Positions 1 through 64,000 of a stretch of 64,000 bases of DNA are shown here, piece by piece (within the stretch, counting starts at the first letter, position 1; each line of letters starts with the position of its first letter). Under the pieces are notes generated by a model. That model ran no database searches and had not been told where the DNA came from. It saw nothing but the letters and a program-made list of their open reading frames with translations. This DNA is from Bacteroidota bacterium (GTDB taxonomy: Bacteria > Bacteroidota > Ignavibacteria > Tepidaquicellales > Tepidaquicellaceae), in assembly GCA_018266895.1 (NCBI GenBank), contig JAFDZQ010000023.1, positions 1 through 64,000 of the forward strand, in the 5' to 3' direction. Position numbers and translations under genes: made by a program.

Positions 1-347
1 ATTACATTTAGAAAGCAAATAAAATTACATATTCAATAATATTTTGGACGGTTGTGAACCCCACCCTGCACGCCTTTGCCGAGATATGCCCACACCTTTG
101 AAATAGTATGTCTCAAAAATATTATAATTCTTTCAACACTGAGTCACATAGAAATTAATTTTTATGCCCGTTTTCCCACTGTGTCTATGCGTCTCTGTGT
201 TAAATGAAATTAATTATTGTGCAATCATTAAATACAGGCATATCAGATTTTATGGAATTGTTCTGACTGCTGTTTGGGCAGGATTTATTTTTGATTGAGA
301 ATATTGAGTAAAAGATTATACTTCTTACCTGAAGCAAAGGGAAAAAA
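1..347. other. Non-coding stretch with imperfect inverted repeat
   Basis: No credible gene is visible. Positions 135-152 and 184-201 form an imperfect 18-nt inverted repeat (15 of 18 positions match, A-A-C-A-C-N-G-A-G type) around a 31-nt loop. A short GC-richer patch lies near 50-105, unlike the AT-rich surroundings, and may be a remnant of something older. Nothing here can be assigned a function. Confidence 0.5.
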
Positions 348-731
348 TTATTTATCAGATCTGTAAACCGAAGTCACAGTTGACTGCAAACCGCCTCTCA
401 CAGTGAATTCGCCTTTTATCTCCATCCATTTTGGCTTAAGCAGAGATGTAAGATCGTCAAGTATCCTGTTAATGACATTTTCATAGAAGATCCCTTCATT
501 CCTGAACGACTGCAGATAATACTTAAGGGATTTTAATTCAACACATTTCTTTTTTGCAATGTAAGAGATCGTTATAACTCCGAAATCGGGCTGACCTGTT
601 TTAGGGCAGACTGAAGTGAATTCATTTGCTTTGTGAACGATCAGATAATCTCTGTCAGGAAATGAGTTATCGAATATTTCAAGAAGTTTCGTCTTGCCAG
701 GATCAGTTTTTACGGGATTGAATTTTTTCAT
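348..731 (-). CDS. queF: NADPH-dependent 7-cyano-7-deazaguanine reductase QueF
   Basis: The product reduces the nitrile preQ0 to the amine preQ1, the last step before the base is inserted into tRNA on the queuosine pathway. It acts in the cytosol. The 127-residue length fits the short, single-domain (type I) QueF. The family block E-F-T-S-V-C-P-K-T-G-Q-P-D-F-G carries the cysteine that forms the thioimide intermediate. A second block around C-V-E-L-K-S-L-K, with S-F-R-N-E-G after it, is the usual substrate and NADPH-site signature. No other queuosine gene lies nearby, so it looks like a stand-alone gene. Confidence 0.93.
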   Translation of the reverse strand: MKKFNPVKTDPGKTKLLEIFDNSFPDRDYLIVHKANEFTSVCPKTGQPDFGVITISYIAKKKCVELKSLKYYLQSFRNEGIFYENVINRILDDLTSLLKPKWMEIKGEFTVRGGLQSTVTSVYRSDK

Positions 732-807
732 GGTCTGAATTTATTCAATGACTATTCAAAATTAAAGTTAGAATTATTTATATCTCATATATTATTTTCG
801 TATTAAC

Positions 808-815
808 TAAATTTG
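808..815 (+). promoter_or_regulatory. Possible -7 promoter element (TAnnTTTG type)
   Basis: TAAATTTG lies 35 bp before the start of the UDP-glucuronate decarboxylase gene. It matches the TAnnTTTG -7 consensus known from Bacteroidota. No good -33 partner is visible at the right distance, so the call is tentative. Confidence 0.3.
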
Positions 816-849
816 CATTAACACATAAATCAAATCATAAATCAGTCAA

Positions 850-1830
850 ATGTCTTCAGACAACTCTGTTCAGAAAAGAATTCTAATAACAGGCGCAGCA
901 GGATTTCTCGGTTCGCATCTCAGTGACAGATTCATAAAGGAAGGTTATCATGTAATAGGAATGGATAATCTCATAACAGGTTCTATTAGTAATATTGAAC
1001 ATCTTTTCCCTTTGAAAGAATTTGAATTTTATTTTCACGATGTAACTAAATTCGTGCATGTTCCCGGAAAACTTGATTACATACTTCATTTTGCGTCACC
1101 GGCAAGTCCCATAGATTATCTTAAAATTCCGATTCAGACACTTAAAGTCGGATCGCTCGGAACTCATAATCTTCTCGGACTTGCAAAAGAAAAGAAATCG
1201 AGATTCTTAATTGCATCCACTTCGGAAATTTACGGCGATCCGCAGGTTCATCCTCAGAACGAAGAATACTGGGGAAATGTAAATCCCATAGGACCGAGAG
1301 GAGTTTATGACGAGGCGAAAAGATTTCAGGAAGCGATAACAATGGCTTATCATACTTATCACGGGCTTGAAACCAGAATTGTCAGGATCTTCAATACTTA
1401 CGGTCCCAGAATGAGACTTAATGACGGCAGAGCTCTACCTGCATTTTTCGGACAGGCGATCCGCGGGGAAGACATAACTGTTTTCGGAGACGGAAGTCAG
1501 ACAAGATCTTTCTGCTATGTTGATGATCTCGTTGAGGGAATTTACAGACTGCTTCTGAGTGATTATGTATTTCCTGTCAATATCGGAAATCCGGATGAAA
1601 TTACTATTAAAGAATTTGCAGAAGAGATAATTAAGCTTACAAATACTGATCAGAAAATAATCTACAAACCGCTTCCAAAAGATGATCCAAAACAGCGTCA
1701 GCCGGATATCACAAAAGCAAAAGAAATTCTTGGATGGGAGCCAAAGGTCGGAAGATCAGAAGGTCTGAAAATCACTTATGAGTATTTTAAGAATATTCTG
1801 AAAAAAGGGCAACCTGTAGTTAAAATCTGA
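850..1830 (+). CDS. UDP-glucuronate decarboxylase (UDP-xylose synthase)
   Basis: This is an extended short-chain dehydrogenase (326 residues) that most likely converts UDP-glucuronate to UDP-xylose for surface polysaccharide or glycan synthesis. The N-terminus has the Rossmann motif [10 protein letters not shown] (residues about 14-23). The catalytic Y-x-x-x-K sits near residue 154 as Y-D-E-A-K. Blocks such as [17 protein letters not shown] and [12 protein letters not shown] are characteristic of the UXS subfamily rather than of RmlB or GalE. It converges on rfbC with 20 bp between them. Other NAD-dependent sugar epimerases are possible but fit these blocks less well. Confidence 0.88.
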
Positions 1831-1850
1831 CTGATATATTTATTTTAAGA

Positions 1851-2408
1851 TCAGATCTCTCCGTAAATAAAATCTTTTTCTATCTCTGCAAAGCGCGGGG
1901 ACTTACGATCTTTTTCTGATACTATTTCATTTTCAGTAATCCAGTCAATCTTCAGATCTGTATCATTGTAGAGAATTGATCTTTCATCCGGTTTACTGTA
2001 AAACTCCGTACACTTATACATAAAAACTGCCTCATCTGACAGCACTGAAAAACCGTGTGCAAATCCGGGAGGTATCCATATCTGTCTGTGATTTTCTTCC
2101 GAGAGTTCTACAGAGACATGTTTCCCGAAAGCAGGGGATCCGAATCTGATATCCACTGCAACATCCAGTACTTTGCCTGAGATCACCTGACAAAGTTTTC
2201 CCTGGGCGCTTGTACCGATCTGATAATGAAGACCTCTTATCGTTCCTTTCTGAGATTTTGAAATATTGTCCTGAACGAAATTAAAATTCAGCCCATGCTC
2301 TTCATATTTTTTCCGATTATAAGATTCAAAAAAATATCCTCTCTCATCCGCAAAAAAATCAGGCTCAAATATTAATATCCCCGGAAGTCCGGTTTTAATT
2401 ATCTTCAT
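1851..2408 (-). CDS. rfbC: dTDP-4-dehydrorhamnose 3,5-epimerase
   Basis: The enzyme epimerises dTDP-4-keto-6-deoxyglucose at C3 and C5, the third step of dTDP-L-rhamnose synthesis. At 185 residues it has the normal family length. The cupin fold signature is clear: R-G-L-H-Y-Q carries the catalytic histidine, V-D-I-R the conserved aspartate, I-W-I-P-P-G-F-A-H-G-F the central strand, and Y-K-C-T-E-F-Y the catalytic tyrosine region. It lies 12 bp downstream of rfbA on the same strand, so the two form an operon. The rfbB and rfbD partners are not in the window. Confidence 0.93.
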   Translation of the reverse strand: MKIIKTGLPGILIFEPDFFADERGYFFESYNRKKYEEHGLNFNFVQDNISKSQKGTIRGLHYQIGTSAQGKLCQVISGKVLDVAVDIRFGSPAFGKHVSVELSEENHRQIWIPPGFAHGFSVLSDEAVFMYKCTEFYSKPDERSILYNDTDLKIDWITENEIVSEKDRKSPRFAEIEKDFIYGEI

Positions 2409-2420
2409 CAGATTAGATCC

Positions 2421-3284
2421 TTAATGCTCTTTTAAAATTTTTTCCAGATATGTTTTATACAAAGACTTTGGAATTTTTGAAAGCACGCTTTCGAATTTTT
2501 TTTGATCAATGAATCCTTTATTGAATGCTATCTCCTCAATGCAGGCAACTTTAAGTCCCTGCCTGTCCTCAATGACGCCGAAGAAATTAGATGCCTGAAG
2601 AAGCGATTCGGGAGTTCCCGTGTCAAGCCAGGCAACGCCTCTTCCTATCTTTTCTACACTCAGCTTTCCTTTATTCAGATAAACATTGTTTACATCCGTG
2701 ATCTCAAGTTCGCCTCTGGGAGATGGTTTTATATTTTTAGCAATGTTAACGACTTCATTGTCATAAACATACAGACCCGGAACAGCGAAATTTGATCTCG
2801 GCTTAGCGGGTTTTTCTTCAATTGAAATTGCTTTTCCTTTATCATCAAATTCAACTATGCCGTATCTTTCAGGATCATTCACCCTGTAGCCGAAAATAGT
2901 AGCTCCGTCATTTTTCGCCATGGCTTTATAAATGAAATCAAGATTGCCGTAAAAGATATTGTCGCCGAGAATCAGAGTAGCTCCGTCATTTCCGATGAAA
3001 TCTTCACCTATGATAAATGACTCTGCGATTCCGTTAGGGGCAGTCTGAAGAGCATATTCGATTCTGATTCCGTAATCCGAACCGTCGTCGAATAATTTTT
3101 TATACAAAGGTATTGTCTCTTCGTTTGAAATAATAAGTATTTCCCTGATATTTGAGAGCATTAATATCGATAGGGGAAAGTAGATCAGCGGCTTGTCGTA
3201 AATAAGAGTTAACTGTTTGCTGTAAACTTTGGAAACAGGATAAAGGCGGGAACCCGCTCCGCCTGCTAAAATGATGCCTTTCAA
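2421..3284 (-). CDS. rfbA: Glucose-1-phosphate thymidylyltransferase
   Basis: The product makes dTDP-glucose from dTTP and glucose-1-phosphate, the entry step of dTDP-sugar synthesis. The 287-residue length fits RmlA. The N-terminal nucleotide-binding loop reads G-G-A-G-S-R-L-Y-P with a following S-K-Q-L; the usual Thr of G-x-G-T-R-L is Ser here. L-G-D-N-I-F-Y-G holds the metal-binding aspartate, and W-L-D-T-G-T with I-E-D-R-Q-G-L-K-V-A is the C-terminal RmlA signature. It is the first gene of an rfbA-rfbC pair. Confidence 0.93.
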   Translation of the reverse strand: MKGIILAGGAGSRLYPVSKVYSKQLTLIYDKPLIYFPLSILMLSNIREILIISNEETIPLYKKLFDDGSDYGIRIEYALQTAPNGIAESFIIGEDFIGNDGATLILGDNIFYGNLDFIYKAMAKNDGATIFGYRVNDPERYGIVEFDDKGKAISIEEKPAKPRSNFAVPGLYVYDNEVVNIAKNIKPSPRGELEITDVNNVYLNKGKLSVEKIGRGVAWLDTGTPESLLQASNFFGVIEDRQGLKVACIEEIAFNKGFIDQKKFESVLSKIPKSLYKTYLEKILKEH

Positions 3285-3543
3285 ATGAGTGTTTATTAAA
3301 ATTAAAAAATCGTTTACAATTTACTCAAGTAGACAATCAATTTAAAGATAATTAAAACTCTGAAAAAGATCCTGACATTCAAAAATGAAATCATAAGCTG
3401 ATTACATTTATTTATAGTCTGAACTGATAAAAAAAATCCGGGCATATCTGTAATTGATTATTGAAGGAATTGTAACAGATATACTTAATTCTTACATTTT
3501 ATCTGTTTTATTAATAAGCTACTTTTCCCAAAAAATAAAAATC

Positions 3544-4044
3544 ATGAACAAACTAATTACTAAAACATTGTTTTTAATTCTGGCGATATCTTCGTATGCA
3601 AGCGCTACGGAAATCAGTAAAACATTCAGTAAGAAGGATATTTTAAAACTTGCTGATGCTTACATCAACAATAACGTCGGAGTAAAGAATCCTGTCATTA
3701 TAGATATCGACAAGGACGGTGATTTTGACATTCTGGACTTTACAAAGAATGGAAAAGTCGCTTATTATAAGAATACAGGTTCGCTTACAGAACCATTCTT
3801 TGTACTTGAGAATAAAAACTTTGATAATTATGAAATGAACTCATTTATTCCCAACGGAATTCCTATCCCTGTTTTTCTGGCTGACAAAGACGGTGACGGG
3901 GATTCTGATGTATTCGGTATAACAAAGGAAGATTCAAAATACAAAGCGGTTTATGCTGAAAATGCATTCGAATTAGATCACTATACACTTATAACAATCA
4001 TACTGGTTCTGCTGATCATCGTTCTGCTTATAGCAATTTTGTAA
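3544..4044 (+). CDS. Secreted or membrane-anchored protein with Ca-binding FG-GAP/VCBS-like loops
   Basis: I do not recognise a named family. The reading frame stays open upstream to a TTG at 3454, but the ATG at 3544 begins a typical signal peptide (M-N-K-L-I-T-K-T-L-F-L-I-L-A), so it is chosen; this gives 166 residues. Two loops, D-I-D-K-D-G-D-F-D and D-K-D-G-D-G-D-S-D, look like the calcium-binding turns of VCBS/FG-GAP propeller repeats. The last 21 or so residues are a hydrophobic helix with no charged tail, suggesting a C-terminal membrane anchor. One propeller cannot be built from two repeats, so it may assemble as an oligomer or be a reduced relative. Confidence 0.6.
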   Translation: MNKLITKTLFLILAISSYASATEISKTFSKKDILKLADAYINNNVGVKNPVIIDIDKDGDFDILDFTKNGKVAYYKNTGSLTEPFFVLENKNFDNYEMNSFIPNGIPIPVFLADKDGDGDSDVFGITKEDSKYKAVYAENAFELDHYTLITIILVLLIIVLLIAIL

Positions 4045-4119
4045 TTTTATAAATGTGATCCTGACTGTAATTATTATTATTATTATCAAATCGTCTAATT
4101 AACAATTGATAATTGAATC

Positions 4120-4191
4120 GCGGGAATAATTCAGTGGTAGAATGCCACCTTCCCAAGGTGGACGTCGCGGGTTCGAGTCCCGTTTCCCGCT
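4120..4191 (+). tRNA. tRNA-Gly (CCC anticodon)
   Basis: A full cloverleaf can be drawn. The acceptor stem GCGGGAA pairs with TTCCCGC and the discriminator is T. The anticodon stem CCACC/GGTGG carries the loop TTCCCAA, giving anticodon CCC (reads GGG). The T arm has GTTCGAGTCCC. CCA is not encoded. A decayed toxin-antitoxin locus starts 19 bp downstream. Confidence 0.95.
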
Positions 4192-4209
4192 CAAAAAAAA
4201 TAAAAATTT

Positions 4210-4413
4210 ATGAAATCTTACACAGCAATTGCAGAAAAATGTAAAGACACAAAACTTTATGTAGGTTTTATCCCCGGTTTTTCCGGTGCACATTCACAAG
4301 GAGAATCAATAGATGAATTAATTATTAATTTAAAAGAAGTTATTGAATTGCTTCTGGAAGATGGCGAATCAAATTTAGATGCTGAGTTTGTCGGGACACA
4401 AAAGACATTCTGA
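4210..4413 (+). CDS. HicB-type antitoxin
   Basis: This 67-residue protein matches the small single-domain HicB/UPF0150 family. The tell-tale blocks are L-Y-V-G-F-I-P-G-F-S-G-A-H-S-Q-G-E-S, followed by a helix ending L-L-L-E-D-G-E and a terminal A-E-F-V-G-T-Q. The last of these is the usual C-terminus of these short antitoxins, so the gene looks intact. HicB normally binds and blocks the HicA mRNA interferase and represses its own operon. Here the toxin gene that should follow is only a 3' fragment, so the antitoxin has probably lost its partner. Confidence 0.8.
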   Translation: MKSYTAIAEKCKDTKLYVGFIPGFSGAHSQGESIDELIINLKEVIELLLEDGESNLDAEFVGTQKTF

Positions 4414-4528
4414 TGGAAGATGTACAACAATTCCTTTCCATAAAGGAAGAGATTTATCTCCGATTATTGTAAGACAAATTACAAAGGATATAAATATCAG
4501 TCTTGATGATTTTTATGAAAAATTCTAA
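4397..4528 (+). pseudogene. Truncated hicA toxin remnant
   Basis: In the frame ending with the stop at 4526-4528, the DNA reads H-K-R-H-S-D-G-R-C-T-T-I-P-F-H-K-G-R-D-L, then S-P-I-I-V-R-Q-I and I-S-L-D-D-F. This matches the C-terminal half of HicA (double-stranded-RNA-binding-like fold). The N-terminal half, including the catalytic G-S-H histidine region, is missing and there is no plausible start codon. The fragment runs directly out of the overlapping end of hicB, as expected if an internal deletion removed the start of hicA. The 5' limit given is approximate. Confidence 0.7.
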
Positions 4529-6430
4529 ATGAATAAAGAAATTAATATTGTTAAGTTTATAATCGATTTTGACAGCACATTTATAAGTATTGAAGCACTT
4601 GATGAACTTTGCCTTATAGCTCTTAAAAAAAATCCCGACCGTAAAAGGATTTTAGGAAAATTCAGGGAACTCACGAATCTCGGAATGGAAGGAAAGATTT
4701 TATTCAGTGAATCACTTGATGCAAGGATAAAACTTCTTGATGCCGGAAAGGAACATATTGATACTCTTGTAAAACTTCTCTCAAGAAAAATATCAGGTTC
4801 AGTAAAACGAAATAAAAATTTTTTCAGAAAATACGGCAGAAATATTTATATTATCTCCGGCGGTTTCAAAGAGATTATTTTACCGGTCGTAACAAAGTAT
4901 CTCGTTCCGGAAGAAAATGTTTTTGCCAATACATTTACATTCGGGGAAGACGGAAAGATAAACGGGTTTGACAAAAAAAATCCGCTCAGTCAGAGTAACG
5001 GCAAAATAAAACTCCTTAAGAAGCTTGGTCTTGAAGGTACTCTGTATGTGTTAGGCGACGGGTACACGGATTATGAACTGAAAAAAGAAGGCATCGCCCA
5101 TAAATTCTTTGCGTTTACCGAAAACATTGAAAGACAAATTGTTACAGAAAATGCGGATCATATTACTCCGAGTATGGATGAATTTTTATATTTAAATAAA
5201 CTTCCAATGTCAATCTCATATCCCAAAAACAGAATTAAAGTTTTACTTCTCGAAAACATTCATCCGGATGCTTTCGAAATTTTCAAATCCGAAGGTTATC
5301 AGATAGAAACTCTGACCAAAAGCTTAAATGAAACTGAGCTTTCCAGGAAAATAAAAGATGTTTCAATCTTAGGCATCAGATCAAAGACTCATATCAGTGA
5401 AGATGTTCTGAAAAACGCAGAGAGACTGATCTCCATTGGAGCATTCTGCATAGGAACAAATCAGATCGATCTGAATACCTGTCTGAAGAGAGGCGTGGCT
5501 GTGTTCAATGCTCCTTTCAGTAATACAAGAAGCGTAGTCGAACTTGCGCTGGCTGAAATTATTATCCTTATGAGAAACATCGTTGATAAAAGCAATTCGC
5601 TTCACAGAGGGATCTGGGATAAATCTTCAGCCGGGAGTTATGAGATCAGAGGAAAGAAAATCGGAATTATAGGATACGGAAAAATCGGATCACAGCTTTC
5701 AGTTCTGGCAGAGGATCTCGGAATGGAGGTTTATTATTATGATGTCCTGGATAAACTTGCACTCGGTAACGCAAAGAAATGCAATACTCTGAAAGAGCTT
5801 TTAAAAAAATCCGACATTGTAACGGTTCATATTGACGGAAGCAGGAGCAATACGGATTTTATCGGAGAAACCGAATTCAGACAGATGAAAAGCGGTGTGA
5901 TATTTTTAAACTTAAGCAGAGGGCATGTTGTCGATATAAATGCTCTCGGGAAAAATATAAAAAACGGAAAAGTAAAGGGAGCCTCGATAGATGTCTTTCC
6001 GTATGAACCCCTTGCCAACGATGAGAAATTCATTTCCGGGCTTCAGAATCTTCCGAATGTCATTCTCACTCCGCATATCGGAGGAAGCACTGAAGAAGCT
6101 CAGAAAAACATTGGAAACTTTGTGCCTTTTAAAATCATAGATTTTATTAACAGCGGAAACACTTTTTACAGCGTCAACTTCCCGGAACTTCAGCTTCCGG
6201 TGCTACAGAATGCTCACAGACTTATTCATATTCACGAGAATGTTCCCGGGATTCTTGCTCACATCAACAACACGCTTGCAGGTCACAATATTAATATCGC
6301 CGGTCAGTATCTGAAGACAAACGATCTGGTCGGTTATGTTATTACCGATATTGCAAAAAAATATGACCCGGCAGTTATAAGTGATCTGAAAAACATCCCT
6401 CATACAATTAAATTCAGAATACTTTATTAA
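4529..6430 (+). CDS. Fused phosphoserine phosphatase - D-3-phosphoglycerate dehydrogenase
   Basis: One 633-residue protein carries the first and last enzymes of serine synthesis. Residues about 7-215 form a HAD-IB phosphatase resembling SerB: motif I is D13-F-D15-S-T, motif II I-S-G-G, and G-D-G-Y-T-D is near residue 175. Residues about 235-545 are a D-2-hydroxyacid dehydrogenase resembling SerA, with the NAD loop G-Y-G-K-I-G near 381 and catalytic His in T-P-H-I-G-G near 513. The tail from about 555 is an ACT domain, the usual serine-sensing module. serC begins at the base after the stop codon, so the whole phosphorylated serine pathway is encoded by two genes. The role is confident from motifs; that both halves are active is inferred. 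Confidence 0.88.
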   Translation: MNKEINIVKFIIDFDSTFISIEALDELCLIALKKNPDRKRILGKFRELTNLGMEGKILFSESLDARIKLLDAGKEHIDTLVKLLSRKISGSVKRNKNFFRKYGRNIYIISGGFKEIILPVVTKYLVPEENVFANTFTFGEDGKINGFDKKNPLSQSNGKIKLLKKLGLEGTLYVLGDGYTDYELKKEGIAHKFFAFTENIERQIVTENADHITPSMDEFLYLNKLPMSISYPKNRIKVLLLENIHPDAFEIFKSEGYQIETLTKSLNETELSRKIKDVSILGIRSKTHISEDVLKNAERLISIGAFCIGTNQIDLNTCLKRGVAVFNAPFSNTRSVVELALAEIIILMRNIVDKSNSLHRGIWDKSSAGSYEIRGKKIGIIGYGKIGSQLSVLAEDLGMEVYYYDVLDKLALGNAKKCNTLKELLKKSDIVTVHIDGSRSNTDFIGETEFRQMKSGVIFLNLSRGHVVDINALGKNIKNGKVKGASIDVFPYEPLANDEKFISGLQNLPNVILTPHIGGSTEEAQKNIGNFVPFKIIDFINSGNTFYSVNFPELQLPVLQNAHRLIHIHENVPGILAHINNTLAGHNINIAGQYLKTNDLVGYVITDIAKKYDPAVISDLKNIPHTIKFRILY

Positions 6431-7510
6431 ATGAAGAAAATATTTTTTACACCCGGACCGACTGAATTATTTCCGGAAGCAAGAAAATTTATAGAAAATG
6501 CTCTCGATGAGAATATATGTTCCATAAATCACCGCAGCAAAGAGTTTATGGATGTATACAGATCTACGACTGATTCACTCAGGCTGCTCCTGAATATTCC
6601 GGAAAACTACAGTATATTTTATTTAAGCTCTGCTACTGAATGCATGGACAGAATTGTACAGAATTGTGCTGAAAAGAACAGCTTTCATTTTGTAAACGGA
6701 GCTTTCGCGGACAGGTTTTATAAAACAGCGGTTGAACTGAACAGGAATGCCGCAAAAGCAGTAGCAGATTACGGAAAGAGTTTTGATTTTAAGAATACTG
6801 AGATTAAAAATTCACCCGAACTCATTTGCTTTACGCAAAACGAAACAAGCACGGGAGTTCAGATAAATACCGGAGAGATTTACGGCATAAAAAATAAATT
6901 TCCGCAATCACTCACCGGTGCTGACATTGTAACATCAGCGCCTTATGTTGATCTTGATTTTGCGAAAATTGACTTTGCATTCTTTTCCGTACAGAAAGGA
7001 TTCGGATTGCCGTCGGGACTGGGAGTGCTGATAGTAAATGACAACTGTATGGAAAAAGCAGCTTATCTTAAAAGCAAAAACATGGCAGGAAGCTACCATA
7101 ATTTTATTTCGCTTCATGAGAACGCTGTCAAATATCAGACAACTGAAACTCCCAATATGCTTGGAATTTATCTTTTAGGGAAAGTATGTGAAAGCATGAA
7201 CAGTTACGGTATAGAAAGGATCAGAAAAGAGACAGAAGAAAAAGCCGAAATGCTTTATGATTTTTTCGACAATCATGAATATCTTAAACCCTTCGTAAAA
7301 AATAAAGCTGACCGTTCCAAGACAATTATAAACATTAAAACCGGAGATAAGCAAAACGAAGTGAAAAAAATGCTCGCAGAAAAAGGAATAGTTGTCGGTT
7401 CGGGTTACGGTAAGTTCAAAGACACACAAATCAGGATAGCAAATTTCCCGATGCACAGAATTGATGATGTAAGGAAAATTATTGAAACATTAGGAACACT
7501 GAATATCTGA
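6431..7510 (+). CDS. serC: Phosphoserine aminotransferase
   Basis: This is a class V PLP aminotransferase (359 residues) that converts 3-phosphohydroxypyruvate and glutamate to phosphoserine. It opens with F-F-T-P-G-P-T-E and has N-H-R-S-K-E-F early on. The PLP lysine is in S-V-Q-K-G-F-G-L-P-S-G. The C-terminal small domain ends normally. The ATG follows the stop of the fused serBA gene with no gap, which indicates translational coupling. The sequence belongs to the shorter SerC-like group rather than the E. coli SerC group. Another class V aminotransferase is possible, but the operon makes serine synthesis by far the best call. Confidence 0.85.
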   Translation: MKKIFFTPGPTELFPEARKFIENALDENICSINHRSKEFMDVYRSTTDSLRLLLNIPENYSIFYLSSATECMDRIVQNCAEKNSFHFVNGAFADRFYKTAVELNRNAAKAVADYGKSFDFKNTEIKNSPELICFTQNETSTGVQINTGEIYGIKNKFPQSLTGADIVTSAPYVDLDFAKIDFAFFSVQKGFGLPSGLGVLIVNDNCMEKAAYLKSKNMAGSYHNFISLHENAVKYQTTETPNMLGIYLLGKVCESMNSYGIERIRKETEEKAEMLYDFFDNHEYLKPFVKNKADRSKTIINIKTGDKQNEVKKMLAEKGIVVGSGYGKFKDTQIRIANFPMHRIDDVRKIIETLGTLNI

Positions 7511-7604
7511 GATCACTTTTCGATTTCCATTATAACAAATCGCAGTAATTGAGCTGGTGTTACATCTAATCCTGCGTTTATAAAAGTTACAACAGAAAAA
7601 TCTT

Positions 7605-7964
7605 CTATAAAGCGAATCCGCCGATTGATTCCATATAAATACATCCCATAGTATCCAGAGCTTTTTTCAGTTTATCATCAGGACTTCCGAAAACTACGAA
7701 TTTTTTGACGCTCAGCAATGACATAAATCTAAGGGCGAAATTTTTTCCGAACGAACTGACATGAACCATAGCAGCTTCAGAGTCTGAATAGTGTTCAAAC
7801 AAAGTGCATCTCTTACCGTCACTGCTTATGAACCATTCATAATGAACTGCACCCGGTTCATTCTTTTGTGTATAATCTATCATCTCTCTCATAAGAGATT
7901 TTACCTCGTCGGTTTTTCCTTCTTTAATTTCCGTGTCAAGCACCCAGAAAATTTTCTTGTCCAT
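7605..7964 (-). CDS. ABM-domain protein (putative quinol monooxygenase family)
   Basis: A 119-residue protein with the dimeric ferredoxin-like fold of the antibiotic biosynthesis monooxygenase (ABM) family. Visible features are the opening strand with E-I-K-E-G-K, the helix with N-E-P-G-A-V-H-Y-E-W, and the strand T-L-F-E-H-Y-S-D-S-E-A-A-M-V-H, all standard ABM landmarks. Members are cofactor-free oxygenases or have unknown roles, so no substrate can be named. It follows the threonine aldolase gene on the same strand with a 48-bp gap. Confidence 0.7.
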   Translation of the reverse strand: MDKKIFWVLDTEIKEGKTDEVKSLMREMIDYTQKNEPGAVHYEWFISSDGKRCTLFEHYSDSEAAMVHVSSFGKNFALRFMSLLSVKKFVVFGSPDDKLKKALDTMGCIYMESIGGFAL

Positions 7965-8012
7965 TATTATGAAAGTTTGTTTAATTAATCTGAAATTATA
8001 ATCTGAATATAT

Positions 8013-9032
8013 TTAAATACTTTTCATTGTCTCCACAGCTTTTTCAACATCTGCGCTTGTAACATCCAGGTGAAAAACTGCTCTTAAATTATCGTAACTT
8101 CCGGAAGAAATAAGAATTCCTTTTTCTCTGAGATTATTCATTATAACTTCCTTCGGATACTTTGATGAACTGAAGATCACAATGTTCGTCTGTAATGATT
8201 TAAGATCAATTTGTATTCCGCTGATCCTGCTTATTTCAGTTCCGAAATATTTTGCCTTGTCGTTATCTTCTTTCAGTCTTTCAACATTATTATCAAGAGC
8301 ATAAATTGCAGCCGCAGCAAGAAAACCGGACTGTCTCATACCGCCTCCGAGAATCTTTCTCCATTTTCTTGCCATTTCAATGAATCCTCGATTGCCGCAT
8401 AAAACAGATCCGACCGGGCATCCGAGGCCTTTCGAAAAACAGAATGAAACAGAGTCGAAATGTTCCGAATAATCCTTTACGGATATTTTTGTTTCTGCAT
8501 AAGCGTTGAAAATTCTGGCTCCGTCAAGATGGGTCTTGATTCCGTTCTTTTTTGCAAATTCGGAAATATCCCTTATAGATTCTAATGGCAGTATTACTCC
8601 GCCGGCTCTGTTGTGAGTATTTTCCAGACAGATGAGTTTTGTGACAGGGAAGTAATATTCTTTTGATCTGATATATTTTTTTATGTCTTCAGAATAAAGA
8701 ATACCTGAATTGCCCTGAACCGGCAGCAGCTGAACATTTGAAATTACTGAAGGAGCTGCAGTTTCATAATTTAATATATGCGATTCGCTTTCTACAATAA
8801 CTTCATCACCGGGTACAGTATGACATTTGATTGCCAGCTGATTTCCCATCACGCCCGAAGTGACAAACAAAGCATCTTCCTTTCCTGTGATTTCAGCGCA
8901 TTTTCTCTGCAGTTCATTTACAGATTCATCTTCAGAGAAAACATCATCACCGACGCATGCATTCATCATTGCTTCAAGCATTGCTTTTGAAGGCTTTGTA
9001 ACTGTATCGCTGCGGATATCGATATATGACAT
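8013..9032 (-). CDS. Low-specificity L-threonine aldolase
   Basis: A fold-type I PLP enzyme (339 residues) that cleaves threonine or allo-threonine to glycine and acetaldehyde. The N-terminus I-D-I-R-S-D-T-V-T-K-P and the block G-D-D-V-F-S-E-D are hallmarks of the beta-eliminating lyase/threonine aldolase family. H-L-D-G-A-R holds the PLP-pyridine aspartate and S-F-C-F-S-K-G-L-G holds the Schiff-base lysine near residue 197. It lies 45 bp downstream of gyrA on the same strand. Confidence 0.9.
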   Translation of the reverse strand: MSYIDIRSDTVTKPSKAMLEAMMNACVGDDVFSEDESVNELQRKCAEITGKEDALFVTSGVMGNQLAIKCHTVPGDEVIVESESHILNYETAAPSVISNVQLLPVQGNSGILYSEDIKKYIRSKEYYFPVTKLICLENTHNRAGGVILPLESIRDISEFAKKNGIKTHLDGARIFNAYAETKISVKDYSEHFDSVSFCFSKGLGCPVGSVLCGNRGFIEMARKWRKILGGGMRQSGFLAAAAIYALDNNVERLKEDNDKAKYFGTEISRISGIQIDLKSLQTNIVIFSSSKYPKEVIMNNLREKGILISSGSYDNLRAVFHLDVTSADVEKAVETMKSI

Positions 9033-9077
9033 TAAATCGGATAAAATAAATTCATAAAATAGTTGGGCGACAAATTC

Positions 9078-11543
9078 TTAAAACATTTTTTCCTGTTCAT
9101 CCTTGCTTTCTTCAGCTAATCTTGCAACAGCAGATATCATATCACCTTCGTTTAATTTAATCACACGGACTCCCTGAGCGTTTCTGCCCATGACTCTTAT
9201 ATCTTTCATTTTTTGTCTGATAAGAATCCCCTTTGAAGTTATGATCATAAGATCATCCGAATCAGTTACTTCTTTTATAGAAATAAGCTTTCCGACTTTT
9301 TCCGTAGTCTTTACAGTTATCACCCCTTTTCCACCGCGGTTTGTAACTCTGTAATCTCCGAGATCGCTTCTCTTTCCGTAACCTCTGTCGGTGATGACTA
9401 ATATAGTAGCGCTGGGTCTTGTTACAGCAACTAAGCCGATTACATAATCGCCTTTACCAAGACGAATTGCACGGACACCTGTTGCTGTCCTTCCCATATC
9501 CCTGACCTGCGATTCGTTGAATCTGATCGCCTGTCCGGAATGAGAGCCGATCACAATTTCCTGTCTTCCGTTTGTCAGCTTTACATCAACAAGTGAATCA
9601 CTTTTATTAAGAGTAATTGCATTGATCCCGTTTTTTCTGATGTTGGAATAACTGTCAAGTTTTGTCTTCTTTATGACTCCCATTTTCGTGACCATCGTAA
9701 CAAAAAGTTCTTCAGTAAAATCCTTGACAAGCACAAAAGCAGAAATGTTTTCGTCTTTTTCCTTTTCTATCAGATTAAGAATTGATTTGCCTCTTGATGT
9801 TCTTGTGCCTTCAGGAATATCATAAACCTTCAGCCAGTAGCATTTTCCCTTGTCAGTGAAAAACATTATGTACTGATGAGTCGAACCGATGAACATATGT
9901 TCGTTAAAGTCGTCATCCGTGCTTCCCGTACTGGCGGCAGTAATCCCTTTGCCTCCGCGTCCCTGTGATTTGTATGAATTAACAGGTATTCTTTTTATAA
10001 AACCCTTGTTTGAAATCGTGATCACAACGTCTTCTTCCTTGACAAGTTCTTTCATCATTTCGTCATCGGACATTTTCCTTACATCATAAACTATTTCAGT
10101 CCTTCTTTCATCACCGAATTTTTCCTTTAACATTTTCAGATCGTCACAGATAATTTCTCTTCTGAGCTGATCGCTGTCAAGAATTCTTTTTAATCTTTCT
10201 ATGGTTTTGATGACTTCCTTGTACTCATCTTCTATTTTTTTTCTTTCAAGTCCCGTAAGTCTCTGAAGACGCATTTCAAGAATAGCAGTCGCCTGTATTT
10301 CCGAAAGCTTGAACTTTTTCATCAGTCCTTCTCTTGCGGAAGGTGTATCTTTGGATTTTTTTATAAGTTTGATTATCTCATCAATATTATCCAAAGCTAT
10401 TATATAGCCTTCAAGTATATGCGCTCTTTTTTCTGCAGTTTCCAGATCGAACTTTGTTCTCCTGATTATCACATTCAGCCTGTGAGCGATGAAATGCTGC
10501 ATCATTTCCTTAAGGTTCAGGACTCTTGGAATGCCGTCAACAAGTGCAAGCATAATTACACCGAATGTAACGGACATCTGTGTATGTTTGTAAAGATTAT
10601 TTACTATCACATGAGGATTTGCATCTCTCTTTAGACCTATGACGATTCTCATCCCGTCTCTGTCACTTTCATCATTGATGTCTGATATCTCCTCGACTTT
10701 CTTATCCCTGACGAGCTGTGCGATATTTTCAATCAAAGATACTTTGTTGACCTGATACGGAATTTCGTTAATGATAATATTTTGTTTGCCGTTTTTCTCC
10801 GTTTCGATCGAAACTTTTGCTCTTAGAATGATCTTGCCTCTCCCGGTTTCATAAGCATCTTTCACAGGCTGATATCCGTATATGATCCCGCCCGTCGGAA
10901 AATCCGGGGCAGTGACATATTTCATAAGTTTCTTGATGTCGGCGTCCGTATTTTTTACAAGATACGAAACACCGTCGCAGATCTCATTCAGGTTATGAGG
11001 CGGAATGTTGGTAGCCATGCCGACCGCTATTCCGTTTGAACCGTTCACGAGCAGATTAGGAACGATTGACGGAAGTACTGATGGCTCTTTTAAGGTATCA
11101 TCAAAGTTCGGTAAAAAGTCAACTGTATTTTTTTCAAGGTCTTCAAGAATTGCTTCAGCAACTTTTGATAATCTTGCTTCTGTATATCTCATTGCCGCTG
11201 CCGAATCACCGTCAATTGATCCGAAATTTCCCTGTCCGTCTACAAGCGGGTACCGCAGGGAAAATTCCTGAACCATTCTTACCATCGTATCATATACTGC
11301 TTTGTCACCGTGCGGATGGTATTTTCCCAGAACTTCTCCTACTATCCTAGCTGATTTTTTATGGGTTTTGTTGGACGCTAGTCCCAGTTCATTCATCCCG
11401 AATAACACACGTCTGTGAACAGGCTTAAGTCCGTCCCTCACATCCGGTAATGCTCTTGCCACAATTACAGACATTGAATAATCAATGTATGAAGACTTCA
11501 TTTCATCTTCTATATTTACCGGTATTATTTTTTCGTTAGCCAT
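9078..11543 (-). CDS. gyrA: DNA gyrase subunit A
   Basis: GyrA is the breakage-reunion subunit of gyrase; it pairs with GyrB to introduce negative supercoils. The 821-residue length is normal. The active tyrosine is in A-M-R-Y-T-E-A-R-L (near residue 119). The C-terminal pinwheel domain contains Q-G-R-G-G-K-G, the GyrA box, which argues for gyrase rather than topoisomerase IV. In the quinolone-resistance region the motif is [10 protein letters not shown]: the position equivalent to E. coli Ser83 is lysine while Asp87 is kept. It is preceded by a DinB-like gene with a 27-bp gap. Confidence 0.95.
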
Positions 11544-11570
11544 TAATAAATTAAAATTCTTAAAATATGT

Positions 11571-12050
11571 TTATTGATATTGAATAGGTTTTATTCCCTG
11601 TAAAATTCTTATTAATCCGATCTGACCGGCATGATAAGAGTCATGAATCAGATTTTCCCTGATGTAATTTGATTCATCATTATCCGGATTAAATAATTCT
11701 GATCCGGTTTTAACGATCATTTCTTTCATTTTTAAATGAGTCTCTTCAAGCAGCTTTAGTTCCTGCCGCCACAAATCTTCAGAAGTATTTTGCGGGATTT
11801 CTTTCCAGTCTCCTTCCTGTCTTTCTTTTGCTGATAAAGGATTACCGTTCTTAAATGACAGGATTGAATATTTCCAGAATATGATATGTTTTACAATTTT
11901 CCAGATTGAATTCCTACCCTCACCTGGTTTCCATTCAGCTTGTGAGTGATCCAAATCAGTTACAAGTTGATAAAGTCCTGCCTGCCATCCGTTACCGCCG
12001 TAAAAAAACGAATCCATGTCTTTTAAATACGACCTTAATGCTGAATCCAA
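11571..12050 (-). CDS. DinB-like four-helix-bundle metalloprotein
   Basis: A 159-residue member of the DinB/YfiT-like superfamily. The three metal-binding histidines of the fold can be placed: one in I-V-K-H-I-I-F-W near residue 55, and the pair in H-D-S-Y-H-A-G-Q-I near the C-terminus. Many members are thiol-dependent transferases, but most are uncharacterised, so the substrate is unknown. It lies just upstream of gyrA on the same strand and may be co-transcribed. Confidence 0.75.
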   Translation of the reverse strand: MDSALRSYLKDMDSFFYGGNGWQAGLYQLVTDLDHSQAEWKPGEGRNSIWKIVKHIIFWKYSILSFKNGNPLSAKERQEGDWKEIPQNTSEDLWRQELKLLEETHLKMKEMIVKTGSELFNPDNDESNYIRENLIHDSYHAGQIGLIRILQGIKPIQYQ

Positions 12051-12117
12051 TACTGAAATATTATAAGTTAATGTTTAAAGATCCTGAATACTGATTCCGC
12101 AGTTTCAAATCAGTCAG

Positions 12118-12190
12118 TGGAGCTAACCGGAATCGAACCGGTGGCCTTTTCGTTGCGAACGAAACGCTCTACCAGCTGAGCTATAGCCCC
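12118..12190 (-). tRNA. tRNA-Ala (CGC anticodon)
   Basis: Read on the minus strand, acceptor GGGGCTA pairs with TAGCTCC, including the G3-U70 wobble that is the alanine identity element. The discriminator is A. The anticodon stem TTTCG/CGAAA holds the loop TTCGCAA, so the anticodon is CGC. CCA is not encoded. It sits between the PPP phosphatase and DinB-like genes. Confidence 0.95.
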
Positions 12191-12300
12191 TGATAAATAA
12201 ATATATTAGATATAATTTACTCAATTCTGCAAACTTTAACAATGTAATGAAAAGTCTGAAATGCCTGCATTTAGTGTATTTGCTGTATTTAATTAAACAA

Positions 12301-12975
12301 TTATTCTGTATCCAGAACATCGCAGTATTCCTGAAATGTTTTTTCAATTAGACCCGATGATTTATCAATAATTACAGCTGTTAACTTATTGCGATAAACA
12401 CATCCGGTGTCAATATTTATGTAATGGTTTTTTTTAAAATCAACTTCTTCAAGAGGAGTATGTCCGAAAATCTGAAGTTTATTCAGAAAAGCAGGTGTAC
12501 TTCTGTTCCATAAAATTGACACATCATTTCCCCCCTCCACTATTCCGGCATGTGAAATGATCACCTTCTCAAATTCATACTTAAGAGGAAGATTATTCAG
12601 AAAATCGAAATGTCCGAGTGATCTGATTTCATCCTTGAATTTTTTAAAATTTGAAAACAGTCTGGAAGAAATGTATGAGTACTGGGTTTCCCTGCCGCCG
12701 TTAAAATAATAAAGTTCTGCATCTTTGGAAATAAAACTGAAGAGCTTGTCTGATTTTTCTATTGCATTTAACATCATATCTTCGTGATTGCCTTTTACCG
12801 GTCTGATATTATTGTCGATGCAGAATTGTACAACCTGTTTTGAAAATTTTCCTCTGTCTATGAGGTCACCCACAGTATAAACTTCACCGGTATTCCGTAT
12901 TTTTTGATAAAGGCTTTTCAGGGTAAAGTAACAGCCGTGTATGTCACCGATAATGGCTATTCTGTTGTCAGACAA
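12301..12975 (-). CDS. PPP-family metallophosphoesterase
   Basis: A 224-residue calcineurin-like phosphoesterase of the bacterial PPP type (Ser/Thr phosphatase or Ap4A hydrolase relatives). The metal-binding motifs appear in order: G-D-I-H-G (near residue 11), G-D-L-I-D-R-G, G-N-H-E, then I-S-H-A-G and F-G-H-T-P. The substrate cannot be decided from sequence; protein phosphatases such as PrpA and diadenosine tetraphosphatases share these motifs. It is divergent from the DCC gene. Confidence 0.8.
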   Translation of the reverse strand: MSDNRIAIIGDIHGCYFTLKSLYQKIRNTGEVYTVGDLIDRGKFSKQVVQFCIDNNIRPVKGNHEDMMLNAIEKSDKLFSFISKDAELYYFNGGRETQYSYISSRLFSNFKKFKDEIRSLGHFDFLNNLPLKYEFEKVIISHAGIVEGGNDVSILWNRSTPAFLNKLQIFGHTPLEEVDFKKNHYINIDTGCVYRNKLTAVIIDKSSGLIEKTFQEYCDVLDTE

Positions 12976-13047
12976 TATGTTGAAATTTTAAATGGATAAA
13001 ATTTAATTATTAAATGTCATAAATTATACTTAAATAAAAATATTTTA

Positions 13048-13446
13048 TTGGATAATCATAAGATAATTCTCTTCGACGGTGTTTGTAATCTATGCAATTC
13101 AAGCGTGAACTTCATAATTGACAGAGATAAAAATAATATATTCAAATTCTCTGCACTGCAGTCAGAGACCGGCAGGAAATATCTTGATAAATTTGGTCTG
13201 AATCCGGAAGATTTTGATTCGGTGGTTCTTGTAACCGGGGACAAGTTTTATACAAAATCAACTGCTGCTCTTAAGATATTAAAGGAATTCCCTTCATTCT
13301 GGAAATCATTATATATTTTTATAATCATACCTCCTCCCGTAAGAAATTTTTTCTATGATATAATTTCTAAAAACAGATACAGCTGGTTCGGAAAAAAAGA
13401 CTCCTGCAGAATGCCTTCACCCGAACTGAAGAATAAATTTATATAG
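13048..13446 (+). CDS. DCC-family thiol-disulfide oxidoreductase-like protein
   Basis: A 132-residue protein of the DUF393/DCC family, named for the motif seen here as F-D-G-V-C-N-L-C (cysteines 13 and 16). This is a thioredoxin-like CxxC. Further family blocks are F-S-A-L-Q-S and a tail with R-Y-x-W-F-G-K-x-D-x-C. The start is TTG: no ATG exists in frame before the motif, and the N-terminus then has the expected length. The biological role is unknown. Confidence 0.8.
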   Translation: MDNHKIILFDGVCNLCNSSVNFIIDRDKNNIFKFSALQSETGRKYLDKFGLNPEDFDSVVLVTGDKFYTKSTAALKILKEFPSFWKSLYIFIIIPPPVRNFFYDIISKNRYSWFGKKDSCRMPSPELKNKFI

Positions 13447-13603
13447 ACATTTCAATTTTGATTGTATACTTTTGCATACCTCTTAAGACATTCAAACTGT
13501 TTCATTTCAAAAATTTGATCAGGTTGAAGGATAACATCTGAAATTTTAGATTTAAAACTATATTATATATAAAAATACATTTCATCAAATTAATCACAGC
13601 AAA

Positions 13604-16213
13604 ATGAAAATCACTTTGTTCCCTTTTAAAAAACGGATCTTTGTAAAGATTCATTTTTTAATGTTAGCAGCATTAGCAGTATTTTTTATCTCGTCAGCTT
13701 TTGATGACGGTGTCAGACCGCAAAAAAACATAAGCCCCGAGTGGAATCAGTTCCATTCAGTTTCAATGAAAGATTCACTCACACAGGGTACTCCGGTAAA
13801 TTTTGGAACCGGCATAACACTGACAGTAGAAGAGATAATGCAAAAAGAAGCTATGCTTCCGAAAGATTATTATCCTAAAGTAAAACCGAAATCAAATCCG
13901 GATATCGAGGAAGATGAATATCCTGAAATTCCGCCGAATCCTTATTCACCTGATGTTTCTCAGTGGCCACCGAGAAATCCCGATCAGAAAAATACCGAGC
14001 CGCTGCAGACAGATAATCCGCAGACAATCGGGACAAGCTTTCTCGGACCGCAGCTGTCTGAAGCAGGTTACATACCGCCGGATTCACAGGGTGATGTGGG
14101 ACCTACACAGGTATTGGTTTGTGCGAACGGAAGAATTAAAGTATACAGTAAAGCCGGCGTATTAGGCGGACTGAATGCAGACCTTGACGTCTTCTTCAGC
14201 TCAGTTGATAACGGTACCGGTACATCGGATCCTCACATAAGATACGACAGATTAACCACTAGATGGTATATTGTCGGAATTAATCTTCCCGCATCCGGTG
14301 CTAACAGAATTATGATCGCCAGAAGTTCAGGTCCGGTTATCACAAACACCTCAAGCTTTACTTTTTTTCAGTTTCAGCAGGATGCCGTCGGTACTCCCGG
14401 AGCAGACCTCGGAGCTTTTGCGGATTATCCGACTCTTGGCGTGGACAGATTCGCTTTATACATTGGATGCAATATGTTCAATCCGGGATATATCGGAACT
14501 TCAGCCTGGGTAATAAACAAAGCAAACTTAAACGCAGGTTCTTTAACTGTTACCGGATTTCATCAGATCTCAAACAGTGGTTCTGAAGGTCCGAGAACTC
14601 CGCAGGGTGTTGATAATGATGATCCGTCAGCTACCGAAGGATATTTTATCGGTGTAAGTAATTTCTCATACAGCAGACTGACAATCCGGAGAGTAATAAA
14701 TCCCGGAACAACACCGGCATTATCGGGAAATCTGAACATTAATGTACCTACTACAGGTCCGGTTATTAATGTTCCTTGTCTGGGAACTTCAGGTTCATTA
14801 GACGGAATTGATGACAGATTATTTGCAGCTGACATACATAAGAATAAAATAACCGGTGCAATAACATTGTGGACTGCTCATCATACTCAGGTTAATACAA
14901 GCGGAGTATACAGTTCGACCGGAGGAAGATTAGGTTCAAGGTGGTATGAAATTTCGAATTTAACCTCTACTCCTGTATTAAATCAGTCAGGAACTCTTTT
15001 TGATAACGCAGCAAGCAATCCCAGATCATACTGGATGCCGAGCTGTGTCATGACAGGACAGGGTCATATGGCAATTGGATCATCAACGGGTGGAACTGGA
15101 AGACGGGCAGAAATATACGTAGCGGGAAGATTCAGAGAAGATGCATTAGGTACGACACAGACTGCAATAATTGCCCAGTCAAGTTCAACGGCATATAATG
15201 TTGAGGGCAGCGGTGTTCAAAGATGGGGGGACTATTCACAAACAGTAGTAGATCCTAATGATGATATGACTGTATGGACATTTCAGGAATATTGTAATGC
15301 GGCTAATTCCTGGGGAGTCAGGGCAATACAGCTGAAAGCACCTTTGCCGGCAACTCCATTTTCTTCAAGTGTTGCGAATTTAAACATGGGTCTTCCGTCT
15401 GTAAATATAATAATAACCGGAATTTCATCCGGAGGATCTGAATTCTTCGACCCGGGTGCAGATGCAGGCGGTCCGGGATTTGCAAATCATATATCAGCTT
15501 CCATTTCCGGAGGAGTGGTTGTCAACAGTGTTACTTTTAACTCTCCTATACAGGTAACCTTAAATATCTCAACAGTAAGCGCAACAGCCGGATTAAAAAA
15601 TATTACCGTTACTAATCCGGACGGACAGTCTGCTACGGGAAATAATCTGTTAAATATTCTGAGTCCTTCGGTTCTCACTTTAACTGCTTATATGCAGGGA
15701 TTTTACAATCCATCCACAAATCTTTTGGTAAGGGACACTGTTAGGGTATATTTAAGAAACAGCACATCTCCCTATGCTGTAGTTGATTCAGGTCAGGTGT
15801 ATTTAAATACGGCAGGATCGGGAACTGTTTCATTCAATAATGCAGTAAACGGAACTGTATATTATCTGCAGTTAAAACACAGAAATTCAATGGAGACCTG
15901 GAGCAAATCTCCGGGACAGAGTTTTGTGTCATCTGCTTTAAGTTATGACTTTACTACTTCAGCTTCTCAGGCATTCGGATCTAACATGAAGCAGGTTGAC
16001 GCTTCACCTGTTAAGTTCGCAGTCTACGGAGGAGATATTAATGCTGACGGAATAATCGATGTCTCTGACGTAAGTTTAGTTGATAATGATGCTTTTATAT
16101 CTCAGGCAGGTTATGTCAAAACGGATCTTACCGGAGATAATTTCGTGGATGTAGATGATGTAAGTATTGTCGATAATAATTCATTTGCTTCAGTAGGTAT
16201 TGTAAGACCATAG
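13604..16213 (+). CDS. Large secreted beta-rich protein with dockerin-like C-terminus
   Basis: An 869-residue exported protein with no named family that I recognise. Residues about 10-30 are a hydrophobic signal segment. A Pro-rich, acidic linker follows (residues about 85-130). Residues about 145-590 look like a beta-propeller-type region. Residues about 600-690 resemble an IPT/TIG-like immunoglobulin fold ending in I-T-V-T-N-P-D-G-Q. The last 60 residues contain two calcium loops, D-I-N-A-D-G-I-I-D-V-S-D and D-L-T-G-D-N-F-V-D-V-D-D, spaced as in type I dockerins. There is no T9SS sorting domain, unlike other secreted proteins here. A bidirectional terminator follows. Confidence 0.65.
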   Translation: MKITLFPFKKRIFVKIHFLMLAALAVFFISSAFDDGVRPQKNISPEWNQFHSVSMKDSLTQGTPVNFGTGITLTVEEIMQKEAMLPKDYYPKVKPKSNPDIEEDEYPEIPPNPYSPDVSQWPPRNPDQKNTEPLQTDNPQTIGTSFLGPQLSEAGYIPPDSQGDVGPTQVLVCANGRIKVYSKAGVLGGLNADLDVFFSSVDNGTGTSDPHIRYDRLTTRWYIVGINLPASGANRIMIARSSGPVITNTSSFTFFQFQQDAVGTPGADLGAFADYPTLGVDRFALYIGCNMFNPGYIGTSAWVINKANLNAGSLTVTGFHQISNSGSEGPRTPQGVDNDDPSATEGYFIGVSNFSYSRLTIRRVINPGTTPALSGNLNINVPTTGPVINVPCLGTSGSLDGIDDRLFAADIHKNKITGAITLWTAHHTQVNTSGVYSSTGGRLGSRWYEISNLTSTPVLNQSGTLFDNAASNPRSYWMPSCVMTGQGHMAIGSSTGGTGRRAEIYVAGRFREDALGTTQTAIIAQSSSTAYNVEGSGVQRWGDYSQTVVDPNDDMTVWTFQEYCNAANSWGVRAIQLKAPLPATPFSSSVANLNMGLPSVNIIITGISSGGSEFFDPGADAGGPGFANHISASISGGVVVNSVTFNSPIQVTLNISTVSATAGLKNITVTNPDGQSATGNNLLNILSPSVLTLTAYMQGFYNPSTNLLVRDTVRVYLRNSTSPYAVVDSGQVYLNTAGSGTVSFNNAVNGTVYYLQLKHRNSMETWSKSPGQSFVSSALSYDFTTSASQAFGSNMKQVDASPVKFAVYGGDINADGIIDVSDVSLVDNDAFISQAGYVKTDLTGDNFVDVDDVSIVDNNSFASVGIVRP

Positions 16214-16247
16214 ACTATCTGTTATTAAATAATTTAAAATCAAAAAT

Positions 16248-16277
16248 AAAAAAGACTGAGTAATATCAGTCTTTTTT
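16248..16277. terminator. Bidirectional intrinsic terminator
   Basis: Six A, then GACTGA, a 6-nt loop, TCAGTC and six T form a perfect inverted repeat. It lies between the convergent ends of the dockerin-like gene and the DnaJ-like gene, and gives a T-run on either strand. Confidence 0.85.
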
Positions 16278-16297
16278 ATTTTATATAAAAAATAATT

Positions 16298-17242
16298 TCA
16301 GTTTCTCAAATCAGATAATTCTTTAAACAGATGAGTTTCCTTTGAAGAGAGGTTGGTAGGAATTTCGACAGACAGCTTTACATACATATCCCCGTATTCA
16401 TTCGATCTTCCGTATACCGGCATGCCGAGTCCGTTAAGTCTCAAAACTTTACCGTTTTGAGATTCTTTTGGAATGTTAATATTTATCGTTCCCTTAAAAG
16501 TTTTCAATGAAGATTTGCCTCCGAGTACGGCTGTATAAAGTTTAACGGACAAATTAGTATAGAGATCATTGCCTTTCCTTTCGAACAAAGGATCAGTCAG
16601 TATATTTATTTTCAGAAGAAGATCACCTGCATTACCGCCGTTATATCCGGCTGCGCCTTTCCCGCTTAATTTAAGTACCTGTCCGCTCGCTATACCGGGT
16701 TTTATCTTTAGTTTTATTGACTGTCCGTTCAGATCAAAAATCTTTTCTGCCCCGTGATATGCGTCTTCAAGAGTTATACTCATTTCAGAATTAAAATCTT
16801 CACCTCTTAGTGTTGCTCTTTTAGCTCCGCGTCTGCTTTTACCTGTTCCGGATGAACCAAAACCTCCGCCTCCGAAAAGGTTTTCAAAAAAATCCGAGAA
16901 TCCTCCTCCGCCAAAACTGTTATCAAAATCACCTTCATAAGAATACTGTCTCTGTGTTCTGCCTCTGTTCATAAACTGTGACCAGTCAAAGTCCTGAGAA
17001 CTTCCTGACTGCTGATACTGCTGCCAGTTCTCACCGAACTGATCGTATTTCTTTCTTTTTTCCGGATCGCTCAGAACTTCATTTGCCTCATTGATCTCCT
17101 TGAACTTTTCTTCAGCAGATTTATTATTTTTATTCTTATCCGGATGATATTTTACTGCTAACTTTCTGTAAGCTTTTTTAATGTCACTCTGAGTAGCGTT
17201 TTTATTTACCCCAAGAGTTTTATAATAATCCTTATAATCCAT
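16298..17242 (-). CDS. CbpA-like DnaJ co-chaperone (no zinc domain)
   Basis: A 314-residue Hsp40. The J domain is at residues 1-70 with the DnaK-activating triplet H33-P34-D35. A Gly/Phe/Ser-rich region follows, then the two C-terminal substrate-binding beta domains. The CxxCxGxG zinc repeats of classical DnaJ are absent, so it is of the type II/CbpA kind. It would stimulate DnaK on non-native proteins or serve as a specialised co-chaperone. A small two-helix membrane protein is encoded just upstream. Confidence 0.9.
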
Positions 17243-17294
17243 TTATAGATTCTCTGTGTTTTTTATTTTTTAAAAAAGATTAATATAACCGGAT

Positions 17295-17549
17295 CTAATG
17301 TCTTTTGTATTTTACAATAAATGCAAATACAGCAACCCAGACCAGCAGTCCTGCAATACCTATTAATATGCTTTGATTTGCTTTCTTATTTCCTGTTAAA
17401 ACATTTTCCGAAGATCTTATCAGTTTCTTCGCCTGAAAACCTGAGATCAGTGCTATCACAGATCCTATTCCCATTATCCAGACCAACCCCAGAACTATTC
17501 CCCGGTTTACAAGCCTGTTTATTTCAGTCTGAACTTTTTCATCTGTCAT
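17295..17549 (-). CDS. Small membrane protein with two transmembrane helices
   Basis: An 84-residue protein of unknown family. Two hydrophobic segments are visible, at about residues 17-38 and 60-79, separated by a polar, basic loop (K-K-L-I-R-S and G-N-K-K-A-N). It ends with K-Y-K-R-H. It is upstream of the DnaJ-like gene on the same strand with a 52-bp gap and is possibly co-transcribed. No function can be given. Confidence 0.55.
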   Translation of the reverse strand: MTDEKVQTEINRLVNRGIVLGLVWIMGIGSVIALISGFQAKKLIRSSENVLTGNKKANQSILIGIAGLLVWVAVFAFIVKYKRH

Positions 17550-17897
17550 GTAATAAAATTCGCAATCATATCAGACTTAATCAATTTATTTATTAATCGT
17601 AAATGATAAAACCTGACTATAAAATCTTAAATAGGACAGATCCGGTAAGAATAAAATCAACTTTAAGTACATCTATTAAAACAGTAAAATTCATCTTAGT
17701 TGATTTTAAGTAAGACAACGTCATATAATTTCTGTATCTCATTGCATTTACAATGGAATATTAGTTGAGACTCAGGTTATAATGTCAGATTTTACGGGCA
17801 GTTGTAAGAAATCAATAATTTCGGAAAGAGATTTAAATTAGACAAAATATTGCTTAATTTGAGAACATTAATAAAAAATTAAAACAAGGAGTTATTT
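17550..17897. other. Intergenic region between divergent genes
   Basis: AT-rich, no gene seen. A 10-bp perfect inverted repeat (17653-17662 with 17698-17707, extendable to about 14 bp with a bulge) lies in the middle. Promoters for the two flanking genes should be here, but I cannot place them with confidence. Confidence 0.4.
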
Positions 17898-18080
17898 ATG
17901 GAATACTCATTAGTCTCGGCTAAAGATGAAAAAGAGTTCATTGGGAAAGTAAACGAAATGATCGAAGTCGGATGGGAAACTGAAGGCGGAGTAGCGATAA
18001 CTTCGGACGGTACTTTTTATCAGGCAATGATTATGTTTGAAGATGAAGGTGATGAATTCGATCAGGGCGAAGAATTATAA
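17898..18080 (+). CDS. DUF1737 domain protein
   Basis: A 60-residue protein. The core K-V-N-E-M-I-E-V-G-W-E, G-G-V-A-I-T and F-Y-Q-A-M-I is the DUF1737 signature, a small domain of unknown function found as a stand-alone protein in many bacteria. The tail is strongly acidic (E-D-E-G-D-E-F-D). It has a good ribosome-binding site (AAGGAG, 7 bp before the ATG). It converges on radC. Confidence 0.75.
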   Translation: MEYSLVSAKDEKEFIGKVNEMIEVGWETEGGVAITSDGTFYQAMIMFEDEGDEFDQGEEL

Positions 18081-18098
18081 ATTATAATGTTTGAAGAA

Positions 18099-18138
18099 TT
18101 AAATCTTCTTCTGTTTATGATAATGGAAGAAGATTTAA
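18099..18138. terminator. Inverted repeat between convergent genes, probable terminator
   Basis: TTAAATCTTCTTC at 18099-18111 pairs perfectly with 18126-18138 around a 14-nt loop. It sits between the ends of the DUF1737 gene and radC. There is no long T-run, so termination strength is uncertain. Confidence 0.55.
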
Positions 18139-18140
18139 AC

Positions 18141-18905
18141 TTAAATCAGATTTTTGTCTTTAAAGCTCAGATAACTTCTGGTTGTAAAAATAATATGATC
18201 CAGAACTTCGATACCCATTATCTTTCCTGCTTCAACTAATCTTTTGGTTATTTTAAGATCATCTTCTGAAGGATCCGTTTCACACGAAGGATGATTGTGA
18301 GCGATTATTATAGAAGCAGCATGTCTTCTGATCGCTGATTCGAAAGTTTCCCTGGGATGAACAAGACTGGCAGTAAGAGTGCCTACGGAAATTTCATCAA
18401 TCCCGATAAAATTATTTCTGATATCCAGAGATATTACATAGAAATGTTCTTTTGAAAAGTTTGTTATCTTTTCACTTACGATTCTGTAAATTCCATCGGG
18501 TGATGTAACAGGTCTGAACTTCTTTTTTTCTTCTTCGGCAAGTTCAAGATCTTCACGCTCCTCTTTTGAAGCTCTCTTCGCAATTTCAAAGCAAGCCATA
18601 AGTTTGGATGCTTTAGCTTCACCAAGACCTTTAACATTCCGGAGATCTTCAAATGACGCCTGCATAATCCCTTTTAATGAACCGAAGTGCATAATCAGTT
18701 TCTGTGAAAGCATCATCACAGGTTCACCCCTCGAACCAGTGTTCAAAATCAGTGATAAGATCTCAGGTGAGGAGAGTTTATCGGCTCCGTGCTCGATTAA
18801 TCTTTCTCTCGGACGTTCGGATTTAGGAAGATCCCTGACAGTAAAAGACTTTAATCTGTTTAGTGAAATACCAGCGTCATGATCATAGTTAAAGGATTTA
18901 TTCAT
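18141..18905 (-). CDS. radC: RadC family JAB1/MPN metalloprotein
   Basis: The protein has an N-terminal helix-hairpin-helix region (P-R-E-R-L, L-S-L-I-L-N-T-G and V-K-G-L-G-E-A-K-A) and a C-terminal JAMM zinc motif (A-H-N-H-P-S plus D in P-S-E-D-D). Despite its name, its link to DNA repair is doubtful in the family as a whole. The open frame extends to 18962, but that would overlap the tRNA-Pro gene. The ATG at 18905 gives a 254-residue protein starting M-N-K-S-F, so I choose that. Confidence 0.88.
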   Translation of the reverse strand: MNKSFNYDHDAGISLNRLKSFTVRDLPKSERPRERLIEHGADKLSSPEILSLILNTGSRGEPVMMLSQKLIMHFGSLKGIMQASFEDLRNVKGLGEAKASKLMACFEIAKRASKEEREDLELAEEEKKKFRPVTSPDGIYRIVSEKITNFSKEHFYVISLDIRNNFIGIDEISVGTLTASLVHPRETFESAIRRHAASIIIAHNHPSCETDPSEDDLKITKRLVEAGKIMGIEVLDHIIFTTRSYLSFKDKNLI

Positions 18906-18929
18906 CTGATAAAAGGTTTGCTGAAGTTG

Positions 18930-19003
18930 TCGGGATGGGCAGACTCGAACTGCCGGCCTCACGCCCCCCAGACGTGCGATCTAACCAACTGATCTACATC
19001 CCG
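18930..19003 (-). tRNA. tRNA-Pro (GGG anticodon)
   Basis: On the minus strand, acceptor CGGGATG pairs with CATCCCG and the discriminator is A. The anticodon arm CACGT-CTGGGGG-GCGTG gives anticodon GGG. The T arm has GTTCGAGTC. CCA is not encoded. radC starts 24 bp downstream. Confidence 0.95.
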
Positions 19004-19130
19004 ATTAATATTTAATTTAAATATTCAGAAATAACAATATTCAATATTACTGAGGCAATATTATTATTTTTCCTTTATTATGCAAACCTTTTTACTGTGA
19101 CGGATAAGAAATTGCGTTTAAATCTTCATT

Positions 19131-19580
19131 TCAATTGTTTTCTGGAATTCCCTCTAATTTTGCAATAATCTTTTCCGAATCATAAAGATGTAAATATTTC
19201 CCTTTGATTTTATATTTTTTTGTATTCCCCAAAGTTTTCAATAATTCGTTTTCAATATCCATCATAGATTCACAGAACATTTCAGTGCTTGCAAGCGGAC
19301 CAATGGCGATATTGTTTTTATCTTTTGAATAAGTCCCGAAAAATGTATTGCAACCGGCATATCCGTTTACCCGCTTCCCGGCAGTAGTGAATTGAATATA
19401 TATGTCTTTATCACTTTCCGGTGTAAAAATTTTTTCCCCGTTCAGAATTTTCAGTATCCATTTTGTATTTTCAAGCGGTAAAGAAATCTCCTGATTTACA
19501 TTCTCCGAAGAAACACAGGATATATAAAACAGAGGGATAAGTAAAATCAGTCTTGTGATTAATCTGGATTTCCTAAACAT
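19131..19580 (-). CDS. META-domain lipoprotein (HslJ-like)
   Basis: A 149-residue exported protein. The N-terminus is a signal sequence ending in a plausible lipobox, Y-I-S-C-V-S-S, so Cys22 may be lipidated. The mature part is one META domain: N-T-K-W, then G-Y-A-G-C-N-T-F-F-G-T-Y, and I-G-P-L-A-S-T-E-M-F-C, which are the family's conserved strands. Members include E. coli HslJ, linked to heat shock and novobiocin resistance; the mechanism is unknown. Confidence 0.8.
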   Translation of the reverse strand: MFRKSRLITRLILLIPLFYISCVSSENVNQEISLPLENTKWILKILNGEKIFTPESDKDIYIQFTTAGKRVNGYAGCNTFFGTYSKDKNNIAIGPLASTEMFCESMMDIENELLKTLGNTKKYKIKGKYLHLYDSEKIIAKLEGIPENN

Positions 19581-19926
19581 GTTTATATGGTTAATGTAAA
19601 CTTTGAAATTTCCCTTTCTGTCAGATCTTTTAAAATATTTTCTTCATTCAATAATGCAGAATATTATATCAACGCTTAATTGTATCTGACTGAATTTATT
19701 TATTTTAAATCATTTTTATAATGCAAAACAATTCATGGAGTTATGTCACATCCATTCAAAACGCTTCTAAATTTGGTTTTATAATCTTTTAGAATATTTA
19801 TTACAAAAATATATTTATTGGTACAGCTCTTAAAGAATGAAAAATCGTTTCAACGGATTGAAGCCTATTTTCCTTAAAGACTTACTCACGGCTTTTTTGT
19901 TTTATGCAGTTTCCATATTTTTAAAT
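19581..19926. other. Intergenic region
   Basis: AT-rich, with no gene, RNA or clear repeat recognised. It should hold the promoters of the divergent META lipoprotein and PNGase F-like genes. Confidence 0.35.
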
Positions 19927-21870
19927 ATGAAAATTTATTTAATGATTTTTATAATTTCATCTTTATTCATACCGGCGGGAAAAGTTCTTTCTTATACCGG
20001 AGATACAATACATCTGATAACTCACAACAGGGAAAAAATAATTACTGACCCTTCTAAGGGTTTCAATGCATATAATAACTGGGGTGAATTCCCTTCTGAA
20101 AATACAAGTTATAGGAAAGCAGTATTGTATATTACTTACCAGTGTCCGGACAGTCAGAGATGCGGGGAATGGGATTACATTGACAATATTTATTTAAGGA
20201 GAAAAGGAAGCGTGAATGATACTTCCCTTGATATTGAGCTGGCACGAATGATATCTCCTTACGGGTCCAGATTCATGCCTGACTGGAAGTTCACATGGAA
20301 ATCTGACATTACCGACTTTTCATTTTTGCTTCATGATTCGGTCGAGATAGAATTCAATCACACGGGTTACGAAAGCAATACGGACAGGGGATGGCTTATT
20401 TCGATAGACTTTGAACTTACCGAAGGTATTCCTGCAATGGAAGTAAAGGGTTATGAAAAATTATGGACAGGTTCATTCCCTTACGGAAATAAAGATGATG
20501 ACATTGAAAATTATCTGAAACCCATAACTTTTGAAAATAGAAATGCAGACATTGCAAGATTAAGAATTTTGCAGACAGGACACGGAATGGATGATTATGA
20601 AAACTGTTCGGAGTTCTGCAGAAAATACAGAAAAATATATTTCGACAATGTGCTTACTGATCAAAAAGATATATGGCGGGAATGCGGTGATAATCCTCTT
20701 TATCCTCAGGCAGGGACATGGATCTTTGACAGGGCCGGATGGTGTCCCGGTGCGATGGTAATTCCGGATACGTATGATTTTAATATAAGCAACGATTCTT
20801 CCGATCACAGGCATACCGCTGACATTGATATGGAGCATTATATAAATCCGGGTAAGCCATCGGCAAATTATGTATTCAGTTCATTTCTTTTTTATTACAA
20901 AAAACCGGAATTGAAAAATGATGTTAGTCTGGAAGAAATAATTTCACCTTCCGATGATGATATCCATTCAAGGAATAACCCTGTCTGTAAATACCCGAAA
21001 ATTATAATAAAGAACAACGGCAGTAAAGTTTTAACGGATTTAAAAATTAATTACGGCATAGACGGAGAAGAATTACAATCTTATGACTGGTCAGGACATC
21101 TCGAAACATCAGCTGCGGCGGAAATTACTTTAGACGGAGTTATATACGGGAACGGAGAAAGAAATAAATTCACGGTTACACTTCTTAATCCTAATGGTTT
21201 TGAAGATGAATATGATTATGACAATTCCGGAACATCGGTTTTGATTTTGCCGCAGGTATTTGATCCGGAAATCATTCTGACAGTTAAAACTAACAATGCG
21301 GCATCGCAGAATTTCTATCAGTTAATCAATAAAAAAAATATATTCATAAAACAAAGACTACCGGGATCTTTAGAAAATAATAAAGTTTATAAAGACACTA
21401 TAAGACTGAGCAACGGCTGTTATGAGTTTGTATTCGGAGACACGGCAAACAACGGACTGGACTTCTGGTTCAGTCCCGAAGAAGGATACGGCTATGTCAG
21501 GATTACGGATAATAAGGGTAAACTTATCAGAGCATACAATCCGGATTTCGGAAAAGAGATACGGCAGCAATTCATCGTTACAGGAAATCCTTCCGTCACG
21601 GAAGATATTACTCCTGTCCTGAATATTTTTCCCGTCAGAAATCCCGGGAAATTTTTCTGCGACATTTTTTTAAATGAAATTCAGAATATTTCACTGAAGA
21701 TAACGACTGAGGATAAAAAGAAATTAGTTTATTATAAGAAATTAAAGAACTTCAAAGAAGGTATGATCGATGTAAATTTAAGCAAAGCAAAAGATGGATT
21801 TTATCTTGTGAATGTTGTAAGCAGAAATAAAACAGTTACTAAGAAGATGAAAATTAAGAGAGACACTTAG
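19927..21870 (+). CDS. PNGase F-like secreted glycoamidase with T9SS sorting domain
   Basis: The product resembles peptide-N-glycosidase F relatives, secreted enzymes that release N-glycans from glycoproteins. Recognisable blocks are C-G-E-W-D-Y-I-D-N-I-Y near the N-terminus and R-A-G-W-C-P-G-A, typical of the paired beta-sandwich PNGase F domains. The last 80 residues (P-V-L-N-I-F-P onward, ending in a basic tail) look like a type A T9SS C-terminal domain. The frame is open to 19837, but the ATG at 19927 begins a good signal peptide (M-K-I-Y-L-M-I-F-I-I), giving 647 residues. Substrate and activity are not proven by sequence. Confidence 0.7.
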   Translation: MKIYLMIFIISSLFIPAGKVLSYTGDTIHLITHNREKIITDPSKGFNAYNNWGEFPSENTSYRKAVLYITYQCPDSQRCGEWDYIDNIYLRRKGSVNDTSLDIELARMISPYGSRFMPDWKFTWKSDITDFSFLLHDSVEIEFNHTGYESNTDRGWLISIDFELTEGIPAMEVKGYEKLWTGSFPYGNKDDDIENYLKPITFENRNADIARLRILQTGHGMDDYENCSEFCRKYRKIYFDNVLTDQKDIWRECGDNPLYPQAGTWIFDRAGWCPGAMVIPDTYDFNISNDSSDHRHTADIDMEHYINPGKPSANYVFSSFLFYYKKPELKNDVSLEEIISPSDDDIHSRNNPVCKYPKIIIKNNGSKVLTDLKINYGIDGEELQSYDWSGHLETSAAAEITLDGVIYGNGERNKFTVTLLNPNGFEDEYDYDNSGTSVLILPQVFDPEIILTVKTNNAASQNFYQLINKKNIFIKQRLPGSLENNKVYKDTIRLSNGCYEFVFGDTANNGLDFWFSPEEGYGYVRITDNKGKLIRAYNPDFGKEIRQQFIVTGNPSVTEDITPVLNIFPVRNPGKFFCDIFLNEIQNISLKITTEDKKKLVYYKKLKNFKEGMIDVNLSKAKDGFYLVNVVSRNKTVTKKMKIKRDT

Positions 21871-21988
21871 CGTTGAGATGTCAGCAGTTATATGTAAGAG
21901 CATTATATTTATTCTTTTCAATTGATTAAACACATCTTAATAATTAATTTGAACCTTCAAAAATTATCCTGTCTAAATTTAATTATCT

Positions 21989-23392
21989 TTGGCTTCAGAT
22001 AAAAAAAATAAATCCGTTTTAGAAGTTGACTCAGAATTTCTTGATGACATTTCCGGTCTCATTCACGAAAGATCCGATGCCGCCTTAAAGAATATCATTG
22101 CTGACCTTTATGATTTCGACATTGCTGTTATTGTTGATAATCTGAAGGAAGACGATGACGCCTTTTATCTTTTTTCGCTTCTCAATGATGAAACGGCAGC
22201 TGAAGTACTGCTTGAGATCAGCGAAGACAGAAGGGAATTTATTACTGAACAGCTTGGCGGACAGAAACTCTCTGACATTGTCAGTGAAATGTATTCTGAT
22301 GATGCTACTGATATTGTTGCCGAACTTGATACAGATAAAAAAGAAGAAGTACTGGAAAATCTCGACAGGCATGACAGAGAAGATTATCACGAAGTTAAGG
22401 AACTTCTCAGTTATGATGAAAATACCGCCGGCGGTATCATGGGCAAGGAGTACGTTGCTGTTCATGAAAACAAAACGGTAAGCGAAGCCATAAGGGAGAT
22501 TCAGGAAAAAGCGGAAGATGTCGATCAGTTGTATAATATATGGGTAGTGGATGATGTCAACCGGCTTAAAGGAATAATATCCCTTAAAAGATTTATTATT
22601 GCTTTGAAAAATCCGGATTTGATTATAAAAGAAATCATGAATCAGGATGTAATTTCAGTCGGTGCTGAAACTGATCAGGAAGAAGTCGCAAAAATCTTCC
22701 AGAGCTATGATCTTGTTTCTCTGCCTGTCGTCGATTCTGAAAACAGAGTTATAGGTAAAATTAATATAGATGATATTGTAGATGTTATCGAAGAAGAGTA
22801 TTCTGAAAATGTCGCACGTATGGCTGGTACTGATGCCGAAGAACTCGAAAAGAAATCACCTTTTCAAATTGCGAAAATGCGTCTGCCCTGGCTTCTTATC
22901 ACTTTGTTCATTGAGCTGATAGCTGTTTTTGTAATCAAATCGCATAACGAAATTATTGAAAAAGTCATTCTGCTTGCCGCGTTTATGCCAATAATATCAG
23001 CAATCTCGGGAAATACCGGACTGCAGTCTGCTGCAATAGTTGTAAGAGCAATTGATACTGGAAATGTAAACATCAGCAGATGGTGGGAACCGCTTTTAAG
23101 ACAATTCAAAACAAATCTGCTGATCGGATCTGCAGTAGGAATTACGATAGGAGTTGTCGGATACCTGCTCAGCGATGCCGATAAATTTCTTTTTTCAGTA
23201 TCAGTCGCTTCTTCCATGTTCATCTCAATAAACATCGCCGGATTTGTCGGCACTATGTTTCCGATGCTTTCGAAAAAATTAGGATTCGATCCTGCAATAA
23301 CTTCAGGACCGTTTGAAACCGCTTTCCAGGATGTGATCGGTATTTCAATATTCATGGCCATCTCCACTTATTTGCTCACACATTCGGTATAA
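21989..23392 (+). CDS. mgtE: Magnesium transporter MgtE
   Basis: A Mg2+-gated channel of the inner membrane, 467 residues. The order is as expected: a helical N domain (about residues 15-125), a CBS pair (about 135-260) that senses Mg2+, a connecting helix, and five transmembrane helices (about 295-465). The pore signature shows as P-I-I-S-A-I-S-G-N-T-G-L-Q, and P-A-I-T-S-G-P-F-E-T comes near the end. The start is TTG at 21989, and no better in-frame start precedes the N domain. The PAP2 gene follows after 4 bp. Confidence 0.92.
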   Translation: MASDKKNKSVLEVDSEFLDDISGLIHERSDAALKNIIADLYDFDIAVIVDNLKEDDDAFYLFSLLNDETAAEVLLEISEDRREFITEQLGGQKLSDIVSEMYSDDATDIVAELDTDKKEEVLENLDRHDREDYHEVKELLSYDENTAGGIMGKEYVAVHENKTVSEAIREIQEKAEDVDQLYNIWVVDDVNRLKGIISLKRFIIALKNPDLIIKEIMNQDVISVGAETDQEEVAKIFQSYDLVSLPVVDSENRVIGKINIDDIVDVIEEEYSENVARMAGTDAEELEKKSPFQIAKMRLPWLLITLFIELIAVFVIKSHNEIIEKVILLAAFMPIISAISGNTGLQSAAIVVRAIDTGNVNISRWWEPLLRQFKTNLLIGSAVGITIGVVGYLLSDADKFLFSVSVASSMFISINIAGFVGTMFPMLSKKLGFDPAITSGPFETAFQDVIGISIFMAISTYLLTHSV

Positions 23393-23396
23393 AAAA

Positions 23397-24353
23397 TTGA
23401 TAACAAGTTTTAAAAAAAATCTTAAATATCTTGAAATACCGGATATTACAAATCAGTTTTTTCTGCTGCTTCTCGCTTTGATCAGTTTTATTGCAATTGA
23501 AAATACTTCCGAAAAATTTATAGTCCTTTTTGTTAATCTGATACTTTGCATTCTAATTATCAGTATCGTATCCCATTATGAAAAAAAATCCTATGATTTA
23601 AAAAGACACAGATCGTTTACCAGATTCTTAAGATACTGGTATCCGGTTTTTACTATTCTGTTCTGCTTTAAAGAAATATACCTTATAATGATAAATCTGA
23701 ATCACGGATTGTATGACAGTTATCTCATCAGCATTGATCAGTGGATATTCGGGCAAAATCCGACTGTGTTTCTGAGCGGTTATTTAAATCCGTATGCGGT
23801 TGAATTTTTGCAGATTGTTTACGGTCTGTTTTATCTGATGCCTGTAATTTACGCTTTGGAATTGTATCTCTGGCACAGATATGATGAACTGAAATATGCT
23901 ATTTTCGTCGTTCTGCTGGGGTTCTATCTGTCTTTTATTGGCTATGTGATCTTTCCTGCTATCGGACCGAGATTTACTCTGCATGACTTTCAGATGATTG
24001 ATAATGAACTGACGGGAATTTTTCTGGCTCAAAAGATCCGTTCGTTCATAAATTTCGTCGAGTCAATACCGCACAATGTTCCTAATCCTCAGGACTTCGC
24101 TCAGAGAGATGCCTTTCCCTCAGGTCATACAATAATAATCCTGCTTATTACTTATCTCTCTCACAAAATCAAATCGAATTCGTTTTATTTTTATCTTCCT
24201 TATTCGGTTCTGATGCTTTTCTCGACTCTCTATCTGCGATACCATTATTTTATTGACCTTGCAGCGGGTATTCCGGTTGTAATCATTACAATATTTGTTG
24301 CTAATAAATTGTACGGAGATAAAATTATCTTCGGTAAAAATCAGCAGGTCTGA
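23397..24353 (+). CDS. PAP2-superfamily membrane phosphatase
   Basis: A 318-residue integral membrane protein with about six helices. The PAP2 motifs are P-S-G-H (near residue 240) and L-R-Y-H-Y-F-I-D-L-A-A-G, which hold the catalytic histidines. The first motif (K-x6-R-P) is less clear. Likely substrates are lipid phosphates such as phosphatidate or undecaprenyl diphosphate; sequence alone does not decide. The start is TTG, 4 bp after the mgtE stop. It meets hemW tail to tail with a 2-bp gap. Confidence 0.78.
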   Translation: MITSFKKNLKYLEIPDITNQFFLLLLALISFIAIENTSEKFIVLFVNLILCILIISIVSHYEKKSYDLKRHRSFTRFLRYWYPVFTILFCFKEIYLIMINLNHGLYDSYLISIDQWIFGQNPTVFLSGYLNPYAVEFLQIVYGLFYLMPVIYALELYLWHRYDELKYAIFVVLLGFYLSFIGYVIFPAIGPRFTLHDFQMIDNELTGIFLAQKIRSFINFVESIPHNVPNPQDFAQRDAFPSGHTIIILLITYLSHKIKSNSFYFYLPYSVLMLFSTLYLRYHYFIDLAAGIPVVIITIFVANKLYGDKIIFGKNQQV

Positions 24354-24355
24354 TA

Positions 24356-25474
24356 TCAGAAATATTTTGCAATGATTTCATCGGCAATGGAATATCCTTT
24401 ATCCGTCAGATAAAATTTCCTTTCTGTGTTTTTCGCAAACCCGTGCTTTAATAATTCCTTAACTGAACAGGTATACTCGGTTTTGAAACTGTTACCGAAC
24501 AATTCATAATACTTCTCAAAATCAACGCCTCTGCTTCTGAGTGCAAGCATTATGTATTCAAGTTTTTTCTGCCCTGAGGTTAATGATGATTTTTCTTCAA
24601 CAGGCAGAATGCCTTCCGAAAGCATATTGTTGTAACGGATAATATCCCTGAAATTATTCCATCTTACTCCGTCAATCATTGAATGCGAAGACGGTCCGAA
24701 TCCTATGTAGCCGCCATATTCCCAGTATTTAAGATTATGAATGCACTGATAACCTTCCTTTGCGAAATTTGAGACTTCATAATGAACATAACCTTCGGAT
24801 CTTAATTTTCCCGAAACAAAATTATAAAAATCGCCCTCATCATTTTCAGTATTTTTCACCAACAGATTTTTCTGAAGTGATTTGTACAGGGGAGTTCTCT
24901 CTTCATAAGTAAGAGTGTATGCGGAAATGTGATTTACTTTTAATTCAACTGCTTTCGACAGTGAAAATTCAATATCTTTTAATGTCTGAGAGGGGAGTGA
25001 GTATATAATGTCAAGATTTATATTGTCAAAACTTTCTCCGGCTTTTTTAATAATTAATTCAGCTTCGGATGCCGTATGCTGTCTGGTAAGGAACTTCAGT
25101 TCATGATCTATGAAAGACTGCACTCCGAAACTTATCCTGTTGATCCCGGCTTTTCCGTAATCATTTAAATTTTTTTCCCTGAAATCTTCCGGATTTGCTT
25201 CCATGGATATTTCTGAATCTTTGCTAAGATCAAAATTATCATAAAGCAAATTAATTATCTCTTCAAATTTTTTATGTGAAAGCACCGACGGTGTGCCGCC
25301 TCCGAAAAATATTGTGTTAAATTTAATGTTTCCGTAATGTGAAGCGTAAAGAGTAATTTCCTTTTTTAAACTGTCTAGATATTTATCTGTTACGTTAAGA
25401 TTGGTTATAAGATAAAAATCACAATAACTGCATCTCCTGTTACAGAAAGGAATATGTATGTAGATTCCGGACAA
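24356..25474 (-). CDS. hemW: HemW-like radical SAM protein
   Basis: The protein opens with I-Y-I-H-I-P-F-C-N-R-R-C-S-Y-C, in which the three cysteines (11, 15, 18) bind the 4Fe-4S cluster. F-F-G-G-G-T-P-S follows. These are the marks of the HemN/HemW family; the shorter 372-residue length and lack of the HemN N-terminal extension point to HemW, a heme chaperone rather than a coproporphyrinogen dehydrogenase. The start is TTG. A minus-strand terminator separates it from lepB upstream. Confidence 0.87.
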   Translation of the reverse strand: MSGIYIHIPFCNRRCSYCDFYLITNLNVTDKYLDSLKKEITLYASHYGNIKFNTIFFGGGTPSVLSHKKFEEIINLLYDNFDLSKDSEISMEANPEDFREKNLNDYGKAGINRISFGVQSFIDHELKFLTRQHTASEAELIIKKAGESFDNINLDIIYSLPSQTLKDIEFSLSKAVELKVNHISAYTLTYEERTPLYKSLQKNLLVKNTENDEGDFYNFVSGKLRSEGYVHYEVSNFAKEGYQCIHNLKYWEYGGYIGFGPSSHSMIDGVRWNNFRDIIRYNNMLSEGILPVEEKSSLTSGQKKLEYIMLALRSRGVDFEKYYELFGNSFKTEYTCSVKELLKHGFAKNTERKFYLTDKGYSIADEIIAKYF

Positions 25475-25533
25475 TTATATCTTGTGAATTTATAATTTTG
25501 TTAAACGTTAACTATAATTGTAATGATGCTTTT

Positions 25534-25566
25534 AAAAAAAAAGGAGCTCATTTATCTGAACTCCTT
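25534..25566 (-). terminator. Intrinsic terminator downstream of lepB
   Basis: On the minus strand, AAGGAG and CTCCTT (extended by two more pairs past a mismatch) form a stem around a short loop, followed directly by a run of T. It closes the lepB transcript 33 bp after its stop codon. Confidence 0.8.
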
Positions 25567-25598
25567 AATTATATTTCAAAAGCGTTTTATATAAAAGT

Positions 25599-26549
25599 CT
25601 ACTTTATAAAAGTCCCGATCCTGTTCCATCTCGTTGATCCGATAAGATCGAAAAGATTGGAAAAAGGAATACTCGGATCCCATGACCAGTAAATCATCAG
25701 CGCTTCGCCAACTATATTTTCCACAGGCATAAATCCCCAGAATCTGCTGTCCAGAGAATTATTTCTGTTATCTCCCATCATAAACAGATAATCCCTTCCG
25801 ACAGTATACTCGCCGTTTGGAAGTTCCTTTTCATCAACTAATATTTTTCGGTCGCTTGTCATTTTGATAGTATGACCTTCTTTCATGACAAACATTTTCC
25901 ATTTCTCATAATTAGTGGAATCTATTTTCATTACGTCTCCTTTTTTCGGAATGCGCAATGGACCATACCAGTCTTCGTTCCAGTTTGACCCTTTCGGAAA
26001 CAATCTCGGATTGACTGCGCTTTCAGGTCTGTTTACATTGTCAAACATTGAGTTAGGAGGATTAGGAAAAAGTTCTCCGTTCACATAAAGTTTTTTCCCT
26101 TTTATCTGAATCGTATCACCTGAAACGCCGACGCATCTTTTTATATAATTTACAACTTCCTTTGACTGAAGCTCATCCCGGTCACCTGGAAAATCGAAAA
26201 CAATGATGTCTCCCTTTTTAGGATCTTTGAAAGCCGGAAGTTTGAAAAAAGGCAGTCTGATATCGGTAAAAGGAATATTACGCGGTGAAGTTGCGCCATA
26301 GGTGAATTTTGTCACAATAAGAAAATCTCCGACCCATAATGTTTTTTCCATTGAGCCGGTCGGAATTCTGAAAGCTTCAAACAATAATATCTTAATTATA
26401 AAAGCAACTATGCCCGCATAAATAAGCGCATCTATAAATTCTCTGGATTTTGATTTTGTGTCTTTTGCTGATTTATCCTTAGCGCCGGTAACTTTTAATT
26501 CCCTGTTTCTAAGCTCCGCTTCTGTTTTTGGATTGTTGTTATTGTCCAC
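25599..26549 (-). CDS. lepB: Signal peptidase I
   Basis: This inner-membrane serine protease removes signal peptides from exported proteins. One transmembrane helix spans residues about 40-58. The catalytic Ser66 is in P-T-G-S-M-E and the general-base Lys137 in N-Y-I-K-R-C-V-G. The C-terminal box G-D-N-R-N-N-S-L-D-S-R is complete. The start is GTG (26549) and the first 38 residues are polar and charged. The length of 316 residues is typical. lepA lies 64 bp upstream on the same strand, a common lepA-lepB order. Confidence 0.93.
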   Translation of the reverse strand: MDNNNNPKTEAELRNRELKVTGAKDKSAKDTKSKSREFIDALIYAGIVAFIIKILLFEAFRIPTGSMEKTLWVGDFLIVTKFTYGATSPRNIPFTDIRLPFFKLPAFKDPKKGDIIVFDFPGDRDELQSKEVVNYIKRCVGVSGDTIQIKGKKLYVNGELFPNPPNSMFDNVNRPESAVNPRLFPKGSNWNEDWYGPLRIPKKGDVMKIDSTNYEKWKMFVMKEGHTIKMTSDRKILVDEKELPNGEYTVGRDYLFMMGDNRNNSLDSRFWGFMPVENIVGEALMIYWSWDPSIPFSNLFDLIGSTRWNRIGTFIK

Positions 26550-26613
26550 TAAATTGTTTGTGATTTTATTTTTTTAATTGCTGAATGTGAAATATAAGAT
26601 CTTACACCGGAAA

Positions 26614-28410
26614 TTAATCCAGAGAAAGTACTGCGTGAAAAGCTTCCTGAGGTATCTCTACAGAACCTACCTGCTTCATACGCTTCTTTCCTTCTTTTTG
26701 TTTTTCAAGAAGTTTTCTTTTTCTCGATATATCGCCGCCGTAACATTTTGCGATAACATTTTTCCTCATTGCGCTGATCGTTTCCCGTGAAACTATTTTC
26801 GCACCGATAGCTGCCTGTATTGCAACTTCAAACATCTGCCTTGGTATAAGCTGTTTAAGCTTTGTGCAAAGTCTCTTTCCCCAGTCAAATGCCTTGTCAC
26901 GGTGAACGATCGTGGATAAAGCGTCAACAGGTTCACCGTTGAGAAGTATGTCGAGCTTGACAAGATCGGATTTTCTGAAATCCTTGAAATCATAATCAAA
27001 AGATGCGTAACCTCTTGAGTATGATTTCAGTTTGTCATAGAAATCAAAAACTATTTCGCTGAGCGGAAATTCAAATTTGAGATCCACTCTCTTTGCATCG
27101 ACATAATTTGTTGCGATAAAAACACCTCTTCTGTCATTTGCAAGCTTCATCAGATTTCCGATGAATTCCGTGGGAGTAATTATGTTTGCGGAAATATAAG
27201 GTTCCTCGACATAATCTATCTTTACGGAATCAGGCATTGTGGAAGGATTATCGACAAGTATTACTTCGCCGTTGGTTTTATATACTTTGTATTCAACATT
27301 CGGAACTGTAGTAATGATATTCAGATTATATTCCCGCTCAAGTCTTTCCTGTACAATCTCCATGTGAAGCATTCCCAGAAATCCGCATCTGAAACCAAAT
27401 CCGAGAGCGACGGAAGTTTCCGGTTCAAATGTCAGAGCCGCATCATTCAGTTTTAATTTTGATAATGAGTCTCTTAAATTTTCAAAATCCTCCGTTGATG
27501 AAGGATAGATACCGCTGAAAACCATTGACTTGACTTCCTTGTATCCCGGCAGAGGTTCGCTTATTGTTTCGCCGATTTTAAAAATTGTATCACCGACTCT
27601 TGATTCATTAACGTCTTTTATTCCGGCAATAAGATAACCGACATCTCCTGATTTCAGAAACTTTGTCTTAACTCTGCCCATTTTCAGATGACCTACTTCT
27701 TCGGCTACAAATGTTTTTCCGGTGAAGTAAAGCTTGATTTCATCTCCCTGTTTTAACATACCGTCATAAACCCGTATATAAACTATCACTCCCCTGTAAA
27801 TATCAAATTTCGAATCAAATATCAGTGCGCGAAGCGGTTTGTCGGAATCTGTCCTGGCAGGAGGTATTCTGTTTACGATCGCCTCGAGAATATTTTCCGT
27901 ACCGATTCCGGTTTTTGCGCTGGTAAGGACAATGTCCTCCTTCTTACAACCGATAAGTTCTATTATCTGTTCGGTCACGTCGTCAACCATTGCATTCTGA
28001 AGATCGATCTTATTAATCACGGGTATAATTTCAAGACCGTTATCAATGGCAAGATAAAGATTGCTTATAGTCTGCGCCTCTACTCCCTGTGTCGCATCGA
28101 CTACAAGAAGAGCTCCTTCGCACGCAGCAAGTGAACGGGATACTTCGTATGAAAAATCCACATGACCGGGCGTATCTATAAGATTAAAAATATAATCCTT
28201 TCCGCTTTTTGATTTATACAGCATCTGAATTGCGTGAAGCTTAATTGTAATGCCTCTTTCCTGTTCAAGATCCATATCGTCTAAAACCTGTTTTATCATA
28301 TTCCGCTTTTCGATCGTGCCTGTTGTTTCAAGCAGCCGGTCCGCGAGAGTGGATTTTCCGTGATCAATATGCGCTATGATGCAGAAATTTCTTATGTTTG
28401 AAGTGCTCAA
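26614..28410 (-). CDS. lepA: Translation elongation factor 4 (LepA)
   Basis: A ribosome-bound GTPase that back-translocates or helps stalled ribosomes. The 598-residue length is standard. G1 is [10 protein letters not shown] and G3 [12 protein letters not shown] is G4. The LepA-specific C-terminal domain ends with a lysine-rich region and a last block around Q-E-A-F. The start is TTG at 28410, 3 residues before the conserved [14 protein letters not shown]. Confidence 0.96.
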
Positions 28411-28445
28411 ATAAAATTTATTATTTATAAATTGAAATCCTATAA

Positions 28446-28515
28446 AATAAAAGTGGATTCTAATTCAAAGTTATGCCGTTACTTGTTATCAGGATAACTT
28501 TCTTTAGACTCCACT
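28446..28515 (-). terminator. Branched intrinsic terminator after the Hc1-like gene
   Basis: On the minus strand, a 12-nt arm (28515-28504) pairs with 28463-28452 with one mismatch. The 40-nt loop contains a second small hairpin (GTTAT/ATAAC), and a T-rich stretch follows. It would end the transcript of the small Hc1-like gene before lepA. Confidence 0.65.
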
Positions 28516-28538
28516 CTAAAAAATAAAATCAAAAATGC

Positions 28539-28730
28539 TTAATTTTCTTCAGTTTTCCTTTTAGCTCTTTCGTCCTGAATGTCTTTTCTGATTTCTGCTG
28601 CTTTTTTTCTTAGTTCATTCAGTGATTTTCTTAATCTTGTGCCGGCAGCGTTTTGACCTTTTTCGTAAAATTTTTCGATATCGGTCTTCATTGTGTCCAA
28701 TATCTCATTAAGGTGTTTAAATTTTTCCAT
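28539..28730 (-). CDS. Hc1-like histone H1-type small protein
   Basis: A 63-residue, highly charged helical protein. The pattern F-Y-E-K-G-Q-N-A-A-G-T-R-L-R-K-S-L matches the short histone H1/Hc1-like proteins of Bacteroidota, thought to bind DNA. The chlamydial Hc1 has a longer lysine-rich tail; here only a short K/R-rich end follows. A DNA-binding or nucleoid role is inferred from family. It lies between the sdhD gene and a terminator. Confidence 0.65.
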   Translation of the reverse strand: MEKFKHLNEILDTMKTDIEKFYEKGQNAAGTRLRKSLNELRKKAAEIRKDIQDERAKRKTEEN

Positions 28731-28817
28731 TTCTGCTCTCCTGTTTTTTTTTAGTTTTGAAAAGTTTTCATAAATGTAATTAAAAAAATTGTATTTTTAA
28801 GTTTAATTCTTACTAAC

Positions 28818-29195
28818 CTAATTTCCCGAAAAACTGTTTATATAAGGTATGGAAAATATAATGTTAAATCCCCAGGCGGTAAAAGCAATTCCCAGAATAA
28901 CCAATGCTGAAAGTATTGATAATTTTGCCCATTGCTTTAATTTGTAATCCCTGAAAATATTCCATATCCCGTTTAGTCCGTGATACATGCCGAGTGTAAT
29001 GAAAGTAAGGTCGATTATTCTGTACCAGGAGAACTGCATACGGGCTAAAACTGCAGCGTATGTATGTCCGGATTCAGGCTGGTAATGCATAAGAATATAA
29101 TGTCCTATCATTAAAACTACCAGCGCCAGACCGGTTATTCTCTGTAAAACCCAGCTTTTTGAACCCGTATCTTTTGATGCCTTGTATTTATACAT
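28818..29195 (-). CDS. sdhD: Succinate dehydrogenase membrane anchor subunit
   Basis: A 125-residue protein with three transmembrane helices (about residues 18-36, 57-77 and 93-115). W-V-L-Q-R-I-T-G-L-A-L is the conserved N-terminal quinone-site block. H-G-L-N-G-I-W in the second half carries a histidine suited to heme b binding. It is 22 bp downstream of sdhC. The catalytic sdhA and sdhB genes do not follow; the next gene is the Hc1-like one. Confidence 0.82.
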   Translation of the reverse strand: MYKYKASKDTGSKSWVLQRITGLALVVLMIGHYILMHYQPESGHTYAAVLARMQFSWYRIIDLTFITLGMYHGLNGIWNIFRDYKLKQWAKLSILSALVILGIAFTAWGFNIIFSIPYINSFSGN

Positions 29196-29217
29196 AAATA
29201 TTCATGAAATTAAATGT

Positions 29218-29655
29218 TCAAAATAAATTCTTGAGCTCATGGGCAAACATAACAGCTCCCATTGCCAGAAACAGAATTATGCCGAAAACCCACGAAAGTC
29301 TGTAAAGCTGTTTGTGGTATTTTGCGCCGTCCGCCCAGTCGACTATTACAATTCTTATCCCGTTCAATGAGTGAAATATAACAAATGCAAAAAGAAACCA
29401 CTCTATAACCATAAAAACAGGGGATGAAAATGCCTGCATTTTATTATTGAATGCAACCTCTCCTTTTGTAAGCGGGCTTATGGAATATACATGAAGGAAT
29501 AAATATGCTATTAATGCAATTCCTGAGATTCTGTGCATTATCCATGCATTGCTTCCCGAATCTTTTTTGTAATTCAGATTTTCACTGACCCAGTTTTTCT
29601 GGTCAAAGGTTTTGATTTTGTGATAAGTGCCGCCGGAATGCGTATCGTTTTCCAA
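29218..29655 (-). CDS. sdhC: Succinate dehydrogenase cytochrome b subunit
   Basis: A 145-residue membrane subunit that holds heme b and the quinone site of complex II. A polar N-terminal segment of about 38 residues precedes I-M-H-R-I-S-G-I-A-L, and three helices follow. The heme-ligand type block is F-H-S-L-N-G-I-R-I-V-I-V-D-W. It forms a two-gene operon with sdhD. Its separation from sdhAB is unusual, so the soluble part must be encoded elsewhere. Confidence 0.85.
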   Translation of the reverse strand: MENDTHSGGTYHKIKTFDQKNWVSENLNYKKDSGSNAWIMHRISGIALIAYLFLHVYSISPLTKGEVAFNNKMQAFSSPVFMVIEWFLFAFVIFHSLNGIRIVIVDWADGAKYHKQLYRLSWVFGIILFLAMGAVMFAHELKNLF

Positions 29656-29864
29656 AAATTAATTGACTCCTTAGATTAAGTGTTAATTATATTAATGTTT
29701 GAGTAAGAATTTAAATGAATTATTATACAATTGAAGGATTAATGTTTAATGCAAATTAAAGATTTCTTATAAAACTTGCAATTTAATTTAATTTATGGCT
29801 TTTTTAAAATAAATGTCTTCGGATTCTCTTACTTATGATAAATCACGTGAAATTATTTCTGAAA

Positions 29865-30860
29865 TTATTCTCTGACTATTTCATTTATGATATTCAGAAC
29901 GCTTAATCCGTCCGCCTCAGCATTAAAATTTGTTATAAGTCTGTGTCTCAAAACCGGCTGTGCGATTTTTATAATGTCTTCAATATCAGGAGAATATCTT
30001 CCTTCAAGAATGCAGCTTGTCTTTGCGCCGAGTATAAGATACTGCGAAGCTCTCGGTCCGGCTCCCCAGCTGATGTAATCTTTTACAATTTTAGGAGAAT
30101 CCGGTGAAACCGGCCGCGTCTTTGAAACAATGCTTACGGCATAGTTTATGACCTCATCTGCAACCGGCACTTTCCTTACGAGATCCTGGAATGCCATTAT
30201 CTCTTCTCTTGACAGTATTTTTTTTAAAACAGGCAGATACATGCTGGTAGTTTGCTTAATGATCTGAAGCTCTTCATTGAACGACGGATAATCCAGCCAG
30301 AGATTGAACATGAATCTGTCAAGCTGCGCTTCAGGTAAAGGATATGTCCCTTCCTGTTCAATCGGATTCTGTGTTGCAAGCACAAAAAACGGTTCGTCAA
30401 GAGTATATGAATGTCCGGCAGCCGTAACCCTGTGTTCCTGCATTGCTTCGAGTAAAGCTGATTGTGTCTTTGGAGGTGTTCTGTTTATTTCATCTGCAAG
30501 GACTATGTTCGCAAATACGGGTCCTTTTATGAATTTAAATATTTTATTCCCCGAACTGTCGTTTTCAAGAATTTCAGTACCTGTTATATCCGAAGGCATC
30601 AGATCAGGAGTGAATTGTATCCTGCTGAACTTAAGATCAAGTACTTCGGAAAGAGTTTTTACTAAAAGTGTCTTTGCAAGACCCGGAACGCCGATTAACA
30701 GACAATGCCCTTTTGAGAGTATTGAAATTATGATCTGTTCGATGATCTTATCCTGCCCTACTATAACCTTTGCGATTTCGGATTTGAGCTCTTTATACTT
30801 TGCATTCAGATTATGAACCAATTCCACATCCGAAGAGTTTTTTATATCCTGATTTGTCAT
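29865..30860 (-). CDS. MoxR-family AAA+ ATPase
   Basis: MoxR ATPases act as chaperone-like remodelling machines. The 331-residue length and motifs fit: Walker A is G-V-P-G-L-A-K-T, Walker B V-L-A-D-E-I-N-R, and the family block A-L-L-E-A-M-Q-E-H-R-V-T follows. Q-N-P-I-E-Q-E-G is the sensor 1 region. Partner genes of the usual kind (DUF58, VWA domain) are missing. It lies 20 bp downstream of three M16 peptidase genes on the same strand, so it is likely co-transcribed with them. Confidence 0.9.
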   Translation of the reverse strand: MTNQDIKNSSDVELVHNLNAKYKELKSEIAKVIVGQDKIIEQIIISILSKGHCLLIGVPGLAKTLLVKTLSEVLDLKFSRIQFTPDLMPSDITGTEILENDSSGNKIFKFIKGPVFANIVLADEINRTPPKTQSALLEAMQEHRVTAAGHSYTLDEPFFVLATQNPIEQEGTYPLPEAQLDRFMFNLWLDYPSFNEELQIIKQTTSMYLPVLKKILSREEIMAFQDLVRKVPVADEVINYAVSIVSKTRPVSPDSPKIVKDYISWGAGPRASQYLILGAKTSCILEGRYSPDIEDIIKIAQPVLRHRLITNFNAEADGLSVLNIINEIVRE

Positions 30861-30880
30861 ACAATTTTTTTGGAAAGAAT

Positions 30881-32281
30881 TTAAAATAAGTCCTCTGTTA
30901 CTTCCACTTCTCCGAATTGCTGCATTTCATTTTTCAGATCTTCTGATTTCCCCGAAATAGAAAAGATAAGTCTGTCCGTGTGAAGGTATTTTTCCGCAAT
31001 CTCCTTTACGTCTTCTTTTGTAATTTCATTTACTTTCCTGATGTAAGTGTTGTAATAGTCATCTTCCAGGCCGTGAAGTTTCAGACTGATCGCTTTGGAG
31101 GCAATGTCATTAGGTGTCTCCAGCTGCATCGGAAAATTTCCCGAAATATAATTCTTGACATTCTGAAGCTCTTCCCTGCCGACATGCTTATTTTTCATTT
31201 CATTAATCTCTTTAAGAATTTCCCTGTTCGTTTCGGATGTGATATCGGTTTTGACCTCCGTAGTCACGGAAAAATCACCTGAATATCTGTAACAATTGAA
31301 AACTGAACGCGCGCCGTAAGTATATCCGTTCACCTCACGCAGATTTTTGTTTATTCTTGACGTAAAATATCCGCCGAGCATCGTGTTCATTACGCTTACT
31401 TTTATAAAATCAGGATTGCTCCTTTCTATTCCAAGATGTCCTATTTTTAATGATGACTGAACAGCTCCTTTTTTATCGGTAAGATATACTCTGGGGGTTT
31501 TACTGAATTCCGGAAATATTATTTCTTCACTGTGAGAGAAACTGTTTTTCCAGCCGGAGAAATTATTTTCGAGCTTTAACAATGCTTCTTCAGGAGAAAT
31601 ATCGCCGACGAATGCAACGATTAAATTTTCCGGAGAAAATACTTTTTTATAAAATTTTCTGAGATCCTTTGTTACAATATTTTTTATGGATTTACTTTCG
31701 CCTTCAAGAGGATTTGAGTACGGTGACTTCGAATAAACATATCTGTTAAATATCCTGTCGGCAAGATAATCTCCGTCATCGATCATTGAAAGCAGAGAAT
31801 TCAGCCGCTGATCCGCGATCCTGATCAGCTCTTCTTCCTCAAAAGAAGGATTAAGTATTACATCTGTCAGGATGTCAAAGACCTCATCGAAATATTTTTT
31901 AAGAGAATATGAACTTACAAATGTAGCATCATAATTGCATCCGCTTGTCAAACCGGCTCCGAGAAAATCTATTTCTTCTGCAATCTCTGAAGCATTTCTG
32001 CTTTCAGTGCCTTTAGTTAAAATTTCAGATGTCATTGACCCGAGTCCTGACTTGTTCTTACCCATAAAATGGTCGAGATAAGATCCTGATTTAAATACAA
32101 AGCGTGAAGTCACAATCGGAAGTCTTTTGTCCTGAATCACGAGTACGGTAATACCGTTTGCCGTTTTAGTCTCAAAAAATTTCGGAAAGTTTATATCTTT
32201 CGGTTTTCCTGATCTCGGAGGTTTTGATCTGTCAAGTATACCGGATTTTGAATTCGAATTCTTTAATTCAGATATTGCCAT
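30881..32281 (-). CDS. M16 peptidase-like protein, non-catalytic type
   Basis: A 466-residue member of the pitrilysin/processing-peptidase (M16) family. The zinc-binding H-x-x-E-H is absent: the equivalent region reads G-L-G-S-M-T-S-E-I-L. The C-terminal Arg-Tyr partner motif is kept in V-N-G-Y-T-Y-G-A-R-S. This is the pattern of the regulatory half of heterodimeric M16B enzymes. It is third in an operon behind two zinc-binding M16 genes and 20 bp before moxR. Confidence 0.85.
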   Translation of the reverse strand: MAISELKNSNSKSGILDRSKPPRSGKPKDINFPKFFETKTANGITVLVIQDKRLPIVTSRFVFKSGSYLDHFMGKNKSGLGSMTSEILTKGTESRNASEIAEEIDFLGAGLTSGCNYDATFVSSYSLKKYFDEVFDILTDVILNPSFEEEELIRIADQRLNSLLSMIDDGDYLADRIFNRYVYSKSPYSNPLEGESKSIKNIVTKDLRKFYKKVFSPENLIVAFVGDISPEEALLKLENNFSGWKNSFSHSEEIIFPEFSKTPRVYLTDKKGAVQSSLKIGHLGIERSNPDFIKVSVMNTMLGGYFTSRINKNLREVNGYTYGARSVFNCYRYSGDFSVTTEVKTDITSETNREILKEINEMKNKHVGREELQNVKNYISGNFPMQLETPNDIASKAISLKLHGLEDDYYNTYIRKVNEITKEDVKEIAEKYLHTDRLIFSISGKSEDLKNEMQQFGEVEVTEDLF

Positions 32282-32291
32282 CGTTTATTAT

Positions 32292-33578
32292 TTATTTTGG
32301 TAAATAGTTTAAAACTAATCTCTGATTTTTATTCAGATATTTATTTGCTGTCTCTATGAGATCTGATTTGGTTAAAGACATGTAATCCAGTATTTCAAAA
32401 TTGATTTTTGAACAGTCATTATAAAACATTTTCAGATATGAAAATTTATCCGCTATCGATATTACAGATTGTCTTTTGGAGCTGAAATATGTTTCAAATC
32501 TGTTCCTTGCTTTACTGAATTCCCTGTCTGAAATATTTCCTGATTTTACATCCTCAATAATCTCATCGATTTTACTCTCAATCTCATCCATGCTTTTTCC
32601 CTTCATAGCAATTGCGGTGATGTTAAAAATGCTTAAGCATTCCATTCCGAAGATAGATGAATCTATTTCATTTACAAGCCCGCTTTTATATTCGATCTCA
32701 TTAAAGAATCTCGAACTTTCTCCGTCGGAAAGTATCGAATTAAGAATGTTCATCGCATAATAATCCTTTGTTCCATCTTCAGGCAGTTTGTAAAAAATGA
32801 ATTTTCCTTCCAGATGTACATTGTCATAAATATTCTCTCTTATTTCATTCCTGATCTCACTGTGAGCAAAATTACTTTTAGTGAATTCAGTTCCTGATCC
32901 GATATTACCGTAATATTTATCCAGAAGTCTTAGAGTTTTGTCATAGTCAATATCACCTACAACCGAAATGACCGCATTTGATGGTGTATAATGCTTTTCA
33001 AAAAAATGTTTCAGATCATTTATCTTAAGCCTTCGGAGGTCTTCCATGTTTCCGATTACAGACCATCCGTATGAACTTCCGCCGAACAATTTTTTTGAAC
33101 TCACTTCTTCAAGCGATCCGTAAGGAGAATTATCCACATAAAAAAGCTTTTCTTCCAGCACGACGTCCTTCTGAATTTCAAGACTCTCTTCAGTTATGCC
33201 GAAACCGCATATCCTGTCAGAATCAAGCCACATCGCAGTTTCAATGTGATTTGAAGGGACAGAAATAAAATAGCTTGTACTGTCGCGTGTCGTATATGCA
33301 TTGCTTTCGCCGCCGTTCCTTGTGAGTATATCGTCAAATTGACCTCTCGGCACATTCGGAGATCCTTCAAACATCAGATGTTCAAGCAGATGCGCCATAC
33401 CGGTCTTGTCATTTTCTTCATCTTTCGATCCGGTATGGAAAGTAGTGTTCAGTGCAACAACAGGAATGTTTCCGAATTTGCTCATAACCACTCTCAGTCC
33501 GTTATCCAGAGTGTGTTCTTTGAAATCTACGGAGGGTATATTGTATTTGATCTTTTTAGCTAATTGAATGGTTGACAA
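32292..33578 (-). CDS. M16 zinc metallopeptidase
   Basis: A 428-residue M16B-type peptidase. The inverted zinc motif is H63-L-L-E66-H67, followed by L-M-F-E-G-S, and the third ligand region E-E-K-L-F lies about 75 residues on. No N-terminal signal peptide is visible, so it is probably cytosolic, unless exported some other way. The start is TTG. It lies 6 bp after the preceding M16 gene and 10 bp before the non-catalytic one, a clear operon. Confidence 0.88.
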   Translation of the reverse strand: MSTIQLAKKIKYNIPSVDFKEHTLDNGLRVVMSKFGNIPVVALNTTFHTGSKDEENDKTGMAHLLEHLMFEGSPNVPRGQFDDILTRNGGESNAYTTRDSTSYFISVPSNHIETAMWLDSDRICGFGITEESLEIQKDVVLEEKLFYVDNSPYGSLEEVSSKKLFGGSSYGWSVIGNMEDLRRLKINDLKHFFEKHYTPSNAVISVVGDIDYDKTLRLLDKYYGNIGSGTEFTKSNFAHSEIRNEIRENIYDNVHLEGKFIFYKLPEDGTKDYYAMNILNSILSDGESSRFFNEIEYKSGLVNEIDSSIFGMECLSIFNITAIAMKGKSMDEIESKIDEIIEDVKSGNISDREFSKARNRFETYFSSKRQSVISIADKFSYLKMFYNDCSKINFEILDYMSLTKSDLIETANKYLNKNQRLVLNYLPK

Positions 33579-33584
33579 TACGGA

Positions 33585-34904
33585 TTATTTTTTAAGATTC
33601 ATGGGAAGATAGGTAAGGATTATTCTGTTCCTTTCCGTCAAAAATTCTTTAACAGAATTCATCATATCATTTTTTGTTACTGACATATATTTATGGATTT
33701 CATTACTGACTCCCGATATATCTTTAAAGTACAGATATTTAAATACGGTGTTGATTGAAATATTTAACATCTTAAGATACTTTACAGTGTTTTGAAATTC
33801 GAGCTGATTCTTTATAGTTCCGAACTCTTCGTCCGAGCAGCCGTTTGTGACAATATCATTAACAGCATCCAGAATTTCCTTTTCGATAAGTCTTATATCC
33901 GTATCCGGATTTATCTGAGCATTAAAGAATAATATCCCTGCGTCTTTCAGCATGATCTTTTCCGCGCTGATTGACCGCACTAATTTTTTTTCATAAACAA
34001 GTTTTTTGTAAAGTCTGCTGCTTTTGTTGTTTGCGATGATTTCCGTAAAATATTCCATTGAATATTCTTCAGGTGAACCGGCTTTCGGCAACTGATAAGC
34101 AATGCAAAGCATCGGAAGTTTTATATTGTCATAAACTTCTATGCGTTTGTTTTCCCTGATTACAGAAATCAGATTTTCATTTCTCTTAAATTTATTGCTT
34201 TTCTTAATTCCGGAAAAATATTTGCTGATCAGTTTTTTAGATTGATTCAGGTCAATGTCTCCGGTAAGAATCAGAACGCTGTTTCCGGGTGAATAATAGT
34301 TTTCATGAAACTCAAGGGCTTCTTTTACAGTGAAAGAATTTATATCTTCTTCAAATCCTATAACCGGTGATTCATAAGCGGAATTTTCAAATACATTTTC
34401 GAATATTTTATTGATCAATGATCCGTAAGGCGCATTTTCAAACCTTTGCTTTTTTTCTTCGATAACAACTTTTTTCTGATTAGTGAGATTTTCTTCGGAC
34501 AGGTCAAGAGAGTTCATTCTGTCTGATTCCAGCCAGAGAACTGTTTCAAGTTCATTTGAAGGCGCTATATCGAAATAAACAGTTGCATCCTGCATTGTAA
34601 AAGCATTACAGGTCCCTCCGAGTTTCATCAGCTGTGAAAAATGTCCGTTTTTTTTTACATTCTCAGAACCCTGAAACATAAGATGTTCAAACAAATGAGC
34701 GATTCCTTTTTTATTTTTAATCTCATCCTTTGAACCCACATTATATCCGATCATCAGGTTTATCATCGGTATTCTTTTATCTCTGAGTAAAATGCAATGA
34801 AGTTTATTTGGCAAGTCGAATTCATGAAATTCCAACGGAATTACATCCTCAAAATTTCCGATTGTCCCCTTTGTTTTTAAGGAAGAAGTCTTAAATCTGT
34901 TCAA
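33585..34904 (-). CDS. M16 zinc metallopeptidase (first of three)
   Basis: A 439-residue M16B-type peptidase, first gene of the operon. The zinc motif is H70-L-F-E73-H74, followed by L-M-F-Q-G-S. The third ligand is in V-V-I-E-E-K. Like its neighbour it lacks a signal peptide. The start is TTG. With one catalytic-type and one non-catalytic subunit per dimer usual in this family, the presence of two catalytic-type genes is odd. Confidence 0.88.
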   Translation of the reverse strand: MNRFKTSSLKTKGTIGNFEDVIPLEFHEFDLPNKLHCILLRDKRIPMINLMIGYNVGSKDEIKNKKGIAHLFEHLMFQGSENVKKNGHFSQLMKLGGTCNAFTMQDATVYFDIAPSNELETVLWLESDRMNSLDLSEENLTNQKKVVIEEKKQRFENAPYGSLINKIFENVFENSAYESPVIGFEEDINSFTVKEALEFHENYYSPGNSVLILTGDIDLNQSKKLISKYFSGIKKSNKFKRNENLISVIRENKRIEVYDNIKLPMLCIAYQLPKAGSPEEYSMEYFTEIIANNKSSRLYKKLVYEKKLVRSISAEKIMLKDAGILFFNAQINPDTDIRLIEKEILDAVNDIVTNGCSDEEFGTIKNQLEFQNTVKYLKMLNISINTVFKYLYFKDISGVSNEIHKYMSVTKNDMMNSVKEFLTERNRIILTYLPMNLKK

Positions 34905-35717
34905 ATCAATTTTATTTTATATAAAAATCAAATTAATTGATTTGTATTTAAAAGTCAGTTCATTTTTAAAATTACTTTTGTTTTTTATCGAACCGCTGTT
35001 CAATACGATATGAGTTTAGCCAAAAATTATTCCTCGTTACGACTCTTCAGATTTGTAAAAAACATACGTATTCAATCCGAGCAAAGTAATTAAAAGGAAT
35101 AACCATAAAGTTTCTAAGACTTGAATTTTAAAAATTTTAAATCAAGATCCTTTGAGACTTTGGGATTTTTATTTTAAATTAGTTATCGGACGGTCTGGAG
35201 AATGGGAACCAGGAGTTTAACTGGAAATGTAAGTATACGATCTCGGAGGGTACGGAATTGTGATTGAAAAAAAAATTTGATTTTTTGAAAAGATTATTTA
35301 TTAATCAATTTTTATTGTAAAAAAAAGACTTTATATTGTCAGGAATTAATTGAAAAAAAGACCGGCAATACTGATAAATTATACGGAAAAACACCATCTG
35401 AAAATCAAAAATTATTTATTTCATTAATACTTTCCTGAAATAATTTTGTAATTTTAAATTATCTGTTTTTCTTCCATATATAAATTAAGAAGGTTTTACC
35501 TGTCAGATGTTTTTTATAAAAATAAATGCCGGGTTTTTTTAAAATTCCACAGCTAAGTGTATTCAACTGAGCATAAAAAATTGATTGATTGTGCAATTTC
35601 TTGTATTGACTTTTCTCGGCTTTTTGAGTAATTTGAAGTTTTCCCTAAAATCGTACATTAATTCATAGCAAAACAGCGTTAAACGAAACATAAAATTATT
35701 CTATTTAAAGTAATCTG
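34905..35717. other. 813-bp non-coding gap before the ribosomal cluster
   Basis: No credible gene is visible. An imperfect long hairpin (about 35107-35161) is followed by a T-rich stretch. A minus-strand open frame ending at 35037 reads L-W-L-F-L-L-I-T-L-L-G-L-N-T-Y-V-F-Y, a membrane-helix-like fragment without a start codon. A less AT-rich patch lies at about 35190-35265. The last 430 bp are very AT-rich and should hold the promoter and leader of the ribosomal operon. Confidence 0.5.
35606..35634 (+). promoter_or_regulatory. Candidate promoter of the ribosomal protein operon
   Basis: TTGACT (35606-35611), a 17-bp spacer and TAATTT (35629-35634) lie 83 bp before rplB. The -35 half is good and the -10 half weak, so this is a best guess. 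Confidence 0.4.
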
Positions 35718-36539
35718 ATGGCACTTAGAAAATTAAAACCAACAACTCCGGCAACAAGATATTACAGTATCTCGTCTTTTGAAGAAATTACCAAATCCAC
35801 TCCGGAAAAATCATTACTTGCCCCTCTAAAAAAATCCGGGGGAAGAAATAATCACGGAAGGATAACTTCAAGATTCAGAGGGGGCGGTCATAAAAGAAGA
35901 TACAGAATTATCGATTTCAAAAGAACAAATTCAGCTGAAGCAGAAGTTATTGCAATAGAATATGATCCTAACAGAACAGCCAGAATTGCTTTAATAAAAT
36001 ATGCAGACGGGGAAAAGAATTATATTATAGCTCCTAACGGAATCAAAGTCGGAGAGAAAATCATTTCTGACAATGAAGCTGAGCTTAAATCCGGAAATAC
36101 ACTTGAGCTATCTGCAATTCCGGTCGGTACTTTTATACACAACATTGAAATGAAGCCTGGTAAAGGCGCTCAGATCGCAAGAAGCGCGGGAACATCAGCT
36201 CAGATTGTAGCAAAAGATGCAAAATATTCACAGGTTAAGCTGCCTTCAGGAGAAGTAAGGATGATAAACAATAACTGTAAAGCGACTTTAGGAGTAGTAA
36301 GCAATATTGATCATGAAAATATCAGTATTGGTAAAGCGGGCAGATCGAGATGGATGGGAAGAAGACCTCACGTAAGGGGAGTTGCTATGAATCCGGTTGA
36401 TCATCCGATGGGCGGAGGAGAAGGAAAAACATCAGGTGGAGGCCATCCTGTCAGTCCATGGGGACTTCCGGCAAAAGGTTATAAAACGAGAAAAAACAAG
36501 AATATTTCAAATAAGTTTATAGTTAAGAAAAGGAAATAA
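35718..36539 (+). CDS. rplB: 50S ribosomal protein L2
   Basis: L2 sits at the peptidyl-transferase core and subunit interface. It has the full 273 residues, with G-G-G-H-K-R-R-Y-R and the C-terminal catalytic-region block [12 protein letters not shown]. It is the first gene of the cluster; S10, L3, L4 and L23, which normally come before it, are absent. Confidence 0.97.
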
Positions 36540-36544
36540 GATAA

Positions 36545-36832
36545 ATGTCAAGATCACTTAAAAAAGGTCCTTACCTGGATTTCGGTCTTATTGAAAAAAT
36601 TGAGAAGCTTAACACACTGAAGCAAAAAAAGGTTATCAAAACCTGGTCAAGATCCTGTACGATCACACCTGATTTTGTCGGACATACATTTGCAGTTCAT
36701 AACGGAAATAAATTTATCCCTGTTTACGTATCGGAGAATATGGTAGGTCATAAACTCGGTGAGTTTTCGCACACCAGGACATTCAGAGCGCATTCAGGCC
36801 AGAGAAAAGAAGAGAAAGCGGGAGGAAAATAA
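36545..36832 (+). CDS. rpsS: 30S ribosomal protein S19
   Basis: S19 binds the head of the small subunit with S13. The 95-residue sequence opens [10 protein letters not shown] and contains [11 protein letters not shown], the family signature. It starts 5 bp after rplB. Confidence 0.97.
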
Positions 36833-36835
36833 TAT

Positions 36836-37186
36836 ATGGAAGCAAGAGCACTTAAAAGATATTCAGGATCATCTCCGAGAAAAATGAGACTTGTCGTAGA
36901 CCTGATCAGAAATAAAAGAGTGGATGAAGCAATCAGCATACTCAGATTTACGAATAAAAACGCAGCTAAAGTAGTAGAGCAAACTTTAGCTTCAGCATAC
37001 AGCAATCTCGTGAATAAACTTGATTCAGGCAGAATCACACAAAATGAAGTGATAATAAAGGAAGCTTATGTAAATGAAGGACCTTCGATGAAGAGAGTCC
37101 TTCCGGCACCGCAGGGAAGAGCGTTCAGGATCAGAAAGAGATCATCGCATCTGACGTTAGTAGTAGAGCAGTTAGAAATAAAATAA
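36836..37186 (+). CDS. rplV: 50S ribosomal protein L22
   Basis: L22 lines the exit tunnel. At 116 residues it is normal in length. S-P-R-K-M-R-L-V-V-D-L-I-R near the start and the tunnel hairpin near R-V-L-P-A-P-Q-G-R-A are diagnostic. It starts 3 bp after rpsS. Confidence 0.97.
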   Translation: MEARALKRYSGSSPRKMRLVVDLIRNKRVDEAISILRFTNKNAAKVVEQTLASAYSNLVNKLDSGRITQNEVIIKEAYVNEGPSMKRVLPAPQGRAFRIRKRSSHLTLVVEQLEIK

Positions 37187-37215
37187 TAAACTTAACAATA
37201 CTTTAAGGAGATTTA

Positions 37216-37848
37216 TTGGGACAAAAGACACACCCGATCGGATTCAGATTAGGAGTCATCAAAACCTGGGATTCAAACTGGTACGATGACAAAAGTTTTG
37301 CACAGAAGCTTCAGGAAGATTCTGTAATTAGGTCTTATCTGAAAAAAAGGCTTGAAAAAGCAGGCATAGCGAATATTACTATAGAAAGGACGTTAAAAAA
37401 GATTACTCTGACAATTCACACTTCAAGACCCGGATTTGTAATAGGAAAGAGCGGAAAGGAAATCACTCAGCTTGAGAGTGAAATAAAAAAGATCACCAAT
37501 AAGGAAACCAAGATAAATGTGCTTGAGATAAAAAAGCCGGAGCTTAATGCTGTGTTAGTCGCAGAAAACATAGCCGGTCAGCTTGCACACAGAGTTTCAT
37601 TCAGAAGAGCGATGAAATCTGCAATTACATCGTCTATGAGGACAGGCGCAGAAGGAATTAAAATAATGTGTTCCGGAAGACTGGGGGGAGCTGAAATAGC
37701 AAGGACAGAACAGTATAAAGAGGGAAGGATTCCGTTACAGACAATCAGAGCAGATATCGATTATGCATCAGTGACTTCGCATACCGTTTACGGAGCAATA
37801 GGCGTAAAAGTATGGATTTGCAGAGGCGAGAAATTAACTAGAAATTAG
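37216..37848 (+). CDS. rpsC: 30S ribosomal protein S3
   Basis: S3 lies at the mRNA entry site. It has 210 residues with a KH domain ([13 protein letters not shown]) and the C-terminal S3 domain (G-A-E-I-A-R-T-E). It begins at a TTG codon: [12 protein letters not shown] follows immediately, exactly as in the family, and no ATG precedes it in frame. A GGAG ribosome-binding site lies just upstream. Confidence 0.96.
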
Positions 37849-37878
37849 AAAATTAAATTTTTTACTGGAGATTAGAGT

Positions 37879-38289
37879 ATGTTAATGCCCAAAAGGGTTA
37901 AATTCCGAAAAGCCCAGAGAGGACATTTAAGAGGAAATGCCGGAAGAGGGTTCACAGTTGCATTCGGCACATACGGACTTAAGGCAATGGAGCCGGCATG
38001 GATAACCGACAGGCAGATTGAAGCTGCCAGAATAGCGCTTACGAGGCACATGAAAAGAGACGGAAGAGTATTCATAAGGATATTTCCGGATAAACCCGTT
38101 TCTAAAAAGCCGGCAGAAACAAGAATGGGTAAGGGAAAAGGAGCGCCGGAATTCTGGGTAGCTGTAATTAGACCGGGAAGAATAATGTTTGAAGTTGACG
38201 GTGTTGACAGCAAACTCGCGGAGGAAGCATTCAGGCTTGCGGCACATAAACTACCGATCAAAACAAAATTCGTTAAAAGAATAGATTAA
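37879..38289 (+). CDS. rplP: 50S ribosomal protein L16
   Basis: L16 helps position tRNA in the A site. The 136-residue protein begins [11 protein letters not shown] and includes G-N-A-G-R-G and M-G-K-G-K-G. An antisense frame of 129 residues over the same bases is a shadow. Confidence 0.97.
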
Positions 38290-38304
38290 AAATTATCAAA
38301 TAAT

Positions 38305-38613
38305 ATGAAAGCAAATCAGGTAAGAGACATGTCGGCGGAAGATCTGAAGATTTCCTTAAAGGATAATTTTGAATCCTTGGAAAATCTGAGATTCAGGCAT
38401 GCAATCGGTCAACTTGAAAATTATAAATCTTTAAGCAACACAAAGAAAGACATTGCCAGAATCAATACGATTATAAGAGAGAAAGAGCTTAAAATCAACG
38501 AAAATATTAAGAAAGTCGTTAAAAAATCAGTTAAAAGTCCAGAGAAAAAAGTTACTAAAAGAAAAACTAAAAAAGCCGAAGTAACTGAAGAAGCGGGAAC
38601 AGCAGGCGAATAA
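38305..38613 (+). CDS. rpmC: 50S ribosomal protein L29 with basic tail
   Basis: L29 sits near the exit tunnel. The first 65 or so residues are the normal helical hairpin (L-R-F-x-x-A-I-G-Q-L-E-N and I-A-R-I-N-T-I-I-R-E). The remaining 35 are a K/E-rich tail that ordinary L29 (60-70 residues) lacks. Confidence 0.94.
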   Translation: MKANQVRDMSAEDLKISLKDNFESLENLRFRHAIGQLENYKSLSNTKKDIARINTIIREKELKINENIKKVVKKSVKSPEKKVTKRKTKKAEVTEEAGTAGE

Positions 38614-38658
38614 TTTCCGAAACAGATAAATAAACAAATAAGAAAATTAATTTTACAG

Positions 38659-38988
38659 ATGTCAGAAGAAATCAAAGATGCAGCAGAAATCAAAGATCCG
38701 GAAGAAGTAAAAACAGATCCGGCGAAAAAGACAAAACATTCCGGGATCAGGAAAACCAGAATAGGGAAAGTTCTTAGCAATAAGATGGATAAAACTATAA
38801 TAGTCAGTGAAGAAAAGAGAATAATGCATCCTATTTACAAAAAGTATTTTAAAAAGACCACGAAATTTGCGGCTCATGACGCAAAGAATATCTGTGACAT
38901 AGGCGACACTGTTAAAATCATGGAAACGAGACCATTAAGCAGGACAAAGAGATGGCGTTTGGTGGAAATAATTGAGAAAGTAAAATAA
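38659..38988 (+). CDS. rpsQ: 30S ribosomal protein S17 with N-terminal extension
   Basis: S17 is an OB-fold protein of the body of the small subunit. Residues about 27-109 match the family ([12 protein letters not shown] and [10 protein letters not shown]). An extra acidic N-terminal stretch ([10 protein letters not shown]) makes it 109 residues instead of about 84. The ATG at 38659 is the only start with an open frame; a later initiation would also be possible but no ATG lies close to the core. Confidence 0.93.
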
Positions 38989-39020
38989 TTTATTTAAATA
39001 TTTTTTAAAGACCAATATAT

Positions 39021-39389
39021 ATGATACAGGAAGAATCTAATTTAGTAGTTGCTGATAACTCCGGAGCAAAATCAGTAAGATGCATAAGAGTGCTCGGCGG
39101 TTCAGACAGAAGATATGCCGGAGTCGGAGATATAGTGGTAGTAACAGTCAAATCAGCAATCCCGGGAGGCGCCGTAAAAAAGGGGGAAGTTTCGAGAGCA
39201 GTAATTGTAAGGACAGTCAAAGAAACCAGAAGAAAAGACGGAACTTACATAAAGTTTGACGAGAATGCCGCAGTACTTATTAATGCACAAAACGAACCAA
39301 AAGGCACGAGAATATTCGGACCGGTGGCAAGAGAACTGAGAGACAGACAATTTATGAAAATTATATCACTTGCACCTGAAGTCATATAG
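39021..39389 (+). CDS. rplN: 50S ribosomal protein L14
   Basis: L14 takes part in the subunit bridge and binds several assembly factors. The 122 residues begin M-I-Q-E-E-S-N-L-x-V-A-D-N-S-G-A and end [10 protein letters not shown], as in the family. Confidence 0.97.
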
Positions 39390-39400
39390 AAATTACAATC

Positions 39401-39751
39401 ATGGAAAATAAAAAAATAAAAACCAACTTAAAGAAAAACGATTCAGTAAAAGTCATCTCCGGAAACTCTAAAGGATCCGTAGGTAAAATTCTTTTTATAG
39501 ACAGAAAAAAGGGAAGAGTGATTGTGGAAAGTGTTAACATTATGCATAAGCATACAAAGCCCAATCAGAAGAACCCGCAGGGCGGAATCGTAAAAAGGGA
39601 AGCTCCGATTAACATTACAAATGTAATGTTGATGTGTCCTAAAACAAATCAGCCGACAAGAGTCGGTATTAAAGTAATCAAAGATGAAAAGACCGGAAAA
39701 ATTTCAAGAATGAGATTGAGCAAGAAATCCGGAGAAATTATTATCAGTTAA
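39401..39751 (+). CDS. rplX: 50S ribosomal protein L24
   Basis: L24 starts 50S assembly. A KOW motif is visible ([15 protein letters not shown]). [10 protein letters not shown] and [10 protein letters not shown] are family blocks. Length 116 residues. Confidence 0.96.
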
Positions 39752-39758
39752 TCTAATT

Positions 39759-40418
39759 ATGGCTAAAACAAAACAGGAAAGAAACAAAGAAGCAGAGCCG
39801 AAAAAGAAGGCAGTCGAGAAAAAAGAAGTCGCTGAAAAAGAAGTCTATGTAGAGCCGAAAGTCCCGATCAGACTTCTTGCTCATTACAGGGATAAGATTG
39901 TTCCCGAACTACAGAAGAAATTCGGTTATAAAAATGTAATGCAGTCGCCGAAACTTCAGAAGATAAGCATTAATGTCGGGGTCGGCGCAGCTACACAGGA
40001 TGCGAAACTGATTGAAACAACCGTAAAGGAAATAGAAGCGATTACAGGTCAGAAACCTGCAGTAGTTAAAGCAAAGAAGTCAGTTTCAAATTTTAAGTTA
40101 AGAGAAGGCGTGAACATCGGAGTGAGAGTTACTTTAAGAAATGCCAGGATGTTTGAATTTCTAGATAAGTTTATAAATATTACGATACCAAGAATAAGAG
40201 ATTTCAGAGGCTTGTCTGACAAGAGTTTTGACGGAAGAGGCAATTATACGGTAGGCATTAAAGAGCAGATAATATTCCCGGAAATAAATGTAGATAATGT
40301 TAACAGGATTTCGGGTATGGATATTACTTTTGTTACAACGGCGAAAACGGATGAAGAATCATTTGAGTTACTGAAGCAGTTCGGTTTACCTTTTATCTCA
40401 AAACAGTCTAAAAACTAA
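39759..40418 (+). CDS. rplE: 50S ribosomal protein L5 with N-terminal extension
   Basis: L5 binds 5S rRNA in the central protuberance. The core starts near residue 38 (R-L[12 protein letters not shown]) and includes K-I-S-I-N-V-G and R-I-R-D-F-R-G-L. The 37 or so residues before it are K/E-rich and extra; L5 is usually about 180 residues, here 219. Confidence 0.95.
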
Positions 40419-40433
40419 TAAAGAAATTATTAT

Positions 40434-40703
40434 ATGGCAAGAAAAGCATTAATAGCAAAACAAAAAAGAAGAGAAAAAATAGTCAGCAAGTATGCCGAAA
40501 AAAGAAAAGACTTAAAAGCAAAAGGTGATTTCGAAGCTTTACAGAAATTACCGAGAGACAGTAATTCGGTAAGACTCAATAACAGATGTAATATGACAGG
40601 CAGGGTAAGAGGTTATTACAGGAAATTCGGAATGTCGAGATTAGTTTTCAGGGAGTTAGCATTGCAGGGTAAGATACCCGGAGTAGTAAAATCAAGTTGG
40701 TAA
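40434..40703 (+). CDS. rpsN: 30S ribosomal protein S14 (zinc-free form)
   Basis: S14 in the 89-residue long form, without the CxxC zinc motif. M-A-R-K-A, L-P-R-D-S-N and N-R-C[14 protein letters not shown] are clear. The C-terminus K-S-S-W is standard. Confidence 0.97.
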
Positions 40704-40730
40704 AATAAATTAAGTTTCAGGAGATAAAAA

Positions 40731-41129
40731 ATGTCAATGACCGATCCAATAGCGGATTATTTAACAAGAGTAAGGAATTCACTGAAAGCAGGAAAAAAAA
40801 CTGTTGATATGCCTTATTCGAAATTCAAACACGCAATTAGCGAGATACTTAAAAAATCTTCTTTCATAGAGGATTTTAAAGTAATTGAAACTGAGGGAAA
40901 GTTTAAAATTCTTTCTATAAAACTTAAGTATAATGACGGCGAAAGCGTGATACTCGGATTAAAAAGGATCAGCAAGCCCGGAATAAGAAGGTACGTCAGC
41001 AATGAAGACATACCAAGGGTAAGAAACGGGCTGGGAATATCTATAGTTTCAACATCGAAGGGACTTTTAACAGATAAGGAAGCTAGGAAATTAAAAGTAG
41101 GCGGAGAAGTCGTCTGCGAAATTTGGTAA
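40731..41129 (+). CDS. rpsH: 30S ribosomal protein S8
   Basis: S8 binds central-domain 16S rRNA and often represses the spc operon. The 132 residues begin M-S-M-T-D-P-I-A-D-Y-L-T-R-V-R-N and end with G-G-E-V-V-C-E-I-W, as in the family. It has a good ribosome-binding site (AGGAG). Confidence 0.97.
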   Translation: MSMTDPIADYLTRVRNSLKAGKKTVDMPYSKFKHAISEILKKSSFIEDFKVIETEGKFKILSIKLKYNDGESVILGLKRISKPGIRRYVSNEDIPRVRNGLGISIVSTSKGLLTDKEARKLKVGGEVVCEIW

Positions 41130-41152
41130 TAAATTTTTAAAGTAAAAATTCA

Positions 41153-41692
41153 ATGAGCAGAATAGGAAAAAAACCGGTAATTATTACAGACAAGGTCAAA
41201 GTCAGCAAAAAGGATAACACGCTTGAAGTGACCGGACCGAAAGGAACTATGAAGATAGATGTTGTAAAAGGAGTTAATATTGATATAAGCGGAAATGAAC
41301 TAAATGTTACAAGAACGGATGATACTAAAAGAAACAGGGCATTGCACGGATTATACAGATCTTTGATTCACAATATGGTAACAGGAGTGAATGAAGGCTT
41401 TACAAAGAAACTTGAACTAGTAGGCATCGGATACAGGGCGGAATTAAAAGGCAAGAATCTTGTAATGATGCTCGGGTTTTCGCATCCAACAGTATTTGCT
41501 CCGCCTGCGGATATAACGATTGAAGTTCCGAATCCCAATTCCGTTTTAGTCAACGGCATAAGCAAGGAATTAGTCGGAATGGTGGCTGCAAAGATAAGAT
41601 CATTCAGAATTCCGGAGCCATATAAAGGAAAAGGAATTAAATATGAAAATGAAGTTGTAAGAAGAAAAGCAGGCAAAACTGCAGCAAAATAA
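41153..41692 (+). CDS. rplF: 50S ribosomal protein L6
   Basis: L6 lies near the factor-binding stalk. The sequence M-S-R-I-G-K-K-P-V opens the 179-residue protein and the C-terminal block P-E-P-Y-K-G-K-G-I-K-Y is diagnostic. Confidence 0.97.
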   Translation: MSRIGKKPVIITDKVKVSKKDNTLEVTGPKGTMKIDVVKGVNIDISGNELNVTRTDDTKRNRALHGLYRSLIHNMVTGVNEGFTKKLELVGIGYRAELKGKNLVMMLGFSHPTVFAPPADITIEVPNPNSVLVNGISKELVGMVAAKIRSFRIPEPYKGKGIKYENEVVRRKAGKTAAK

Positions 41693-41710
41693 AACCGATA
41701 AGAATTTTAT

Positions 41711-42082
41711 ATGAATCAAATACAAAAAAGTCAAAAAAGAAGAGCAAGAATCAGATATCAGATAAGAAAAAAACTCAGAGGTACTCCTGAAAGACCCAGA
41801 TTAGTAGTATACAGAAGTCTGGATCATATTTACGCTCAGCTGATAGATGATGTGAATGCCAGAACATTGCTGACTGTTTCAACTAAATCCAAAGATGTAA
41901 CTGATAAAATTTCGTCTGCAAAAGGCAAAATTGAAAAAAGTAAAATAGTAGGAAAGATTACGGCTGAAAAAGCTGTCTCGGGCAATATCAGCAGTGTCGT
42001 ATTTGACAGAAACGGATATTTATATCACGGAAGAGTAAAAGCTCTTGCCGACGGCGCCAGAGAAGGTGGTTTAAAGTTCTAA
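41711..42082 (+). CDS. rplR: 50S ribosomal protein L18
   Basis: L18 binds 5S rRNA with L5. The 123 residues include [19 protein letters not shown]-x-V-Y-R-S and the C-terminal [12 protein letters not shown]. Instead of rpsE, a tRNA-Gln gene follows. Confidence 0.97.
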
Positions 42083-42125
42083 ATATTATTAGTATATTAA
42101 AAATTGCAATAATATCCACATTTTC

Positions 42126-42196
42126 TCTCGGGTCGTCTAATGGCAGGACAGCGGCCTTTGGAGCCGTATGTGGAGGTTCGAATCCTCCCCTGAGAA
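42126..42196 (+). tRNA. tRNA-Gln (TTG anticodon) inside the ribosomal operon
   Basis: Acceptor TCTCGGG pairs with CCTGAGA (one G-U pair) and the discriminator is A. The anticodon loop CTTTGGA gives anticodon TTG. The T arm carries GGTTCGAATCC. CCA is not encoded. It is in the same direction as, and between, rplR and rpsE, so the mRNA must be cut on both sides of it if it is part of the operon. A small AT-rich inverted repeat (42083-42090 with 42108-42115) precedes it. Confidence 0.95.
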
Positions 42197-42229
42197 CAAA
42201 AAAACAGTATTTGAAAGAAACTAAAATCT

Positions 42230-42742
42230 ATGATAAGAAAAAAAAATTTTAAAGCAGGCGAACTGGAATTAAAGGAAAAGATGGTTCATATTGCCAGGGT
42301 AGCAAAAGTTGTAAAAGGCGGTCGAAGATTCAGTTTTTCTGCTGTAACAGTTGTCGGTGACGGTAAAGGGCATGTAGGAATAGGATTAGGAAAGGCAAAT
42401 GAAGTCACGGATTCTATAAAGAAGAGCGTTGATGATGCCAAAAAGAATGTAATTTCTGTACCTATTTCAAAAGGTACAATACCGCATGAAATTATAGGAA
42501 AATACGGTGCGGCAAAAGTTTTACTTAAACCGGCATCACCCGGTACAGGTATAATAGCAGGAGGCGGAGTAAGAGCGGTTCTTGAATCAGCAGGCATTCA
42601 GGATGTATTGACAAAGTTGTTGGGTTCATCCAATCCTCACAATGTAGTCAAAGCGACAATCAAAGCGCTTGTTTCACTGACTGATGCTAAATCAGTTGCT
42701 GACAGAAGAGGGATCTCGCTTTCAGAATTATTTTCAAATTAA
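42230..42742 (+). CDS. rpsE: 30S ribosomal protein S5
   Basis: S5 affects decoding accuracy and mRNA unwinding. The 170 residues contain the dsRBD-like N-terminal fold ([12 protein letters not shown]) and [12 protein letters not shown]. It lies 33 bp downstream of the embedded tRNA-Gln. Confidence 0.97.
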
Positions 42743-42760
42743 AATTATTTACCGGGAGTC

Positions 42761-42943
42761 ATGATAAAAATAACACAAACCAGAAGTATAATAGGAAGAT
42801 TAAAGAAGCAGAAATTAACTATTGAAGCACTGGGATTAGGCAGACCTAATTATTTTACTATAAAAAAGGATACTCCTCAGATACGCGGTATGATAAATGT
42901 AGTTAAGCATCTTGTAAAAGTAGAAGAAAACTACAAACAATAA
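42761..42943 (+). CDS. rpmD: 50S ribosomal protein L30
   Basis: A 60-residue L30 with [11 protein letters not shown] and L-G-L-G-R-P-N, the family marks. A 113-bp gap with a hairpin separates it from rplO. Confidence 0.95.
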
Positions 42944-42988
42944 TTTGATAAATTATTTTACTTTAATAAAAATTTAATAGTTCTTCAT

Positions 42989-43019
42989 ATTCCTTTGCTG
43001 TAAATATAAGCAAAGGAAT
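42989..43019 (+). terminator. Internal hairpin, possible attenuator, between rpmD and rplO
   Basis: An 11-bp perfect stem (42989-42999 with 43009-43019) closes a 9-nt loop and is followed by a short T-run. It looks like an intrinsic terminator, yet it lies within the operon and the genes after it depend on read-through or on an internal promoter. Confidence 0.6.
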
Positions 43020-43056
43020 TTTACATATTTGGAATAATAATTTAAGAAAATTTTTA

Positions 43057-43515
43057 ATGGACATACTAAGTAATTTAAAGTACGCTGAAGGTTCAAGGAA
43101 AAAAAGAAAAAGAGTCGGAAGAGGTCAGGGCTCGGGACACGGCGGGACTTCTACAAGAGGTCATAAAGGGCAGCATTCCAGATCGGGAGCAAAATTCAGA
43201 GCATGGTTTGAAGGCGGTCAGATGCCTTTACAGAGAAGAGTTCCTAAATTTGGTTTTAAAAATATAAACAGAGTTGAATTTGTCACTATAAATCTTAACG
43301 CAATTCAGGCATTTATAGACAAAGGAAAAATCAAGGAATTAAAGTTCGACAAAGAATATCTCCTGACAAACAATCTTATCAAAGGTAAAAACAAACCTTT
43401 AAAGATCCTTGGCAATGGTGATATAACATCAAAAGTAGAAATTACTGCAGATGCATTCAGCAAAACTGCAAAAGAAAAAATTGAAAAAGGCGGAGGAAAA
43501 GCAGTTACAATATGA
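43057..43515 (+). CDS. rplO: 50S ribosomal protein L15
   Basis: L15 joins late in 50S assembly. The 152-residue protein has the Gly/Arg-rich N-terminus ([14 protein letters not shown]) and F-E-G-G-Q-M-P-L. The stop overlaps the secY start by 4 bp. Confidence 0.97.
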
Positions 43516-44846
43516 GCGGATTCCTAGAAAGTTTCAGAAATATTTTTAAAATAGAGGAGTTAAGAAACAGACTTTTATTCACTCTTGCCATGCTGGTAGT
43601 AGTAAGGATAGGAGCGCATATTACTCTTCCGGGCATAGATGCTTCTTTACTCGCTGAAGCGCAAAAGAACCAGTCGGACAATACATTGTTTGGTCTGTAT
43701 GATATGTTTGTCGGCGGAGCATTTAAAAATGCTGCGATTTTTGCATTGGGAATAATGCCGTACATCAGCGCATCCATTATTATTCAGCTACTCGGAGCTG
43801 TCTTTCCGTATTTTCAGAAACTCCAGAAAGAAGGTGAAGACGGAAGAAAGAAGATCAATCAGCTTACAAGATTAGGAACCATTCCGGTTGCCGCATTGCA
43901 GGCATGGGGTGTAAGCGTACAGTTATCCAGCAGAAATGTAGGCGGTTTGGGAGTAGTAAGCCCTGATATTTCAGGAGCTTTTTTTACTATATCAACTGTA
44001 ATTATTCTTACTGCAGGAACTATCTTCATGATGTGGCTGGGAGAACAAATAACAGACAGAGGAATCGGAAACGGAATTTCACTCATTATATTCATTGGTA
44101 TTATAGACAGATTCCCGTATTCAGTATTTGACGAATATCAGATAATTGCTTCCGGCGCAAGGAATATACTTATTGAGCTTATATACATTGCCTGTTTTAT
44201 TCTTATAATTGCCGGAGTCATTGCAGTAACAGTTGCCACAAGAAAAATTCCCGTTCAGTATGCAAAAAGGGTTGTGGGAAGAAAAGTATTCGGTGGAGTC
44301 ACTCAATACATACCGATGAAAGTTAATTCTGCCGGTGTTATGCCTTTGATATTTGCGCAGTCAATTATGTTCATTCCGAGCACATTTCTTTCATTTTTCC
44401 CGGACAGTGAATTAATGCAGGGAATTGCAAAATATTTTGATTATTCAAGCTGGGTTTATTCTTCAGTATATGCTTTGCTGATAATATTCTTTACGTACTT
44501 TTATACTGCAATTGCATTTAATCCGAAAGACGTATCTGATAATATGAAGAAGCAGGGCGGATTTATACCTGGTGTAAGACCGGGTAAGCCGACATCAGAT
44601 TTTATTGATAACATTCTTACAAAAATTACTTTACCCGGCGCAATTTTTCTTGCAATCATTGCAATATTACCGACTTTTCTTACGAAATTAGGGGTTACAA
44701 CCGGTCTGGCATCATTTTTCGGAGGAACAAGTCTACTGATTATTGTAGGTGTTGCTCTTGATACATTGCAGCAGATAGAGTCACATCTTCTCATGAGACA
44801 TTATGACGGATTTATGAAGAGCGGTAAACTCAAATCAAGAAGGTAA
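43512..44846 (+). CDS. secY: Protein translocase subunit SecY
   Basis: SecY is the channel of the Sec translocon in the inner membrane. The 444 residues hold ten transmembrane helices. The signature [15 protein letters not shown] is at about residue 80, and the plug and cytosolic loops follow in order. Its ATG overlaps the rplO stop (ATGA), which implies translational coupling. Confidence 0.97.
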
Positions 44847-44854
44847 ATTCAGAT

Positions 44855-45616
44855 TTGAGCGGACTGATAAAGACGAAAGAGGAAATTGATTTAATAAGAG
44901 AGAGTTGTAAAATAGTTTCAGAAGTAATTGAATATATAAAGGAGTATATAAAGGAAGGAATAACCACTAAGGAAATAGATAATCTTATTGAGGAATTTAT
45001 TTTATCAAAAGATGCTTATCCGGCTTTCAAGGGATACAGGGTAAAAAAGAAAGCTTTTCCTTCAAGCAGTTGTATATCGGTAAATGAAGAAGTTGTTCAC
45101 GGACTTCCCGGAAAAAGAAAATTAAAATCCGGTGATATCATTTCGATAGATGTGGGAGTTAAAAAGAACGGATATTACGGAGACGGTGCATATACATTTG
45201 CAGTAGGAGAAATTTCTCCTAAGATTGCAAAGCTGCTCAAAATAACTGAGGAATCTTTATACAAGGGAATAGAAAAAGCAATTGACGGTAACGATGTAAA
45301 TGACATATCCTGCGCGATACAGAATTATGTGGAAGGTTCGGGTTACGGAGTGGTAAGAGAATTAGTAGGACACGGAATCGGAAAGAACCTGCACGAGGAT
45401 CCGGCAATACCGAATTTTTACAGTCCCGGTTCCAGTCAGAAACTTTTTGAAGGAATGGTAATAGCGATTGAACCGATGGTAAATTACGGGACGTTCAAAG
45501 TATACGAGAAAAATGACGGCTGGACAATTGTTACAAAGGATCATGAGCCGTCTGCGCATTTTGAACATACGGTTTTAGTCAGAAAGCAAAAGCCGGAAAT
45601 ACTTACAAAGGCGTGA
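44855..45616 (+). CDS. map: Methionine aminopeptidase, type I
   Basis: Map removes the N-terminal methionine from new proteins. All five metal ligands are present: D in I-D-V-G, D in G-D-G-A, H in G-H-G-I-G, E in I-E-P-M, and E in F-E-H-T. The length is 253 residues. The start is TTG at 44855, 8 bp after the secY stop. Confidence 0.96.
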   Translation: MSGLIKTKEEIDLIRESCKIVSEVIEYIKEYIKEGITTKEIDNLIEEFILSKDAYPAFKGYRVKKKAFPSSSCISVNEEVVHGLPGKRKLKSGDIISIDVGVKKNGYYGDGAYTFAVGEISPKIAKLLKITEESLYKGIEKAIDGNDVNDISCAIQNYVEGSGYGVVRELVGHGIGKNLHEDPAIPNFYSPGSSQKLFEGMVIAIEPMVNYGTFKVYEKNDGWTIVTKDHEPSAHFEHTVLVRKQKPEILTKA

Positions 45617-45650
45617 TGAAATAATTTCTGATTATACACTTTAATTAAAT

Positions 45651-45869
45651 ATGGCAAAACAAGAAGCAATAAAGGTTGACGGTGTTATTTCAGAGATCCT
45701 CCCGAACACTAATTTTAAGGTAAAACTGGAGAACGGGCATGAAATATTAGCGCATATATCAGGAAAGATGAGAATGAATTACATCAGGATTTTACAGGGA
45801 GATAAAGTAACAGTTGAATTATCACCTTATGATCTTACAAAAGGCAGAATAACATACAGATATAAATAA
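45651..45869 (+). CDS. infA: Translation initiation factor IF-1
   Basis: A 72-residue OB-fold protein that occupies the A site during initiation. The blocks [18 protein letters not shown] and [18 protein letters not shown] are diagnostic. Confidence 0.97.
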
Positions 45870-45897
45870 TTTAAATAAATATTAAATAAGTTTTATC

Positions 45898-46011
45898 ATG
45901 AAAGTGCGGAGTTCAGTAAAGAAAATGTGCGTTAAATGCAAAATTATAAAGCGCAAAGGCGTAGTAAGAGTAATTTGTACAAATCCAAAACATAAACAGA
46001 GACAGGGTTAA
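45898..46011 (+). CDS. rpmJ: 50S ribosomal protein L36
   Basis: A 37-residue protein: [14 protein letters not shown] at the start, then [12 protein letters not shown] at the end. It carries the zinc-ribbon residues Cys11, Cys14, Cys27 and His32, so it is the zinc-binding form. It sits between infA and rpsM, its standard place. Confidence 0.96.
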
Positions 46012-46041
46012 TTTAATAAATAATATTTCAGGAGAAATCAA

Positions 46042-46425
46042 TTGGCAAGAATAGCAGGAGTGGATTTACCGAAGAATAAAAGAGTAGTAATTGGGCTTAC
46101 CTCTATATTCGGAATAGGTATTCCTACATCACAAAGGATCCTGGCAAAAGCAGGAATCAGCGAAGATAAAAAAATATCACAACTGACAGATGATGAAGTT
46201 AACCACATTCGTAACGAGATCAGCAATGAGATAAAGGTTGAAGGCGCATTAAAGTCTGAGGTTGCAATGAACATTAAAAGATTAATGGACATCGGAACCT
46301 ACAGAGGGAAAAGACACAGAAAGGGACTTCCGCTCAGAGGCCAGAGAACCAGAACCAATGCCCGTACCAGAAAAGGAAAGAAAAAGACTGTCGCAGGCAA
46401 AAAGAAAGCCGCAGCCAAGAAATAG
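46042..46425 (+). CDS. rpsM: 30S ribosomal protein S13
   Basis: S13 contacts the P-site tRNA and the large subunit. The 127 residues begin A-R-I-A-G-V-D-L-P after a TTG start with a GGAG site before it. [10 protein letters not shown]-x-T-N-A-R-T is the C-terminal block, followed by a K-rich tail. Confidence 0.96.
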
Positions 46426-46509
46426 GAATTTCATTAAATGATATTAATAAAAAGATTTCTCATTTTAATTAAAAAATTTATAATAAACGTAATTTAAACA
46501 TCAGAAATT

Positions 46510-46896
46510 TTGGCAAAGAATTTTAAAAAGGCAAAGAAAAAAGTTAATGTAGAGGCAAACGGAGTAGCTCATGTAAAAGCTACTTTTAACAATGTAATAG
46601 TGACTCTTACTGATCTTTACGGCAATACAATCTCATGGGCTTCATCAGGAAAAATGGGATTCAAAGGTTCAAAGAAGAACACTCCTTTTGCTGCTCAGAT
46701 AACAGCTGAATCAGCTGCAAAGGCAGCCTGCGATCTCGGTATGAAGAAAGTGGAAGTGCTGATAAAGGGAGTCGGATCCGGAAGGGATGCAGCAGTAAGA
46801 TCATTGAATACTGCAGGACTGGAAATTACATCGATAAAAGACATTACGCCTCTGCCTCACAACGGATGCAGACCGCCTAAAAAGAGAAGACAGTAA
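46510..46896 (+). CDS. rpsK: 30S ribosomal protein S11
   Basis: S11 lies on the platform of the 30S subunit. The 128 residues include F-N-N-x-I-V-T-L-T-D and the C-terminal [17 protein letters not shown]. The start is TTG at 46510 and an 84-bp gap separates it from rpsM. Confidence 0.96.
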
Positions 46897-46943
46897 CATT
46901 ATTTTTATAACAAACTTTTATAAGGAAATCTAAATAATAATAA

Positions 46944-47573
46944 ATGGCAAGATATACAGACGCTAATTGCAAATTATGCCGAAGAGAGAGGCAGAAACTT
47001 TTCCTGAAAGGCACAAAATGTTTTTCAGAAAAATGTCCGATCGAAAGCAGGAATTATCCTCCGGGACAGCACGGAATGTCAAGAAGATCCAGGATGACTG
47101 ATTATGCGGTTCAGCTCAGGGAAAAACAGAAAGTCAGGAAAACCTACGGAGTTCTGGAAAGCCAGTTCAGGAAATATTTTGAAGAAGCTTCCAAGAAATC
47201 AGGAATAACAGGAGATAACCTTGTAAGATTTCTGGAAAGAAGATTTGACAATACAATTTACAGATTAGGATTAGCTCCTTCGAGAAAAGCCGCAAGACAG
47301 CTTATTCTGCACAGGCATTTTTCCGTAAACGGAAATGTGGTAAACATTCCGTCTTTTTTACTGAAATCCGGAGATGCAATCATGGTGAGGGAAAAAAGTA
47401 AAAAACTGGAGATCATTCACGATTCCATGAAGAGGATGAAAGATAATATGATAGTGCCATGGCTTTCTCTTGACAAGGCAAACATGAAAGGCACATTTAT
47501 GAAAGAGCCTGTACGTGATGAGGTTCCGTTTATCGCAAACGAACAGCTTATAATTGAGCTGTATTCGAAATAA
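46944..47573 (+). CDS. rpsD: 30S ribosomal protein S4 (zinc form)
   Basis: S4 nucleates 30S assembly. The 209 residues include four cysteines near the start (C-K-L-C, then K-C-F-S-E-K-C) of the zinc-binding form, and the S4 RNA-binding domain (R-L-D-N-x-x-Y-R-L-G-type block). Confidence 0.97.
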   Translation: MARYTDANCKLCRRERQKLFLKGTKCFSEKCPIESRNYPPGQHGMSRRSRMTDYAVQLREKQKVRKTYGVLESQFRKYFEEASKKSGITGDNLVRFLERRFDNTIYRLGLAPSRKAARQLILHRHFSVNGNVVNIPSFLLKSGDAIMVREKSKKLEIIHDSMKRMKDNMIVPWLSLDKANMKGTFMKEPVRDEVPFIANEQLIIELYSK

Positions 47574-47606
47574 GTCTTAATTTTAAATTTAAATAAACAG
47601 AAAAAT

Positions 47607-48608
47607 ATGAAAATTAATAATTTTCAAATGCCTGAATCAATTGCTAAAGATGAATCTACTTATACTGATACTTTTGGAAGGTTCATTGTACAACCTTTGG
47701 AAAGAGGTTACGGTGTAACATTAGGAAACTCAATAAGAAGAGTGCTTATTTCTTCTCTTCCCGGAAGCGCCATAATTGCCATAAAAGTAAACGACGCTCC
47801 GCACGAATTTACTACGCTTAAAGGCGTAGTCGAGGATCTGTCAGAGATTATTCTTAATCTCAAAGAAGTCAGATTTAAAGATCTTACAAATAAATCAACA
47901 AAGATAGAGCTTAATTTAAAAGGTCCTTACAAATTTACAGCTCATGATATTCAGAAAAGCACTGCTGATTTTGAAATTTTAAATCCGGATAAATATATTG
48001 CTACACTTAACAAGGATGCAAATCTGAATATTGAACTCAGAATGGGAACCGGTGTCGGATATGTGCCGTCAGAGGACAACAAACAGGCAAATCTGCCGAT
48101 GGAATTTATTTATATGGATTCGATTTTTTCTCCGATAAGAATTGCAAATTATACTATAGAAAATACCAGAGTAGGCAAAAGAACCGATTATGAAAAATTA
48201 ATACTGGACATCACGACTGACGGATCAATTAATCCGGAAGATGCGCTTGTGTATGCAGCCAGAATTCTTCAGGAACATAATCAGCTGTTCTTAAATCTGA
48301 ATCCGGCGCAGGTAGAAAAGAAAGAAGAGCCGGTTAAATCGGAAAAAGACGAAGAGCATGAGATGATTAAGAAAATTTTACTAATGCCGGTTGATGAGCT
48401 TGATCTTTCAGTAAGATCACAGAATTGCTTAAGATCCGCGAATATAAAAACTATCGCTGATCTTGTAAGTAAAAATGAAGGTGAAATGCTTCATTACAGA
48501 AATTTCGGAAGAAAGTCACTTGCTGAATTAGGTGAATTGATTGAGAATTTTAATCTGAATTTCGGAATGGATGTTGATAAATACTTAAAAGAGGAACCGG
48601 TGAATTAA
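47607..48608 (+). CDS. rpoA: RNA polymerase alpha subunit
   Basis: RpoA dimerises to start polymerase assembly. The N-terminal domain contains G-Y-G-V-T-L-G-N-S-I-R-R-V-L-I-S-S-L-P-G. A charged linker (residues about 232-250) leads to the C-terminal domain with E-L-D-L-S-V-R-S-Q-N-C-L and N-F-G-R-K-S-L-A-E-L. Length 333 residues. Confidence 0.97.
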   Translation: MKINNFQMPESIAKDESTYTDTFGRFIVQPLERGYGVTLGNSIRRVLISSLPGSAIIAIKVNDAPHEFTTLKGVVEDLSEIILNLKEVRFKDLTNKSTKIELNLKGPYKFTAHDIQKSTADFEILNPDKYIATLNKDANLNIELRMGTGVGYVPSEDNKQANLPMEFIYMDSIFSPIRIANYTIENTRVGKRTDYEKLILDITTDGSINPEDALVYAARILQEHNQLFLNLNPAQVEKKEEPVKSEKDEEHEMIKKILLMPVDELDLSVRSQNCLRSANIKTIADLVSKNEGEMLHYRNFGRKSLAELGELIENFNLNFGMDVDKYLKEEPVN

Positions 48609-48650
48609 TTTCAATTCACAGAATTTTATAAAAGTTTATTTCAGAAAATC

Positions 48651-49229
48651 ATGGTACACAGAAAAAAAGGCAGAAAACTTAAAAGAACAGCAAGTCACAG
48701 AAGCGCTCTACTTTCTAATCTATCCATTTCACTGATACTTCATAAGAGGATAGAGACTACTGAAGCAAAAGCAAAAGAGCTCAGAAGATTTATCGAACCG
48801 CTGGTATCGAAAGCCAGGAAAGCTTTGAAATTCAAAGATTCAGCTCCCGAAAAAGGCATTCACCTGAGAAGGGAAGCGAGAAAATTTCTGCAAAGCAAAG
48901 AAGCGCTGAGTATATTATTTGATGAAATTGGAGCAAAGGTGGGAGACAGACCGGGCGGATTTACCAGGGTTCTGAAAAAAGGAAACAGATGGGGAGACGG
49001 AGCAAGAACAGCTATTATTGAGTTTGTGGATTATAATTATGTAGCGAAGAAAGAAGCTGAACAAAAGGAAAAAGATGAAAAGGCAGGAACAGCGGATAAA
49101 AACGCAAAAGTAAAAGCAAAAGAAACTGAAAAGAAACCAAAGAAAGTATCTGCAAAAACTAAGGTAAAAGATTCCGCTGATAAAGAAAAAAAACCTAAGA
49201 CAAAAAAGAAAAAAGAAGCTAGCAAATAA
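48651..49229 (+). CDS. rplQ: 50S ribosomal protein L17 with long basic tail
   Basis: L17 sits near the tunnel exit. Residues 1-127 are the ordinary domain (M-V-H-R-K-K-G-R-K-L-K-R and R-A-x-H-R-x-A-L-L). A further 65 residues rich in Lys, Glu and Ala follow; the family is usually about 120-130 residues. It is the last ribosomal gene of the cluster. Confidence 0.95.
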   Translation: MVHRKKGRKLKRTASHRSALLSNLSISLILHKRIETTEAKAKELRRFIEPLVSKARKALKFKDSAPEKGIHLRREARKFLQSKEALSILFDEIGAKVGDRPGGFTRVLKKGNRWGDGARTAIIEFVDYNYVAKKEAEQKEKDEKAGTADKNAKVKAKETEKKPKKVSAKTKVKDSADKEKKPKTKKKKEASK

Positions 49230-49240
49230 TACTTTTAAAT

Positions 49241-49300
49241 AAATCCTTAACTTTATTGAAATTTTGAAATAAAATTTGAATCAGAGGTTAAGGATTTTTC
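49241..49300 (+). terminator. Terminator after the ribosomal cluster
   Basis: An 11-bp arm at 49241-49251 pairs with 49287-49297 around a 35-nt loop that can form a small inner hairpin (ATTTT/AAAAT), followed by a T-run. It ends the operon after rplQ. Confidence 0.8.
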
Positions 49301-49324
49301 ATTTAAATTAATCTGGAGAAAATT

Positions 49325-49909
49325 ATGAAAATAGTATCTGCCGAATTTATTAAAAGTATTTTTGATCTCAGGGCATTGCCAAATTCCGTACTTGCGGAAT
49401 TTGTTTTTGTAGGAAGATCAAATGTAGGAAAATCCTCTCTGATAAATTCAATCTGTACAAAAAAGAAACTCGCTAAAATAGGATCAGTGCCGGGAAAAAC
49501 CAGGCAGCTGAATTATTTCCTTATTAATGAAAAGTTTTATCTTGTTGATTTACCCGGTTACGGTTATGCTAAAGTTCCGGAACAGATAAGGGCAGGCTGG
49601 AGAAAACTTGTGGAAGACTATATCAGCGAAAGACAGAATGTAAAATTAGTATTCGTACTGATCGATTCAAGACATGAGCCTACATATCTGGATGAATTAA
49701 TGGTGAGCTGGCTGGAATATTACGAAATTCCTTTTGCAGTCATTCTTACAAAGTCCGATAAAATCTCATCCAATAAAATGCAGAAGCAGATATACAGGGC
49801 TTCCAAGATCGTAAATAACGAAGATCTCTGCATTGATTATATACCTTTCTCAACTGTAAACGGTGAAGGTAAAAATGAAGTCCTTAAACTGATAGAAGAC
49901 TATCTTTAA
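49325..49909 (+). CDS. engB: Ribosome-biogenesis GTPase YihA/YsxC
   Basis: An essential GTPase in many bacteria that acts late in 50S assembly. G1 is V-G-R-S-N-V-G-K-S-S, and P-G-K-T-R-Q-L-N carries the G2 threonine. G3 is D-L-P-G-Y-G-Y-A and G4 T-K-S-D. The 194-residue length is typical. It lies behind a terminator from the ribosomal operon. Confidence 0.95.
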   Translation: MKIVSAEFIKSIFDLRALPNSVLAEFVFVGRSNVGKSSLINSICTKKKLAKIGSVPGKTRQLNYFLINEKFYLVDLPGYGYAKVPEQIRAGWRKLVEDYISERQNVKLVFVLIDSRHEPTYLDELMVSWLEYYEIPFAVILTKSDKISSNKMQKQIYRASKIVNNEDLCIDYIPFSTVNGEGKNEVLKLIEDYL

Positions 49910-50020
49910 CATTTATTAAGGAATTTTATTTTACTTCGCTTAATTTCATGTTTTTAAAAGGAGATTTTTTTCCCCTCGAAAGCATTTCTTTAAATTATTG
50001 CATTATTTCACTAATATTAA

Positions 50021-50941
50021 TTGAGAAAGATTTTGAAAAAGATATTAATAGCAGATGAAATTGATTTAAGCGGAATCTCAAAACTGTCCGGAAATAAATT
50101 TTCCGTGAAGTCACATTTCGGAATTACAAACGAAGAAATTCTTAAAACTTATAACAGCTTCGATGTTCTTGTAATAAGGAGTATAAGAAAATTAAACAAG
50201 GAATTTCTGTCAAAAGCCGGTTTCAGTCTAATTGCCACTTGTTCAAAAGGAACTGATCATATAGATGTATCCTTTGCTGAAAGTAAAGGAATAAAAGTAA
50301 TAAATGCAGATGATTCCAACAATATTTCAGCAGCCGAACATACACTGGCAATGATACTTTCAATATTTAAAAAAATAAACTATTCGGATAAATTAGTAAG
50401 ACAGAACAATTTTTCATTTTACGGATACGAAAGAAATGAAGTATACGGCAAGAGTATAGGTATTATCGGTTTTGGGAAAGTGGGCAGCTATGCAGGCAAA
50501 TTGTGCAGGGCATTCGGAATGAAAATTTATGCAAATGATACAGATGCTGAAGTCAGGTTAAAAAATAAAGATTTCGAATTCAGAAGTTTAAATTTTATTT
50601 TAAAAAACTGCGATATAATTACATTGCACATTCCGTTGAATAAAAAAAATTATAAATTTCTTTCTGAAGAAAAAATTAAACTGATCGGAAGCAATGCAGT
50701 TTTTATAAATACATCAAGAGGTGATGTTGTCGATGAAGAAAAATTATATACAGCTCTGAAAAACAATAAAATTAAATATGCAGGACTGGATGTGTTTTGC
50801 AATGAGCCGAATGTTTTCAGGGGTTTCGCGGGATTAGAAAATGTCTTGCTTACAAATCATATAGCGGGAAAAACGGCCGAAAGCAGGAAAAGAATTTCCC
50901 TGAATATTTTCGCTAATATTAAAAACACATTCGGCAAATAA
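50021..50941 (+). CDS. D-isomer-specific 2-hydroxyacid dehydrogenase
   Basis: A 306-residue NAD-dependent dehydrogenase. The NAD loop is G-F-G-K-V-G; catalytic Arg is in N-T-S-R-G-D, Glu in C-N-E-P, and His in T-N-H-I-A-G. It resembles the catalytic part of 3-phosphoglycerate or erythronate-4-phosphate dehydrogenase (SerA/PdxB type) but lacks an ACT or PdxB C-terminal domain. The exact substrate is undetermined. The start is TTG; the second in-frame TTG at 50033 is also possible. Confidence 0.82.
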   Translation: MRKILKKILIADEIDLSGISKLSGNKFSVKSHFGITNEEILKTYNSFDVLVIRSIRKLNKEFLSKAGFSLIATCSKGTDHIDVSFAESKGIKVINADDSNNISAAEHTLAMILSIFKKINYSDKLVRQNNFSFYGYERNEVYGKSIGIIGFGKVGSYAGKLCRAFGMKIYANDTDAEVRLKNKDFEFRSLNFILKNCDIITLHIPLNKKNYKFLSEEKIKLIGSNAVFINTSRGDVVDEEKLYTALKNNKIKYAGLDVFCNEPNVFRGFAGLENVLLTNHIAGKTAESRKRISLNIFANIKNTFGK

Positions 50942-51011
50942 AAAATATCAGATTGAAATAAAACTTTAAAACATTTTCAGGAAAAATGAATTCTAATTAC
51001 GAAAATCTATA

Positions 51012-51040
51012 TTGACAAGTTACAACATTAGTAGTATATT
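51012..51040 (+). promoter_or_regulatory. Strong sigma70-like promoter for the BNR-repeat gene
   Basis: TTGACA (51012-51017), a 17-bp spacer and TATATT (51035-51040) form a near-consensus promoter. Transcription would start near 51047, giving a leader of about 75 nt before the ATG at 51123. The TTG of the -35 box would otherwise be misread as a start codon. Confidence 0.72.
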
Positions 51041-51122
51041 TATCAAAAATATTTCGGAAATAAATAAGTTTAAGAACTATAAACATAAAATTAATTTAAA
51101 ACCAAACATAAAGGAGAAAAAA

Positions 51123-52781
51123 ATGTTCAAAAAATTTTCAGCATTGTTATTATTGGTTCTGCTATCAGTGAGTGTTTCCAAAGCTCAGGATCCGGGACCT
51201 CCTGCAACACTCGGACCTGGAGAATCATACACCGGCTTATGGTCAGTATCTTATGACTATCAGACAAACGGAAGCGTAAGATATTTAGTACAGGATCCTA
51301 CAAATAAATCCAAATGGTGCGCAATCTTAATGTCACAGCCTGATTCATCAACAGCAGCAGGAGCAGGAAGACATATTTACTATTCTTACAGCGATGACAA
51401 CGGAGCTACATGGTCATCTGACGTTCTTGACGGTGTAAACAATCAGGGATTTCCTTGTCTTACATTATCTAACGGACTTCCGGTAATTGCAAGACACCAG
51501 TCAGCAACAGTTGGTACACTTGTATCAAAAGACGCTTCATTCGGAGCTTTTGGTTTTTCTAATGTTCCAGGAGTACCTGTGAATCTTACAGGAAATCTTC
51601 CTATCTGGCCGCATATCTCAGGAACAGCAAACGGTAACCTTGTATTAGTTGCAGCTCCTAATAATACCGGCGCATTTAACGGATGGAGAACTACTTACAA
51701 CGGTTCAGGCTGGTCACCTTATGTTGATTTAACCACAATCAGCGGTCCTTCAGGAAACTTTGATGTTGCAGCAAACGGAAACGGAAAAGTCTGTATTATT
51801 GGTACTGATTATAATTCCAATTCAAACGCAATGAGTCTTTTTTCTTCAAATGATAACGGATTAACTTTTGACAACGGCACTGTAATTTTTAATTATGTTA
51901 TTGACGGAACAGACACTTTATTCGCAAATATTGCCGGCGGATACCAGGCGACTTATATAGGTGATGAACCTCACGTCGTATTTGCAGCTTACAACGCCAC
52001 AGCAACCGTATTTCCGAATGCGAATACAAATGAATATGTAAAACCAAGAATTTATCATTGGTCACAATCAACAGGACTGAAGTTAGTTGCAAGTAAATCA
52101 AACATTCCACAGTTAACTGATACGATCACACAGATTCTGATGGTGCCTCTTACACAGCCAACAGTTACACGTTTAGGAAATGGAAATTTAGTCTGTGCTT
52201 TTACGGCATTTTTAAGAAATAACGTACAGACAGTTGATAACGGAGATCAGGTTAACGCAGGGGAAATATTTACATCAGTTTCTACTAACGGCGGTTCAAC
52301 ATGGTCAACACCTGTTAATCAGACAAATACTCCATCGGTAGAAGAGAAACATCCTTCATTTGCGCAGACTACTTCAGACAGTTTAAGACTGTATTACATC
52401 AGAGACATGAAAGCAGGCGGATGGGTAAATGTACCTGACTGGGGTAAGGCTCCGGTTTATGGTATTTTCAAGAAAGCAGCTATCACAGTTGGAATTAAAG
52501 AGAATGTTTCAATTGCTAAAAGCTATGAATTGTTCCAGAACTATCCAAATCCTTTCAATCCTACGACAACAATCAGCTATTTTGTACAAAAAACAGGAAT
52601 AGTAACATTAAAAGTGTATGATGCATTAGGAAGGGAAGTTGCTTCACTTGTTAATGAAGTTCAGTCACAAGGTCCAAAAGAAGTTACATTCATCGGAGAT
52701 AAACTGTCAAGCGGAATTTATTATTATTCAATTTCCGCAGGAGATTTCAAAGATACAAAGAAAATGATGTTGATTAAGTAA
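51123..52781 (+). CDS. Secreted BNR/sialidase-like protein with T9SS sorting domain
   Basis: A 552-residue exported protein. A signal peptide opens it (F-K-K-F-S-A-L-L-L-L-V-L-L, cut near S-K-A-Q). Asp-box repeats S-D-D-N-G-A-T-W, S-N-D-N-G-L-T-F and S-T-N-G-G-S-T-W indicate a sialidase-type beta propeller. The C-terminus has the T9SS type A sorting motif Y-P-N-P-F-N-P, then G-I-Y-Y-Y-S and a basic end. The ATG at 51123 follows an AAGGAG site and begins the signal peptide. A sialidase role is not proven; the Arg triad cannot be assigned. Confidence 0.78.
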   Translation: MFKKFSALLLLVLLSVSVSKAQDPGPPATLGPGESYTGLWSVSYDYQTNGSVRYLVQDPTNKSKWCAILMSQPDSSTAAGAGRHIYYSYSDDNGATWSSDVLDGVNNQGFPCLTLSNGLPVIARHQSATVGTLVSKDASFGAFGFSNVPGVPVNLTGNLPIWPHISGTANGNLVLVAAPNNTGAFNGWRTTYNGSGWSPYVDLTTISGPSGNFDVAANGNGKVCIIGTDYNSNSNAMSLFSSNDNGLTFDNGTVIFNYVIDGTDTLFANIAGGYQATYIGDEPHVVFAAYNATATVFPNANTNEYVKPRIYHWSQSTGLKLVASKSNIPQLTDTITQILMVPLTQPTVTRLGNGNLVCAFTAFLRNNVQTVDNGDQVNAGEIFTSVSTNGGSTWSTPVNQTNTPSVEEKHPSFAQTTSDSLRLYYIRDMKAGGWVNVPDWGKAPVYGIFKKAAITVGIKENVSIAKSYELFQNYPNPFNPTTTISYFVQKTGIVTLKVYDALGREVASLVNEVQSQGPKEVTFIGDKLSSGIYYYSISAGDFKDTKKMMLIK

Positions 52782-52813
52782 TATATACTTGTCTAAACAT
52801 ATTTAAATAATAC

Positions 52814-52858
52814 AACCCTCATGATTGTCAAGAGATTGACAGATTGTGAGGGTTTTTT
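52814..52858 (+). terminator. Intrinsic terminator after the BNR gene
   Basis: AACCCTCA (52814-52821) pairs with TGAGGGTT (52847-52854), with an inner stem TGTCAA/TTGACA stacked inside, and a T-run follows. It separates the BNR gene from the TonB-dependent receptor gene. Confidence 0.88.
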
Positions 52859-52879
52859 AAAAATATAAATTTAAGGTCT

Positions 52880-55759
52880 ATGAAAAAGTTTATACAAAAT
52901 TTTAGCTGCATTGCTATTTTAGCATTGGTAGCGATATCAATTACAAACTCGGGTATTTATTCCCAGACGACCGGAAGTATTACCGGAACAGTAATTGATT
53001 CAAAAGATAAGCTTCCCTTAGTAGGAGCCGTTGTTCAGGTCGTAGGCTCAAGCAGAGGTTCTGTTACAGACGATAACGGGGAATATTTAATTATCAATGT
53101 AGATGTCGGTACTTATGAATTAGAGGCATCATACATAGGATATACAGCACAGAAACAATCAGGTGTCAGAGTTTCTGTTGACACGAAAACAAAAGTAAAT
53201 TTTGAATTAAGTGCAACAGGAAATGAAATCAAGACTGATGTGATAGTCATTCAGGCAGAAAGAAAAGGAATTGATGTTGAACAGAGCGGAAGACTTGTAG
53301 GGCAGGAACAAATTGAAAACTCAGGAATCAGGGGAATTCAGAATCTTGCTGCAGTTACAGCAGGGGTTGTTACGGATGAAAGAGGATCAAATATCAATAT
53401 CAGAGGCGGAAGAAAGTCTACGAACTCGATCATTGTAGACGGAGTTTCCACAACAAATCCTGTTGACGGTACATCTACAGCATTTGTACCTAATAGTTTA
53501 TTACAAGAGCTTGCAGTATTGACAGGCGGATTCGGTGCAGAATATGGTAACGCATTGGATGGAGTCATCAATGTTACTACAAAGAGCGGATCTGACAGAT
53601 ATTCGGGATCTATAGAAGGAATAACAGATGCAATTTCAGGTAACTGGATTGATACAAAATCGCAGCAATATAATTTATACAATATCTCAGTCGGCGGTCC
53701 TTTAATTCCGTCAAAAAATCTGAGCAGTGTTATAAATTTCTACGGTGGAGTTGAAAGACAGTTTTTAGGTGTTACAAATCCAAGCTGGATTGCCGATAAG
53801 ATTTTTGAAGACGGCATTATTAAAAATTACAATACGCAATTATGGTCATACAGCGGAAGATTAAATTTTGATTTATCACAGATAAAAAAATCAAAGATAC
53901 CTATTCAATTAAAATTAGGTTATTTAAGAACAGATAAACACGCAAGAAATTTTGTGCAATCGTGGGCTTTGACAAACACAGACAGAGCTCCATTAAATAT
54001 TGTAGAAGATCAGCAGTATTATGCAAGGATAATTCATACAGTATCGTCAAAATTCTTCTATGAATTACAGGGAAATTATTACAAAAACAGTAATATCACG
54101 CAGGATGCATATTTCAAAGATGAATGGTTTAAATATGGTGATACATTATGGAATCCCGGTATAACCGGACAAGGGACAAGACTTGAAGCTGATCCGAATT
54201 ATGCAAATGTATTTGTTAAGAACGGAAGAATATTCAATAGTTACGATAAAAAGGAACTCGAATATTCCGGAGGAAAATTAGATGCATCATATTCGCTTTT
54301 ATCAAAAAAATACGGTGATCATGACATAAAGTTCGGAGGAGAATACAGATACCATACATTAAGAAAAGTAAATTTCGCTCCAATGTCAGTTGCAGCAAAT
54401 TCGATAGTAGGACTTGACACTGCAACCGGCACACCGATTTACCAGGTAAATCCTCAGGACTTATGGTTTGGAAGGAATGTACTTCTGAATTCCTATGGTT
54501 ATGATGTTCGCGATCAGTTCGGAAATCAGATCGTTTCCAATGAAGATATAGAGGCTAAGCATCCTATTGTAGCTGCTCTTTATTTAAGGGATAAAGTTGA
54601 TTTCAGTGATCTGACTGTAAATGCAGGTATCAGAATGGATTACCTTGATGTTAATACTGATGTTTTAAAAGATCCGAAAGTTTTATTATCGAGTACAGGC
54701 GAACTATTGAGCGATGAAGCTTACCAGAAAAGCAAAGGTGAGTTGTATTTCAGCCCGAGATTAGGTTTTTCATTTCCTGTTACAGATAAAACAATATTCG
54801 TAGCACAGTTTGGAAAATTTATTCAGATGCCTCCGTTAGATTTTCTATACATAAACAAGCTTGCATTCAAATACTTCTTTGCAAACTCAGTACAGAACGT
54901 AGCGGAAAATTCAGCTCTTACGCCAGAGAAATTAACTTCTTATGAATTTGGATTTAAACAGGCAGTAGGTGATTATCTGAATATGGGACTTACGGCTTAT
55001 TATAAAGAAACAAAAGACCAGATCGGTGTTACAAGAATTGCCGGTTCAGCCACTGTTCCGTCAGGATACGCATTATATGCCAACACAGACTTCAGTATTT
55101 CAAGAGGTCTGGATTTTTATTTAAGTATGAGAAGAGTTAACAGATTAGCAGTTGATATATCATACACTTTGTTATTTGCTTCGGGAATCGGATCTGATCC
55201 GAACACAAAATTCCAGCTTGCAAACAATCCTGATGCTGAATTACCTAAATTCGCTTTTCCTCAGGACTATGATCAAAGACACACAGGTAACATAAATCTT
55301 GATTACAGATTCGGATCTACAGATGTACCGAAAGGATTCTGGGGTGGAGTGTTGTCTAATCTTGGAATGAATGCATTGTTCAGTTTTAACAGCGGAAGAC
55401 CTTATACAGCAAGGGAATTACCTGTAGGTGCTTTTGTAGATGACGGTCTTGTAAAGTCAACCAAAAATCAGGTTTATACAAACTGGAATTTAAGATTAGA
55501 TGCAAAAATCGACAAGACTATAAAGATAGCAAAGACGAATTTAAACTTTTATGTATACGTCCTGAATTTGTTTAATTCCGAATTAATCAATAAAGTATAC
55601 GGCAGCACTGGACGCCCGGATGATAACGGATATCTTAACACTCCGACAGGCTCAGCTGCATCGCAATTATACAAAGATAATTTCAAAATAAGAATTGCGG
55701 ATATAACAAACTGGGGAACTCCGCGTCAGGTAAGATTTGGTATCAAACTGAGTTTCTAA
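52880..55759 (+). CDS. TonB-dependent outer membrane receptor
   Basis: A 959-residue outer membrane receptor. After a signal peptide there is a carboxypeptidase-regulatory-like domain (G-S-I-T-G-T-V-I-D through D-D-N-G-E-Y, residues about 33-115). The plug (about 130-240) has I-R-G-G-R and the segment V-D-G-V-S, and the beta barrel ends in Phe, as usual. This is the SusC/carboxypeptidase-regulatory type typical of Bacteroidota, but no SusD-like partner is present. The next gene encodes a large secreted protein, which may be its partner or cargo. Confidence 0.85.
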   Translation: MKKFIQNFSCIAILALVAISITNSGIYSQTTGSITGTVIDSKDKLPLVGAVVQVVGSSRGSVTDDNGEYLIINVDVGTYELEASYIGYTAQKQSGVRVSVDTKTKVNFELSATGNEIKTDVIVIQAERKGIDVEQSGRLVGQEQIENSGIRGIQNLAAVTAGVVTDERGSNINIRGGRKSTNSIIVDGVSTTNPVDGTSTAFVPNSLLQELAVLTGGFGAEYGNALDGVINVTTKSGSDRYSGSIEGITDAISGNWIDTKSQQYNLYNISVGGPLIPSKNLSSVINFYGGVERQFLGVTNPSWIADKIFEDGIIKNYNTQLWSYSGRLNFDLSQIKKSKIPIQLKLGYLRTDKHARNFVQSWALTNTDRAPLNIVEDQQYYARIIHTVSSKFFYELQGNYYKNSNITQDAYFKDEWFKYGDTLWNPGITGQGTRLEADPNYANVFVKNGRIFNSYDKKELEYSGGKLDASYSLLSKKYGDHDIKFGGEYRYHTLRKVNFAPMSVAANSIVGLDTATGTPIYQVNPQDLWFGRNVLLNSYGYDVRDQFGNQIVSNEDIEAKHPIVAALYLRDKVDFSDLTVNAGIRMDYLDVNTDVLKDPKVLLSSTGELLSDEAYQKSKGELYFSPRLGFSFPVTDKTIFVAQFGKFIQMPPLDFLYINKLAFKYFFANSVQNVAENSALTPEKLTSYEFGFKQAVGDYLNMGLTAYYKETKDQIGVTRIAGSATVPSGYALYANTDFSISRGLDFYLSMRRVNRLAVDISYTLLFASGIGSDPNTKFQLANNPDAELPKFAFPQDYDQRHTGNINLDYRFGSTDVPKGFWGGVLSNLGMNALFSFNSGRPYTARELPVGAFVDDGLVKSTKNQVYTNWNLRLDAKIDKTIKIAKTNLNFYVYVLNLFNSELINKVYGSTGRPDDNGYLNTPTGSAASQLYKDNFKIRIADITNWGTPRQVRFGIKLSF

Positions 55760-55786
55760 AATTTATAAATTCAAAACTTAACGAAT

Positions 55787-58700
55787 ATGAATAAACTTAT
55801 ATATATATTTTTAATAATAATTACTGCTCAGTTTGGTTATTCCAAACCAAGGAATGACAATCCTTATAATGCAAAAAACAGCGGCGCATTGATTTTGGAC
55901 AATAATAATCCAAACAGTACGAGTGCTTTTGTAAAACTGCAGGCAAGGTTTGATCCTAACAGAGTAGATACATGGTTTCAGAATACAGGTACATTCAATC
56001 AGGATATAAGAACAAACAATACTCCCGGATTTATGTGGCCAGCCGGTTCATCGCGGTTTGCTATATTTACTTCCGGACTTTCCATCGGATGTTATTATAA
56101 CGGAGCAATAAGACAGGCAGCAGCATCTTATGCAGGTGAGTATGCTCCGGGATATATTGATGAAAATGGTGTCGTAAAAACAGATTCCAGATTCAGAATA
56201 TACAAAATTAAAGCCGGTGATAATGCAACTAACAGTGCGGATTATGCCGCGTGGGGTGATATGGTTCCTTTCGGAGCGCCTTATGTAGATGTCAATAATG
56301 ACGGTATTTACACTCCCGGGATAGATATTCCGGGAATTAAAGATGCCGAGCAAACTTTGTTTTTATGTATGACTGACGGATTTCCTGAAAGACATGCTGT
56401 CGGAGAAGGATTTGGAGGGGGAACTCCTCCAATAAATGCAGAAATTCATCTGACTTTATGGGGTTACAACACACAGGGACTTGAAGACCTTCAGTTTGTC
56501 AACTGGGTCGTAATCAACAAGTCAAATACAACATGGGAAAGGACTTTCTTCAGCGTTGTAGTAGATCCTGATTTAGGAGATGCAACTGATGATTATATTG
56601 GCTGTGATACATCAGCAATTTCGGGAAATAAAAATATGGCATTTTGTTATAATGCGGATAATATTGACGGAAGCGGTACTCCGCCATCTTACGGACAATC
56701 ACCACCGGCTTCCGGAATGGATTTTTTCCAGAGTCCGATAATCAGAACAAGTAATCCGAATGATTCGGTCTCATATTATTTCCCTCCGGGTTCATCAAAC
56801 AGAGTTACGAAACAAGGAAAAGAAATTGGTTTATCTTCATTTGTATATTTTACAAATACTGGTTCGGGCGGAGCTCAGTGTGAGCAGGATCCCGGTTCAC
56901 CTTTAGAAGCATACAGATATCAGACAGGTATTAAAAAAGACGGTACCCCATGGTTATATCCGGGCACGCTGCAGCCGACAAAATTCTGCTATCCCGGAGA
57001 TCCGGAAAGATTTACCGGCTGGTCTGAAAGAGGAACAAACGGTGTCTCAAATTTAGCAGTAGTTAAAAACTGCGGCGGAGCGATAACAGGAACTCCTGAA
57101 GTAAGCCCTCCCGGAGACAGAAGATTTATTTTTAATTCCGGAGATTCAACATTCAATGTTGCTCCCGGAGATACACAGGTAATAGTTTTAGGACAATTTG
57201 TAGCAAAGGGTACAAGCAACTTAAATTCAGTTACACAGTTAAAAAGAGTTGATGCTACTGCACAGTCACTTTACAATTCCAACTTTGCAGTAAATCCTCC
57301 TCCTCCGTCACCGGATGTAACAGTAAGTATAGGTGCACAAAACAGCGAACTTGGACACGCGAATATTTCATTTGCATGGGGAGACAGATCAGAATCATAT
57401 TTAATATGGGACTCATTACTTCAGCCAAGAAGCGATACAAGCTTTCTGAAGTTTGAAGGATATGAGATTTATGAAATCAGAAGATCTGCGGTTAATATTC
57501 CTGATTTCAATGATCCTGCAAGCATTAACAATAATATAAAGTTACTTCAGATATACGACAGAATTGATACGGTTGGTATTATTATTGACACTTTACCTAC
57601 CGGAATAAGCGTGAATGGCGTACCTCAGTACGGAAATTTCCCGGTAGTTCCTTATTATACAGCTCCTATACCTAATGGATTTCCAAACACCGGAATTTTC
57701 AGGAATTATCTGGTTACTCAGACTGCATTCCCTGAAGAAAACGGTGGAAGTACGAATCTAATTTACGGAAACACATATAAATTTGCAATTGTATCTTATG
57801 CTTACAGAACAAATCCAAAGCAAAAGACAGACAGAAAAGTTGTAAGAAGTCCGTTCATTTCCGCAATAAGAACCATAATTCCTCAGTCACCTGTTGCCGG
57901 AAGTGAATTCTCCATCAAAAACGGAGATACATTAAACACAAACAGAAGAGATTTGGGAGTAATGCCAATAGTAAAAAATCAGGATCTTCTGAAGACTGCT
58001 CTTTACAGAATTAATTTTAATGCTCCTGATACTACTTACAGTATTTTAAGATCTGAAAACAGCGGAGTTTCATATGATACACTGAGTAAGGCGAATAAAT
58101 ACATTAAATCATCACTGGGAACGACATTCCCCGATGATTCGTCAAAAATTATAGACGGAGTATTAATCAAGGTTCAGAAAATTCTTAATACCGGTGTTAT
58201 CAGAGATTTAGATACTCCAAGAGACAGTACTCAGGCAAAACTTCAGGGATGGCAATATGAACCTGCATCAAATGTATATTTAAAAGGTGTGGATACACTC
58301 GGAGGATACGCAACTCAGAGACCATATCAGAACAAGAGTATGAGTCTTTCATATCCTAATGCCAACACTTTCAGCGGTACCGGAACAACTATAACTCCGG
58401 AAAGACTGAAAAAAGTTGTAATTGAGTTTTCAGACGAAAACAGCGGACAAATGGCTTACAGATATGTAAATAATACAATTTTCCCGCCGGTTGATCCGTC
58501 ATTTGCTCCTTATATTATTTCTACCGGACCGGCTTTCAGATATCAGGATATGAGAAGAGTGCCGTTTAAGGTTTATGAAGTTATCGATGCAGGTGACAGT
58601 CTTGCAACACCCGTAAAAAGACAGGTTAACTGTGCATTCCTTGAAAATAATGATTCATTATTTGCAACTGTGAACGGAGTAAGTGTCGAAGTAGGAAGAG

Positions 58701-59341
58701 GTAAAGTAAATGGTAAGTGGGATCCGACAACATACAGAACAGGCGGACTCGAAATATTGTATATTTTTGCTTCAGATTACAGCGAAACAGAGAATACATT
58801 TTATACCTCAAAGAACCTGAGAACTAACCAAAATCAATTTGATATAACTTATGTCTGGAATCCAAAGAGAATTAACAATTCAATGGACTTTAAGTCAGGT
58901 GATAAATTTACAATTTATCCGTACACAGTCACCAGACCTGTACAGTACACAGGCGTTCCCTTATTTTATGAATTTAAAACCACTGCACCTATAGTAGGAA
59001 ACAATGAACTTGCAAAATCAAAAGGTGATCTGGATAAAATCAGGGCAGTTCCTAATCCTTTCTATGGTTTCAGCGATATTCAGAGAAATGCTTCTGACAG
59101 AAATATTACTTTCAGAAGATTACCAAAAGTATGTAACATAAAAATATACACGTTAAGCGGAGATTTCATCAGAAAGCTCGAGAAAAACAATGATGAATCT
59201 ACATTAACCTGGGATATAAAAAATCTCGAAGCCGTACCTATTGCTTCCGGTATGTACATTGCTTTAATAGAAGCACCGGGTATTGGGGAAAAAATAATTA
59301 AACTTGCAATATTTACATCTGAAGAAAGGATAGGTTTCTAA
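55787..59341 (+). CDS. Very large secreted protein with T9SS-like C-terminus
   Basis: A 1184-residue exported protein of no family I can name. A signal peptide occupies residues about 1-19. The body is beta-rich with blocks such as V-V-D-P-D-L-G-D-A-T-D-D-Y-I-G-C-D and D-V-N-N-D-G-I-Y-T-P-G-I-D. The end resembles a T9SS sorting domain (A-V-P-N-P-F-Y-G and a G-M-Y-I-A-L strand), though the last residues are G-F rather than basic. It lies between the TonB receptor and the PorV-like gene, which supports an outer-surface role. Confidence 0.7.
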   Translation: MNKLIYIFLIIITAQFGYSKPRNDNPYNAKNSGALILDNNNPNSTSAFVKLQARFDPNRVDTWFQNTGTFNQDIRTNNTPGFMWPAGSSRFAIFTSGLSIGCYYNGAIRQAAASYAGEYAPGYIDENGVVKTDSRFRIYKIKAGDNATNSADYAAWGDMVPFGAPYVDVNNDGIYTPGIDIPGIKDAEQTLFLCMTDGFPERHAVGEGFGGGTPPINAEIHLTLWGYNTQGLEDLQFVNWVVINKSNTTWERTFFSVVVDPDLGDATDDYIGCDTSAISGNKNMAFCYNADNIDGSGTPPSYGQSPPASGMDFFQSPIIRTSNPNDSVSYYFPPGSSNRVTKQGKEIGLSSFVYFTNTGSGGAQCEQDPGSPLEAYRYQTGIKKDGTPWLYPGTLQPTKFCYPGDPERFTGWSERGTNGVSNLAVVKNCGGAITGTPEVSPPGDRRFIFNSGDSTFNVAPGDTQVIVLGQFVAKGTSNLNSVTQLKRVDATAQSLYNSNFAVNPPPPSPDVTVSIGAQNSELGHANISFAWGDRSESYLIWDSLLQPRSDTSFLKFEGYEIYEIRRSAVNIPDFNDPASINNNIKLLQIYDRIDTVGIIIDTLPTGISVNGVPQYGNFPVVPYYTAPIPNGFPNTGIFRNYLVTQTAFPEENGGSTNLIYGNTYKFAIVSYAYRTNPKQKTDRKVVRSPFISAIRTIIPQSPVAGSEFSIKNGDTLNTNRRDLGVMPIVKNQDLLKTALYRINFNAPDTTYSILRSENSGVSYDTLSKANKYIKSSLGTTFPDDSSKIIDGVLIKVQKILNTGVIRDLDTPRDSTQAKLQGWQYEPASNVYLKGVDTLGGYATQRPYQNKSMSLSYPNANTFSGTGTTITPERLKKVVIEFSDENSGQMAYRYVNNTIFPPVDPSFAPYIISTGPAFRYQDMRRVPFKVYEVIDAGDSLATPVKRQVNCAFLENNDSLFATVNGVSVEVGRGKVNGKWDPTTYRTGGLEILYIFASDYSETENTFYTSKNLRTNQNQFDITYVWNPKRINNSMDFKSGDKFTIYPYTVTRPVQYTGVPLFYEFKTTAPIVGNNELAKSKGDLDKIRAVPNPFYGFSDIQRNASDRNITFRRLPKVCNIKIYTLSGDFIRKLEKNNDESTLTWDIKNLEAVPIASGMYIALIEAPGIGEKIIKLAIFTSEERIGF

Positions 59342-59348
59342 TATTTCT

Positions 59349-59378
59349 GAGATCCGGGTTTTTTACAGCCCGGATCTC
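59349..59378 (+). promoter_or_regulatory. GC-rich hairpin upstream of the PorV-like gene
   Basis: GAGATCCGGG (59349-59358) pairs perfectly with CCCGGATCTC (59369-59378) around a 10-nt loop. There is no T-run after it, so it is not a simple terminator; it may protect an mRNA end or mark a processing site. Confidence 0.5.
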
Positions 59379-59403
59379 TAACTTAAAATAAGGAGAATTT
59401 AAA

Positions 59404-60429
59404 ATGCTTAAAAAATATATACTAATATTAATTGTAACATTATTTGTTTCATCATTGTCATATTCAGGACCGAGGAATAAACTTGGTCTGAATGCAGCTG
59501 ATGAACTTCTGATTCCTGTAGGCTCTATTGGAACATCTTTACAGGGATCCAATCTTGCAAGCACTACCGGTATTGAATCAATGTACTGGAATCCTGCAGG
59601 ACTCGCAAAGATTAATTCAAAAACCGGCGAGGCAATGTTTTCTTATATGAATTATGTTGCTGATATGAGCGTTCAGTATGCAGGCGGCGCAGTAAAAATC
59701 GGTAATATGGGCGTCTTGGGATTTTCGATCAAGAATCTGAATTTCGGAGATCCTGAACTTGTAACAACTGTTTTTGCTCCTGAAGGTACCGGCGAAACAT
59801 TCAGTCCGACTTATATAATCGGAAATTTAAGTTTTGCCCGTGCTATGACTGATAAAATTAATTTTGGCACAAATATAAAATACATCAGCGAGAATATCGC
59901 CAATGTAAGTTCAAACAGTTTTGCTTTCGACTTCGGACTGCAGTATATTGCCGGTCAAAGCGGAATAAGATTCGGTATAGCTTTAAAGAACCTTGGACCA
60001 AGAATGAAATTTGACGGACCGGGACTTGACAGGACATTTGTGGAAAACGGAGTTAATGTCGTAAGAAGAGTTACTCTTCAGGAATTTGAATTACCTACAA
60101 ATCTTGAAATCGGCTTGTCATATAAAGCCAATTTAAATAAAAATAATTTCCTGAATCTGTCAACAACATTCCAGAATTCGTCTTATGCCAGTGATGAATA
60201 TAAATTCGGTCTTGAATACAATTATAACAATTACCTGTTTTTAAGAGGTGCTTTAAAAGTTCTGCCTGATAAGGAAAAAGATGAATCATTATTCGGTCCT
60301 TCATTCGGAATCGGGTTGAGATACCCGGTTGGCGGAGTTAATATAGGATTTGACTATGCATACAGAGTTGTAGATCAGTCATCTTTTAATTCTACAAACC
60401 AGTTTTTTACTTTCAATCTGGGTTTTTAG
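59404..60429 (+). CDS. PorV/PorQ-like outer membrane protein
   Basis: A 341-residue beta-barrel protein. The signal peptide is at residues about 1-20. The family block S-L-Q-G-S-N-L-A-S-T-T-G-I-E-S-M-Y-W-N-P-A-G-L-A is very clear. PorV relatives help T9SS cargo reach and attach to the cell surface; PorQ has a related role. The C-terminus is N-L-G-F, a barrel-type end. An AAGGAG site precedes the start. It follows a large secreted-protein gene and is followed by a terminator. Confidence 0.82.
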   Translation: MLKKYILILIVTLFVSSLSYSGPRNKLGLNAADELLIPVGSIGTSLQGSNLASTTGIESMYWNPAGLAKINSKTGEAMFSYMNYVADMSVQYAGGAVKIGNMGVLGFSIKNLNFGDPELVTTVFAPEGTGETFSPTYIIGNLSFARAMTDKINFGTNIKYISENIANVSSNSFAFDFGLQYIAGQSGIRFGIALKNLGPRMKFDGPGLDRTFVENGVNVVRRVTLQEFELPTNLEIGLSYKANLNKNNFLNLSTTFQNSSYASDEYKFGLEYNYNNYLFLRGALKVLPDKEKDESLFGPSFGIGLRYPVGGVNIGFDYAYRVVDQSSFNSTNQFFTFNLGF

Positions 60430-60452
60430 GTAGAAAATTTTTATCTTAAATT

Positions 60453-60488
60453 AAAAAAGGTAATTCTTATAAAAGAATTGCCTTTTTT
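60453..60488 (+). terminator. Intrinsic terminator after the PorV-like gene
   Basis: A 16-bp stem (60453-60468 with 60473-60488, one G-U pair) closes a 4-nt loop and ends in a T-run followed by more T. It would end the receptor-PorV transcript before the GWxTD gene. Confidence 0.85.
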
Positions 60489-60512
60489 TATTTTTTTAAA
60501 TTTCAATAATCT

Positions 60513-61895
60513 ATGATCATGAAAATAATAAGATGGTTTTTAATAATAGCAGCTTTTATAACATTCAGATCTGAAAAAGTATTTTGTGAAGATTCATTCC
60601 AGTTTAATTCTGATTATGCAGTATATAAAGGAAGTGATAATAAGGCTTTATTGGAAATTTATTATTCGTTTTACATGAAGTCGCTTAAATATAGTTTTGA
60701 AAAAGGCGAATATAATGCAGTTGTAATCATAGGAATAAAAATTTCCGATAAAAGCGGAAATAATGTTAAGTTTGATCAGCAATACAACAGCAGTTCAACA
60801 GTGAAAGATACTTCCGGGCAGGAATTAAAGAAAAATTTAATCGGTCAGCTTAATGTCTCAATACAGGACGGGGAATATTTACTCGAGATAACGGGGACTG
60901 ATTCAAAAAACATTAATCATTCGGATACGCTTAAATATATTTTAAATATACAGGAAAACATAAGTGAAACAACCATGAGCGATGTGGAAATTGCTTCGGA
61001 CATAAGAAAATCCGGTGACCAGCAGAACAGTTTTTATAAAAATACTCTTTTAGTAATTCCAAATCCTCCCGCTCTATTCGGAAACAATCTGAAAATAATT
61101 TATTTTTATTTTGAATTATACAACCTCAGCCCTGACAGCAGTTACACAGTTCAGAAAAGAATTTATGACATCAACAGGAATTTAATAATTAATTCGGATA
61201 AAAATATCAAACCCGGCAGCAGATCTCTCGCAGAATACGGAACTATCGGAATAGATACTCTGCATTCAGGCATTTACTTTCTGGAAGTATTACTTGAGAA
61301 TCAAAACGGTAAAGTATTTTCTTCAAAAGAAAAAAAAATATTTGTATATAACCTGAATGACAATAAGACAAACATCTCCGGCAATGCATCATCCCAGAAT
61401 TATCTTACCAGCGGATATTCTCAGATGAAAGAAGAAGATCTTGACAGGGAGTTTGATCTTTCTGTCTACATAAGATCTGATTTCGAAACAAAAAGTTTTA
61501 AGAATCTGAGTAAGCTTGAAGATAAAAGGAAATTTATGTTTGAATTCTGGAAAGCAAGGGATAATAATCCCGCAACACCCGTAAATGAATACAAAATGAA
61601 TTATTTTAAAAAAATAAACGAAGCAAATAAGAGTTTTAAAGAATCATACAGAGAAGGATGGAAAACAGACAGAGGCAGGATCTATGTCACTTACGGCAAG
61701 CCGGATGACATTGAAAGATTTCCTTACCAGATAAGTTCAAAGAGTTATGAAATCTGGAATTATAACTCATTAGAAGGAGGCGCTAAATGCGTTTTTATCG
61801 AAAAGGAACAGTCTACGGGAATTTATGATCTGGTTCACAGTACATTAAGAGACGAACTGAGAAACAATGACTGGGAAAAAGAATTAAAAAACTGA
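60513..61895 (+). CDS. GWxTD domain-containing exported protein
   Basis: A 460-residue protein with an N-terminal signal segment (about residues 3-24). Residues about 375-420 contain the naming motif as G-W-K-T-D-R-G-R-I-Y-V-T-Y-G-K-P-D-D. The function of the GWxTD domain is unknown; it is common in Bacteroidota-Chlorobi relatives and often encoded close to envelope proteins. ATG codons at 60513 and 60519 are both possible starts. YbbR and CPBP-like genes follow with little space. Confidence 0.8.
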   Translation: MIMKIIRWFLIIAAFITFRSEKVFCEDSFQFNSDYAVYKGSDNKALLEIYYSFYMKSLKYSFEKGEYNAVVIIGIKISDKSGNNVKFDQQYNSSSTVKDTSGQELKKNLIGQLNVSIQDGEYLLEITGTDSKNINHSDTLKYILNIQENISETTMSDVEIASDIRKSGDQQNSFYKNTLLVIPNPPALFGNNLKIIYFYFELYNLSPDSSYTVQKRIYDINRNLIINSDKNIKPGSRSLAEYGTIGIDTLHSGIYFLEVLLENQNGKVFSSKEKKIFVYNLNDNKTNISGNASSQNYLTSGYSQMKEEDLDREFDLSVYIRSDFETKSFKNLSKLEDKRKFMFEFWKARDNNPATPVNEYKMNYFKKINEANKSFKESYREGWKTDRGRIYVTYGKPDDIERFPYQISSKSYEIWNYNSLEGGAKCVFIEKEQSTGIYDLVHSTLRDELRNNDWEKELKN

Positions 61896-61905
61896 TTCCG
61901 TCTTA

Positions 61906-62826
61906 GTGCAAAAAAACTACTTAATATTAATTTTCTCATTTATTTTCGGACTGGCTTTGTGGCTGTACATTAATTTAAACTCAAACTACTCTGTTGATCT
62001 GATTATTCCGGTGGAAGTACAGTCTTCAAAATCACAGGCGCTTTCTGAGGAAATTCCGAATTCTATAGACGTTACCGTGAGAGGCAAAGGTTGGGATCTG
62101 ATAAGTCTGCTGATTTCAAAAGATCTGAAGTATTCTCTGGATATTTCCAAATTAAAAAAAGATACAAGAATCATTTCAGAACAATTCGTCAGTGAAAGAC
62201 TGAATCTTCAGCCGAATGTATCAGTAATAAAAATAAATCCTGATACGATCAGCATTAGTTTTGATAAAGTATCCTCTAAAATCATACCTGTAAAAAATAA
62301 TATTGTAGTCAATCTGAAAGACGGATACAGCATAATAGGAAATCCGGTCTTTACTCCTGATTCAGTCATTATACAGGGCTCTTCATATCTTGTTAACAGA
62401 ATAAAGGCAGTTCCGACTGAAACAAAATACTTCAACAATGTAAACTCCGATATTTCGGGGACGATCAGATTAAAAGACACACTTTCAAATATCATAAAGA
62501 TTGATCCTCGTCAGATAAGCTATTATTACAAAGTGGAGCTGTCCGCCGAAAAAAGTTTTGATGATGTAGCGGTGAATATAGAAAATATTCCGGATGATAA
62601 AGAGGTTCTTCTTATACCGCCAAGAGTCAGTTTGTCTGTAAGAGGCGGAGTTGAACAGCTTTCTCAGATATCCGCGTCCGATATAAAAGTGAGCGTGGAA
62701 TTCAATATTATAGAAGGGGACACACTCGGGTTTATTATTCCGAATGTAAATATTCCGGATGAATTAAATTTACTGAAAATAGAACCTCAAAAGCTTCAGT
62801 ATATAATTAAGAAAAAATTGCAATGA
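61906..62826 (+). CDS. YbbR-domain protein (CdaR-like)
   Basis: A 306-residue protein with an N-terminal membrane anchor (residues about 5-22) and tandem YbbR-type beta domains outside the membrane. The first has I-D-V-T-V-R-G-K-G-W-D-L; a later one S-V-I-I-Q-G-S-S-Y. In Firmicutes CdaR regulates the diadenylate cyclase CdaA and sits next to it. No cdaA lies in this window, so the role here is inferred only from the family. The start is GTG. The next gene overlaps its stop by 4 bp. Confidence 0.75.
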   Translation: MQKNYLILIFSFIFGLALWLYINLNSNYSVDLIIPVEVQSSKSQALSEEIPNSIDVTVRGKGWDLISLLISKDLKYSLDISKLKKDTRIISEQFVSERLNLQPNVSVIKINPDTISISFDKVSSKIIPVKNNIVVNLKDGYSIIGNPVFTPDSVIIQGSSYLVNRIKAVPTETKYFNNVNSDISGTIRLKDTLSNIIKIDPRQISYYYKVELSAEKSFDDVAVNIENIPDDKEVLLIPPRVSLSVRGGVEQLSQISASDIKVSVEFNIIEGDTLGFIIPNVNIPDELNLLKIEPQKLQYIIKKKLQ

Positions 62827-63599
62827 CAAATCTGCTTAATTATATATCCGTTGAAATTAAAGCACTGATCACCGAAGTAAGAAAACTGGACTTCAAAATA
62901 TCTTATATATTCCTGTCAGTAGCTATCATTACTTTTCTTTCTATTGTGATTGCTTCTCCGAATTTCTATTACGAAAACTTCAGCCGGGACAGATTTTTCT
63001 CCCGGATATACTGGTTTCTGACAGACGGATCTTTAATGTTTATCCTTCCCGTCCTTTCAGTGAAATTTATTTTCCGGGAAAAACTTTCCTCATACGGTTT
63101 TACACTTGGAGATAAAAAATTCGGAATAATAACTTCATTAATATTTCTTACTGTAATGTTCATAACTGTCTGGTTTGTTTCCGGATCCCAGACTTTTGCT
63201 TCTACTTATCCTCAGGGAGGGTCAAAGGTAAAAGAAAATTTTACTGTATTTTTTATTTATGAATTATGCGTTCTTGTATATATGCTCGGATGGGAATTTT
63301 TCTGGAGAGGTTATATGCTGTTCGGTTTAAAGGAGAAATTCGGTTATTACACTGTTTTTATTCAGATGATACCTTTCTTTATTTTACACAAAGGCAAGCC
63401 GGAGATTGAACTGTTTGCATCCATTTTTGCCGGTCTTATACTCGGGATCCAGGCACTGAGAAGCCGTTCATTTATTTACAGCTGGATCCTTCACTGGGTT
63501 GTTATGCTATTTATAGACGGTGTCTCCACATTAAGATCCCTCAGCAATAATTACGGAACCGGAGTAACCGATTTTTACAATTTATTTTTTAGATTTTAA
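62823..63599 (+). CDS. CPBP-like intramembrane protein
   Basis: A 258-residue polytopic membrane protein (about 6-7 helices) resembling CAAX-protease/bacteriocin-processing (CPBP) proteins. The first signature (normally E-E-x-x-x-R) reads W-E-F-F-W-R, and F-x-x-x-H occurs as F-F-I-L-H. The usual H-x-x-x-N of motif 3 is H-W-V-V-M. Two conserved positions differ, so proteolysis is uncertain. The ATG overlaps the YbbR-gene stop (ATGA), so the two are coupled. Confidence 0.65.
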   Translation: MTNLLNYISVEIKALITEVRKLDFKISYIFLSVAIITFLSIVIASPNFYYENFSRDRFFSRIYWFLTDGSLMFILPVLSVKFIFREKLSSYGFTLGDKKFGIITSLIFLTVMFITVWFVSGSQTFASTYPQGGSKVKENFTVFFIYELCVLVYMLGWEFFWRGYMLFGLKEKFGYYTVFIQMIPFFILHKGKPEIELFASIFAGLILGIQALRSRSFIYSWILHWVVMLFIDGVSTLRSLSNNYGTGVTDFYNLFFRF

Positions 63600-63637
63600 T
63601 GATATTTAAATCTGGAAATTAATTTGTCCGGTTTTTT

Positions 63638-63772
63638 AACAGCTGTAATTAATATTCAACTGCTTGTCCTTCAACTGCTCTGTATTATTTAATTCAGGGA
63701 ATTACAGCACTTTCATCACAAGTATTTTATAATGATATCTTTATAAATGTTTTGTACGGAACAGCTGTAATT
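63638..63772. repeat. Repeated and inverted 9-13-nt elements upstream of pdxJ
   Basis: AACAGCTGTAATT occurs at 63638-63650 and 63760-63772. Its inverted core AATTACAGC lies between them (about 63700-63708). The middle copy can pair with either outer copy, so two alternative hairpins are possible in a leader RNA. No known riboswitch class was recognised. Confidence 0.45.
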
Positions 63773-63844
63773 TAATTATCGATTTTTATTTAGAACCGTA
63801 TTAAGTATTTTAGAGAAACCTTTTATAACACAAATTATCTCATT

Positions 63845-64000
63845 ATGAAATTAGCTGTAAACATCGACCATGTTGCAACTTTAAGGGAAGCAAGAGGAGA
63901 AAATGAACCTGATCCGGTTGCAGCTGCGGTTGTATGCGAACTTGCAGGTGCAGAGGGCATTGTTTGCCATCTCAGGGAAGACAGAAGGCATATTAATGAC
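63845..64000 (+). CDS. pdxJ: Pyridoxine 5'-phosphate synthase PdxJ (5' part)
   Basis: The last 52 codons in the window read [18 protein letters not shown] and then [10 protein letters not shown], the start of PdxJ, which makes PNP from 1-deoxyxylulose-5-phosphate and 3-amino-1-hydroxyacetone-phosphate. The gene is cut by the window edge. Confidence 0.93.

Follow-up and report, generated by a model that had tools for sequence, protein, structure and literature searches.

In the analysed window, a 64,000-nucleotide stretch of contig JAFDZQ010000023.1, a tRNA gene lies inside the spc ribosomal protein operon, between rplR and rpsE and on the same (+) strand as both. The last gene 5' of this position (hereafter the slot), rplR, encodes L18 and occupies 41711–42082 (TIGR00060, 122.9 bits against a cut-off of 87.85), its stop codon being at 42080–42082, and the first gene 3' of it, rpsE, encodes S5 and extends from an ATG at 42230 to 42742 (TIGR01021, 221.3 bits against a cut-off of 164.05). 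The distal half of the operon continues on the + strand with rpmD (L30; 42761–42943, TIGR01308), rplO (L15; 43057–43515, TIGR01071) and secY (43512–44846, TIGR00967), and the genes around the slot, i.e., rplF, rpsH, rpmD, rplO, secY and map, all score above their NCBIfam cut-offs. The tRNA-Gln(UUG) itself (42126–42196) is separated from rplR by a 43-nt spacer (42083–42125), which would form the tRNA 5' leader in a read-through transcript, and from rpsE by a 33-nt linker (42197–42229), within which 3' processing would have to take place. A putative promoter, TTTAAA-N17-TATATT (42070–42098, +), overlaps the rplR stop codon and was recognized by a pattern scan, its fixed position and a position weight matrix (PWM).

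The initial annotation of this DNA had proposed a complete tRNA-Gln(TTG) between rplR and rpsE on the same strand, which is borne out by both ARAGORN (tRNA-Gln, anticodon TTG, 42126–42197, +) and the Rfam model RF00005 (42126–42196, 62.7 bits, E 3.1e-11, cut-off 29). Inspection by eye places the discriminator A73 at 42196 and the next C at 42197, and the end coordinate originally given, 42196, is thus correct. The gene lacks an encoded CCA, the sequence 3' of A73 running C-A-A, and most of the tRNAs examined in this genome are likewise without one. The pair U1-A72, an identity element of tRNA-Gln, is present in the window tRNA and in the slot copies compared by eye, with the exception of L127 (A1-U72). 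The predicted fold of 42083–42229 retains the acceptor, D and T stems and shows additional pairs in the anticodon arm; 14 of 200 shuffles fold equally well.

A search for the same insertion in relatives, as suggested by the initial annotation, was found to be positive on a broad scale. The rpsE gene was located in 56 of the 59 genomes searched, including that of the window, and the rplR–rpsE junction was readable in 53, loci L030, L055 and L056 being left out since they stop short of it; 43 of these 53 genomes carry the slot tRNA. This occupancy is far beyond chance, and the arrangement is far more general than the initial annotation could know. The tRNA is present in all 27 genomes with a readable junction from the family of the window (f1), two further f1 genomes having no readable junction, in all twelve of a second family (f2), and in one genome each of f9, f10, f12 and f13. 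The slot is empty in the remaining ten (two each of f3 and f5, and one each of f4, f6, f7, f8, f11 and f14). When the slot tRNA of genome G055 was used as query against 41 genomes around G055, 33 were matched, and all 30 loci fetched (G055 included) hold a tRNA between rplR and rpsE, which adds f15, f16, f17 and f18; overall, the slot tRNA is present in ten family codes. Among 80 named genome records, 35 possess the slot tRNA and 45 do not, twelve of the 35 repeating f1 genomes and five more repeating genomes of the G055 search. The titles of the 35 carriers are Ignavibacteria, Ignavibacteriae, Ignavibacteriales, Melioribacteraceae, Chlorobi, Bacteroidetes/Bacteroidota and, once, Flavobacteriales, and within these 80 records the slot tRNA was found in none of the loci titled Marinimicrobia, Deltaproteobacteria, Spirochaetes, Chloroflexus, Cytophagales or Saprospiraceae. 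Some loci titled Ignavibacteriales or Ignavibacteriae (L107, L108, L109 and L111) are also without it. Among the named records, the S5 protein of the window is closest to that of an Ignavibacteria MAG (93% identity), which places the window in an Ignavibacteria genome.

On a quick tree of 121 loci, built from five ribosomal proteins (672 columns) and comprising 89 rows with the slot tRNA and 32 without, its presence and absence require at least five changes, as against 28.4 in shuffles. Because the well-supported branches force just one change, a history of one old gain with losses afterwards is possible. No published description of an spc operon with a tRNA in it, or of this Ignavibacteria slot, was found among the matches listed, which consisted of titles and abstract openings and covered few subscription papers.

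By sequence comparison, the slot gene is a tRNA-Gln distinct from the ordinary type. In four slot-less relatives examined, a tRNA-Gln(UUG), which we take to be the ordinary bacterial form, is sited elsewhere in the genome and is approximately 70% identical to the slot gene over the gene. A 72-base query of this ordinary type, for which 71 or 72 of the 72 bases at no less than 86% identity were required as a match, identified such a gene in ten of 59 genomes, i.e., in nine of the ten verified slot-less genomes and in G057, whose junction is not readable; the tenth slot-less genome, G046, yields a best match of 72%. At the same threshold of at least 86% identity, this DNA search found an ordinary-type gene in none of the 43 slot genomes, in which the query returned no match, the slot gene, matches of 25–27 bases or, in G053, a 74% match over 66 bases. 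The two types seem to be mutually exclusive, which suggests that one probably replaced the other.

In the genome of the window, the slot tRNA gives a single DNA match, an ordinary-type tRNA-Gln was not found by DNA search, and one Gln is present among the 37 of 38 RF00005 hits for which the anticodon was read, the remaining hit (L093) being without an anticodon. The slot gene is probably the sole tRNA-Gln(UUG) of the cell, a status that is likely and short of proven, given a genome completeness of 92% and a tRNA search that overlooked one tRNA or more; the tRNA list derives from RF00005 hits and DNA searches, which lose some tRNAs. A tRNA-Pro(GGG) at 18930–19003 (−) of the window, for example, is detected by ARAGORN and by a local Rfam scan (61.1 bits) and is absent from the whole-window and whole-genome Rfam searches, illustrating that large Rfam scans lose real tRNAs. 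An origin of the slot tRNA from tRNA-Glu by anticodon change was considered and is unsupported, the closest other tRNA of the genome being an Arg tRNA (65%) and not Glu. With its acceptor stem removed, the G055 slot tRNA is closest to tRNA-Gln(CTG) (78%), ahead of Glu(TTC) (71%), Glu(CTC) (69%) and Asn (69%), and it is 70–75% identical to the ordinary tRNA-Gln.

Several individual slots deviate from the general pattern. Two f1 loci, L013 (genome G009) and L014 (G005), carry a tandem tRNA-Gln(TTG) and tRNA-Gln(CTG) between rplR and rpsE, a pair that looks like a local duplication with anticodon change. The G055 slot tRNA (L037/L122/L205, JAUQWO010000076, L037:1371–1442) has a tRNA-Gln body with the anticodon GTG, and its congeners G059 and G060 have TTG in the slot; G055 also encodes a separate tRNA-His and a tRNA-Gln(CTG), and a search for an ordinary tRNA-Gln(UUG) in it was negative. 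The GTG anticodon represents either a sequencing error or a real oddity. Elsewhere in the genome of the window (L094:45–135 and L064:566–640) there is a tRNA-like fragment in which the 3' end and the bases beyond it duplicate those of tRNA-Asp, a pattern resembling that produced when an element integrates at a tRNA.

As regards charging, the genome of the window scores above the cut-off for gatB and below it for glnS, from which an indirect charging route of the slot tRNA is inferred. Among seven f1 and f2 genomes tested, six (G000, the genome of the window, and G007, G010, G014, G029 and G032) show gatB and not glnS above the cut-off, and in G025 glnS is above it and gatB is not, so that the charging route seems to switch within the family. 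A tie between slot type and charging route was sought and none was seen in 24 genomes, glnS and gatB being scattered over both groups.

The initial annotation had stated that no terminator surrounds the tRNA, and indeed no terminator-like site is found in 41000–43200, where shuffles lead one to expect 1.2 (sd 1.3). Pattern and PWM scans of the 33-nt tRNA–rpsE linker detected neither a promoter-like nor a terminator-like site, and the best score within the 75 nt 5' of rpsE is −0.8 under a promoter model (PWM) derived from the upstream regions of 36 other tRNAs of the same genome. Given this short, terminator-free linker and this low score, it is very likely that polymerase passes through the tRNA to reach rpsE, and that the two genes share a transcript which must be cut. 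The anatomy of the locus gives good support to that part of the initial annotation which predicted an operon mRNA cut around the tRNA; extra initiation at a promoter-like box had not been foreseen.

In this box, the second hexamer (42093–42098) is located 10 nt 3' of the rplR stop and the first part lies inside the last rplR codons. Because the TTTAAA-N17-TATATT match alone is at chance level (five sites in the region on both strands, against 5.7 expected), the box carries weight through its fixed position: TAnnTT begins precisely 10 nt beyond the rplR stop codon in 22 of the 27 f1 loci, which are kin and do not amount to 22 independent events, and other offsets between −60 and 44 give at most 14, the length of the spacer being variable. 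The five f1 loci without the box are L002, L006, L013, L014 and L020; L002, from the single congener of the window that was searched, has TATACA at the box position. In four of these five, TTGAAA or TTGAAG is found close to the position of TTTAA in the others, and selection on a −35 is therefore not visible. Upstream of the slot tRNA, the median PWM score is 4.98 in f1, 0.67 in f2 and −0.96 in what we call the Melioribacteraceae-type loci, which form a 19-member clade of the 121-locus tree and of which some bear that title, and the f1 medians 5' of protein genes are 1.50 for rpsE, 0.76 for rplR and 1.48 for rpmD. In single-locus shuffle tests on promoter score, seven of 27 f1 loci pass at p ≤ 0.05. 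The other tRNAs of the genome are preceded by the motif TTGaA-N17-TAttTT, and TAT[AT]TT is enriched upstream of them (14 of 36; one of 300 shuffles was as high). The Bacteroidota −7 box TAnnTTTG was rejected as the local promoter consensus, as it is not enriched (two of 36 tRNAs; 94 of 300 shuffles as high).

Other lineages organize the flanks of the tRNA differently. The f2 loci (among L031–L046) exhibit a strongly conserved AT-rich block, which reads TTGTGGATTTTTATATTTTTTTTATATATATTTG in most of them, approximately 23–60 nt 5' of rpsE. This block, situated between the tRNA and rpsE (11 of the 12 f2 loci aligned), resembles a promoter and is possibly one for rpsE, but it is not singled out by the promoter model, under which one of the 11 scores at p ≤ 0.05. 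In the Melioribacteraceae-type loci the tRNA starts 3–22 nt (median 5) after the rplR stop, with 17 of 19 at 3–9 nt and 18 of 19 at 15 nt or less, spacers so short that a start for the tRNA within them is hardly possible.

With respect to processing, the genome of the window encodes an RNase P RNA (RF00010, 210.7 bits, G000:C56), and RNase E/G is above the cut-off in 12 of 13 genomes, that of the window included. RNase Z (TIGR02651) exceeds its cut-off in none of 30 genomes, again including that of the window, a weak basis for absence because five of 14 control genomes miss the same cut-off; the best match to this model in the genome of the window is a 255-amino acid protein, presumably another metallo-hydrolase. 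Given the weakness of that negative, RNase E/G together with trimming is put forward as a candidate for generating the tRNA 3' end. RNase P and RNase E are described as separating tRNAs from joint precursors in the available part of PMC3985628, and the available part of a B. subtilis RNase P depletion study (PMC10100781) holds nothing on a tRNA inside a ribosomal protein operon. The idea that a stabilizing hairpin generally caps the 3' end newly formed on the proximal mRNA was rejected, as spacer folds rarely beat shuffles: z < −2 is reached by five of 26 in f1, two of 12 in f2, none of 18 in f13 and one of 11 in the remaining loci, and not by the single Melioribacteraceae-type spacer long enough to be folded (0 of 1). 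Loci L221 (genome G095) and L138 have a perfect GCGTCATC...GATGACGC hairpin in the rplR–tRNA spacer just 5' of the tRNA (fold z of −4.0 in L221), which might, in that lineage, protect the 3' end that RNase P cleavage gives to the mRNA.

The reading that we favour, at a probability of roughly 0.6, is that a fixed, probably sole tRNA-Gln(UUG) is read within the spc transcript and cut out on both sides, a promoter having been added in most of f1. RNA polymerase would transcribe the tRNA as part of the ribosomal protein transcript, RNase P would generate the 5' end of the tRNA, and another nuclease, for which RNase E/G is a candidate, would cleave in the 33-nt linker 5' of rpsE. For each tRNA so made, the spc mRNA would fall into two pieces, a proximal one that ends after rplR and a distal one that begins just before rpsE. 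In most of f1, initiation shortly before the tRNA is probably possible as well, from the added promoter overlapping the rplR stop, so that tRNA-Gln and the distal genes could be made above the level of the proximal genes. In view of the conserved f1 box, the two halves of the operon may differ through extra initiation and not through processing alone, and a promoter before the tRNA would, in f1, be an equally good way as cutting to separate their levels. The promoter activity of the box, both cuts and any effect on levels are inferred.

The alternative closest to the initial annotation is that the spc transcript is the sole source of the tRNA and that any differences between the halves arise from RNase P and 3' cutting. 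Such a scheme suits the Melioribacteraceae-type loci, with their median spacer of 5 nt and median model score of −0.96, and the five of 27 f1 loci without the box, the congener of the window among them; against it stand the conserved box, whose place is fixed in 22 of the 27 f1 loci, and the conserved AT-rich block that f2 has instead between tRNA and rpsE, and we consider it rather unlikely. Less probable still is that the f1 box acts as an RNA signal, e.g., an AU-rich RNase E/G site preceding the tRNA, and not as a promoter. The box is indeed AU-rich and transcribed, RNase E/G is present, and the conserved stretch exceeds a bare −10, TAAATTT preceding the box, yet its 17-nt spacing to TTTAA, its likeness to the TTGaA-N17-TAttTT of other tRNAs and the enrichment of TAT[AT]TT before those tRNAs (14 of 36, matched by one of 300 shuffles) argue against it. 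Very improbable is an independent tRNA transcription unit, which the initial annotation had named as what would refute its proposal, with a strong promoter just before the tRNA and a terminator just after it. The first of these elements may have a counterpart in the conserved promoter-like box 5' of the tRNA (22 of 27 f1 loci, weak singly, absent in the congener); the other has none, as terminator-like sites in the window region number zero and rpsE has little room there for its own promoter. A terminator-like hairpin with a T run follows the tRNA in one of 27 f1 loci, L025, according to a loose script, but a stricter scan finds none there, nor does it in L015.

There is close to an even chance that the arrangement is a frozen accident, i.e., that a tRNA-Gln gene of a second kind came to lie in the operon, took the place of the ordinary one and then became impossible to lose, being expressed as a passenger and exerting no regulatory role on the operon. 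In its favour, the ordinary type is found in none of 43 slot genomes and in nine of ten verified slot-less ones, and other translation operons (tufB, secE) also hold tRNAs according to the available part of PMC8046335. Against it stand the retention of the slot throughout a large clade (at least five changes on the 121-row tree) even though the spacers have been rewired, and the promoter-like blocks, which precede the tRNA in f1 and follow it in f2. The boldest reading is speculative and on balance unlikely: a divergent or foreign tRNA-Gln inside the spc operon would have displaced the ordinary one and become the sole source of tRNA-Gln in the cell, glutamine decoding would be tied in a fixed ratio to ribosomal protein transcription, the RNase P cut would be a control point for S5, L30, L15 and SecY apart from the proximal proteins, and lineages would have added promoters upstream or downstream of the tRNA to tune it.

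Few bacterial gene strings are as conserved as the spc operon, whose ribosomal proteins are required in equimolar quantities. With a tRNA that is probably single-copy inside it, each tRNA-Gln would cost one cut of a ribosomal protein mRNA, or polymerase would have to restart there. In the Ignavibacteria, a large group of bacteria most of which are uncultured, the supply of tRNA-Gln is probably tied to ribosome production through one cut transcript, and the slot would offer a natural test both of ribosomal protein stoichiometry when the mRNA is cut and of the coupling of tRNA supply to ribosome output. Furthermore, it points to an essential tRNA gene having been cleanly replaced.

Among the systems with which the slot can be compared, the ordinary tRNA-Gln(UUG) of slot-less Ignavibacteria shares its anticodon and, in the four copies examined, U1-A72, yet has a different D arm, is located elsewhere in the genome and did not co-occur with the slot gene in the genomes searched. 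In mitochondrial tRNA punctuation, as set out in the available part of PMC10941002, tRNAs within a polycistronic transcript mark the points at which the RNAs are released by RNase P together with a 3' endonuclease. The Melioribacteraceae-type loci come near to this on the upstream side, with 3–9 nt from stop codon to tRNA in 17 of 19; unlike in mitochondria, the slot concerns one junction of one operon, is served by a bacterial RNase P with an RNA subunit and, in the window, is not flush with either reading frame, the linkers being 43 and 33 nt long. In the bacterial cases tufB, secE and secG-leuU the tRNAs lie at the operon edge, and one study has reportedly dealt with RNase P processing of the joint transcript of E. 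coli secG-leuU. The tufB operon holds four tRNA genes, and a tRNA-Trp belongs to the secE operon, where it lies between two operons (available part of PMC8046335). As in these mixed tRNA–mRNA operons (tufB, secE), a tRNA and genes for translation machinery proteins occur in one operon at the slot, the tRNA and its flanking protein genes being on the same strand with no terminator-like site between them. In contrast to tufB, secE and secG-leuU, the slot tRNA is internal to the spc operon, with a gene on each side; it is probably the sole tRNA-Gln(UUG), and it recurs across ten family codes.

What the first reader, a model, noticed from the sequence alone, without database searches (positions are those of the whole stretch)
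52880..61895. Surface locus: TonB receptor, 1184-residue secreted protein, PorV-like barrel and GWxTD protein
Four exported proteins are encoded in a row: a carboxypeptidase-regulatory-type TonB receptor without SusD, a giant T9SS-like secreted protein of no known family, a PorV/PorQ-like protein, and a GWxTD protein of unknown function. Gaps within the first three genes are short; a terminator separates the GWxTD gene. I infer that they build one outer-surface complex for capture, attachment or motility, with the receptor importing or sensing what the large protein binds. This is the best candidate for an undescribed system in the window.
Basis: partly seen in the sequence, partly recalled or inferred. 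Interest (0 to 1): 0.65.

Follow-up and report, generated by a model that had tools for sequence, protein, structure and literature searches.

The report
TonB receptor–T9SS protein–PorV-like barrel cassette
Three neighbouring genes encode an outer-membrane import receptor, a large protein probably exported to the cell surface, and a barrel that probably holds that protein there; the same trio, nearly always in the same order, recurs across several bacterial phyla, so it looks like an undescribed surface uptake machine built from type IX secretion parts.

Summary
The four genes are present as described. The unit is three genes, not four: a TonB-dependent receptor (TBDR), a 1184-aa exported protein (LARGE) and a PorV-family barrel. 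This order recurs in 70 intact non-redundant copies across the FCB superphylum, with congruent gene trees and, in 51 of 69 copies, a terminator-like hairpin just after the barrel gene. In the window genome the trio was exchanged as a block: flanking genes follow the species relatives, while all three trio trees reject that placement. LARGE carries a T9SS-type C-terminal domain (CTD) of an unnamed subtype with a conserved 8-10-residue, aromatic-ended tail; it is nearest the uncleaved CTD of PorZ and that of the genome's own PorU. Copies of the same ectodomain with an ordinary cleavable CTD are never next to a PorV gene (0 of 25, against 84 of 101). The modelled N-terminal domain most resembles beta-supersandwich domains of carbohydrate-active enzymes. 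No SusD match was found in the window genome; SprA was found in all 17 genomes tested. Best reading: LARGE is exported by T9SS, kept on the surface by its own PorV-like anchor, and feeds the TBDR. Anchoring and import are inferred. GWxTD is a frequent neighbour, not a core part.

The parts
52880..55759 (+). TonB-dependent receptor, 959 aa: CarboxypepD_reg (aa 33-118), TonB-box-like stretch DVIVIQAER just before the plug, Plug (aa 132-229), barrel ending in F
   Evidence: conserved upstream partner of LARGE
55787..59341 (+). LARGE, 1184-aa exported protein with an N-terminal Sec-type signal; AF2 model mean pLDDT 82
   Evidence: homologues across the FCB superphylum
55922..57286 (+). LARGE N-terminal domain (aa 46-500), nearest to beta-supersandwich domains of GH116/GH94-type enzymes and YidC P1; boundaries approximate
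   Evidence: reused in secreted paralogues
56564..56608 (+). Near-invariant acidic loop of LARGE (aa 260-274), possible metal/Ca site (inference)
   Evidence: D260, D262, G264, D268, D269 and D274 in at least 95% of triads
59027..59314 (+). T9SS-type CTD of LARGE (aa 1081-1176), PorU/PorZ-like subtype; K1172 (nt 59300-59302) invariant
59315..59338 (+). C-terminal tail TSEERIGF (aa 1177-1184; 8 residues here, 9 in most relatives) after the last CTD strand, low confidence in the model, ending in an aromatic; found mainly in copies paired with a PorV gene
59404..60429 (+). PorV-family outer-membrane barrel, member of a cassette-specific clade distinct from the genome's own PorV and PorQ
60453..60488 (+). 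Terminator-like hairpin that ends the three-gene unit
   Evidence: 51 of 69 cassettes against about 1 in shuffles
60513..61895 (+). GWxTD-domain protein: frequent neighbour outside the core unit; modelled as beta-sandwich domains plus the C-terminal GWxTD domain

Best explanation
The core is a three-gene outer-membrane cassette. LARGE is made with a Sec signal and a T9SS-type CTD and crosses the outer membrane through SprA (inferred; SprA was found in every genome tested). Its CTD subtype is read by the dedicated PorV-family barrel encoded next door. That barrel pulls LARGE out of the translocon and keeps holding the CTD, so LARGE stays on the surface uncleaved, as PorU and PorZ do with PorV and PorQ (inferred). 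The conserved aromatic-ended tail is probably a docking element (inferred). The LARGE ectodomain, with a carbohydrate-enzyme-like supersandwich domain, captures a ligand, probably a glycan or glycoconjugate, and presents it to the co-encoded TBDR for TonB-driven import. It would thus play the part that lipidated SusD plays for SusC (inferred). Confidence by step: three-gene unit is real 0.95; LARGE exported by T9SS 0.85; PorV-like barrel is its dedicated shuttle/anchor 0.75; physical work with the TBDR 0.55; ligand import 0.45; glycan ligand 0.35.
For: TBDR-LARGE-PorV order in 70 intact non-redundant triads from Ignavibacteria, Kryptonia, Latescibacterota, Neomarinimicrobiota, KSB1 and Zixibacteria, with partial copies in Handelsmanbacteria and Eisenbacteria; median gaps about 24 nt. 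Tree distances correlate at r 0.80-0.91 and 42 of 67 splits are shared by all three trees. Terminator-like hairpin after PorV in 51 of 69. Block exchange in the window genome: flanks group with G001/G010, but TBDR, LARGE and PorV reject that placement (p-AU 8e-66, 1e-65, 0.012). CTD subtype tracks the PorV neighbour: 84 of 101 against 0 of 25 for ordinary type A CTDs on the same ectodomain, with both kinds in the same genomes. Tail of 8-10 residues in 83 of 86 and final F/Y in 71 of 86. LARGE's best structural match is PorZ (5m11, E 1.5e-7), and an own-genome CTD match is PorU, which lies beside PorV. K1172 is invariant, corresponding by position to the type A CTD lysine that contacts PorV (PMC10994853). 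Cassette PorVs cluster apart (81 cassette plus 2 others, support 0.81). The genome has its own PorV and PorQ. SprA in 17 of 17 genomes. No SusD_RagB match in the own genome and in 13 of 17.
Against: No physical contact between any two of the proteins was shown; no complex could be modelled. The supersandwich match is to supporting domains of enzymes, with low TM-scores normalised by the query (about 0.16). PorZ global superposition is poor (rmsd 29 A), so that match may largely reflect the CTD and generally beta-rich domains. Some LARGE homologues with the cassette CTD have no PorV next door (17 of 101), and the carbohydrate assignment is untested. TBDRs can also signal, or merely be co-regulated. 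Shared inheritance explains part of the tree congruence.
Confidence: 0.55

Rival explanations
1. Anchored surface structure: LARGE is an adhesin or coat protein held by the PorV-like barrel, and the TBDR is only co-regulated or does an unrelated import job.
For: Type B CTD proteins with cognate PorP/SprF shuttles are mostly adhesins (PMC12618676, PMC9143113). Paralogues of the LARGE ectodomain also occur as probably released proteins in tandem arrays.
Against: The TBDR is directly upstream in nearly all cassettes, exchanges with the other two and has a tree congruent with theirs. Copies without the cassette CTD lack both TBDR and PorV neighbours.
Confidence: 0.2
2. Envelope-assembly role: the trio is a variant attachment complex like PorU-PorV-PorQ-PorZ, handling surface glycolipid for exported proteins, with the TBDR moving the glycan donor.
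For: CTD nearest to PorU and PorZ. PorZ binds the A-LPS glycan (PMC8545088). In the window's order the locus sits among housekeeping genes, near lptB.
Against: The genome already has PorU, PorV and PorQ. Cassettes are multicopy in some relatives. No sortase-type domain in LARGE.
Confidence: 0.15
3. The PorV-like barrel is a FadL-type channel for a hydrophobic ligand, and LARGE simply guards or delivers to it.
For: The PorV family belongs to the FadL/TodX barrel superfamily.
Against: Closest solved relative is T9SS PorV (5e-20, against 2e-5 for TodX). The CTD-PorV covariation has no reason under this view.
Confidence: 0.07
4. The four genes including GWxTD form one complex.
For: GWxTD follows PorV in 19 of 59 cassettes, including one from KSB1.
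Against: Terminator between; not seen next to PorV in most other phyla; lost or moved in G002; the placement rejected by the trio is not rejected for GWxTD (p 0.43).
Confidence: 0.1

Closest known systems
PorZ-PorQ and PorU-PorV of the T9SS attachment complex (Porphyromonas gingivalis)
   Same: Surface protein with an uncleaved CTD held by a PorV/PorQ-family barrel; [quoted passage not shown] PorZ is the top structural match of LARGE
   Different: Ectodomain is supersandwich plus further beta domains, not propellers or a gingipain-like protease; the barrel is neither the PorV nor the PorQ equivalog; linked to a TBDR; extra aromatic-ended tail on the CTD
Type B CTD cargo with cognate PorP/SprF shuttle (SprB-SprF, PG1035-PorP)
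   Same: Cargo gene directly followed by its dedicated shuttle/anchor barrel gene
   Different: The CTD is Ig-like type A/PorU-like with no TIGR04131 match; the barrel is PorV-family, not PorP/SprF
SusC-SusD nutrient importers
   Same: TBDR with a CarboxypepD_reg domain co-encoded with a large extracellular, possibly glycan-binding partner
   Different: Partner is a T9SS-type exported protein with CTD, not a SusD lipoprotein; a third OM barrel is present; the TBDR does not match the SusC/RagA model
PorU2-PorV2 (NCBIfam NF052324, NF052325)
   Same: Paralogous CTD-protein plus PorV-family idea
   Different: LARGE has no PorU2 domain; the barrel scores 67 bits against a PorV2 cut-off of 325

Membership tests
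T9SS type A CTD (TIGR04183) | Score above the curated cut-off (23 bits) | tested here: not met
   17 bits
T9SS type A CTD (TIGR04183) | Ig-like sandwich with the conserved lysine in the last strand | tested here: met
   AF2 strands 1086-1175 and K1172 invariant in 68 sequences; PorZ CTD match
T9SS type A CTD (TIGR04183) | Cleaved by PorU | not testable with these tools
   needs mass spectrometry; the PorU/PorZ-like subtype suggests not cleaved
T9SS type B CTD (TIGR04131) | HMM match | tested here: not met
   no match
PorV (NF033710) equivalog | Score above cut-off 250 | tested here: not met
   63 bits; canonical PorV is at C62 with 296 bits
PorQ (NF033711) equivalog | Score above cut-off 220 | tested here: not met
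   71.5 bits; canonical PorQ is at C98 with 261 bits
PorV/PorQ family (NF033709) | Score above cut-off 90 | tested here: met
   162 bits; PDB 6h3i PorV 5e-20
SusCD system | SusC/RagA-type TBDR (TIGR04056) | tested here: not met
   window TBDR has no TIGR04056 match at E 0.1
SusCD system | SusD/RagB lipoprotein next to the receptor | tested here: not met
   no SusD_RagB (PF07980) match in the genome; LARGE begins with a non-lipoprotein signal
SusCD system | Extracellular partner closes over the TBDR and TonB drives import | not testable with these tools
   no complex modelling or assay
PorU sortase / PorZ | Gingipain-like protease or twin-propeller ectodomain | tested here: not met
   Pfam/NCBIfam give only the CTD; model domains differ
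T9SS-dependent export | Translocon SprA in the same genome | tested here: met
   17 of 17 genomes above cut-off, 0 of 14 controls

The most novel reading that the evidence does not exclude
An FCB-superphylum-wide class of TonB-dependent uptake machine in which the SusD role is taken by a T9SS-exported supersandwich protein, tethered by an uncleaved CTD of a new subtype to its own PorV-family barrel, used in lineages that mostly lack SusD.
Probability: 0.4. Interest if true: 0.82.

Novelty: new variant of a known kind. Interest (0 to 1): 0.64.

Why it matters
Many uncultured FCB lineages (Ignavibacteria, Marinimicrobia, Latescibacterota, Zixibacteria) have TonB receptors but mostly no SusD match here. 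This cassette would give them a defined surface-capture system and link T9SS, known for enzymes and adhesins, directly to nutrient import. It also offers a natural comparison, the same ectodomain with a retained-type or a cleavable CTD, which bears on the open question of what decides PorU processing against retention (stated as open in PMC11285876).

Tried and rejected
GWxTD fold search: only generic Ig-domain matches, no functional lead. Literature searches for GWxTD and for PorV-like paralogues in this role: nothing relevant. Type B CTD identity: rejected by HMM. The first CTD regex misfiled 21 standard CTDs, so a two-HMM classification replaced it. Residue-level co-evolution between partners was not attempted: 70 triads are too few. 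Only PF07980 was searched for SusD; other SusD Pfam models were not. Same-genome duplicate cassettes were too few to separate co-evolution from species descent.
Full report
WHAT IS THERE. The receptor has CarboxypepD_reg and Plug domains and a TonB-box-like stretch. LARGE has no family beyond a sub-threshold T9SS tail. The barrel passes NCBIfam's PorV/PorQ family but is neither the PorV nor the PorQ equivalog, and the genome has both of those elsewhere. A terminator-like hairpin lies between barrel and GWxTD.

CONSERVATION. In the window's order the locus lies in largely fixed synteny: rplQ, engB, a D-hydroxyacid dehydrogenase, one or more BNR-type T9SS proteins, TBDR, LARGE, PorV, GWxTD, YbbR, CPBP, then pdxJ and lptB. 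A search of named genomes found relatives across the FCB superphylum: Ignavibacteria, Kryptonia, Latescibacterota, Neomarinimicrobiota, KSB1, Zixibacteria, Eisenbacteria and Handelsmanbacteria. In most of these loci the order TBDR-LARGE-PorV is kept. I count 70 intact non-redundant triads, with median gaps near 24 nt. In 51 of 69 a terminator-like hairpin follows PorV within 130 nt, against about 1 expected from shuffles. In an even sample of 297 genomes of the window's phylum, strong matches to the cassette barrel (E at or below 1e-100) were read off in about 57, mostly in the window's class; some genomes have several copies.

ONE UNIT OF THREE. Tree distances for the three proteins correlate at 0.80-0.91, and 42 of 67 splits are shared by all three trees. 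Common descent alone would give part of that. Stronger is a natural experiment at the window locus. The same-genus genome G001 is 96% identical in EngB, 78% in the BNR protein, 75% in YbbR and 77% in CPBP, but only 45%, 31% and 48% in TBDR, LARGE and PorV. The window's trio is closer to G019 and G007 (63-64%, 49-50%, 64-68%). Holding the window with its flank relatives is rejected for TBDR (p-AU 8e-66), LARGE (1e-65) and PorV (0.012), while YbbR and EngB already show that grouping; for CPBP and GWxTD it is not rejected (p 0.35 and 0.43). The trio was exchanged, or sorted, as a block between fixed flanks. The direction is not resolved.

THE CTD. LARGE's C-terminal domain matches, in its own genome, the CTD of PorU, whose gene is next to PorV. 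The profile's best solved-structure hit is the PorZ CTD (weak, E 0.18), and the model's top Foldseek hit is PorZ (1.5e-7). PorU and PorZ keep their CTDs, whereas cargo CTDs are cut off (PMC11285876). K1172 is invariant and corresponds to the lysine that contacts PorV in solved translocon complexes (PMC10994853); that correspondence is by position in the last strand, not by a structural superposition. Cassette CTDs carry 8-10 extra residues after that strand (83 of 86), usually ending in F or Y (71 of 86), with consensus K-L-A-V-I/F-x-E/P-E/Q-E/Q-R/I-L-D-x-F/Y. In the window the tail is the 8 residues TSEERIGF. It has low confidence in the monomer model. PorU and PorZ have only three and one extra residues (PMC11285876).

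CTD TYPE TRACKS THE BARREL. The LARGE ectodomain also occurs in paralogues that end in a standard cleavable-type CTD, some full length (36-49% identity). A two-HMM classification gives: cassette CTD with PorV next 84, without 17; standard CTD with PorV next 0, without 25. The Fisher p of 1.6e-15 is overstated because sequences are related, and the cassette model was trained on PorV-paired copies. But five relatives (G007, G012, G016, G020, G027) hold both kinds, and many of the 17 unpaired cassette-type CTDs lack or alter the tail. Type B CTD cargo next to cognate PorP/SprF shuttles is the known parallel (PMC12618676, PMC9143113).

STRUCTURE. AF2 of LARGE with 68 sequences gives pLDDT 82. The N-terminal region (about 46-500) is the likely source of matches to beta-supersandwich domains of GH116, GH94 and GH65 enzymes and YidC P1; the output gives aligned length (about 490-520 columns), not residue ranges, so the assignment to that region is an inference. 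Foldseek probabilities are high but TM-scores low, so the carbohydrate link is a lead only. An acidic loop at 260-274 is near-invariant across phyla.

CONTEXT. SprA is above cut-off in all 17 genomes tested, including the other phyla, and in none of 14 controls. The window genome has 17 TonB plug matches and no SusD_RagB match; 13 of 17 cassette genomes have none.

MECHANISM. Shown by sequence: the unit, its order, its block exchange, the CTD subtype and its tie to the barrel. Inferred from known T9SS biology: export by SprA, retrieval and anchoring by the cognate barrel. Inferred from gene linkage only: cooperation with the TBDR and import.

GWxTD. It has a Sec-type signal and no lipobox seen by eye, is modelled as beta-sandwich domains plus the GWxTD domain, and is a frequent but dispensable neighbour. 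Its role stays open.

Noticed in passing
L076 (G000:C46), 1220-11081: A second, diverged locus in the same genome: a 706-aa LARGE-like protein with a cassette-like CTD but no tail, a nuclease-like protein with an assembly gap, a 452-aa unknown, a TBDR and a PorV-family barrel.
   Followed up: partly
L066 4143-15268; L065 4196-13772; L073 3631-12190: Tandem arrays of proteins (about 550 and 850 aa) that reuse the LARGE N-terminal domain with standard cleavable-type CTDs; expanded in several genera, not detected in the window genome.
   Followed up: partly
L079 8678-12285 (G000:C69): A 541-aa protein with a PorU-like CTD followed by two PorV-family barrels in tandem, another possible cargo-anchor pair.
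   Followed up: no
L069 6440-10744 (G000:C51): A 1434-aa subtilisin-like protease with a PorU/cassette-like CTD and no PorV neighbour.
   Followed up: no
window 51012-52781: BNR-type T9SS protein upstream of the cassette: 78% identical to G001 and 69% to G010 but at most about 36% in the other relatives; more than one copy at this position in some relatives.
   Followed up: partly
L062 / L106 (G002) and L118 (same assembly as L106): GWxTD, YbbR and CPBP are missing next to the trio and lie together on another contig beside a second LARGE gene.
   Followed up: partly
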